DNA of 37,232 bases, taken from positions 1-37,232 of the forward strand of contig CAIRHD010000169.1 of assembly GCA_903878265.1 (NCBI GenBank), given 5' to 3'. The notes below the pieces were generated by a model. The model saw nothing but the letters and a program-made list of their open reading frames with translations. It was not told where the DNA came from and ran no database searches. The translations under genes were made by a program, and so were the position numbers. Below are positions 1 to 37,232 of the stretch, piece after piece; positions within the stretch are counted from its first letter, which is position 1, and each line of letters opens with the position of its first letter. Origin of the DNA: an uncultured Bacteroidales bacterium (GTDB taxonomy: Bacteria > Bacteroidota > Bacteroidia > Bacteroidales > UBA4417).

Positions 1-1
1 C

Positions 2-637
2 ACAGTTGTACCAGGAGGCGGAAACCATGGCACATTTACGGGTTTGGCAGCACTAAAGTTTATGCGTGGCCAACCCGACAAAATAGGGTATCTTACTAGT
101 GCAAAGTATATTAAATCCGATACGCTTTCCTTTTGGCTTGCCGTTGACCAACCGGATGGGGTTGAAAACCTTTTGGTAGAAAAGAAAGTTGGCGGTGGGG
201 TAAGTATCATGTTGGATAATATAACCTCAGCCAGAATGACCGGTGAATGGCAAAATTTTAAATACTTTATTGGGGAAGCCGACAGCACACAAATTATACT
301 TACTCCCACATTGACAGCAGAAGGCCTGACCCGAATCTGGATTGACGATCTTTCAATGAAGGGGAAAAAAGTTAGCGGGCTATCAATAAAGGAAACCGCT
401 GCAGATAAATCAATTGAAGTTTTCCCTAATCCGGTGAGCGATATTTTAAACATTGACCTTCAAAAGGCAACTTACACATCATTGGAGGTTTGCGATCCCA
501 CTGGTAGGGTTCTGATATCAGAAATAATTGACAACCAAACATTCACCCTAGATGTCCTCAATCTCAAAAATGGAGTTTACTTTATCACCTTCAAAGGGGA
601 TAATATTTCCTACACAAAGCGGTTTATAAAGATGTGA
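2..637 (+). CDS. T9SS type A sorting domain protein, C-terminal fragment (5' end outside window)
   Basis: The reading frame is open from the first bases of the window, so this is the 3' part of a longer gene. The first ~125 visible residues look like a beta-sandwich carbohydrate-binding or galactose-binding-like module ending in a W-I-D-D-L-S strand, as is common at the end of CBM-like domains. The last ~80 residues are a typical type IX secretion type A sorting domain: V-F-P-N-P-V-S-D-I-L near its start, a central D-P-T-G-R-V-L strand, N-G-V-Y-F-I near the end and a basic C-terminus (R-F-I-K-M). The protein is therefore probably exported across the outer membrane and anchored at the surface or released. 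The catalytic part, if any, lies upstream and cannot be judged. A strong terminator follows directly. Confidence 0.85.
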   Translation, partial: TVVPGGGNHGTFTGLAALKFMRGQPDKIGYLTSAKYIKSDTLSFWLAVDQPDGVENLLVEKKVGGGVSIMLDNITSARMTGEWQNFKYFIGEADSTQIILTPTLTAEGLTRIWIDDLSMKGKKVSGLSIKETAADKSIEVFPNPVSDILNIDLQKATYTSLEVCDPTGRVLISEIIDNQTFTLDVLNLKNGVYFITFKGDNISYTKRFIKM

Positions 638-644
638 TTTTTAC

Positions 645-677
645 AGCTATCCCGGAATCTTTCCGGGATAGCTTTTA
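645..677 (+). terminator. Rho-independent terminator after the T9SS protein
   Basis: A perfect 13-bp inverted repeat (AGCTATCCCGGAA / TTCCGGGATAGCT) with a 3-nt loop is followed by TTTT. It begins 7 nt after the stop codon of the upstream gene and ends 12 nt before the next ATG, so it separates the two transcription units unless there is read-through. Confidence 0.88.
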
Positions 678-689
678 TTAAAGTAAAGC

Positions 690-1217
690 ATGCCATTAGC
701 TTTTTCAAAAATCTTTACCATCCGGAATACTGTTGTCGATATAATGATACTGGCATGTGTCTATTTTATTCCAGCACTATCGCACTTAGCACCATTTCCG
801 GTATATCTCCTCGACCCTATGAGGGTTTTTATGCTTTTGGGCTATTTGTTAACCCGGAATAATGCAAACACTTATTTACTCGCAGCAACCATTCCTCTGT
901 TTTCAGCATTAGTATCAGGTCATCCACCTTTTTTTAAGGCAATATTGATTTCATTTGAGTTGATAGCCAATATTTTTATTTTCGTGCAATTGCTGAAGTG
1001 GGATAAGTTTCATTCAGCTATTGCGCTGTTTGTCAGCATTTTTATAAGCAAATTTTTCTATTATTTGATGAAATTCTTTTTTATCAGGTTAGGTTTGGTC
1101 GAAGGGGATTTGATCAGTACCAATATTCCGGTTCAGATAGGGACTATGCTGTTTTTGACCTTCATTTTCTACCTTTTCCTGAAAGTTTTGGGCCGGAGCA
1201 CAGAAAAACTGGAATAG
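690..1217 (+). CDS. small integral membrane protein, ECF transporter S-component-like
   Basis: The 175-residue product is almost wholly hydrophobic, with about five or six predicted membrane spans and a short charged C-terminus. The segment around residues 30-100 has small-residue and proline-rich motifs (A-P-F-P-V-Y-L-L-D-P-M-R, then P-L-F-S-A-L-V-S-G-H-P-P-F-F-K, then F-E-L-I-A-N). This pattern recalls substrate-binding S components of energy-coupling-factor vitamin transporters, or related membrane proteins. The assignment is from pattern resemblance, not a firm family match, and no EcfA or EcfT partner is visible. The ATG at 690 is the only sensible start. It lies just after the upstream terminator, with no strong Shine-Dalgarno, as is usual in Bacteroidota. 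It could equally be an uncharacterised membrane protein. Confidence 0.7.
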   Translation: MPLAFSKIFTIRNTVVDIMILACVYFIPALSHLAPFPVYLLDPMRVFMLLGYLLTRNNANTYLLAATIPLFSALVSGHPPFFKAILISFELIANIFIFVQLLKWDKFHSAIALFVSIFISKFFYYLMKFFFIRLGLVEGDLISTNIPVQIGTMLFLTFIFYLFLKVLGRSTEKLE

Positions 1218-1268
1218 CTTTCCCTGAATCCAAAATATTGATTGTAAATCGCTTACTGAATTAATACA

Positions 1269-3119
1269 ATGCAACAAATGTACAAACCAGTTTCTGTTTT
1301 TATTCTTCTGATAATCAGCAGTTTTATTTCTGCCCATTGCCAGGAAAACCTCATTCAAAATGCCGAAAACCGAAGCATTCAATCGCTCAATGGTAAATGG
1401 AACTATATAGTTGATCCTTATGAAATGGGCTACCTGGATTACCGTTCTGTACCTTATGATCAGAATCCAAAATCTCCTGAAAGAGCTTTTTACACCAATT
1501 CGAAGCCGCAGGATAAAACAGAACGTATTGAATACGATTTTGATAAGTCGCCTACTTTACTTGTTCCGCGCGACTGGAATTCGCAAAAGGAAAACCTTTT
1601 TTATTATGAAGGCAGCATTTGGTATAAGAAATCGTTCGACTATGTGAAATCAGCTCCTGACAAGCGGTTATTTGTATATTTCGGAGCAGCAAATTATCGT
1701 TCAGATGTGTATTTGAATGGGAAGAAACTTGGATTCCACAAGGGCGGTTTTACTCCATTCAATTTCGAAATTACGGATTTGGTCAACGAAACTGACAATT
1801 TTCTGATCCTGAAAATTGATAATAAGCGCAAAGCAGATGAAGTGCCAACACTTAATACCGACTGGTGGAATTATGGTGGAATTACCCGCGATGTACAGCT
1901 TATTGAAACCCCGGCAACATTTATCCGAGATTATTTCATACAGTTAAAAAAGGGTTCTGCCGATAATATTACAGGATATATACAATTGGATGGATCCAAT
2001 AAAAGTGGCGTTCCTGTTGAAGTTTCAATTCCCGGATTAAAGCTCCAAAACAAGTTGGTAACCGATGCCAATGGGTATGTTTCAATCGACTTCAAAGTGA
2101 AGGAAATTAGACGTTGGTCGCCACAGGATCCGTTTCTGTATGATGTTAACATTAGCATTTCCGGCGATAAAACGGTGGACAAAATCGGCTTCAGGACTAT
2201 AGAAACTAAAGGCACGGATATAGTATTGAACGGAAAATCTATTTTCCTCAAAGGGATTTGCATGCACGAAGAAAATGCAATCCGTGGCGGTCGTGCCTAT
2301 TCACGCGAAGATGCTCAATTGCTGTTAAATTGGGCAAAGGAGTTAGGCTGCAATTTTGTTCGTCTGGCCCACTACCCACATAATGAGAATATTATCCGGC
2401 TGGCCGATGAAATGGGCATTTTGGTTTGGGAAGAAAACCCTGTTTACTGGGCCATTCAATGGGCTAATCCTGAAACATTTGCAACGGCAAGCAAGCAGTT
2501 GAAAGAAGTGATTTCGCGTGATAAAAACCGGGCTTCGGTTATTATTTGGTCAATGGCCAATGAAACTCCGGTTACTGACGACAGGATAAGTTTCCTGCAC
2601 CGGCTTGTGGATACAGCACGAAAAATGGACAATACCCGACTTATAAGTGCCGCATTGGAACAACACTCAACCAAAGAGAATGAAATGGTGCGCACGATCA
2701 CCGATCCGTTTTCCGAATTTGTTGATGTGGTCAGTTTTAACCAATATATCGGTTGGTACGATGGATTGCCCGACAAATGTTCGAAGATAAAATGGGTGAT
2801 AGATTTAAATAAGCCGGTTATTATTTCCGAACTTGGTGCCGATGCACTTGGTGGAATGCATGGCGATAGTCTGACCAGATGGAGCGAGGAATATCAAAAA
2901 TATTTCTTCGAGGAAAACCTGAAAATGGTGAACAAAATACCGCAGCTGCGTGGCACAACTCCATGGATATTAGTCGATTTTCGTTCGCCACGGCGAGTTC
3001 TTCCAGGTATTCAGGATGGATGGAACCGAAAAGGCTTGATTTCGGAAACAGGCAATAAAAAATTGGCATTCTATACACTTCGGGATTTTTATATCACGAT
3101 AAGCAAGAAATACGAATAG
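1269..3119 (+). CDS. secreted glycoside hydrolase family 2, beta-glucuronidase-like
   Basis: The 616-residue protein has the full GH2 layout: signal peptide (residues 1-25, ending A-H-C-Q), sugar-binding jelly-roll domain (~65-215), Ig-like domain (~220-305) and a TIM barrel (~306-616). The acid/base is seen in W-S-M-A-N-E (E432) and the nucleophile in I-I-S-E-L-G-A-D (E521). The sequence after the nucleophile (G-G-M-H-G-D, then W-S-E-E-Y-Q) and an N-R-K-G motif at 586-589 match bacterial beta-glucuronidases, where the N-x-K pair contacts the glucuronate carboxylate. Removal of beta-linked glucuronic acid (or a related uronate) in the periplasm or outside the cell is the best guess; beta-galactosidase-type activity is the alternative. 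It heads a compact run with an oxidoreductase and an SGNH hydrolase. A second ATG nine bases downstream (1278) is an equally possible start. Confidence 0.88.
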   Translation: MQQMYKPVSVFILLIISSFISAHCQENLIQNAENRSIQSLNGKWNYIVDPYEMGYLDYRSVPYDQNPKSPERAFYTNSKPQDKTERIEYDFDKSPTLLVPRDWNSQKENLFYYEGSIWYKKSFDYVKSAPDKRLFVYFGAANYRSDVYLNGKKLGFHKGGFTPFNFEITDLVNETDNFLILKIDNKRKADEVPTLNTDWWNYGGITRDVQLIETPATFIRDYFIQLKKGSADNITGYIQLDGSNKSGVPVEVSIPGLKLQNKLVTDANGYVSIDFKVKEIRRWSPQDPFLYDVNISISGDKTVDKIGFRTIETKGTDIVLNGKSIFLKGICMHEENAIRGGRAYSREDAQLLLNWAKELGCNFVRLAHYPHNENIIRLADEMGILVWEENPVYWAIQWANPETFATASKQLKEVISRDKNRASVIIWSMANETPVTDDRISFLHRLVDTARKMDNTRLISAALEQHSTKENEMVRTITDPFSEFVDVVSFNQYIGWYDGLPDKCSKIKWVIDLNKPVIISELGADALGGMHGDSLTRWSEEYQKYFFEENLKMVNKIPQLRGTTPWILVDFRSPRRVLPGIQDGWNRKGLISETGNKKLAFYTLRDFYITISKKYE

Positions 3120-3134
3120 AATCCGAACTTTGCA

Positions 3135-3207
3135 TCCACTTGGGGAAGCCTATTTTTGCCACAAAGGCTCTAAACTTCACTAAAGTTATAATATGGATTA
3201 GCAGTTT
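3135..3207. repeat. dispersed intergenic palindromic repeat, copy A (left half only)
   Basis: This segment starts TCCACTTGGGGAAG, continues with TTTTTGCCACAAAGGCTC, and ends in ACTAAAGTTATAATATGGATTAGCA. It aligns end to end with the left half of the copies at 25221 and 28288. The right half is missing; the start codon of the oxidoreductase follows a few bases later. Confidence 0.6.
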
Positions 3208-3211
3208 AAAA

Positions 3212-4207
3212 ATGGTAAATTGGGGTATAATCGGGTGTGGCAATGTAACTGAAGTGAAAAGCGGACCGGCTTTCAATAAGGTTAGAGGATCAAGGCTTAT
3301 TGCCGTGATGCGCAGGGATGCCGTGTTAGCCGAGGATTACGCACGCCGTCATAATGTCCCAAAGTTTTATTCAAAGGCATCTGATTTAGTCAACGATAAG
3401 GATATAAATGCAATTTATGTTGCAACACCTCCTGCAAGCCATGCCGAATATGCCATCGCATCCATAAAAGCAGGAAAACCGGTGTACATCGAAAAGCCAA
3501 TGGCCTTAAACTATGCCGAATGTGCGAAAATCAATAAAGCTTCCGAAAAATATAAGGTTCCTGTGTTTGTTGCATATTATAGGCGGTTGTTGCCCGGCTA
3601 CTTGAAGGTTAAAGAGCTAATTGAAAATGGCAGTATCGGGAAAGTGTATTTTGTTCAGGTTCAGCTATTCAAAGCACCAACAGAAGAAGAAAAAACCGGG
3701 AAACTTCCTTGGCGGGTCGTACCTGAAATTTCCGGTGGTGGCCATTTTTTCGATTTGGCTTCACACCAGCTCGATTATCTCGATTTCTTGTTTGGCCCAG
3801 TACAGAATATGAAATCTTTCGCACTCAATCAGGCCGGACATTATCAGGCCGAAGATTTCGTAACCTCCGAATTTGTTTTTGATAATAATATTGCCGGAAC
3901 TGGTACTTGGTGTTTCAATGTTTTACCTGAAAACGAAAGGGATATTATTGAAATATTCGGTGAGAAAGGTTCTATCCGGTTTTCAACTTTTAGTTTTGAC
4001 CCAATTGTCCTGACCACAAGTTCTGGTAACCAGGAATTTATAAATGAACGTCCTGAGCATGTTCAGTTCAACCTGATTGAAAAAATTGTTCAATTTTTAA
4101 ATGGAAATGGCTCGGTACCAAGTACCGGAATAACAGGCGCAAGGACAAGCAAGGTCATGGATGAAGTTGTAAAAGACTTTTATACGGATAAATCGAAAGC
4201 AATATAA
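3212..4207 (+). CDS. Gfo/Idh/MocA family NAD(P)-dependent oxidoreductase
   Basis: The 331-residue protein has the normal length for the family. It starts directly with the Rossmann fold (V-N-W-G-I-I-G-C-G-N-V, dinucleotide loop G5-G10), has the E-K-P motif (E94-K95-P96) used for cofactor and catalysis, and a C-terminal alpha/beta domain with G-G-G-H-F-F-D-L-A-S-H (175-185) and D188, the usual site of catalytic or substrate-binding residues. Such enzymes oxidise or reduce sugars, inositols or sugar derivatives in the cytoplasm. I start it at the ATG at 3212, because the upstream TTG-initiated extension would run through a dispersed intergenic repeat and add residues before the Rossmann strand. 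It lies between the uronidase-like GH2 and the SGNH hydrolase and probably acts on a sugar those enzymes release. The exact substrate cannot be told from sequence. Confidence 0.9.
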   Translation: MVNWGIIGCGNVTEVKSGPAFNKVRGSRLIAVMRRDAVLAEDYARRHNVPKFYSKASDLVNDKDINAIYVATPPASHAEYAIASIKAGKPVYIEKPMALNYAECAKINKASEKYKVPVFVAYYRRLLPGYLKVKELIENGSIGKVYFVQVQLFKAPTEEEKTGKLPWRVVPEISGGGHFFDLASHQLDYLDFLFGPVQNMKSFALNQAGHYQAEDFVTSEFVFDNNIAGTGTWCFNVLPENERDIIEIFGEKGSIRFSTFSFDPIVLTTSSGNQEFINERPEHVQFNLIEKIVQFLNGNGSVPSTGITGARTSKVMDEVVKDFYTDKSKAI

Positions 4208-4211
4208 TTAA

Positions 4212-5594
4212 ATGATTATGAATAATATAGCAAGCATTAACGGTCAATCTCATTTTTTTCTGTTTGCCATGAAAAACTCAACTGAAAGTAAAATTATGAA
4301 GCTTTCCCTTGCATTGCTATTAAGAAATTTGCTGCTGGCTGCAATTTTTCTGTTCCTGCTTGCTCACGTTCCGGTAACAGCACAAAACCGTAAAATTGCC
4401 ATTTTTGGCTCATCAGTTGCCAAAGGCTCAGGCGATACTACAGGAGTTGGTGGATATGCCGGATTAATCAAAGAAATGTTGGAGAAAAGAGGCTGGCAAG
4501 TTGTAAATGTTTCGAGAGGTGGCGACAATACCACCAAAATTATGCCCCGGTTCGAAGCCGAATTGCTTCCCCAAAAACCTAAATATGTCATTCTTGGTCT
4601 ATCATTAGGCAATGAGGGAATAGCCACAGCAGATGAATTGGCAATGAACCGCAATTTCGAAAAATACCGAAACGGAATGCTCCGCCTCATTCAACTTTGC
4701 CGCGAAAATGGGATGTATCCGATTGTGGTGAATTGCTATACCCGAAATGATTTCCAACCCGAACATTACGCTGCAATAAAGAAAATGAATCTGATTATCA
4801 ATACTTGGGATGTGCCTAGTATTAATGTTTTGGGAACAATTGATAACGGGAAAGGAAACTGGCTCCAAGGTTATTATCACGACAATGCACATCCTGATTT
4901 TAAAGGGCATAAGGAAATGTTTTATGCTATAGTTCCGAGCCTTTTTGATGCAATCGAAGCTGGGAAAACCGTTCCCTATAAAATCAGGAGTGCAGATTAT
5001 GTTTCAATCAAGCAGCCAGCCTCATCCAAGCCCTTAAGCTATACTGCCGACGATGTAATTCATTCATTTTCTGTTTGCTTTCAGGTAAAAACCGATGGAA
5101 ATGGAACACTAGCTGTAATTTCCGGATCCAATGCATCAAACATTGCAATTAAAAACGGGAAAATCCTATACAATTCAACAAGTAATGAGACAATCAGCTC
5201 AGACATTACTGACGAAAATAAAGGTTGGCAATATATAGTGCTTACGCATCAATCTGCTTCCGGGAAAACAGCTTTTTATGTAAACGGAAAGTTAAAAGGA
5301 GTTCTGAATGAATCCATTGATTTTAAAGAGTTTGTACTGGGAGGAACAGGTGATGCAAAAGTGATTCCATCTCCAACTGAAGCCGGATATAAAAACCTGC
5401 TTTTCTATGGTTCAGCTTTAAACCTTGATGAAGTTCAAGCACTGTATTATGATCAACTGCTTCAATCGAGCCTTGAAATTTATGCTCCGTTGAACGATAA
5501 AGAATTTAAGTCTAGAACGCCCGCTGTTAATAATGCGCAGAGCCTTTCGAAACTTCTGATTGATGGAATTATGCAGACATCAGCCAAGCAATAG
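4212..5594 (+). CDS. secreted SGNH/GDSL hydrolase with C-terminal LamG-like domain
   Basis: The N-terminal catalytic domain shows the SGNH blocks: I-F-G-S-S-V-A-K-G with nucleophile S68, a glycine block (S-R-G-G-D-N-T), the asparagine block L-S-L-G-N-E-G (N134), and the D-N-A-H pair (D224, H227). Residues ~270-450 form a concanavalin-like/LamG module (K-G-W-Q-Y-I-V-L-T-H, then A-F-Y-V-N-G-K-L-K-G). The product is a likely carbohydrate esterase, for instance a polysaccharide deacetylase-type esterase, in the periplasm or outside. The frame opens 4 nt after the oxidoreductase stop. The signal peptide reads best from the internal ATGs at 4269 or 4296 (M-K-L-S-L-A-L-L-L-R-N, cleavage near V-T-A-Q), so the annotated first ATG may be too early. 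Residue numbers here use 4212. Confidence 0.85.
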   Translation: MIMNNIASINGQSHFFLFAMKNSTESKIMKLSLALLLRNLLLAAIFLFLLAHVPVTAQNRKIAIFGSSVAKGSGDTTGVGGYAGLIKEMLEKRGWQVVNVSRGGDNTTKIMPRFEAELLPQKPKYVILGLSLGNEGIATADELAMNRNFEKYRNGMLRLIQLCRENGMYPIVVNCYTRNDFQPEHYAAIKKMNLIINTWDVPSINVLGTIDNGKGNWLQGYYHDNAHPDFKGHKEMFYAIVPSLFDAIEAGKTVPYKIRSADYVSIKQPASSKPLSYTADDVIHSFSVCFQVKTDGNGTLAVISGSNASNIAIKNGKILYNSTSNETISSDITDENKGWQYIVLTHQSASGKTAFYVNGKLKGVLNESIDFKEFVLGGTGDAKVIPSPTEAGYKNLLFYGSALNLDEVQALYYDQLLQSSLEIYAPLNDKEFKSRTPAVNNAQSLSKLLIDGIMQTSAKQ

Positions 5595-5647
5595 ATTTGT
5601 TTTAATTTTATATAGAAATGTTCGTGCATTCACATGAAACGATTGTT

Positions 5648-5676
5648 TTGAAACCTTAATCAAGGGCTTAGTTTTG
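5648..5676 (+). promoter_or_regulatory. putative Bacteroidota-type promoter for the 1138-residue surface protein
   Basis: TTG at 5648-5650 and TAGTTTTG at 5669-5676 match the -33 TTG / -7 TAnnTTTG consensus of Bacteroidota, with an 18-bp spacer. It would start a transcript near 5683 with a leader of about 200 nt before the gene at 5882. This is consensus matching only; such sites also occur by chance in AT-rich DNA. Confidence 0.4.
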
Positions 5677-5753
5677 AAAATTGCAAAATGGTTTCTTAAA
5701 ATTATTTCACATGGATGAATGGCATAAAGTGCTGTTATTCTGTGTGATTTATT

Positions 5754-5792
5754 AGCCATTATAAAACTCGCCATTAAAAATGGCTGAGTTTT
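5754..5792 (+). promoter_or_regulatory. leader hairpin with a competing alternative stem
   Basis: AAAACTCGCCAT (5763-5774) pairs with ATGGC-T-GAGTTTT (5780-5792), leaving one bulged T: a 12-bp stem with a 5-nt loop. The upstream AGCCATT (5754-5760) is also perfectly complementary to AATGGCT (5779-5785), so two exclusive folds are possible. It may be a weak terminator of the preceding run or a leader control element; there is no long T-run. Confidence 0.35.
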
Positions 5793-5881
5793 GACCAGTA
5801 CAGAAACTTTTTTGAATGATACAAGAACTTTTACAATTGGATTTTCTTTAATTTTACATTCTGATAAATAAGTAAAAGCTA

Positions 5882-8800
5882 ATGATTTCAATTAATAAAC
5901 CAATACTTAAACCAAACTTTATGACAAAACTTTACAAAAACCGACCTATGCAACGGATAACCCATAGAGCAGGCTTAAAAAACATTTTCTGCTTCCCTGC
6001 ACTCATTGTGCTGATGCTGCTTCTTATAGCCGGGAAAGGATGGGGACAGACAGTGTTTACCGACGACTTTAACCGTTTACTCGTTTCTCCCGGAGGAACA
6101 CCTTCAATGACATATACTGCTGTAAATTATGGAACAGGAGCATGCAGTATTGAAAGCACTCTTGCTACTGGAACTGTACCTTACTTGAAAATTGCTAATG
6201 GAGCAACTGCAGGTAGAAGCTATGTTACAGGTCCGTTGTCTTCATTTTCATCCCCATTCAATGCCACTCTTACTTCTAATACTGGACTCATAACCTGGTG
6301 CTTCAATGCTAGGCATAACAGGAATACTCTATTAAGTGGATTTGGTGCCGGAAACTATGGGTATGCTGTTGTGCTGGTTTCCAGCAGTGCTGATTTAGCA
6401 ACGGCGAATGGGTATGCTGTTGTTAGTGGAGGTTCCAATACCAATGTTTACCGTTTAGTAAAATTTACTGGTGGCTTATTTTCCAATACTGGAATTACCA
6501 ACATGGTAACCGGTATGACTCAAACTGACAGGAGGGATTATATGAGTATAAAAGTGACTTACGACCCCATTACGGGAGTATGGTCTTACTATGATAGGAC
6601 TGATGGACCAAGTGGAGCACCTCTTTGGGCAGACCCAACTTTAGGAACATATACTTTAAGGGGGACCAGTTCAGATGCAACATATACAGGTTTGGCAATG
6701 ACTTCATTCGGTTATTTGTGGAATTATAGCACTTCGGCTGGTAATAATGCTTATATAGATAATTTTTCGGTTAATGTTGCACCTCCTGTTTTAACTCCAA
6801 TTTTAAATGTTAATACTTCCACTCTAACTGGCTTTAATTATATTTTGGGATCTGGGCCTTCTACATCCCAATCATATTCTATAAATGGAGCAAATCTTGA
6901 TGGAACAACTGTAACAGTTACCGGCAGTACCAATTACGAAGTGTCAATAGATAATTCGTCTTTCTCTGCTTCAGTAAATATTCCATATACACTTCCAACA
7001 TTGGCATCAACTCCTGTTTATGTTAGGTTAAAAGCAGGTTTGGCTGTCGGAACCTATAATTCCGAGCTTATTGTTAACTCCGGAGGTGGTGATATTACTT
7101 CCGAAAATGTAAACTGCAGTGGCTATGTACTTGGTGGTCCTGCAACCTATACCTGGACTGGTGCTACTGATAATACCTGGACGGTTGCTACTAACTGGAG
7201 TCCGGCACGTACTTCTCCTGCTATTAATGATATTCTGCAATTTAACAATGGTAGCACATACACAATTACTAATGTAACGGCTCAAACAATTGCCCAATTA
7301 CTGGTTTCAGGTGGTTCGAAAATCACATTACAGGCTGGTGCACCCGCCACTCTTGCCATTGCCGGAACAACAGGTGACGACTTATCTGTTTCCGGTACTG
7401 GATCTGAATTGAATATTTCTGGAGCCAATGTTTTGACAATTGCCTTAAATGCTGGAACCAACGGGTTGATTAGTAGTTCAATAACTGTTAGTGGGGCTGC
7501 TCATGTTATCAAATCTACAGATGCAAGTAGTTTGGTTTTTGCAAACGGAAGTGTTTTCAAAACAACAACTGGTTTTACTGGAAATGCTTTTGGAGCAACT
7601 AACCTCAATTCAGTCAAATTTCAATCTGGCTCCACTTATATTCAGGATGCAGGAAGCAATCCATTTGGTGCTGGAACCCCAAATTCGGTTTTAACTTTCG
7701 AAACAGGCAGTCTATATAAGTTTACAGCCCCTGGTGGGGGGCCGTCATACAGTGGCAGGACGTATGCAAATTTCGAGAACGATTCCCCGCTTGGCGGAAT
7801 TCAAAACATTCAGGGCAGCAGCCCCATGACCTGCGACAATTATACAGTTACTAATGGAACAATAAACTGGGACTTTACCGGAGGCCTTGTTATCAAAGGA
7901 AATATTACCGTTAGTTCACCAGGAATATTAACATTTGGGAATGCAACAAAATCTACTCTCGTTACATTAAATGGAACAGGAACCCAAACAATCGGTGGCA
8001 CCGGAACTATACAATTTGGTGCTCTGGGTAAGCTCACTGCCAACAGCAACCTAAGTTTTGGACCAGGTACAATTACGTTTTCCAACGATGCTTCTGTTAT
8101 CACAAACGGCACAGTTAGCGGAAATGTTACCTACGAAAGGGCAATATCAGGAGGCGCATGGCATTTGATTTCTTCACCTGTATCGGGTGCGGTTTCCGGG
8201 ATGTTCCTTGGCAGTTATTTGCAAAAACATTCAGAATCAACCAATTCATATACCGATGTTACTACCAGCGCTGTTCCTTTATCGCCAATGAAAGGTTTCG
8301 CATTGTTTGATGCAACAGGCTACACTGCTCAATTTACTGGTCCGTTAAACACAGGAGCAATGAGTTACACTACCACATATTCCGGTGCTGGTTTAGGATG
8401 GAATTTAGCAGGTAATCCATATCCTTCAGCTATCGATTTTACAAAAGTTACCCGTAATAATGTTAACAATGCCTTTTATGTTCATATCAGCAATAGTTCG
8501 TGGGGCGTTTATGCTGCCGGGGCAACTTCGCCTGATGTAGTTGTTACTGAGTTTATTGCACCAGGACAAGGTTTCTTTGTTGAGGCTTCAGCCAATGGTT
8601 CCCTGAGCATGGATAATACTGCAAGGGTTCATAACAGCATTCCTTTTCATAAATCGGGCAATGTAATACCCAATATTGTCAGGTTACAGGTTACAGGCAA
8701 TGGCTACAGCGATGAAGCGTTGGTACGTTTTCTTCCTGAAGCTACTTCCGGTTTCGATGGCGAATATGATGCACATAAATTCTATGGCGATGTTGCTGAA

Positions 8801-9298
8801 GCAGCACAAATTTACACGGTTGGCGGTATTCCTTTGGCCATCAATGCTTTGCCTGAAACATCAACAGTGCCTGTGGGTCTTCATGCCGGCGCAAGCGGTA
8901 CTTATACTATTGCTGCCAATGAGATCAACGATTTTACAGAAGTTTCCCTTGAGGATACCAAAACCGGTGTGTTTACCGATCTGTTGAAAAATTCCTACAC
9001 TTTCAACTTTGCCCCAGGCGAAACAGAGCAAAGGTTTGTACTGCATTTTGGCCCATTGTCGGTTGATGAAACTGAAAGTTCATTGGCAAATATTTACAGC
9101 TATCTAAAAACTATAAATGTTAATCTGAAAGATCAGGTTGTTGGCGATGTGTTTGTTTATACCATTACAGGCCAATTGGTTGCAACCAAAACATCGGTGA
9201 GTGGATCAGCCGCGATTACAATTCCGAATACTGGCAATTACATTGTGAAAGTTATTACCAGGGACAGCACCTTAGTAAGGAAAGTGTTCATTCAATAA
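5882..9298 (+). CDS. large secreted multi-domain beta-sandwich protein with divergent T9SS tail
   Basis: The 1138-residue protein has a long, basic N-terminal leader and a hydrophobic core ending G-K-G-W-G-Q (cleavage near residue 56), a style common in Bacteroidota exported proteins. Residues ~58-300 look like a LamG/concanavalin-type lectin fold ending in D-N-F-S-V-N. Residues ~305-415 are an Ig-like domain (P-V-Y-V-R-L-K-A-G, then G-T-Y-N-S-E-L). Residues ~420-780 are a Gly/Ser/Thr-rich repetitive beta region starting with Y-T-W-T-G-A-T-D-N-T-W. The last ~75 residues resemble a T9SS type A sorting domain (V-Y-T-I-T-G-Q-L-V, then G-N-Y-I-V-K-V, ending K-V-F-I-Q), but the usual Y-P-N-P motif is not clear. 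No catalytic motif was recognised; adhesion or glycan binding is a guess. An ATG at 5921 is an alternative start. Confidence 0.8.
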   Translation: MISINKPILKPNFMTKLYKNRPMQRITHRAGLKNIFCFPALIVLMLLLIAGKGWGQTVFTDDFNRLLVSPGGTPSMTYTAVNYGTGACSIESTLATGTVPYLKIANGATAGRSYVTGPLSSFSSPFNATLTSNTGLITWCFNARHNRNTLLSGFGAGNYGYAVVLVSSSADLATANGYAVVSGGSNTNVYRLVKFTGGLFSNTGITNMVTGMTQTDRRDYMSIKVTYDPITGVWSYYDRTDGPSGAPLWADPTLGTYTLRGTSSDATYTGLAMTSFGYLWNYSTSAGNNAYIDNFSVNVAPPVLTPILNVNTSTLTGFNYILGSGPSTSQSYSINGANLDGTTVTVTGSTNYEVSIDNSSFSASVNIPYTLPTLASTPVYVRLKAGLAVGTYNSELIVNSGGGDITSENVNCSGYVLGGPATYTWTGATDNTWTVATNWSPARTSPAINDILQFNNGSTYTITNVTAQTIAQLLVSGGSKITLQAGAPATLAIAGTTGDDLSVSGTGSELNISGANVLTIALNAGTNGLISSSITVSGAAHVIKSTDASSLVFANGSVFKTTTGFTGNAFGATNLNSVKFQSGSTYIQDAGSNPFGAGTPNSVLTFETGSLYKFTAPGGGPSYSGRTYANFENDSPLGGIQNIQGSSPMTCDNYTVTNGTINWDFTGGLVIKGNITVSSPGILTFGNATKSTLVTLNGTGTQTIGGTGTIQFGALGKLTANSNLSFGPGTITFSNDASVITNGTVSGNVTYERAISGGAWHLISSPVSGAVSGMFLGSYLQKHSESTNSYTDVTTSAVPLSPMKGFALFDATGYTAQFTGPLNTGAMSYTTTYSGAGLGWNLAGNPYPSAIDFTKVTRNNVNNAFYVHISNSSWGVYAAGATSPDVVVTEFIAPGQGFFVEASANGSLSMDNTARVHNSIPFHKSGNVIPNIVRLQVTGNGYSDEALVRFLPEATSGFDGEYDAHKFYGDVAEAAQIYTVGGIPLAINALPETSTVPVGLHAGASGTYTIAANEINDFTEVSLEDTKTGVFTDLLKNSYTFNFAPGETEQRFVLHFGPLSVDETESSLANIYSYLKTINVNLKDQVVGDVFVYTITGQLVATKTSVSGSAAITIPNTGNYIVKVITRDSTLVRKVFIQ

Positions 9299-9403
9299 AC
9301 TTTAGAGGTCAGATTTGATTTTATGGGAAAATAAAATTCAATTTTGCCATACCAGTAGATCTGCAACAAAACAATTAAAAATCAACTAGAAAAACAAAAA
9401 GAT

Positions 9404-9637
9404 ATGAAACGAAACTTCAAAGTAATGGCCATTGCGGCCTTCCTGATAATTGCCCCAATATTCATGTTTGCCCAACCTCATCCGAATGGTGGCAATAATC
9501 CCAATGGGGGCGGTACCACAAATGCTCCTGTTGGCCCAAGTGCACCAGTTGGCAACGGTACATTTATTTTAGTTGCAATGGCTTTGGCTTATGCCGGACG
9601 CAAAGTATATATTTTGCCCTCCCCAGAAGAGAAATAA
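9404..9637 (+). CDS. small signal-peptide protein with Gly/Asn/Pro linker and C-terminal membrane anchor
   Basis: The 77-residue protein has an N-terminal signal peptide (basic start, hydrophobic stretch, F-A-Q cleavage at ~24), a low-complexity linker rich in G, N, P and T (~25-52), and a short C-terminal hydrophobic segment (F-I-L-V-A-M-A-L-A-Y-A-G) followed by R-K-V-Y. This signal / linker / P-V-G-N-G plus hydrophobic helix plus basic tail layout resembles the small Bacteroidota proteins annotated with a PID-CTERM-type sorting tail, where a P-I-D-G-G motif sits in the same place; this is a resemblance, not a verified match. It follows the 1138-residue surface protein by about 105 nt and is closed by a strong terminator, so the two may be co-transcribed. 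Confidence 0.7.
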   Translation: MKRNFKVMAIAAFLIIAPIFMFAQPHPNGGNNPNGGGTTNAPVGPSAPVGNGTFILVAMALAYAGRKVYILPSPEEK

Positions 9638-9679
9638 GCAGTACACAGAATCAGTCTTTTGAAATGATTGGTTTACCAG

Positions 9680-9723
9680 CAGTACAGTTGTCAATATTTT
9701 ATTGGCAACTGTGCTGTTTTTTT
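9680..9723 (+). terminator. strong Rho-independent terminator
   Basis: A 16-bp stem (9680-9695 with 9701-9716, two G-T pairs only), a 5-nt loop and a run of seven T (9717-9723) follow the small secreted protein gene by about 40 nt. The rest of the 372-nt interval to the next gene (9724-10009) holds only a doubtful 55-codon frame and the -7-like site listed next. Confidence 0.92.
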
Positions 9724-9987
9724 ATAAAAGAAACAAATATAGCTTTTGCAATTTAGAGGGTCGAAACTGGATAATGCAAATAAATGTTGACCTGGCAATT
9801 TTACTTTTTGGAGAAAAATGAAGATGCATGAATATCAGATAACACTCAGCAAACTGAAGTCAAACCAATTGAAAAGAACTTCCGGATTCCGTCTACCGAC
9901 TTCCGACAATATTTTCTACAATTCCATTTTGGTCAATATTGAAACCACATTGGGCAAACTTTATACCTCCGGCAAAAAATCATAAAC

Positions 9988-9995
9988 TAAATTTG
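9988..9995 (+). promoter_or_regulatory. -7 like element TAAATTTG before the beta-helix protein
   Basis: TAAATTTG fits the Bacteroidota -7 consensus TAnnTTTG exactly. No TTG is found at the expected -33 distance, so it is at best half a promoter. A start a few bases downstream would leave about 35 nt before the GTG at 10037. Confidence 0.35.
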
Positions 9996-10036
9996 CAGCA
10001 TAAGAAAAGTTGATTTGTAATACAGCAGCAACAGCC

Positions 10037-13000
10037 GTGATAAAAAAAAAGATTGTCAGATTATTTTATAATGCATTACTGTATTCAGTCTTTGCTATTG
10101 TTTGCCTTCCATATTGCGCTTTTACACAGACGTTTAACCCAATTTCCGATTCATATATCCACGATGCGAACCCGACTGTTAATTATGGAACTTCGGTGGA
10201 TTTATTGGTAAAAAAAGGTACTTCTACCAATTTTCGTAAAGCTTTTATCAAGTTTGATCTTTCATCAATTTCCAATAATATTATTTCCAGTGCTGTTGTC
10301 AGGCTGTATGCTACAAGCAGTGTTGCAATTTCAATGAACTTGTATCAGGTTTCGGATGCGTGGACTGAAACAGGGATTACCTGGGGAAATGCTCCTGCAG
10401 AAGGTGCGATGGTTGCCACAACATCTATATTGGCAGCACCCGGGTATTATAATTGGGATATAACTTCATATATACAAAGCCAGTTAGCAGTTAATGATAA
10501 AATAATCAGCATTGTTGTTTTCTCGGCATCAGTCAGTTCGTCAACAATAAATTTCAGCAGTAACAATGCTTTGGCAAACCGTCCCGAACTTGTCATTTCA
10601 TATAATCAAACCGCACCTTTGGCTCCTGCCAACTTATCTGCAACAACAGTCTCGAGTAGTGAAGTTGGTTTAACATGGCAAGACAATTCGGATGATGAAA
10701 CCGGATTTAAAATTGAGCGCAAAACTGCCAATTCAGCATTTTCGGAAATTGCCACTTCCGGACCAAATACAAACAGCTATACTAATATCGGGCTAACCCC
10801 TTCAACAACTTATATATACAGGGTTTTTGCTTACAATGCCTCAGGAAATTCGTCCTATTCCAATCAGGATTCGGCTACAACTGCAAATATTGAACCCGTT
10901 GAGTACTATATAGATGCAATTAATGGCAACGATGGCAACAACGGCCTGACTCCTTCAACTGCCTGGAAAACACTTGCCAAAGTGAATGCCACTACTTTTG
11001 GCCCCAGCAATAAAATTTTATTCAAAGCCGGTGGCGTCTGGGTTGGGAGGTTGTATCCGAAAGGATCAGGAATATCGGGAAACCCGATTGTGATTGACAT
11101 GTATGGTACAGGTAACAAACCACTTATTGATGGAAATGGACTGACCGGAACAGGGGTTGTTTACCTCTACAATCAGCAATATTGGGAAATCAATAACCTC
11201 GAAATTACCGACAATGCGTCTTCAGGAGGTGATAGAAGAGGAGTTCGTATTGAAGCCGAGAATTACGGCACTGCAAACCACATTTATTTAAAAAATCTTA
11301 ATATACACAATATTAAAGGCTCAGTAGGTCAAAATCGGAGCGATAAACGTACCGGTGGGATAGGTTTTGGTATTGTGGATGTTTCAACACAGGAAACCCA
11401 TTTTAACGACATACTTGTCGAAAATTGCGTGATAACAAGCTGCGAGAACCAGGGAATTATAACAGAATGCGTTACAGATGATGGTTTTGATCCGTATTCA
11501 GCTGAATGGAACTCCATGAAGATTACAAATGCAGTTATACGCAACAACACAATTTCTGTTATTTCAAAAAATGCAATGATTATCCGGCTGTTCGAAGGTG
11601 GAGTTATCGAAAACAATGTTTGTTTCAATACAGCAAACGGCATTTCGGGAAACACGATTTTTTCAGCTGCCTGCTCAGGCACCGTTTTTCAGTACAACGA
11701 AGGATACGACAACAATTCGCCCGATGCTGACGGAAGTATGTATGATGCCGACCTTCGTTCGCCGAACACGTATTGGCAATACAGTTATAGCCATGATAAT
11801 GCCCATGGGCTTTTTTGGACCTGCACAGTGCAAGCCGATGCAAATGTGGTTTGCCGGTATAACATCAGCCAGAACGATCAGGGGATAATTTTCTGTATAA
11901 ACTATCCGGTTACTTCTGTGCGCATTTATAACAATACTGTATATATTCCTTCAACCCTTTCACCCATTATAATATCGGAGCGGAACAATGGCGGAAGCGG
12001 GTCAAGGATATATACTTTTTACAATAACCTTATTTACAATCAAAGCTCAACAGCAAGCTACGACTGGACTTCAGGATATAGCCGCACAATAGACTATAAT
12101 TGTTTTTATGGTGTACATCCTTCAACCGAACCTGCTGACCCGCACAAAGTAACCACCGATCCAAAACTGGTAAATGCGGGAAGCGGCGGAATAGGAATCA
12201 ATTCTGTGGGCGGGTACAAACTGCAATCGGGTTCGTCGTGCATAAATAAAGGAAAAGCAATTTCGGATAATGGTGGCAGGGATTATTGGGGAAATCCACT
12301 TTATAATGGATTGGCCGATATCGGTGTGAACGAATACACCCTTCCACCGGTTGCGCCAACAAACCTGAGTGCAACAGTAATTTTGCCTGCACAAATCAGC
12401 CTTGCCTGGACCGACAATTCTGCAAACGAAACAGGGTTCAGGGTTGAGCGAAAAGCTGATGGCGGGGTTTTTGTGGAAATTGCGGTCGTTGGCCCAAACA
12501 TAACCAACTTTATCAATACAGGGATTTCTGCATCGGTGCAATATACCTATCGTGTTGCAGCGTACAATGCTTCAGGCAATTCGGCTTATACAAATGAAGC
12601 GTCAGCAAACATTTTGCAAAATAAAACCCTGATTGTTAATTTATTGCTCGAAGGGCTTTACCGTGGCCCTGGTACAATGCGGAAGGCTCAGGGTAGTTCA
12701 GGAAACCAATTTTCAGGAGCTGTTGCCGACCAGATTTCGATTGAATTGCATGAAGGGACAAATTATAGCAACCTGGTTTATTCAGTCAATAACATTGACC
12801 TCGATACAAATGGAATTGCAACAATTACTATTCCAAGCATTTATAATGGGAATTACTATGTCGTGATAAAACACAGGAATAGCATTGCAGTTGTAAGCAA
12901 CACGTCAAAATCATTCACCGAAAGCACCATTACCCATAATTTCGATTCACCAGCCAAAGTTTATGGCGGTAACCTTCGTTTGATGCCTAATGGTGGATAC

Positions 13001-13195
13001 GCCATTTTTTGTGGCGATATTAACCAGGATGGATCGATTAACATTGGCGATATTAACAGTATAACAAACGATACTCTTGTATTTGCAACAGGATATATGC
13101 CAAGTGATGCAAATGGGGATAGTAAAGTTGATGCACTTGATTTAATACTTGTCGATAATAATGCCACACTATTTGTATCTGTTGCCCATCCTTGA
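10037..13195 (+). CDS. secreted DNRLRE / FN3 / parallel beta-helix protein with dockerin-like C-terminus
   Basis: The product is about 1052 residues; numbers below count from an upstream TTG at 10010. The order is: signal peptide (~11-39), DNRLRE-type domain (~40-200), fibronectin type III (~203-292), a right-handed parallel beta-helix (~297-775) starting with Y-Y-I-D-A-I-N-G-N-D-G-N-N-G, a second FN3 (~780-868), a beta-sandwich module (~872-1000) and two EF-hand-like calcium loops as in dockerins (D-I-N-Q-D-G-S-I-N-I-G-D and D-A-N-G-D-S-K-V-D-A-L-D, ~1003-1044). The helix fold is typical of polysaccharide lyases and some hydrolases, but I cannot identify catalytic residues. There is no T9SS type A tail. 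No in-frame ATG exists near the signal peptide: the start must be TTG 10010 or, better, GTG 10037, followed by a lysine run. The C-terminal module is shared with the next gene. Confidence 0.82.
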   Translation: MIKKKIVRLFYNALLYSVFAIVCLPYCAFTQTFNPISDSYIHDANPTVNYGTSVDLLVKKGTSTNFRKAFIKFDLSSISNNIISSAVVRLYATSSVAISMNLYQVSDAWTETGITWGNAPAEGAMVATTSILAAPGYYNWDITSYIQSQLAVNDKIISIVVFSASVSSSTINFSSNNALANRPELVISYNQTAPLAPANLSATTVSSSEVGLTWQDNSDDETGFKIERKTANSAFSEIATSGPNTNSYTNIGLTPSTTYIYRVFAYNASGNSSYSNQDSATTANIEPVEYYIDAINGNDGNNGLTPSTAWKTLAKVNATTFGPSNKILFKAGGVWVGRLYPKGSGISGNPIVIDMYGTGNKPLIDGNGLTGTGVVYLYNQQYWEINNLEITDNASSGGDRRGVRIEAENYGTANHIYLKNLNIHNIKGSVGQNRSDKRTGGIGFGIVDVSTQETHFNDILVENCVITSCENQGIITECVTDDGFDPYSAEWNSMKITNAVIRNNTISVISKNAMIIRLFEGGVIENNVCFNTANGISGNTIFSAACSGTVFQYNEGYDNNSPDADGSMYDADLRSPNTYWQYSYSHDNAHGLFWTCTVQADANVVCRYNISQNDQGIIFCINYPVTSVRIYNNTVYIPSTLSPIIISERNNGGSGSRIYTFYNNLIYNQSSTASYDWTSGYSRTIDYNCFYGVHPSTEPADPHKVTTDPKLVNAGSGGIGINSVGGYKLQSGSSCINKGKAISDNGGRDYWGNPLYNGLADIGVNEYTLPPVAPTNLSATVILPAQISLAWTDNSANETGFRVERKADGGVFVEIAVVGPNITNFINTGISASVQYTYRVAAYNASGNSAYTNEASANILQNKTLIVNLLLEGLYRGPGTMRKAQGSSGNQFSGAVADQISIELHEGTNYSNLVYSVNNIDLDTNGIATITIPSIYNGNYYVVIKHRNSIAVVSNTSKSFTESTITHNFDSPAKVYGGNLRLMPNGGYAIFCGDINQDGSINIGDINSITNDTLVFATGYMPSDANGDSKVDALDLILVDNNATLFVSVAHP

Positions 13196-13402
13196 TTTTT
13201 CCTGATTTTTATCCTTCATTTTCAGTCGAATTTCTTCCATTTTTTTATAGCAATTATTCGTAACCGGATTGTCACTTCCTGTTATTGAGGCGTTTGCATT
13301 ACTACTATCTGATTGGTCATTTAGGAAACCGCAAAGAACAATTCAGAAACCTATATATCTGAAGGTGCTTATACATTTACGCTGATAAATAGAAATTCAT
13401 AA

Positions 13403-16400
13403 ATGGCAAATTCTGTACAAATGAAAAATAATTTTCAATCCAATACGATGAGCAAAACTGTTTTCAAAGTAAAAACCAACCTTTTGCTACTTCCGGCAAT
13501 TATAATCCTGATGGCTTTTGGCTTTAATGGAAAAGGATACGGGCAAACAACCCTGTTTCAATTTACATTTGAAAATGTGCTGTCTCCTGTTATCGACAAT
13601 TCAGTTGGTACACCTTCTTTTACATCATTGGGGGTTGGGGGACTCAATTTCAATGCCACCACGCCCTGTGAAGGCACGGTTATGTATCAGGGATCCTATT
13701 GGTCAATTGGTGATTATTACCAGTTTACAGTTAATACAACTGGCTTTACAGGTTTGACATTCACTTATTGTGAGCGCGGTTCCAATGTATTGATGGGGAC
13801 CTTTCTTTTAAGGGTTAGTCCCGATGGCAGCAATTGGACAACATTGTTAACTGATTATGTACCTGATCTTGTCAATACAACCAAAACAACACCTACCTTT
13901 CCTGCTTCATGCGAAAATGCTCCAACCGTTCATATCCAGATATTAAAAACGACTGAACCTGGTTCAACAGGCCGAAGCTTAAGGCTCGATAATGCAATCC
14001 TAACAGGGACACAAGAAACGTCGCCTCCGGTTGCAAATTTTGTACCTTCTAATGGTTCTACCGGTGTTTTGGTAAACGTTAACCCAACAATAACATTTGA
14101 TGAACCTGTACAAAACTTAGATGGTACACCAATTACAAATAGCAATGTTGCTTCCTTAATAACTTTTAAAACTTCTAATGTTTCGGGTACAGATGTGCCA
14201 TTTGCAGCAAGCATTGATGCTACCGGCAAAATCATTACTGTTACCCCATCGGCCTTGATGAGTTTTTCACAGCAATATTATTTGGCTGTTGCAGCAGTTG
14301 AAGATGTTTCGGGCAACGAAGCAGGGGCTCAAAGTACCTCATTTACAACTATGGCCAATACCGTAAGTAACGATGCTACTCTAAGTGATTTAAAGGTTAA
14401 CGGGATTTCTGTTGCTGGTTTTGCTCCAACAATATTCAACTATCAGGTTGTCTTAAACTATGGCGCCCCCGTGGTTCCAGCAACTACTGCCACCCCAACT
14501 TTTGGGTTAGCCACTGTTTTTATTACACCTACATCCACACTTCCCGGAACAACCACAATTCTCGTTACAGCACAGGATGGCACAACCCAATTGACCTATA
14601 CAGTCGAATTTATTTATGCTCCTGCCAGTACAAATTCGGCACTATCATACATCAAGTGGCTTCCCAACGGGTTCGACCCAGTGAAACAAAACATCAGGGT
14701 CATGGGATTTTCCCCAACTACTTTTAATTATTCTATTGAGGTCCCAAGTGAAACCAATTCACTTGTGGTGGATGCCGAACCTGATTTTGTAATACCCGCT
14801 GCAGGTTGCCCTCCGGCAACTTATGTCGTAACACAACCCCTTAACCTTACAGGTTCAACTGCCGAAAGAACCGCAACCGTAGTTTGTACTGCTCAGGATG
14901 GTACAAGCGTTTCTACGTACTATGTAACGTTCAGTAAAGCTTCAGCAACAAACTTTTTTGTAATAAAAGAAGGGTTTAACGCAATGCCTCCTCCTGGATG
15001 GGCAAATACCACCAATGTTGGAAGCTCAGCCACCAATGGCATAGGTTTTTATGGATCATTGAGCGGTTATCTAACCCCAAAATTCAAATGGTTGTCGCCA
15101 ACCGATGGCGGAACCCTTGTAACTCCAGCCTGTAATGGAGCTACAACCCTGGAGTTTTTCATTAAAGTGCTGGATAAGAACCCGGCAAGCAACCTCCATT
15201 TATATATCGAAAAATCGTATGATAGCACTAACTGGGTATTGGTAAGCCAGGATCCAATGCCTTTAACCGTCAGCACTACCCAATGGCATCAGGTAATGCT
15301 GCCAGTAAACGATATCAGCCCGCAGATTTATTTCCGCTTCAGGGCAACGGCAACAACCGGTGACAATTCAACTGGTTTATTTTATCTGGACGATGTGAGC
15401 ATAACAGCCAATGCTGCTTTCGATGCATCCTTAAGTGATCTTAAAGTGAATGGGACTACTGTAAGTGGTTTTAACCCTGAAGTATTAGATTATGATGTTG
15501 TGCTTCCAATTGGCACTATCGTTATACCTGCAGTTACTGCTACTGCTTTACAACCTGCTGCAACGGTGCTTGTTACAAATGCATCTGCACTGCCGGGAAC
15601 AACTTCTGTTCTGGTAACAGCCCCTGATGGAATAACCGTTAGAACCTACCATGTAATCTTTTCGTATGCTTTGGAAGCACCTTTTAACCTAACGGCGAAT
15701 ATAGCATCAGCTACTCAAAACAATTTGAACTGGTCGGATAATAATGTATCGGAAACAGGATTTAAAATTGAAAGAAAACCCGATAACGGATTATTTGCAG
15801 TTGTGGGAACCGAAGGTGCAAATGTTGCAGCAAGTGTAAATACTATGCCCGGACTTGATCCCAATGTTTTTATTCCTGCCGACCGCTTTACGAATGTAAC
15901 TGTTACTTCAGGCGTGAAATTCGCCGATGTTATCAATTACAAAGGTGTGCCAACCCCACTTTACCTTGATGTATATGAACCCACGGGTGATAATACTCTG
16001 GGGAGGCCTGTAATTATCTGGATACATGGCGGAGGTTTCAGGACAGATTCATACAGGACACAGGGTTACATTGTTGATTACAGCACACGTTTTGCAAAAC
16101 GCGGGTATGTTTGTATGTCGATTGATTACAGGTTACGGTCAGGAACTGATATGCCAACCCAGGCTTCCGAATTTCCTGCATTACAGGATGCAGCCAGGGA
16201 TGCTAACGCAGCAATAAGTTGGATAAAGGCGAATGCTGCCACATATAATATCGATCCAAACCTGATTTTTATTGCCGGAGGTTCTGCCGGAGGACGTACA
16301 GCTCAAACGGTTTGCCAGTTCGATGGCCCGGATCCTACTGCGGTTTATCCTCCCGAGAATCAATATGTTTCTACTCTTTGGAATAAAACAGGTTTAATTG

Positions 16401-17359
16401 CCAACGCAACCCTTTGGGGTGGCCTAGAACCCGAGATGAGGGGATGGGTTTATCCAAGTCCGCCGTATTCAACAGCTAATTACCTGCAGGCAACCGATGT
16501 GCCGACAGTTTTGGTTCATGGCGATGCTGATGTTACCATTTTGCCTCAAAACAGTATTGATTTGCATAATGCGCTGCTTGCGGCCGGTGTAACCAGCGAA
16601 TTGCATATTATTCCCGGTGCTACGCATAGCTGTCTGGGCAAAGAAACCGAAATTTCGGCATGGTTGGCCACGTTTTTCGCACAGGAATGGAGCAAGGTCA
16701 ATGCAAAGCCTAAATCGTATGCGTATCGTATTTGTGCTTACAATGCTTCAGGTAATTCACCTTACTCCAATGAGGTAACAGTTAGCCGCACACTTAACCT
16801 CAACTTGTTTTTACAAGGGCTTTACACCGGAAGCGGTGCTATGCGCAAGGCACAAGGAAATTCGGGCAATCAGTTTTCTGGTAATACTGCCGATCAGTTA
16901 ACAGTTGAGTTGCACAATTCATCAACTTATGGCACTGTAATTCATTCAATTCCTAATGTAAATCTCAGTGTAACAGGCTCAGCAACTGTTTCAATTCCTG
17001 CTTCATTAGGCGGTTCGTACTATGTAACTATCAAACACCGTAACAGCATAGCAACCGTAAGCGCTTCCCCGGTTTCTTTTGCTTCGGGTATAACTGGTTA
17101 TGCATTTGATCTTCCAGCAAAAGCGTTTGGCAATAAACTTTTCCCTCTGGGATCGGGCATTTATGCCATTTATGGTGGCGATACCAATCAGGATGGAAAA
17201 GTTGACAATGCAGATATGACTTCCGTATCCAGCAATTCAAATGCTTTTGTTACCGGATACATTGCTACAGATGTGAATGGCGATGGGTTGATTGATGCCG
17301 CTGATATGATAATAGTGGACAATAATTCCAGTAATTTTATAACTGGCAGTACTCCATGA
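13403..17359 (+). CDS. giant secreted protein with an esterase domain inserted in an FN3 domain and dockerin-like C-terminus
   Basis: The product has 1318 residues: signal peptide (to ~48, ending G-K-G-Y-G-Q), a beta-sandwich domain (~50-203), SbsA-type Ig-like domain (~208-316), cadherin-like beta-sandwich modules (~322-405, ~410-512, ~672-756; each with L-S-D-L-K-V-N-G or similar), and a choice-of-anchor/MAM-like domain (~515-670). Then comes half an FN3 (759-821), an alpha/beta-hydrolase domain (~822-1100), the other half of the FN3 (1104-1127), a beta-sandwich (~1129-1255) and two dockerin-like calcium loops (~1260-1302). The hydrolase has the oxyanion motif H-G-G-G (875-878), nucleophile S961 in G-G-S-A-G, acid D1043 in H-G-D-A-D and H1075, so it should be an active carboxylesterase, perhaps removing acetyl or other esters from glycans. 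Internal ATGs at 13421 and 13448 are possible starts. Confidence 0.87.
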   Translation: MANSVQMKNNFQSNTMSKTVFKVKTNLLLLPAIIILMAFGFNGKGYGQTTLFQFTFENVLSPVIDNSVGTPSFTSLGVGGLNFNATTPCEGTVMYQGSYWSIGDYYQFTVNTTGFTGLTFTYCERGSNVLMGTFLLRVSPDGSNWTTLLTDYVPDLVNTTKTTPTFPASCENAPTVHIQILKTTEPGSTGRSLRLDNAILTGTQETSPPVANFVPSNGSTGVLVNVNPTITFDEPVQNLDGTPITNSNVASLITFKTSNVSGTDVPFAASIDATGKIITVTPSALMSFSQQYYLAVAAVEDVSGNEAGAQSTSFTTMANTVSNDATLSDLKVNGISVAGFAPTIFNYQVVLNYGAPVVPATTATPTFGLATVFITPTSTLPGTTTILVTAQDGTTQLTYTVEFIYAPASTNSALSYIKWLPNGFDPVKQNIRVMGFSPTTFNYSIEVPSETNSLVVDAEPDFVIPAAGCPPATYVVTQPLNLTGSTAERTATVVCTAQDGTSVSTYYVTFSKASATNFFVIKEGFNAMPPPGWANTTNVGSSATNGIGFYGSLSGYLTPKFKWLSPTDGGTLVTPACNGATTLEFFIKVLDKNPASNLHLYIEKSYDSTNWVLVSQDPMPLTVSTTQWHQVMLPVNDISPQIYFRFRATATTGDNSTGLFYLDDVSITANAAFDASLSDLKVNGTTVSGFNPEVLDYDVVLPIGTIVIPAVTATALQPAATVLVTNASALPGTTSVLVTAPDGITVRTYHVIFSYALEAPFNLTANIASATQNNLNWSDNNVSETGFKIERKPDNGLFAVVGTEGANVAASVNTMPGLDPNVFIPADRFTNVTVTSGVKFADVINYKGVPTPLYLDVYEPTGDNTLGRPVIIWIHGGGFRTDSYRTQGYIVDYSTRFAKRGYVCMSIDYRLRSGTDMPTQASEFPALQDAARDANAAISWIKANAATYNIDPNLIFIAGGSAGGRTAQTVCQFDGPDPTAVYPPENQYVSTLWNKTGLIANATLWGGLEPEMRGWVYPSPPYSTANYLQATDVPTVLVHGDADVTILPQNSIDLHNALLAAGVTSELHIIPGATHSCLGKETEISAWLATFFAQEWSKVNAKPKSYAYRICAYNASGNSPYSNEVTVSRTLNLNLFLQGLYTGSGAMRKAQGNSGNQFSGNTADQLTVELHNSSTYGTVIHSIPNVNLSVTGSATVSIPASLGGSYYVTIKHRNSIATVSASPVSFASGITGYAFDLPAKAFGNKLFPLGSGIYAIYGGDTNQDGKVDNADMTSVSSNSNAFVTGYIATDVNGDGLIDAADMIIVDNNSSNFITGSTP

Positions 17360-17454
17360 TAAACATGAATAAGTGAGGGTTAATTGTAAATACTGAAATC
17401 AATTTCTTGTAATTCAGATTTCAAAATTCGATTTGTTACAAATTCGAGTAGTTA

Positions 17455-17496
17455 AAAAAGTAAATTTGCATGTAAAAAAGTGCAAATTTACTTTTT
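17455..17496. promoter_or_regulatory. perfect 16-bp inverted repeat upstream of the SurA-like gene
   Basis: AAAAAGTAAATTTGCA (17455-17470) and its exact reverse complement (17481-17496) flank a 10-nt spacer. The left arm contains TAAATTTG (17461-17468), a match to the -7 consensus on the plus strand, and the right arm gives the same element on the minus strand. It could be an operator over a promoter, or a bidirectional stem-loop (A-run before, T-run at the end of the right arm) acting as a terminator for the gene ending at 17359. Confidence 0.5.
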
Positions 17497-17567
17497 GCTT
17501 AATGGACAACTCCCTTCAGGTGAATAGCAAGGCAAGAATTTCCTTTCTCTCTGGATTACAAAGTTTT

Positions 17568-18635
17568 ATGAAATTTCCTAAAACACTTTCTCTTATTGCT
17601 GCATTGCTGTTTATTGCTGTAATTCCGCTACAGGCACAAACTTTACCTGAAGACACATCTGTTGTGGCGATTATTAATGGCAACCCTGTTACCACCAGGG
17701 AATTTATGCTGTTTGCAAATAAAGAAAGATCGGAAGTAATCCGGTTTTTTCGTTCCAATTATGGCTGCGAATATGACAATACATTCTGGACAAAATCTTT
17801 TGATGGAAAATCTCCCCCTGAACTCCTGAAAGAGAGAACACTCGATACGCTCATAAAAATTAAAGTACAGCAGGCATGTGCAAAGGATTTTGGCCTCGTT
17901 TCCGATATCAGTTATTCTGGATTTCTGGAGGCGTTGAAGAACGAGAACCTCCGAAGGCTGCAAGCGAAAAACAGCAACAAAGTAATTTATGGGCCGGTAC
18001 AGTATAGCGAGGAAGTGTATTTCAATTATACGTTTACCAACATGGTCGAAGAACTGAAAGCTGTCCTGGCCGAAAAAGTGTTCCCTATTACAAAGGATAC
18101 GCTTCTTCAAATTTACGAAACAGAAAAGGATCGCATGTTTGGAAATGGATATTGCACAAAAATCCGATCTGTCGGAATAAAATATAAAACCGGATCAGAT
18201 GGCAGCGAGGAGCATAAAATCAGTTATTTGGATTTGATTGCAATTAATGATAGCATCAACAGAAACAAATCCTATATAGCCACGGCAAAAGAAGTATATA
18301 AGTACAATCCTTATTTTTCTTTGGTAATTGAAGATATTGTGTTCAACGATACAATTTCTAATTCCGGGGAGGATAACAACTTTTTAGAAAGGGTTAAAGA
18401 AATGACATCGAAATTATCCGTAGCCGAAAGCAGCCCTGTGTTGGAATCTCCCCGTTCAGCTTATATTTTTACAATATTAAACAAACAATCCTTGGGTTAT
18501 CGGAGTTTTGATAATTGCAAACGGGCAATCAGGGAGAAAACAACCGACCAATTGTATAACAATTATATATACAAGTTAAGTACAAAAGCCAGTGTTGAAA
18601 TAAACATAAATGTGTATAAAATGATACGCTTTTGA
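17568..18635 (+). CDS. periplasmic SurA/PrsA-like protein lacking a clear PPIase domain
   Basis: The product is 355 residues from the ATG at 17568, which begins a clean signal peptide (M-K-F-P-K-T-L-S-L-I to P-L-Q-A-Q). Just after it comes V-V-A-I-I-N-G-N-P-V-T-T-R-E-F, the usual opening of SurA/PrsA/parvulin-type chaperones, followed by a helical region (~50-190). The last ~30 residues (D-Q-L-Y-N-N-Y-I-Y-K-L, then A-S-V-E-I-N) resemble the SurA C-terminal helix and strand. No intact parvulin domain is evident in the middle. It is probably a periplasmic chaperone for outer-membrane or exported proteins. It follows three giant exported proteins, so a dedicated helper role is plausible but inferred. 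Longer starts (17433, 17502) are disfavoured: the 17433 frame runs through an inverted repeat. Confidence 0.72.
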   Translation: MKFPKTLSLIAALLFIAVIPLQAQTLPEDTSVVAIINGNPVTTREFMLFANKERSEVIRFFRSNYGCEYDNTFWTKSFDGKSPPELLKERTLDTLIKIKVQQACAKDFGLVSDISYSGFLEALKNENLRRLQAKNSNKVIYGPVQYSEEVYFNYTFTNMVEELKAVLAEKVFPITKDTLLQIYETEKDRMFGNGYCTKIRSVGIKYKTGSDGSEEHKISYLDLIAINDSINRNKSYIATAKEVYKYNPYFSLVIEDIVFNDTISNSGEDNNFLERVKEMTSKLSVAESSPVLESPRSAYIFTILNKQSLGYRSFDNCKRAIREKTTDQLYNNYIYKLSTKASVEININVYKMIRF

Positions 18636-18783
18636 AACAGGTTTCCACTTTTGTTTGAACTCTGCAGCCTCTCATAATGCAAAGTTGGAATCTGTCCCAA
18701 AACCAAACCTAAAGATAGCGATCAATTGATCTTTCAGCCCTTAAAAACTCAACAACCTATTTCTGAAACCCCAAAAATGAAGA

Positions 18784-18870
18784 AGTGCCACTAAGCGATG
18801 TGCTGTGCCTGCCGAAGCAACACCTCAAAACAAAGGTTCACAAAGTATTGTTAATCAGTATTATAAATTG
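18784..18870. repeat. dispersed intergenic palindromic repeat, copy B (degenerate)
   Basis: GTGCCACTAAG followed by CAAAGGTTCACAAAGTATTG and TTAATCAGTATTATAAA matches the reverse complement of the right half and centre of the copy at 28288-28439. It sits between the convergent ends of the SurA-like and GH30 genes. Nothing else was seen in the 18636-18891 interval. Confidence 0.55.
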
Positions 18871-18891
18871 CCTGGTTTCAGGATACAAAAA

Positions 18892-20382
18892 TTAAGATGC
18901 AACCATAATCGTTTGTATAGCCTGTGGGTTTATCTGCACTTCAACAGAACGATCGCCGAGAGAAAGTTTTATGTTTTTTGATTCTGAATTTATGTTCAAA
19001 ATTACTACAGCAATGGATCCATCAGGGTTCTGTGCTGCGGTTATCATTAACGATGGGTCAGGGTTTTCGAATCCAATGCGCACTGAACCAGGCCGGATGT
19101 ATTTGCTAAAATGCGCCATGGTATAATACAGAGGTGTAAAATAGACTTCGTCCTTCTCCGGATCAACAATTACGGGCGCAACACACCAGTTTTTATACCA
19201 ATTGGGACCACCTTGTTTGTCTAAAACCATGTTCCAATCCACCCAGCCATCCACCCAGTTATTCATACAGCCGATAATATCCCTTGCATAACGATAAACA
19301 GGAACATATTTTGGATGCAGCTTTTTCTGATCCGCCGGCGCCCAATCCCATCCCCAATCGGTAGCTTCTTCACTCCAATACCATTTATCATCTTGCCAAT
19401 GTGGAACTTCCGAATCAACACATCCTTCGGTATGGATTAAATACTTGCCAGTAGCCATATTGTGCGTTAAATTTAATGATTCGGGAAACCAATCGACAGT
19501 GCTCGCATACCAGTGAATGGCAAAACCATCGAAATATTTTGATGACGAATCGTCTTTGTAAATCACTTTTGCCCATTGTTCCAGTTCCTCGCCACGATTT
19601 TGGTCATACGCCAATACTTTTACACTATGCCCATCGGCTTTTAGTTTGTGGCCGAGATGATTATTTACAAAATCCACCATTTCTTCGGGGGAATAGATCA
19701 TGCTTTTCCAATTGCCACCATTCCCAAGAGGTTCATTCTCCACAGTTAATCCCCAAATATCAATGCCTTCCTTTTTATATTCGGAAATATATTTTGAAAA
19801 AAACAAAGCCCAGGTATCCCTGTATTCGGGAAGCAATTTACCACCTACCCATTTACCGTTGTCCTTCATCCACGGAGGCGCGGTCCACGGCGAAGCTATA
19901 ATTTTAAACCCGTCTTTTGAGTAGGCCATTGCTTCTTTTATCATCGGAATTAAATCGTCCCGATCCTCGTCAATTGAAAAATGTTCTAATAGCTTGTCAC
20001 CTTTTACTGGTGCGTAGGAATAATTCCCCAACGAAAAATCACAGGAATTTATATGGGTACGTGTCAAGGAGTATTTGGCTCCCTTTTCCCCAAAATAAGC
20101 GTCCAAAATCGAATCACGGTTTTTCTTGCTTAATTTGTTTAACAAATATGCAGACGCTTCGGTAAACGACCCCCCAAACCCGGTAATGGTTTGAAATTTT
20201 GTGTCCGGTAACAATTTAACGTGTACTGCCTCGCTGCCGGGAGCAAATTCAGTTATCCTTTTGAGTTTATTTCCATTTGCGGAAGTCTCAAACACTTCTA
20301 CCGACAGCTTGTTTTGCTTTACGTTGCAACTCATAAAAATGATTAAAAGTGAAATGGCCAAGGAGAATTTTAATCTTTTCAT
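18892..20382 (-). CDS. GH30 glycosidase lipoprotein (likely beta-1,6-glucanase or glucosidase)
   Basis: The 496-residue protein has a lipoprotein signal peptide (F-M-S-C, lipidated C19) and a GH30 (beta/alpha)8 barrel with its side beta-domain. The family opening G-F-G-G-S-F-T-E-A (~68-76) is present, with acid/base E217 in T-V-E-N-E-P and nucleophile E319 in I-H-T-E-G. The motif S-P-W-T-A-P-P-W-M-K (~164-173) is also characteristic. GH30 members of this kind in Bacteroidota cut beta-1,6-glucan or exo-acting beta-glucosides; in this locus the likely target is the beta-1,6 branches of laminarin-type glucan. The residues after C19 (N-V-K-Q) lack the acidic surface-export signal seen in some Bacteroidota lipoproteins, so a periplasmic location is possible. 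It is the last gene of the minus-strand block, 125 nt after GH81. Confidence 0.92.
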   Translation of the reverse strand: MKRLKFSLAISLLIIFMSCNVKQNKLSVEVFETSANGNKLKRITEFAPGSEAVHVKLLPDTKFQTITGFGGSFTEASAYLLNKLSKKNRDSILDAYFGEKGAKYSLTRTHINSCDFSLGNYSYAPVKGDKLLEHFSIDEDRDDLIPMIKEAMAYSKDGFKIIASPWTAPPWMKDNGKWVGGKLLPEYRDTWALFFSKYISEYKKEGIDIWGLTVENEPLGNGGNWKSMIYSPEEMVDFVNNHLGHKLKADGHSVKVLAYDQNRGEELEQWAKVIYKDDSSSKYFDGFAIHWYASTVDWFPESLNLTHNMATGKYLIHTEGCVDSEVPHWQDDKWYWSEEATDWGWDWAPADQKKLHPKYVPVYRYARDIIGCMNNWVDGWVDWNMVLDKQGGPNWYKNWCVAPVIVDPEKDEVYFTPLYYTMAHFSKYIRPGSVRIGFENPDPSLMITAAQNPDGSIAVVILNINSESKNIKLSLGDRSVEVQINPQAIQTIMVAS

Positions 20383-20507
20383 TTTGTCTTTTTTAATTCT
20401 TTATTGATTTAGCAGCCTGTTATCAAACCAGCAAACGTGGCGGGATTTGTCATGAAATGGTGCAATAGAATTACAAGCGATTTGCTGAATGCAAATTTGA
20501 TTGAAAT

Positions 20508-23500
20508 CTATTGTTTTACAATCTTACAAACCTTAATCCCCTTTTTCCCTTCAATCTTAATTGTATAAATCCCTTTCTGCAAATTGCCGATATTCACCTT
20601 ATTATCTAAAGCATTTGCATTAAATACACTTCTACCGGTAATGTCGAAAATGGAAACAGCAACAGTTTCAGATTTTGTATTTAGGAACAAAATATCGGAA
20701 ACGGGATTTGGGTAAATTATAAAACCATCATCTTCAATATCCTCAATTCCAGTGCTAACAGATTGCGTAACTGTAACGATTTTTGATGTTGCCCCTGCCG
20801 AAACTGTAATTATAGCTGTTCTGATAGCTGAAGAAGGATTTTCTTCCGCCGTTAATGTAATTGTCGCACTCCCCGAGCCCGATACCGTGCTGGCAGTTAA
20901 CCATGTTTGACTGCTTGAAACAGTCCAATTGGTATTGGAAGATATCCCGAAAGTTTTTTTGCTGTTTGCCTCCGCCGCAATAGTCAATGTGTCAGTTGAA
21001 ACGGTTAAGATGTTAGCACCGGCATTAGTCAAAAAGATATCGTCGAAAAGAAAAGTGGAGTTCAGCGAACCATTGCCCACAGTACCAAAATCGAACATAA
21101 ATACCAACTTGTAGTAAACATTGGATGCTGTGCCCGAAAAATTCCATTGTAAAGTTTCCCATGCATTTGCAAGCGTTGTATTTACTGATTTTTCAGTAGA
21201 GGGAGCATCACCCTCAAGTTTAAAAAGAACTGGAACTCCTTTTCTGGGCGAATACACTTTCATCGAAATGGTGGTGGTATTCGTAAAATCGATTGAATTA
21301 TCTAAAGACAAATAGCTGCCTGCCCATATTTCTCCACCATTCCTGATAATTTTAGCAACATTTGCACTCGTGTTTATTCCCGTTTGGTAAGGATTTGCAA
21401 TTACTTCAGCTACCCCTCCGCTAAAATCGGTAAAGCTATATGGCCCAGTTTCAAAATCAATAGGAAATACAATTGGTAACGGGACTGCACTTTGTGTTAC
21501 AGTAATTGTTTTTGCAACCAAACCTACGCCTGTAACAGTTACCGTGGCTATTCTGGGGCTTGTGGTGCTTGTATTTGCATCAGCGGTTAGGGTTATTTCT
21601 GTGCTGCCCGTACCGTAGTTGCTGCTTATGGCGAGCCAAGTTTGATCGCTTGCAACAGTCCAACCAACATTCGATTTAATAGCGAATTTTTTTATACTGT
21701 TGGCTGTGTAACCAATACTCAAACTGTCTGCCGAAAGAACCAGGTAATTATATCCACCTACATCCTGTGTTACAGCAATTGTTTGAGTACCTGTTCCGTT
21801 TCCTGATACCGTTACATTTGCGTTTCTTATTGATGTGGATGTGTTTTCCTGAGCAGTTACTGTTAAACTTGTATTGCCGAATCCAGACGAATTACTTACA
21901 GCTAACCAATCCTGATTACTTGTTGCTGTCCAACTAACATTTGAAATAATATCAAACGCATTTGTGCTGTTCTCCATCATTGGCACAGTCAGTGAGTTGG
22001 TCGAAACGCTTAACGCAGGATTTGCATTACCCGTGCGTGTGAACGAAATTCTTCCAATATTGAAACCAGCCATATCGAACACGAGCCTTACAACATGGAT
22101 GCCGGCGGGTAAAATAACTCCTGTAACAGCTTTTGTGGCCCAAGTATTCCAACTGGAAGTGGAAACCATAGTAATATCGCCACAAACGCGTAACCCGTCC
22201 ACCTGTATATGAAAAGGCCCGCCACCCGAAGCATTCCCCGATTGATATCTAACCGATAAATCATAAGTGCCAGATTGTGTAATATTTACAGTATATTCCA
22301 ACCATTCACCACTTTCTATCCAACTTACTGTATTACCTTCGCCTGCGCTAGGGCCGGCATCTACATATTCCGGGGCGCGAAAAGTGCCTGCCGAGTTTGC
22401 TGCTGTTGCATCATAATATGAAATTGATTGACCAACTCCGCCTTCATAATAATCATAATTTCCGGCTTCGATTGGCTGCGCAGGAATTGAAACAGATGTT
22501 CCACTGTATGGAAGTTGCGAACCAACTACTACGGATACTACATTTGACAACTGGATATTTGTTCCCACATACACTTTTACATAAAACTGATGGATTTTCG
22601 CAACCAAATTAGATGCCAAAACGGAGTAAGGAGCTGTAGTTGATGTTCCTAATAAGGTTAACCCATCAAAAAACTCAACTTTTGTAATTCCGGTTCCCAT
22701 GGTGGTTGCCATAAGCGTAACGCTGCCATTTGTTGGCACTTGCAAGGCAGACGAAGTAAGCGAAGCGGTTGCATTTGCATCTTTACTTGTTTTCATCGTC
22801 CTGGCGGGAACTGTCATGGAAAATCCATCGGAATATATGACCGTAATTTCACTATTGCTATAATTATGTGCAACATAAGTTTTATTGCCCGCTTTGTTAA
22901 ACACCATAGCAATCGGATAATTGGATGTAATTGATACATCTGCCTGTCCAGCCCCATTTAAACTATGCAGCCAATGGTAGGTTTGTGCATCCGAACAACC
23001 CGATTTTACTGGGTAATCGGGATAATTGTTGTAAAGGGAAAGTGCTGTTTCGGGGTCAGCTAATGCCAGAAAAGACCAATAGACATCTAACCAGAGATTT
23101 ACATTGGTATTGGGTACTGTAAGTACTGTGGTTTTTGCTTTCATATCAGCCCAGAGTTTCTGGACATAAGTTTTATTATATCCCAAATAAAGGGAAGCCC
23201 CCGTCATGGGAAACATTTCAATCCCATAGGCAGCGGCAACATCACCAGTCCAGAAAGTTCCAATATCATAACCATCGCCCCACACGCGCGAACTCATCAT
23301 TGGCGTATAGGTTGCAGAAAAATTACGTTCGCTCATATCAAACCAGTACTCCTCAATTCCTGTTTGTTCGGTTGTATATAAATAAATTCCTAAGTCGCGA
23401 ATGGCAGTGTTTCCGGTAAGTTCACCCCAGTTTATTAGCGAGGCGTTAAAGTTCATTGCTTCCGAAGAAGACTCCTGATTGTTTCCATGTGGTTCGTTAT

Positions 23501-25037
23501 TTAGCAAACCCGAAGCAAAGCTATGCCCTGCATAAGCATTGAAATTCCTCAAAAATGGAAACCTTGCATCAGTTTTGTCCCAGTTGGCAGCGTCTTTAAC
23601 CAGCAAATCTACCATTGGCCCCCAGTTGGCAGCCCATCCGGGTTGAAATTGCTCAATGGCCACAGCTGCACTTATAAAATATCCATAATGGAAATGATGG
23701 TCATTAAGATTTGCATCAGCATAATAACCAGCCGGATATCCGATGAGTGTACTCCATGTGCTGTTGTACATGAACAAGAACGCATTTTCGCCGGCATCAG
23801 CTTTAAACCAATTTTCTAACCGGGTTTTCACGGTAGCAATAATCTGGTCACGCGCTTCGGTGTAGCCTACCTGATCGGCAATCTTGGCAACCTGTATCAA
23901 CCGGTTCATTGCCATGCCCTCATTATAGGAATCTGTCCATGTGTCAAGTCCACTTCCTTTTATCATATCTATTTTGGCATTCAAAGCACCAGGATTAAAA
24001 CCGGCACTGTATTTCGAAAGGTTTGGAAGGGTTGACAGAATGCCGTGAAATTTATTTTCAACTACAAAAGTATTGGAAGCCAACATTTTCATTGTGCCTC
24101 GCGATGTGGTATAATAATATGAACCGGGTTGAGCTGACGATGTGCTTAAATGCGCCCACTGATGTGGCAATAATCCCAATAGGACAGTGGTTCCTGTTCC
24201 TTCTTTCGGGTCGGGAGTAACAGTAAATGTTGTTTGCACCGTTGATGTGGCATCGTCGTACATCCAGTTCACCGTAGTGATTGAAGGAAAAACATAAGCA
24301 AATTGTTTATAGTAGTTTGCAGCGGTTGAGGCTGATATATCGCGGGGCAACATGGCTATTGAGTAATAGTTTTTCCCTGCAAGTGTCGAAGTGTAGGTTG
24401 TACCAGATTGCGTCCATGTTGAACCTACCGGTGCGTAAACAGCAAAGTTAGAGCCGGCGAGTGAATTTGTTACCAAAAGCATTTCGCTTTGAACAGAAAC
24501 GGTGCCATTATTTACGATTACCGAAGCGACATCCGAACTGCCCTTTATACAATAAACAAAAGGCATCCCCATTCCCGTGGTGGCATTAAAGCTATGGCCA
24601 TTACTACTCCATGCTGCTGTAACCGTCCAATCGGAGTAATCGGAAACCGTTGGAAACGACCCGCTCAAACCAGTTACACCCACAATAATCGGTTGTTCAA
24701 AACCCATTGGCTGCCGGGTATCAATGGAACCAGTGCCCAAAAAAGTATAACCAACAGCCAAGCCTTCGGCAATACCTCGCATCGAAAGGGGATAGTTGTA
24801 CAAATTGGCGCCATCGTAAGTAAGCAGGCCACTCCACCAATCGCTTGATACTCTAGGTTTTGTTGTGGCAAGACCTGAAACCCTCGGAGTCCCATTCGGA
24901 TTTAGATTTCTTCCAGCAGCATCTGGCGGCGGCAACTGTGTGGTATAGCTTCCGCTTCCCACAGTAACGATTTGACTAAACCCTTGAACATTCGCAATAA
25001 AGAGAATGCTTAAAACGAGACCTTTTAGTTTTCTCAT
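20508..25037 (-). CDS. GH81 endo-beta-1,3-glucanase with CBM6, BACON and T9SS domains
   Basis: The 1509-residue exported enzyme has a signal peptide (~1-21) and a GH81 catalytic region (~25-750) with the hallmark motifs L-N-D-H-H-F-H-Y-G-Y-F (acid D446) and N-N-Q-E-S-S-S-E-A (E522/E526). These are followed by an Ig-like domain (~755-838), CBM6 (~843-1002), two BACON domains (~1006-1092, ~1097-1184), a beta-sandwich carbohydrate-binding-like module (~1187-1338), a third BACON (~1342-1428) and a T9SS type A sorting tail (~1437-1509, I-Y-P-N-P and K-G-I-Y-T-I-K-I). It should hydrolyse beta-1,3-glucan chains at the cell surface or after release. The many binding modules suggest insoluble or gelled glucan. 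The binding-like module is shared with the partial gene at the right edge of the window. Confidence 0.95.
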   Translation of the reverse strand: MRKLKGLVLSILFIANVQGFSQIVTVGSGSYTTQLPPPDAAGRNLNPNGTPRVSGLATTKPRVSSDWWSGLLTYDGANLYNYPLSMRGIAEGLAVGYTFLGTGSIDTRQPMGFEQPIIVGVTGLSGSFPTVSDYSDWTVTAAWSSNGHSFNATTGMGMPFVYCIKGSSDVASVIVNNGTVSVQSEMLLVTNSLAGSNFAVYAPVGSTWTQSGTTYTSTLAGKNYYSIAMLPRDISASTAANYYKQFAYVFPSITTVNWMYDDATSTVQTTFTVTPDPKEGTGTTVLLGLLPHQWAHLSTSSAQPGSYYYTTSRGTMKMLASNTFVVENKFHGILSTLPNLSKYSAGFNPGALNAKIDMIKGSGLDTWTDSYNEGMAMNRLIQVAKIADQVGYTEARDQIIATVKTRLENWFKADAGENAFLFMYNSTWSTLIGYPAGYYADANLNDHHFHYGYFISAAVAIEQFQPGWAANWGPMVDLLVKDAANWDKTDARFPFLRNFNAYAGHSFASGLLNNEPHGNNQESSSEAMNFNASLINWGELTGNTAIRDLGIYLYTTEQTGIEEYWFDMSERNFSATYTPMMSSRVWGDGYDIGTFWTGDVAAAYGIEMFPMTGASLYLGYNKTYVQKLWADMKAKTTVLTVPNTNVNLWLDVYWSFLALADPETALSLYNNYPDYPVKSGCSDAQTYHWLHSLNGAGQADVSITSNYPIAMVFNKAGNKTYVAHNYSNSEITVIYSDGFSMTVPARTMKTSKDANATASLTSSALQVPTNGSVTLMATTMGTGITKVEFFDGLTLLGTSTTAPYSVLASNLVAKIHQFYVKVYVGTNIQLSNVVSVVVGSQLPYSGTSVSIPAQPIEAGNYDYYEGGVGQSISYYDATAANSAGTFRAPEYVDAGPSAGEGNTVSWIESGEWLEYTVNITQSGTYDLSVRYQSGNASGGGPFHIQVDGLRVCGDITMVSTSSWNTWATKAVTGVILPAGIHVVRLVFDMAGFNIGRISFTRTGNANPALSVSTNSLTVPMMENSTNAFDIISNVSWTATSNQDWLAVSNSSGFGNTSLTVTAQENTSTSIRNANVTVSGNGTGTQTIAVTQDVGGYNYLVLSADSLSIGYTANSIKKFAIKSNVGWTVASDQTWLAISSNYGTGSTEITLTADANTSTTSPRIATVTVTGVGLVAKTITVTQSAVPLPIVFPIDFETGPYSFTDFSGGVAEVIANPYQTGINTSANVAKIIRNGGEIWAGSYLSLDNSIDFTNTTTISMKVYSPRKGVPVLFKLEGDAPSTEKSVNTTLANAWETLQWNFSGTASNVYYKLVFMFDFGTVGNGSLNSTFLFDDIFLTNAGANILTVSTDTLTIAAEANSKKTFGISSNTNWTVSSSQTWLTASTVSGSGSATITLTAEENPSSAIRTAIITVSAGATSKIVTVTQSVSTGIEDIEDDGFIIYPNPVSDILFLNTKSETVAVSIFDITGRSVFNANALDNKVNIGNLQKGIYTIKIEGKKGIKVCKIVKQ

Positions 25038-25220
25038 ATTTTTTTCAATTACGCTAATTAATAATAAACAACCTAACCTGTTTTTCTGGCCCAGTGATTA
25101 CAAAATATTGTATTCCAGCATCTTGTCTGATGTGTGTTTTACAATCATTAAACATATATCCCCATCATTCCAATTATCAAACTTTCGGGCGATAAACAAA
25201 TTTATATCCTTAATCAAGAG

Positions 25221-25350
25221 TCCACTCCGAAAAGTCTTTTTTTGCCTCAAAGGCTCTGAGCTGCACAAAGTTTATTATATTAATCAACAACAGTTTGTCC
25301 TCTTGCTGCCTTAATGGTTTCCTTTGTTTTTGGGCTCTAGGAGCTGCCTC
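25221..25350. repeat. dispersed intergenic palindromic repeat, copy C
   Basis: The segment starts TCCACTCCGAAAAGTC and carries TTTTTGCCTCAAAGGCTC, GCACAAAGTTTATTATATTAA and, on the right side, CTTTGTTTTTGGGCTC. It aligns along its whole length with copy D and its left half with copy A. It fills the left part of the upstream region of the GH81 gene; the remaining 25038-25220 shows nothing I can name. Confidence 0.6.
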
Positions 25351-25363
25351 TATCATCAATGTT

Positions 25364-26725
25364 TTAGCTTTGATTTTCTCTTTCTCGCAGCGCGCCCAAC
25401 TCCTTTTTCATGATATCAGTGGTTTTAGAATCAATTTTATAAAATATCATGAACAAGGCGCACGACATGTATAAGATACCAGGGATAACAGAAACCAATA
25501 ATTTTATTCCAGTAATAGCTGTGTCGTTTTGAACAACATTAGGCGCAAAACTGGAAGCAGCTAAAATCCAGCCTGCTATGGCAGCACCAATTCCCCAACC
25601 CGCTTTTTGTGCAAACACAGCAGCCGAAAAGTACAAGCCCGTAGCCCGGCGGCCTGTGGTCCATTCGCCATAATCGGCTGAATCGGCAATCATAGTCCAT
25701 AGCAAAGGAACGGCAGGTGCATAAGCCATTTTGGCAATTATGTTAAACACATAAATGGTAGTCAAGTCATTTATTCCAGCAATGTAAATCAGTATAAAAA
25801 ACACACCTGAAATCAAGGAACTGCCGATGAATACGTTTTTATTCCCAAACCTTTTGGCCAATGGTTTTGATAATGGCAGGGCCACGATAAGCGCAACCGT
25901 TCCAATTACATTGAAAAGCTGAACATTGTTTTCGCGCCCGAGGTAATATTTGAAATAATAGGCAATGGCAGCATTTTGCATGGCAAACATGATGAAAGAA
26001 ATAATTCCTACCAAGGCCAAAATGATCCATGCTTTGTTTTGAAAAAGGTTTTTAATATCTTCCTTTAGTGAATTTTCCTGGGCTTTAGGTGGCTGAACCC
26101 GTTCTTTAGTTGTTTTAAATGTGATAAAGAAAAATATGAGGCTTAAGCCTGCAAACAGAAATACGGTGTATTGAAATCCTTGTGCTTTATCGCCACCACC
26201 AAAAAATTCGGCTAAGGTAAGTGCCAGGCCAGTAACAACAAATTGACCGGTGAAGCCTGCAATAAAACGATAGGTGTTCAATCCGGCACGTTCATAAGTA
26301 TCGTCAGTCATCACCGCTCCAAGTGCGGAATAAGGCAGGTTGATAAATGCATAAGCTGTCATTAGCAGCACGTATGTTGCCCCTGCATAAACTATCTTTC
26401 CAGCTTCGCCAAAGTTGGGAGTTGTAAAGGTGAGAATAGCCAAAATGGCATACGGTATGGCTCCGAACAAAATATATGGGCGGAATTTCCCCCAGCGGGT
26501 ATTCGTCCTGTCGGAAACTATACCAATTACAGGGTCAATGGCCATATCCCAGAAACGGGCAACCAACATAATAGTTCCGGCAGCGGCTGCAGAAATCCCA
26601 TACACATCGGTATAAAAAAACAAGAGCCAGAATCCAACCATATCCCACACAAAGTGCGAAGCTGTATCACCTAAACTATACCCGATTTTTTCTTTTACTG
26701 ATAATTTTAGTGCTGTCATTTCCAT
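25364..26725 (-). CDS. GPH-family (MelB-like) sugar:cation symporter
   Basis: The 453-residue membrane protein has about 12 predicted spans and the glycoside-pentoside-hexuronide family signature: F-W-D-M-A-I-D-P-V-I-G near residues 58-68, then S-D-R-T-N-T-R-W-G-K-F-R-P-Y (71-84). A conserved inter-lobe loop (T-K-E-R) precedes the C-terminal six spans. These symporters bring mono- or oligosaccharides across the inner membrane with Na+ or H+. It lies 264 nt downstream of the GH2-type secreted enzyme and upstream of GH81, so a beta-glucoside or short glucan oligosaccharide is the likely load. The real start may be M1 or M3. Confidence 0.92.
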   Translation of the reverse strand: MEMTALKLSVKEKIGYSLGDTASHFVWDMVGFWLLFFYTDVYGISAAAAGTIMLVARFWDMAIDPVIGIVSDRTNTRWGKFRPYILFGAIPYAILAILTFTTPNFGEAGKIVYAGATYVLLMTAYAFINLPYSALGAVMTDDTYERAGLNTYRFIAGFTGQFVVTGLALTLAEFFGGGDKAQGFQYTVFLFAGLSLIFFFITFKTTKERVQPPKAQENSLKEDIKNLFQNKAWIILALVGIISFIMFAMQNAAIAYYFKYYLGRENNVQLFNVIGTVALIVALPLSKPLAKRFGNKNVFIGSSLISGVFFILIYIAGINDLTTIYVFNIIAKMAYAPAVPLLWTMIADSADYGEWTTGRRATGLYFSAAVFAQKAGWGIGAAIAGWILAASSFAPNVVQNDTAITGIKLLVSVIPGILYMSCALFMIFYKIDSKTTDIMKKELGALRERENQS

Positions 26726-26989
26726 TTTATTAAGCTTTTATTGTTGGGAAAAATTGTTGGTATTTGTCTAAAAGTTGTACACATGGCTCATTCAGCAAAT
26801 GTATTAAATATCACTCCACCATGCCAAAGGATTCTCAAGTTAGCAGGGTTCGTTACTGTTGGTTGCGCATCAAGAAATTGCGTTTGATTGCCCATCATTT
26901 GAACTTACTTAACAATAATTTTCTTCCGGAATGGAAGTCATTATGCCGCTAAGGCGAACCTTTCAATTCATTTAACCATCCAAAGCAGC

Positions 26990-28264
26990 TTAATTGCCCT
27001 TGCTTTTTAAAACTTCCTTTGTTACCTGAATATTCGAAAAATACGCATTTATCGAATCGGCTGTCACGTTATTGGCATAAGGATTTAGTTTATGAACTTG
27101 TTGCAAAGCATAATATGCAGCACGAGGATATAACTGATAATGTCCTCGTTCGTCAGTTTTGCCTTTTGCGCATATACCGTACCATTCCTCGTTCATATTG
27201 TTTTCTCCTGGCACATAATCGTTCTGATAACCACCGTTCACCCAGGATGCATAAGTATCGTGAACGTCTAAATTTTCTGTTTGTTTATACTTCCACCAAC
27301 CATCGCTAAACATAAAAGTAAACCCACCGATACAATTTCCCGCTTTGCCTAAACCAGCAGCATTTTGATAGATTTCTTTCCAATTGTTTGTCAGATAATA
27401 TGCCTGCGATTGCTGGTCTTCTTCGTTGCTAACAGCATTAAAAGCATCGGAACCAAACTCGGTAAACATGATTGGTTTTTGCAACACTTCTTTTGTTTTT
27501 TGAAATGCGTCGCCAAACGAAACTCCCCGATACATATTAACTCCCAGAATATCAATATCTTTACATTCCTCGGCAATAATATCGAGGAAAAGCAAATCGC
27601 CATTACATATTGCTACCGGATGAGATTTGTCTAAAGTTTTTATTGCCAAAGCCGCTTCGTTGAACAGTTTATACAATGCTTTGGCACCAGCGGTCGATTT
27701 TCGTTGGTCAATAGGAATATCTTCCGTTTCGGCCCCTCGCCAGAAAAGCCCGTAATTGTTCTCGTTACCTAATAAATACAGGAGCAAACCCGGTGTATTG
27801 TTATATTCTTTAACAATATCGGTTACTTCTTTCAGGAGAAGGTCATGAACACGGACATCAGAATATTCGGTATTCGCAACCCATGCGCCATTTAATGTTA
27901 AGCCATATCTCCCGAAAGAATGGTTTATCATGGTATAGATGCCATATTTTTCGTAAATATACGTAATCCACTTCGGTTGGATGCCGGTATAAACACGAAT
28001 GGCGTTTACCCCCATGTTTTTCAACATAAGCATTTCTGTATCAAGTGCAGCTTTAATAAAATCATCTGATTGCTGCCATAAACTGTATGAGTAATTAGTG
28101 CCAACTGGAAAGTAATCCCAATTCATGCCATTGATTATCAAATTTTCCCCATTGACATTTAGTTTAACTCCTTCATTATTAGTAATAACTGTAACTTTGT
28201 GCGCCTGCGCGAAAACAGTTGTTATAATCAGGGAAAGAGCAAAAGCCAATATAAATTGTTTCAT
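26990..28264 (-). CDS. secreted TIM-barrel glycosidase of GH2/GH5-like type
   Basis: The 424-residue protein has a signal peptide (~1-19, ending V-F-A-Q) and a single (beta/alpha)8 barrel without the GH2 jelly-roll domains. Motifs typical of clan GH-A are visible: I-N-G-M-N-W-D-Y (~44-51), N-A-I-R-V-Y-T (~87-93), acid/base E168 in L-L-G-N-E-N-N and nucleophile E269 in M-F-T-E-F-G-S-D-A-F. Such proteins are usually labelled as GH2 TIM-barrel-domain proteins; the exact family and substrate are uncertain. Given its neighbours I infer a periplasmic beta-glucosidase or exo-glucanase acting on oligosaccharides released by GH81 and GH30, before uptake by the adjacent symporter. A copy of the dispersed palindrome lies just upstream. 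Confidence 0.82.
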   Translation of the reverse strand: MKQFILAFALSLIITTVFAQAHKVTVITNNEGVKLNVNGENLIINGMNWDYFPVGTNYSYSLWQQSDDFIKAALDTEMLMLKNMGVNAIRVYTGIQPKWITYIYEKYGIYTMINHSFGRYGLTLNGAWVANTEYSDVRVHDLLLKEVTDIVKEYNNTPGLLLYLLGNENNYGLFWRGAETEDIPIDQRKSTAGAKALYKLFNEAALAIKTLDKSHPVAICNGDLLFLDIIAEECKDIDILGVNMYRGVSFGDAFQKTKEVLQKPIMFTEFGSDAFNAVSNEEDQQSQAYYLTNNWKEIYQNAAGLGKAGNCIGGFTFMFSDGWWKYKQTENLDVHDTYASWVNGGYQNDYVPGENNMNEEWYGICAKGKTDERGHYQLYPRAAYYALQQVHKLNPYANNVTADSINAYFSNIQVTKEVLKSKGN

Positions 28265-28287
28265 GATTCCATTATATTAAGTTTGGG

Positions 28288-28439
28288 TCCACTCCGATAA
28301 GTCTTTATTCGCAACAAAGTCACAAAGCCATTAAGCTTTACTAAGTTTATAGTATTGATTAACAATACTTTGTGAGCCTTTGTGCCACGGTGTCTTAGTG
28401 GCAATTCTTTGTTTTGGAGTTCTCGGAGCGGATGCAAGG
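28288..28439. repeat. dispersed intergenic palindromic repeat, copy D (most complete)
   Basis: This is a ~150-bp imperfect palindrome. The ends are inverted (TCCACTCCGA on the left, TCGGAGCGGA on the right), the flanks carry ACAAAG/CTTTGTG tracts, and the centre is AGTATTG-ATTAA-CAATACT. It is homologous to the segments at 3135, 18784 and 25221, and lies between the GH17 stop and the TIM-barrel glycosidase start. Confidence 0.68.
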
Positions 28440-28467
28440 TTGATTGAAAGGTTTTTTTTAATTTGAA

Positions 28468-29358
28468 TCAGTATTTGATATTTTCATTTTTATCCCAGAT
28501 TCCCCAGTAAGCTCCAACATCGCCTTCGGCACCTACTTTCCATGATTCGTCAAATGAAGAAAAGTAAAAGATGTCGATATTTTCTTGCTTCGACCATAAT
28601 TGCGTATTGATAAAATATTTCAAGGAATTTTCATGAGAAGGTTGGGCTCCCTTATAATTTTCGCCTTGACTTGGCCATCCGGTTTCTGTGATAATTACAC
28701 GTTTGTTGCCTCCTCCTGCATTCAGGGCCTGCCAATACATTTGCTTCATGTACATCAATGAATAATCGGCATGGCAGCACTCCCAAAAGGGATAGCAGTT
28801 TGCTAAAATCACGTCACATGCTTCTGTGATTTTTGGCCGAACACTGAATTCATAATAAGCATCCACATATCCTACCGGAATGTGCGGAATAGCATGTTTT
28901 ACCCTGTTTATGTAGTCTAAAAGTTCGTTTTCGGTTAAATCTTCACGATACAGAACTTCATTGCCAACGGCAGCTATATCAACATAACCCTCCTTTGCCA
29001 ATACGATCAGAGCCGATAATTCCTGTTCGTTTTTTTTGGGATCTTTGCCTAACCAGGCACCAACTAAGGTGTTAATTCCAAATTCTTTTGCAATTTGCGG
29101 AATTAGCTCATTGCCTTCGATACACGAAAAAGAACGGACGCATTTTGTGTATGGTTGAATAATCTTCATCCTTCTTCTTATCTGATTTTCGGAAAGTACA
29201 CTTCCAGGCTTTTGCCCTTCTTCGTAAGCGCTAAAGCAGAGGCCATGCATTCCGTCATTCAACACTGTTCTGAACAGCTCATGTAATTCTTTTTCAGGCT
29301 TTTCGGCAAAATCTACTCCTCCTGCCATGGCCATGATTTTTCCTTCTCTAACTGACAT
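28468..29358 (-). CDS. GH17 beta-1,3-glucan-active enzyme, no signal peptide
   Basis: The 296-residue TIM barrel has GH17 motifs: acid/base E134 in A-V-G-N-E-V-L-Y-R-E-D and nucleophile E225 in I-I-T-E-T-G-W-P-S-Q-G. There is no signal peptide or lipobox (M-S-V-R-E-G-K-I start), so it is expected in the cytoplasm. GH17 enzymes hydrolyse or transglycosylate beta-1,3-glucans with retention. Next to a GPH symporter (44 nt upstream) it probably trims or remodels imported beta-1,3-gluco-oligosaccharides. It is a close paralogue of the 296-residue gene at 31995-32885, with long identical blocks around both catalytic residues. Confidence 0.88.
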   Translation of the reverse strand: MSVREGKIMAMAGGVDFAEKPEKELHELFRTVLNDGMHGLCFSAYEEGQKPGSVLSENQIRRRMKIIQPYTKCVRSFSCIEGNELIPQIAKEFGINTLVGAWLGKDPKKNEQELSALIVLAKEGYVDIAAVGNEVLYREDLTENELLDYINRVKHAIPHIPVGYVDAYYEFSVRPKITEACDVILANCYPFWECCHADYSLMYMKQMYWQALNAGGGNKRVIITETGWPSQGENYKGAQPSHENSLKYFINTQLWSKQENIDIFYFSSFDESWKVGAEGDVGAYWGIWDKNENIKY

Positions 29359-29402
29359 TTAATTAAAATTAGAATTTGATTAAATTAGAAAGTACCTTTC
29401 GA

Positions 29403-30845
29403 TTAAAGCTCGCCTCTTCGTTCAACCAATGCGTTCCGAATTTCTCTGGCCCTTGTTTCGGTAATATCGTATTTCCACATAACCCAAATAGCAATTATAC
29501 CTGCCAACGAAGGGATAGAAATATCTGCTAAACGGAGCATGGTAATGGTATGAGCTGATTGTGCCTGAACATTCCCATCAAAACCCACTGCGCTCAAAAT
29601 CACACCGCTTAAGAATAAGGCAAGCGACATTCCGAGTTTAACCATCCACCAGTAAACTGCTCCAAATAATGCTTCTTTTCGCGGCATTCCGTTCCTAAGT
29701 TCATCATAATCGCATACATCGGCTGTCATTGACATCATTAATGTAAACAAACCGCCTATTCCAAACGACATTAAAGGTAAAGGGAGGAACATAAGCCAAG
29801 GGTTTCCCGGTGAGAACCCCCACCATTTAAGGGTATAACCTACAATTGATATTAATGTGGATACTACAAAGGCATTTTTCTTTCCTATTTTGGTTGACAT
29901 GTAAGTGATAATCGGAATTACCAAAAAAGCAGTCATCAAAGCACTTACTGTACCAAACCATGCCGGCCATTGACCTGCAGCCATTTGGTTGCCGTTGAAT
30001 AAGTAAAAAATAACAATGTAGAATGAAAACGAAGCAACTATTTGATACCCATTGAATACTAAGAATGTGGCTCCACAAAGACGAAGAAATGGTTTGTTGT
30101 TAATGGTTTGCTTCACATCCCTGAAAAAATCCTTTACATTAGAAACAATACCCTTGAACGACAATATTGTTTGACCAGTTAAACGTGCCTGATCAATTTC
30201 TTTACAAAATAATGCAGGCATAATTCCCATTACCAGGCAAATAAATCCAACATAATAAGATAAAACCCTCACTCCTTCAGGTGCATTTGGGAATAATTCG
30301 GGCCGTGAAATCAAATACCAGAACCACGGTGCTATCATCCATGCTATCTGTCCCATAAATTGGGATATTGCCATAAGTCGTGTTCGCTCATTATAATCGG
30401 GGGTCATTTCGTATCCTAATCCAATAAGAGGGGCTGCAAAAACGGTGTATCCTAAATAGAATATTACAGACATCAGCAGAAAGTGAATAAAATTATATGT
30501 TTCGTGGCTGTTTCCTGCTTCTGGCGCTTTTAACTGCCACATCAAAACAAAAGCAATACCAACTACAATGGCTCCACCAAAAATATAAGGTTTACGGCGG
30601 CCCCATCTGGAACGGGTATTGTCGGAAATATAACCCATAATAGGGTCGAGAATTGCATCCATAAACCTTGGGATAGCTGATAAAATACCAGCTTTATAAG
30701 GGCTCATGCCAAATCCCACCACTAAAAAAAACATGAATACACCCAGTGCAGCAGGCAATAACTGATTCGTAAGGTTTCCTGCACCGAATGCAATTTTTTG
30801 CCCCAGCGGCACCACATCTTCTGGTTTTGTTTTATAATGTTCCAT
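29403..30845 (-). CDS. GPH-family sugar:cation symporter (second copy)
   Basis: The 480-residue protein has ~12 membrane spans and the GPH signature F-M-D-A-I-L-D-P-I-M-G followed by S-D-N-T-R-S-R-W-G-R-R-K-P-Y (74-87). It is clearly divergent from the GPH gene at 25364, so the two are not a recent duplication and may carry different oligosaccharides. It lies between GH17 genes: 44 nt to the downstream one, 221 nt from the upstream one. Import of beta-1,3-gluco-oligosaccharides to the cytoplasmic GH17s and phosphorylase is the inferred role. Confidence 0.92.
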   Translation of the reverse strand: MEHYKTKPEDVVPLGQKIAFGAGNLTNQLLPAALGVFMFFLVVGFGMSPYKAGILSAIPRFMDAILDPIMGYISDNTRSRWGRRKPYIFGGAIVVGIAFVLMWQLKAPEAGNSHETYNFIHFLLMSVIFYLGYTVFAAPLIGLGYEMTPDYNERTRLMAISQFMGQIAWMIAPWFWYLISRPELFPNAPEGVRVLSYYVGFICLVMGIMPALFCKEIDQARLTGQTILSFKGIVSNVKDFFRDVKQTINNKPFLRLCGATFLVFNGYQIVASFSFYIVIFYLFNGNQMAAGQWPAWFGTVSALMTAFLVIPIITYMSTKIGKKNAFVVSTLISIVGYTLKWWGFSPGNPWLMFLPLPLMSFGIGGLFTLMMSMTADVCDYDELRNGMPRKEALFGAVYWWMVKLGMSLALFLSGVILSAVGFDGNVQAQSAHTITMLRLADISIPSLAGIIAIWVMWKYDITETRAREIRNALVERRGEL

Positions 30846-30913
30846 ACATTAAATTTTTGACGATTAGTATTAAAATTAATTAGAGTCTGCCCGTAATGGC
30901 AAGTTTTATTTCT

Positions 30914-30984
30914 ATTTACGATTTACAATTATTACTCGCCTATAACAAATTGTAAATCTGAAATCGTAATTCGCATGTTATAGG
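30914..30984. repeat. imperfect inverted repeats between GH17 and the symporter gene
   Basis: ATTTACGATTTACAATT (30914-30930) is partly complementary to AATTGTAAATC and ATCGTAA (30948-30969), and CCTATAAC (30939-30946) is the exact complement of GTTATAGG (30977-30984). It may be a weak terminator, an operator for the symporter gene, or an intergenic repeat; I cannot decide which. Confidence 0.35.
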
Positions 30985-31066
30985 ATAAACCAAGTTTAAA
31001 TACAAACTCTAATTTGGCAATTATCAAATGTGATTTCCCCTTGGCGGCACTTTGTCGTACCCAGAC

Positions 31067-31984
31067 TTAAAGGAACACTTTTTTGGGTTTTCGGTCAACG
31101 GTAAACAGTCCCCAGTGTTTTTCTGGTTCAAGGGCTTCGGGCGAACCTTTCCACGGCTCATCGAATGCTTCGAACACAAAAGTCATAATGCCTTCTCTTT
31201 CGCTCCATTTCATCAAGTCATTGTAATATATGGCCTGAAATTCCTGGCTCACATTTTCGGGATTTATACCCCGCCCGTTTGAATTGGTTGCCCAGCCTGC
31301 CTCGGTAATTATTACAGGTTTATCAGGATATCTTTCAGCAATTCCTTGGTAGTTCTGTTTGGTGTATTCCATGGCCTCGTGAATGTGCTTATACTCCCAA
31401 ACCGGATATGAATGGATAGAAATAAAATCGACTTCATCAACAAGGTGTTTCAGTTTGTCGTACCAAGGCACATAATTTTCGCAGAAGGTAACGGGTTGTT
31501 TAGCCTCTTTCTTGATCATCTTCACATAGCTGATAACTTTGTCAACCGACACATAATGATCAGTCCAGTCAACAGTAGCTTCATTGCCCGCCGAAAGCGA
31601 AAAAACAATATCAGGATATTGCTTTGCCAGCTTTATTAGTTTCCTGATTTGAGCATGGTTGATTTTTTTATTGTAATCAAGTTGCTCTTTGGAATAGATG
31701 GCGCCCCACGGACAGCCAAAATTGTTCAGTTCGGCAAGAATATAGGCGCCTAACATTACTTTGAAGTTCAGTTTTTCCTGCTCGATTACTTTCAGGACTG
31801 TTTCGGCATGAACACTGCAATCGTATAAGCGGATGTATTTCCATCTATTATGAAGTATCAGAAGGTCTTCCTTAACCTGATTGTATGTAGGAAATACGCC
31901 AAGGTCAGGGCTTTGGCCTTGCCTGTAGCCCGAATAGCAAATTGCTTTCCCAGGAGTAAGTCCTAGTTTTTTAAATAGATTCAT
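31067..31984 (-). CDS. divergent GH17-like glycosidase, no signal peptide
   Basis: The 305-residue protein is a TIM barrel with the same clan signature as its neighbours: acid/base E135 in S-A-G-N-E-A-T-V, nucleophile E228 in I-I-T-E-A-G-W-A-T, and F-E-A-F-D-E-P-W-K after the nucleophile, as in GH17. It has only limited similarity to the two 296-residue GH17 genes, so it represents another GH17 branch with a probably different chain-length or linkage preference. No signal peptide is visible, so it is likely cytoplasmic. It starts 10 nt after the stop of the upstream GH17, which indicates co-transcription. Confidence 0.82.
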   Translation of the reverse strand: MNLFKKLGLTPGKAICYSGYRQGQSPDLGVFPTYNQVKEDLLILHNRWKYIRLYDCSVHAETVLKVIEQEKLNFKVMLGAYILAELNNFGCPWGAIYSKEQLDYNKKINHAQIRKLIKLAKQYPDIVFSLSAGNEATVDWTDHYVSVDKVISYVKMIKKEAKQPVTFCENYVPWYDKLKHLVDEVDFISIHSYPVWEYKHIHEAMEYTKQNYQGIAERYPDKPVIITEAGWATNSNGRGINPENVSQEFQAIYYNDLMKWSEREGIMTFVFEAFDEPWKGSPEALEPEKHWGLFTVDRKPKKVFL

Positions 31985-31994
31985 TCAGTCAAAT

Positions 31995-32885
31995 TTATTT
32001 CGAGTACTTTAAATTCCCATCTTTGTCCCAAAGGCCCCAGTATGCGCCTACATCACCTTCATCGTCCATTTTCCACATTTCGTCGAACGCCGAAAAATAG
32101 AATATATCTATATTGTCTTCTGTACTCCAATTTTGGGTATTGATAAAATTGCGGATTGCATTAATGAATGATGGTTCAGCATCTCCAATAGAAGTTCCCC
32201 GGTTAGGCCAGCCGGTTTCGGTTATGATCATTTTTTTGCCATTTCCGGCTTTTAATGCACGGTTATACATGTCTTTCATGTAGAGCAGCGAATAGTTGAT
32301 GCTACAGCCTTCCCAGAAGGGATAACAGTTTGCGAAAATAATATCGCAAGCCTCTGTAACGGCAGGCCGGTTACAGAATTCATAATAAGCATCCACATAT
32401 CCAACTGCAATACCGGGCAATTCATTTTTTACCCGCTTGATGAATTCCAACAATTCATCTTCTGTCAAATCTTCCCGATACAATACTTCATTGCCGACAG
32501 CTACCAAATCGGCATAACCATCTTTAGCAATTTGGATAACATTGGATATTTCTTCTTCATTAATTGCCTGATTTTCGCCTAACCAGGCGCCTACCATTGT
32601 TTTTAAACCATATTCTTTTGCTATGCGCGGAATCATCTCATTGCCTTCGGTACACGAAAAAGACCTGATCCATTTTGTATATGGCCTGATGATTTCAATT
32701 TTCCTGCGGATTTGTTCTTCGGTAATTAAATATCCGGGCTCCTGTTCTTCCAGATAGGGACTGAAGCAAACTCCATGCATGCCTTTGTTCAGCACTTCGT
32801 AAAAAATGGATCTTATATCTGCTTCTGATTTATTTGTAATATCCTGCCCAGCTAACGAAAGTATGTTGTCATTTCTAAACGACAT
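31995..32885 (-). CDS. GH17 beta-1,3-glucan-active enzyme, no signal peptide (paralogue)
   Basis: At 296 residues it is the same length as the GH17 at 28468-29358 and aligns with it almost without gaps. Shared blocks include A-V-G-N-E-V-L-Y-R-E-D-L-T-E (acid/base), G-Y-V-D-A-Y-Y-E-F and I-I-T-E-T-G-W-P (nucleophile). There is no signal peptide. A good Shine-Dalgarno-like AAAGGAGA stands about 7-10 nt before the ATG, which is rare in this window and suggests strong translation. It begins 36 nt after the phosphorylase stop, so the two genes are probably in one operon. Likely role: cytoplasmic hydrolysis or transglycosylation of beta-1,3-gluco-oligosaccharides, feeding the phosphorylase. Confidence 0.88.
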   Translation of the reverse strand: MSFRNDNILSLAGQDITNKSEADIRSIFYEVLNKGMHGVCFSPYLEEQEPGYLITEEQIRRKIEIIRPYTKWIRSFSCTEGNEMIPRIAKEYGLKTMVGAWLGENQAINEEEISNVIQIAKDGYADLVAVGNEVLYREDLTEDELLEFIKRVKNELPGIAVGYVDAYYEFCNRPAVTEACDIIFANCYPFWEGCSINYSLLYMKDMYNRALKAGNGKKMIITETGWPNRGTSIGDAEPSFINAIRNFINTQNWSTEDNIDIFYFSAFDEMWKMDDEGDVGAYWGLWDKDGNLKYSK

Positions 32886-32921
32886 GTTGATTTTCTCCTT
32901 TTTGAATTTACTTTTATCTAT

Positions 32922-35900
32922 TTATCTTGCAAAACCCCTGAACGAAACTTCAATCAGAACAATATCTCCTGAACGCTGAAATATGCTTGCACTGATTGCC
33001 GGATTGATGACATGACCTTTTATAAGAATCTTGTTCTTGTTTCTTAGGGTGATACTGATTTTGTCTTCGGAGGATGCACTGTATAGAATCGGTATCTGGC
33101 AGAAAGTAAATGCCAGTTGCCCTACGTCAAGTGTGAACTGTTGTTTTTCGCCTTTCAAATCAAAATATTCAAATACACTACTCTCATTCAATAACTCATT
33201 CAGGTTAAGTAATGAGGGTTGAAATAAAATTTCCCCATTCTGGATAAGAATTCCTAATTCCCTCATGCGGGAGATAAAGTCTTCTTTTACCAGTCCGGTC
33301 ATGCCAGGCTGCTGCACACCAGCATTTCCGGGTGTATGCGAATAAGCATCCGTTGGAAATGCTCCGTATAATTCGGGAGATTTATTTAAGCCTATTCCTG
33401 CCTTGATTTCGAAATAATGATCTTTAATTTTACCAACTACAACAGGGTCAGCACCTTCGCGAACTCCTTTGAAATAGCATTCCTGGGCAGCAAGCAACAA
33501 TTTGGAAACCATGTGCCAGTATATACTTCCCAAACCTTCGTAACCGTAAAAGGTACCCGATCGTCCGGTAAACGACTGGTGATCGAAAAGGTCTTCATAC
33601 ATTGCCAGCATCGTTTCTTTTTCATCGGCAACCAACGATGCATATTTGTCAGTATCCAATTGGTTCAATGCCTTTTCCAGAACGCCTGCATTACGGAATG
33701 TTCCGTCGAAGTGGCAGTTGCCAAGATTATCAGCACTTAATATAGATGTATCTTTATCTGCTATTAATTGGCAAAGCAATTTGGATGTTTGAACCTTGCT
33801 GCCCGGGATATTGTTTTTCTGGGTGAAAAGAGGCAATTGCCTGTCGGGATAAAGTAGGTAACTATATTGTTTGCGATGGAACATAGTGCTCAATTTCAAC
33901 GAGTTAAGCACATCAAGGCTTTCCTGTACCGATAAATACCCTGAACTTAGTACGGCAACCTGGCCTTCGAGCATTTCGTATAAATGCCTGATGGATATTT
34001 CCTGTTCAGAAAGCGAGATCAGGTTATAGGCATGATAAAGGCCATCTTCACGCTTGTTCACTTTTATGGACTGATCCATATATTCCAAAGCGAGCAAAGT
34101 GAACTCATGTAAGGCTTTTACTTTGAGCACTTTTTTTCTGCCTGAAAAGGAATTCTCATAAATGGAGTTCCTATAATCACTTCCTGCTTCACCAAGACAA
34201 TCAGTAAAATTGCGTCTTTCGGCATTTGAAAATCCAGTTTTGAGAAGTGCAGTGTTTTCAGCAAAGAGTGTTAATATTTTGCCGAATAATGTTTCAACCT
34301 CTTCTGAAACAGGTATTTCATTGCTGCCAGTTTCATTGAAGCGTTCGGACCAGAATTTCAGGAAACGTCGTAAATAATAAAGCGTAACCATCGAAACCCC
34401 ATTTCCTACAAGGGCATTGTTGGCATCGTTCCATTCTGGACGCTGAGTATTGAGCCATATTCCGGCCTCGGGAATAAAATTGCTTAATTTGGCCAGTAAC
34501 GTAACCAGTATTTTTTCTGTAAGATTAACCCGGTAAATTTCATCTTCCTTGCTTCTCAACAAGGCTCCGTCAGCACCGGTTTTCTTGGTTAATTCTTTGA
34601 TTTTATCATTTAGGGGGAAATCAAAAACGATAGTATCCTTTGGGTTTTTTACAATTTCGGAATAAGGTTTTATACGGTATGGCACATTGACATAAACAAA
34701 AATTTCCTTTTGCAATAATTCGTCCAGTTTGCCCGGATGAAATTCATTTGATAATTCGAGAAATTTTTGGAGGTAGATAATCTGGTGGTCTCCCCAGTAG
34801 CCAATATACGACCAGGCATCGTGAGGATCAGGACATTCCCAATCAATTCCTTCGCGGGTGATGCGGTATGGATTATAGCCATCGGCAGTGGTAGCATTTA
34901 CGAATTTGCTGATCATACCTTCAATAAATTCAGGATATGAAAGACATAGTGCTTCCCAGTTTTGAAAAATATCGCGCCAATTTCCTTCGTAATTCAATTT
35001 TACCGAGCCATCTTTATTTTTTGTTTCGATAGAAAACTGGTTCCACGGACGGCTTGGATCGCCATGCCTCCGGCTAAAAGTTAGAGGCAAGTATTCGTAG
35101 CAAATCCTGATCAGATCCTGGTCTGAAGTGTTTTCAGCTAACCCGATCAATTCCAGATAATCGATTTGTTCGGGAAGTTGATCGAGCCAGCTTTCGTAGT
35201 TAACGGTTACAGTTGTATTGATTTGCCTGATAAAAAGCACAAAATCAGCCTTATCAACGGTGTAATTGCTAGTAAAAATCCCACCTCTCATTACATTATA
35301 AAGCGTATTTGAGAAATGGCGGGCACAGCTTAACTCGTCAGTGCTCAATTGCATCCCATCCGCATCGCCGACAATTTTCTTCAGGTTCGTTGTTCCATTT
35401 TCGATATCGGAATCTACCAGTTGTTTTATGTTTTTCGTGGTTTTAATAGCATGGTCGAGATTGGCTATATCACCACTTTCCTGGTTGATTTCAGCAACGA
35501 TCATCCATTCCATGCTGGCATCTTTTCCAAGTGTTAAATTCGTATTCACATAATATGCGCCCCGGCTAGCCCGTATATCGACTTCTGTTTCCACAGGCAA
35601 TCCTTTTTTAAAGTTCTCAACCTGATGGTCGGAAATAAGAATTTTTGCATCGCGATTTAGCCCACACAACCAAACAGATGTTGCTTTAAGCGATTCGCTC
35701 GGTTCGGCGCGGTCAACAGGGATTGAGCTTAACATATACAAACCCAGCTTGGCATCTTCTATCAGTTCGCTCTTTTTATAAGCATCGAGCAGATTGCTAA
35801 ATCCATTCTGAAAATCGTAATCAACGCCATTGGGTAGGATATTTCTAATCCCATCAAGCACATCTATTGTAACCGATCCATCATTTTGATTGCTGATGAC

Positions 35901-36389
35901 CGACTTTTTTATAAACCCGAACTTTTCGCTGTTAAACCATCCGTATTGAAACCCAACACCCAGATCAACATTAATCTCTTCGAAAATAATTTTATTGCCA
36001 AAAACGCTTTTATACAGATTTCTTTGTATGTGATATATTTCTTCCGCTTGAAATGTGAAAGGTTCCCATAAATAGGTTTTCTCTTCTTTACTTACAAGCA
36101 GGTAAGTTTTGCTTCCAGTGATATTTCGGTAATCATGAATTTTATCAACGCTATAATAAGGGAACAAGGCGTTATTTCGATCCATTCTGCCAGCCGACAA
36201 CGAACCATTACTTGAAATAAACATCCAGTGATCTGAATTGCTGACTATAGTCATAAAGAAGTCAGGCATTTGGTTATAGTTACTGATTTTGTAAAATTTT
36301 TCGTTTTCAATTTCAACAAATTCGCCTTTAACTTCTTGTCTGCTGGCGTTGATCTCAGCATTTCCTAAATAAATTGATCTCTTGTTCAT
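32922..36389 (-). CDS. large GH94-clan phosphorylase, probable GH149 beta-1,3-glucan phosphorylase
   Basis: The 1155-residue protein has no signal peptide. It has an N-terminal beta-sandwich region (~1-330) and an (alpha/alpha)6 barrel region. Key signatures are R-H-G-D-P-S-R-P-W-N, G-N-W-R-D-I-F-Q-N-W-E-A-L, H-D-A-W-S-Y-I-G-Y-W-G-D-H-Q, and R-P-E-W-N-D-A-N-N-A-L-V-G, where D655 in W-N-D sits where GH94-type phosphorylases keep the general acid. Its length, far above the ~800 residues of GH94, fits GH149 (GH161 is the alternative), the families of beta-1,3-glucan phosphorylases. It would split beta-1,3-glucan oligosaccharides with phosphate to glucose 1-phosphate in the cytoplasm. It leads the minus-strand GH17/symporter genes. 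Confidence 0.85.
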   Translation of the reverse strand: MNKRSIYLGNAEINASRQEVKGEFVEIENEKFYKISNYNQMPDFFMTIVSNSDHWMFISSNGSLSAGRMDRNNALFPYYSVDKIHDYRNITGSKTYLLVSKEEKTYLWEPFTFQAEEIYHIQRNLYKSVFGNKIIFEEINVDLGVGFQYGWFNSEKFGFIKKSVISNQNDGSVTIDVLDGIRNILPNGVDYDFQNGFSNLLDAYKKSELIEDAKLGLYMLSSIPVDRAEPSESLKATSVWLCGLNRDAKILISDHQVENFKKGLPVETEVDIRASRGAYYVNTNLTLGKDASMEWMIVAEINQESGDIANLDHAIKTTKNIKQLVDSDIENGTTNLKKIVGDADGMQLSTDELSCARHFSNTLYNVMRGGIFTSNYTVDKADFVLFIRQINTTVTVNYESWLDQLPEQIDYLELIGLAENTSDQDLIRICYEYLPLTFSRRHGDPSRPWNQFSIETKNKDGSVKLNYEGNWRDIFQNWEALCLSYPEFIEGMISKFVNATTADGYNPYRITREGIDWECPDPHDAWSYIGYWGDHQIIYLQKFLELSNEFHPGKLDELLQKEIFVYVNVPYRIKPYSEIVKNPKDTIVFDFPLNDKIKELTKKTGADGALLRSKEDEIYRVNLTEKILVTLLAKLSNFIPEAGIWLNTQRPEWNDANNALVGNGVSMVTLYYLRRFLKFWSERFNETGSNEIPVSEEVETLFGKILTLFAENTALLKTGFSNAERRNFTDCLGEAGSDYRNSIYENSFSGRKKVLKVKALHEFTLLALEYMDQSIKVNKREDGLYHAYNLISLSEQEISIRHLYEMLEGQVAVLSSGYLSVQESLDVLNSLKLSTMFHRKQYSYLLYPDRQLPLFTQKNNIPGSKVQTSKLLCQLIADKDTSILSADNLGNCHFDGTFRNAGVLEKALNQLDTDKYASLVADEKETMLAMYEDLFDHQSFTGRSGTFYGYEGLGSIYWHMVSKLLLAAQECYFKGVREGADPVVVGKIKDHYFEIKAGIGLNKSPELYGAFPTDAYSHTPGNAGVQQPGMTGLVKEDFISRMRELGILIQNGEILFQPSLLNLNELLNESSVFEYFDLKGEKQQFTLDVGQLAFTFCQIPILYSASSEDKISITLRNKNKILIKGHVINPAISASIFQRSGDIVLIEVSFRGFAR

Positions 36390-36581
36390 TTTGTTACGCT
36401 TTGAAATCTTTTTTTTGTTTTTAGCTTTGTAATTAAAGTTTCTGTATTAAAGTGTTTCTGTAAGTAAATGTTCAAGCGAATCACACTAAATTTTGCAACG
36501 AAGCTAAGGCAAAAATTAAGAATAAGGTGTAAAAGCAAAAATTTCTGAACTAATCAACTCAGAAATATTCCCATTAAATCC

Positions 36582-36617
36582 ATTCACCCCTTCCAAAGTA
36601 AAAAGGAAGGGATGAAT
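36582..36617 (-). terminator. stem-loop after the T9SS protein gene at the right edge
   Basis: ATTCACCCCTTCC (36582-36594) and GGAAGGGATGAAT (36605-36617) form a 13-bp stem around a 10-nt loop. The single non-Watson-Crick position is a G-U pair only on the minus-strand RNA, which supports use in that direction. It lies ~40 nt downstream of the stop at 36655. The following T-run is weak, so termination may be partial. Confidence 0.55.
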
Positions 36618-36654
36618 AGATTGATGGTTTCCTTGTTAAAAGCAAGTATGGAAT

Positions 36655-37232
36655 TTACTTTTTAATAAATTTTACAGAAGCGGTTTCGCCATTTGTATCT
36701 GTGAACCGGATGATATAAACACCTGTTTTAAGGTCGCTTACATCTACACTCTGCATTACGTTACTATATTCTTTAATCTGGGTGCCCACCACATTGTAAA
36801 TTTTTACTTTACTCAATGTTGCCTTTGAATTAAAATATAGAGTTTTTTCGGCAGGGTTAGGAAACACAACCAAATTGTTGCTTGCAGCATTCAAGGATTG
36901 TATTCCAACAGTTACCCCAAAATACATATCGTCCCAGTAGTAAGTCTGCTCACCTGCCTGCGCCCCGGTTTTCCCGAAATTGAAGAAGATGGATGCTTTG
37001 TTATAGGAATTCGCAAGGTTCAAAGCTGCCGTTCCTGCTGCTTGGTTGCTGAAGTTAAAAATCAACATTTGCCAAGCAGAGGCCACAGTGGTTAAAGCTT
37101 CCGTTTCAACACTGATTGTTGGATCGTTCGCTGCTTCCACTTTCAAGCGGATAGGAGTTCCTGCAGTTGGCGACCATACCCTCACGCTCATGCTGGTTGC
37201 CCCAACGGCAAAAGGAATCGGTGCAGCAAAAC
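36655..37232 (-). CDS. T9SS type A sorting domain protein, C-terminal fragment (5' end outside window)
   Basis: The frame stays open to the right edge, so only the last ~190 residues are visible. The first ~115 form a beta-sandwich module (V-R-V-W-S-P-T-A-G-T-P-I-R-L-K, then Y-Y-W-D-D-M-Y-F) that is clearly homologous to the module at residues ~1255-1338 of the GH81 protein; such modules occur at the end of Bacteroidota laminarinases. The last ~75 residues are a T9SS type A tail (V-V-F-P-N-P-A-E-K-T-L, T-G-V-Y-I-I-R-F, ending K-F-I-K-K). The gene is probably another secreted glucan-active enzyme, for instance GH16, but the catalytic domain is outside the window. Confidence 0.85.
   Translation of the reverse strand, partial: FAAPIPFAVGATSMSVRVWSPTAGTPIRLKVEAANDPTISVETEALTTVASAWQMLIFNFSNQAAGTAALNLANSYNKASIFFNFGKTGAQAGEQTYYWDDMYFGVTVGIQSLNAASNNLVVFPNPAEKTLYFNSKATLSKVKIYNVVGTQIKEYSNVMQSVDVSDLKTGVYIIRFTDTNGETASVKFIKK

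Follow-up and report, generated by a model that had tools for sequence, protein, structure and literature searches.

Known enzymes and inserts within beta-sandwich domains

The closest described system is BoPDA of Bacteroides ovatus, which carries a CE4 deacetylase domain within a beta-sandwich; the parent is a chitin-binding-like CBM formed by segments 63-85 and 381-441, and the gene belongs to a capsule locus (PMC11713874). The insulin receptor offers a second point of comparison, its FnIII-2 domain being an FN3 split in sequence by an insert domain (PMC10560217). Here we turn to a 1318-residue protein encoded within a window of 37,232 nucleotides, the whole stretch of contig CAIRHD010000169.1 from an uncultured Bacteroidales bacterium that was analysed, and in our judgement it is highly probable that the protein is a multidomain, exported glycan esterase and that a fibronectin type III (FN3) domain, whose halves fold together, received a BD-FAE-type hydrolase in its E-F loop on a single occasion.

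The likeness to BoPDA lies in a carbohydrate esterase domain seated in a Bacteroides beta-sandwich with parent segments on both sides, and the likeness to insulin receptor FnIII-2 in an FN3 interrupted by an inserted segment. The insulin receptor insert is not known to be an enzyme. BoPDA differs in that a CE4 metal-binding domain lies in a CBM and the gene in a capsule locus, whereas here a predicted serine alpha/beta-hydrolase lies in an FN3 that is split late, at the E-F loop, and forms part of a multidomain protein with other beta-domains. The predicted fold of the insert is the same as that of Thermogutta Est2 (5aob), a stand-alone esterase of the BD-FAE/Abhydrolase_3 kind, which is not nested. 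An initial annotation of this DNA called the domain-in-domain arrangement unusual, which is fair, but an enzyme in a beta-sandwich does have a precedent in BoPDA; our limited search of the open-licence literature did not bring to light a published case of an alpha/beta-hydrolase within an FN3.

In bacterial carbohydrate enzymes, FN3 domains are usually regarded as spacers. If a catalytic domain does indeed reside within one, then a spacer can turn into a two-point mount, and the E-F loop would be a natural insertion site for protein engineers.

A split FN3 domain

The open reading frame (13403..17359, on the forward strand, as are all features below) encodes a Big_5 domain, a cadherin-like repeat, the FN3 with its esterase and a tail that contains a dockerin-like repeat (aa 1259-1307, 17177..17323; Pfam Dockerin_1 20.6 bits, cut-off 22.9). 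From an N-terminus judged by eye, we infer that the protein is probably exported. Pfam fn3 matches only aa 759-821 (profile positions 2-59 of 84, 18.6 bits against a cut-off of 25), which bears out the earlier claim that the FN3 is interrupted at a late loop; from this match, an HMM of the upstream neighbour's FN3s and AF2 strands, the first half, strands A-E, is placed at 15677..15865. The last strands, F and G, had been located at aa 1104-1127 (16712..16783), and the neighbour-FN3 HMM, the joined Pfam score and a junction scan all agree. Between the halves, as delimited by Pfam, the junction scan and PDB matches, lies the alpha/beta-hydrolase in the E-F loop (aa 822-1103, about 282 residues; 15866..16711). 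Its previously given end, 16711, holds, while the start, put at 15857, is better given as 15866 (aa 822), the break falling between strands E and F.

When the two halves are joined, the window protein scores 32.9 bits against Pfam fn3 (profile positions 2-83 of 84). The first half by itself scores 17.8 and a contiguous control 17.4. Joined halves exceed the 25-bit cut-off in five of six proteins, the exception being L015 (14.7 bits). Split FN3s can escape domain annotation, and here Pfam detects one sub-threshold half. Our reference HMM was built from the two intact FN3s of the upstream neighbour, identified with Pfam fn3 (10622..10867, and 12353..12604, the latter, also compared by identity, being followed by the same tail). 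The initial annotation held that this neighbour carries the same FN3 uninterrupted; there are indeed two intact FN3s, but their first parts are 43-45% identical to that of the split one, and so these are homologous domains rather than the same copy.

With this HMM, two complementary pieces are found in all seven split proteins (model positions 1/2 to 55/56, then 61/63 to 82/86; 1-56 and 63-83 in the window protein), the second at E 3e-7 to 3e-4 in some of them and weakly in L012 (E 0.0026), L013 (E 0.038) and L015 (E 0.21). In the junction scan, each position after the first half was scored for the best FN3 completion, with the near copy L010 excluded; site 1104 comes top among 468 positions in the window protein. 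The C-terminal piece was also shuffled 500 times, and the true score was never equalled in any of the six proteins. Chance similarity of this piece is rejected by the neighbour-FN3 HMM, the joined Pfam scores and the junction scan. An assembly artefact is rejected as well, since the same split is present in L010, which is 99% identical, and in five more divergent relatives.

By sequence, the insert is complete, and the parent is interrupted once and resumes after it. The earlier reading of an esterase nested within an FN3 is thus supported at this level, on the strength of the joined-halves scores, the six relatives, the equal and lower conservation of the two halves (mean identity 53% and 52%, as against 83% for the esterase, in six rows without L010), the ends of stand-alone paralogues and a paralogue beside the gene of L011.

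The inserted hydrolase and its predicted structure

The insert region matches Pfam families of serine alpha/beta-hydrolases, namely BD-FAE (PF20434, aa 855-968, 100.7 bits against a cut-off of 26.8, which all six relatives also pass) and Abhydrolase_3 (aa 871-1077), and no CE4 model was found among its Pfam matches up to E 0.1. Together with the motifs, this confirms the hydrolase and the residues that had been named for it: HGGG (aa 875-878, 16025..16036), S961 in GGSAGG, which starts at 959 (16283..16285), D1043 in HGDAD, with HGD at 1039 (16529..16531), and H1075 in GATHS, which starts at 1072 (16625..16627). All are unchanged in the seven aligned proteins, and by analogy we predict that they serve as oxyanion motif, nucleophile, catalytic acid and catalytic histidine, respectively.

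AF2 models were made from alignments of 7 and 11 rows, with mean pLDDT values of 51.8 and 61.7, and in both of them long stretches of the hydrolase and the first linker fall under 50. The folds of both domains are predictions from these models. All seven FN3 strands are predicted, those of the first half at model residues 8-61; in the second model strands A-E have pLDDT blocks of 78-89, with one block at 68, and strands F-G blocks of 84 and 86, with a terminal 66. Among PDB matches of the predicted insert, 5aob aligns over 221 residues (Z 21.9, rmsd 2.7), up to its residue 277 of 278. In VIA and Foldseek searches with the models the listed matches are all hydrolases, which leave no room for FN3 rows, and so these searches neither confirm nor deny the FN3.

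Relatives, paralogues and competing explanations

A search for other proteins with the same split FN3, proposed in the initial annotation, was rewarded with six relatives, five in Bacteroidales/Bacteroidetes MAGs and one in a Flavobacteriaceae MAG. Within its own family group the nested gene occurs in 3 of 16 genomes (E 1e-20); sampling of the order gave the same three among 393 (E 1e-60), and sampling of the class only the genome itself among 395 (E 1e-35). In the family of L013's genome, 3 of 43 genomes have the nested form and one further match is esterase only, while in the sampled family of L015's genome the figures are 1 of 249 and two. Pfam fn3 gave 314 matches in seven genomes; among the best-scoring of these, which were listed, three stop at profile position 59, and all three are the known nested proteins G787, G788 and G789. 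Four of the stretches with matches to the C-terminal half of fn3 only (L057-L060) gave no match to the local FN3 HMM. Viral contigs were scanned with the aim of deepening the structure alignment; they contained no relative for alignment A1 and none for L016, while alignments A2 and A3 gave distant esterases only and L022 its own two contigs only, and from these loci L022 alone was used.

It is conceivable, and in our view very improbable, that the junction arose by chance, with an esterase fused in mid-FN3 to a duplicate of the upstream gene's tail, of which the C-terminal piece would be a mere remnant that does not complete the FN3. Indeed, aa 1106-1318, strands F-G included, share 48% identity with the final part of the upstream protein. 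However, these strands persist where the sequence after the FN3 is different (L012-L014) and in L015, which by eye has little beyond a signal peptide, the FN3 with its esterase and a T9SS tail, and in 6 of 6 proteins the top junction site, which supplies what the first half lacks, lies no more than one residue from the prediction. The paralogue of 969 aa adjoining L011's gene also speaks against a chance junction, in that it lacks the two FN3 halves together: it has N-terminal domains and tail in common with the nested protein, and neither the esterase HMM nor the FN3 HMM finds a match in it. In BLAST, part of a preceding domain of this paralogue also aligns with aa 1095 onward, which we take for a spurious alignment, as there is a better one for that stretch elsewhere.

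About as slim is the chance that the halves derive from an FN3 and yet pair between molecules by strand exchange, giving a dimer, or lie apart in a degenerate FN3. Such a reading would sit well with conservation of the halves at only about 53% and with the weak joined score of L015, but alignment positions W24, L65, Y355 and R356 are kept across both halves in all seven proteins, and the residues of the two halves are for the most part among the better predicted ones of the second AF2 model. Least credible of all, the C-terminal piece, which directly follows the last helix with no long linker, might be an extra hydrolase hairpin merely resembling an FN3, a circumstance named in advance as one that would overturn the nested reading, but the solved hydrolases listed align no further than model residue 342-349 (aa 1095-1102), stand-alone paralogues end or carry other domains at this boundary, and all seven proteins show a match of the piece to the FN3 model, albeit a weak one in L013 and L015.

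We return to a single insertion into one FN3, for which the stand-alone esterases are informative. Thirteen of them, with BLAST identities of about 27-45% to the window esterase, were compared with the seven nested rows in a tree that excluded the weak matches L004 and L026 and the other viral esterases; the own-genome paralogues L002 and L003 match the esterase HMM and are not nested. In stand-alone paralogues roughly 15 residues or fewer lie between the signal peptide, as judged by eye, and the esterase, which starts where the insert does. All nested esterases fall on one side of one branch (support 97/96, midpoint root only, with long outgroup branches), so that one insertion suffices. A complete BD-FAE-type serine alpha/beta-hydrolase would have entered the E-F loop once, in an ancestor, the FN3 halves would pair as one beta-sandwich with the hydrolase on that loop, and the hydrolase would consequently be held at both ends by the chain of beta-domains, as opposed to hanging from one flexible linker. 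In the initial annotation, the nested arrangement was offered as something that may fix the orientation of the active site on the scaffold. The FN3 and esterase would since have been retained and moved as a single unit.

Neighbouring genes and a putative glycan pathway

Upstream lies a gene for 1061 aa (10010..13195) with a CBM96, an intact FN3, a GH136-like, that is lacto-N-biosidase-like, beta-helix (10898..12334), a second intact FN3 and the same tail. By phmmer the beta-helix matches PDB 7v6m (E 1e-32) and 5gqc (E 4.7e-21), its similarity to solved lacto-N-biosidases running along the helix as expected of GH136, and the gene scores 81.5 bits against NCBIfam LnbX (cut-off 2500). Downstream is an LnbY-like gene (17433..18635), resembling a GH136 chaperone or subunit, with 58.9 bits against NF047894 (cut-off 400). 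The pair thus resembles the GH136 partners LnbX and LnbY, but the scores are far below the NCBIfam cut-offs, and the substrate may therefore differ.

The presence of both genes on the same contig suggests, from gene context, that the nested enzyme is a glycan deacylase. It would probably deacylate a glycan, releasing acetyl or other acyl groups, and the glycan might then be cut by the GH136-like neighbour with its LnbY-like partner. This company is a pointer to a pathway for acylated glycans, so far uncharacterised, in uncultured Bacteroidota. More tentatively, and with rather more doubt than confidence, we suggest that the FN3 with its esterase is a portable cassette, in which the FN3 would be a carrier gripping the enzyme at both ends, that is transferred whole between extracellular multidomain proteins and between Bacteroidales and Flavobacteriaceae, and which works as a unit with the GH136-like and LnbY-like proteins on an acylated glycan new to GH136.

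No LnbY-like match was found in L015's genome, and G014 has an LnbY-like gene without the nested esterase, on a contig that ends inside the neighbouring GH136-type gene. GH136-like and LnbY-like genes share the contig of the nested gene in the six Bacteroidales-type genomes, and across two family groups (59 genomes) an LnbY-like gene lies on the same contig in all six genomes with the nested gene.

A split domain and its two halves

The esterase nested in a fibronectin type III (FN3) domain is, we conclude, a real and conserved case of domain insertion, and a new variant of it. The window's 1318-residue ORF (13403-17359, + strand) has Pfam matches that run from Big_5 and a cadherin-like repeat through a partial fn3 match (residues 759-821; 18.6 bits, below the cut-off) and a BD-FAE/Abhydrolase_3 hydrolase to a dockerin-like C-terminal end slightly below its cut-off. 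The initial annotation described an FN3 that starts at 759-821 and stops short, and indeed the fn3 match there covers positions 2-59 of an 84-position profile; it also placed the missing last strands after the hydrolase, and the sequence from K1104 onward does resemble the final two strands of the upstream gene's intact FN3s. The hydrolase motifs it listed (HGGG 875-878, S961, D1043 and H1075) are all found, and are invariant across seven sequences.

An FN3 HMM built on the two intact FN3s of the upstream gene hits all seven split proteins in two pieces, from position 1 or 2 to 55 or 56 and from 61 or 63 to 82 or 86, with a gap of about 280-290 residues, the second piece being weak alone in three of them (E 0.0026 in L012, 0.038 in L013 and 0.21 in L015). 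Joining the halves of the window protein gives 32.9 bits with Pfam fn3 (cut-off 25), against 17.8 for the first half and 17.4 for a contiguous stretch of the same length; the 29-residue C-terminal half by itself has zero Pfam fn3 matches. Across the six proteins tested, which exclude the near copy L010, the joined halves exceed the cut-off in five, and L015, from a Flavobacteriaceae MAG, fails at 14.7 bits. When every position past the first half was tried as the completion in the same six proteins, the optimum lay at most one residue from the predicted site in each; in the window protein it fell at 1104 with 87.1 bits (first half alone, 50.3; 500 shuffles, at most 69.9).

AlphaFold2 gave mean pLDDTs of 51.8 (first model, 7 rows) and 61.7 (second model, 11 rows). 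The second predicts strands at 8-16, 19-25, 33-40, 46-52, 57-61, 352-361 and 364-375, the final one broken into two, and these correspond in order to the seven strands of an FN3, whose names, like the label "E-F loop", follow the usual nomenclature. Blocks in its first FN3 half score 78-89 (a single block 68) and the final three 84, 86 and 66, with values below 50 in the linkers 64-98 and 346-349 and in the stretch 220-273. We infer that the halves would pair with each other. The matches listed in PDB searches with the models are hydrolases only; alignments to the solved structures among them start at model residues 69-85 and end at 342-349, which corresponds to residues 1095-1102 of the protein, the best being 5aob (Z 21.9, rmsd 2.7, 221 aligned).

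Relatives and the origin of the insert

A search for further proteins with the same split had been suggested, and scanning genome contigs gave nine loci, six with the whole FN3-esterase-FN3 arrangement (71-99% identity) and three with distant esterases (27-31%). The dockerin-like end is also present in L010 and L011, L012-L014 carry different sequence there plus a T9SS tail, and L015, at 525 residues, is scarcely more than a signal peptide (judged by eye), the FN3 with its esterase and a T9SS tail. With L010 left out, the first and second FN3 halves have mean pairwise identities of 53% and 52% and the esterase one of 83%, so that the FN3 halves act alike and differ from the insert.

Five stand-alone paralogues (L003, L048, L049, L051 and L054) have esterases that begin where the insert does, by eye roughly 15 residues or fewer past the end of the signal peptide. 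In a midpoint-rooted esterase tree with 7 nested and 13 stand-alone members, in which certain outgroup branches are long, all nested forms fall to one side of a single branch (97/96). BLAST puts the stand-alone rows at about 27-45% identity with the window esterase, and the top-scoring one, L052, is 33% identical across 269 residues.

A 969-residue paralogue adjoining L011's gene (L061, 7636-10542) shares the N-terminal domains of the nested-esterase protein (68%, 466 residues) plus the tail, and an HMM search found neither FN3 nor esterase in it; by eye it also lacks the last cadherin-like repeat. BLAST additionally aligned a portion of its preceding domain to residues 1095 onward, which we regard as spurious, since that stretch is already aligned inside the 68% match.

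Gene neighbourhood and possible function

The nested esterase is flanked by 10010-13195, a GH136-like beta-helix protein carrying CBM96 and two FN3s, and 17433-18635, an LnbY-like gene. The beta-helix matches 7v6m (E 1e-32) and LnbX 5gqc (E 4.7e-21), and the downstream product resembles LnbY at 58.9 bits. Both lie far below the NCBIfam equivalog cut-offs, so the substrate may be new. According to a review (PMC8106489), LnbX is inactive without co-expression of an adjacent gene.

Homologues of the beta-helix gene are found close to the nested gene in L010, L012, L013 and L014, and in L011's genome on the same contig (68% across 859 residues). The LnbY-like gene occurs in six of the seven nested-gene genomes, always on the nested gene's contig; a search of L015's 2.0-Mb MAG found none. 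Among 59 genomes of two family groups (16 and 43), six have the nested gene, seven the LnbY-like gene and six both (hypergeometric 1.6e-7, overstated since the genomes are related); in the exception, G014, the contig stops within the adjacent GH136-type gene, of which the first 161 residues are visible.

We propose that the nested-esterase protein, probably exported as judged by eye, would present its hydrolase on an FN3 loop in a presumed orientation and deacylate a putative glycan substrate, which the GH136-like enzyme might then cleave in co-operation. The insert of the insulin receptor FnIII-2 domain is non-enzymatic. That domain is likewise a split FN3 (PMC10560217), and the closest published precedent we found is BoPDA, whose CE4 sits inside a CBM sandwich (PMC11713874). 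No alpha/beta-hydrolase within an FN3 was found in the open-licence literature searched.

The C-terminal tail with dockerin-like repeats is common to 16793-17356 and the end of 10010-13195, and the Pfam and NCBIfam matches to it include no T9SS signal. The genome itself has eight cohesin matches at E 0.01, the majority above the Pfam cut-off, and together these make attachment of a cohesin-dockerin type possible. In an IMG/VR contig ORF (L025, 24-4448) a subtilase-like part is combined with an esterase-like domain and with cadherin-like repeats, the domains being named by eye. Finally, 18892-36389 on the minus strand is probably a beta-1,3/1,6-glucan locus. It encodes a GH30 (endo-1,6-glucanase-like), a GH81 carrying CBM6 and BACON domains, and two MFS sugar transporters, along with a GH149 1,3-beta-glucan phosphorylase that scores 1699.7 bits against a cut-off of 1150.
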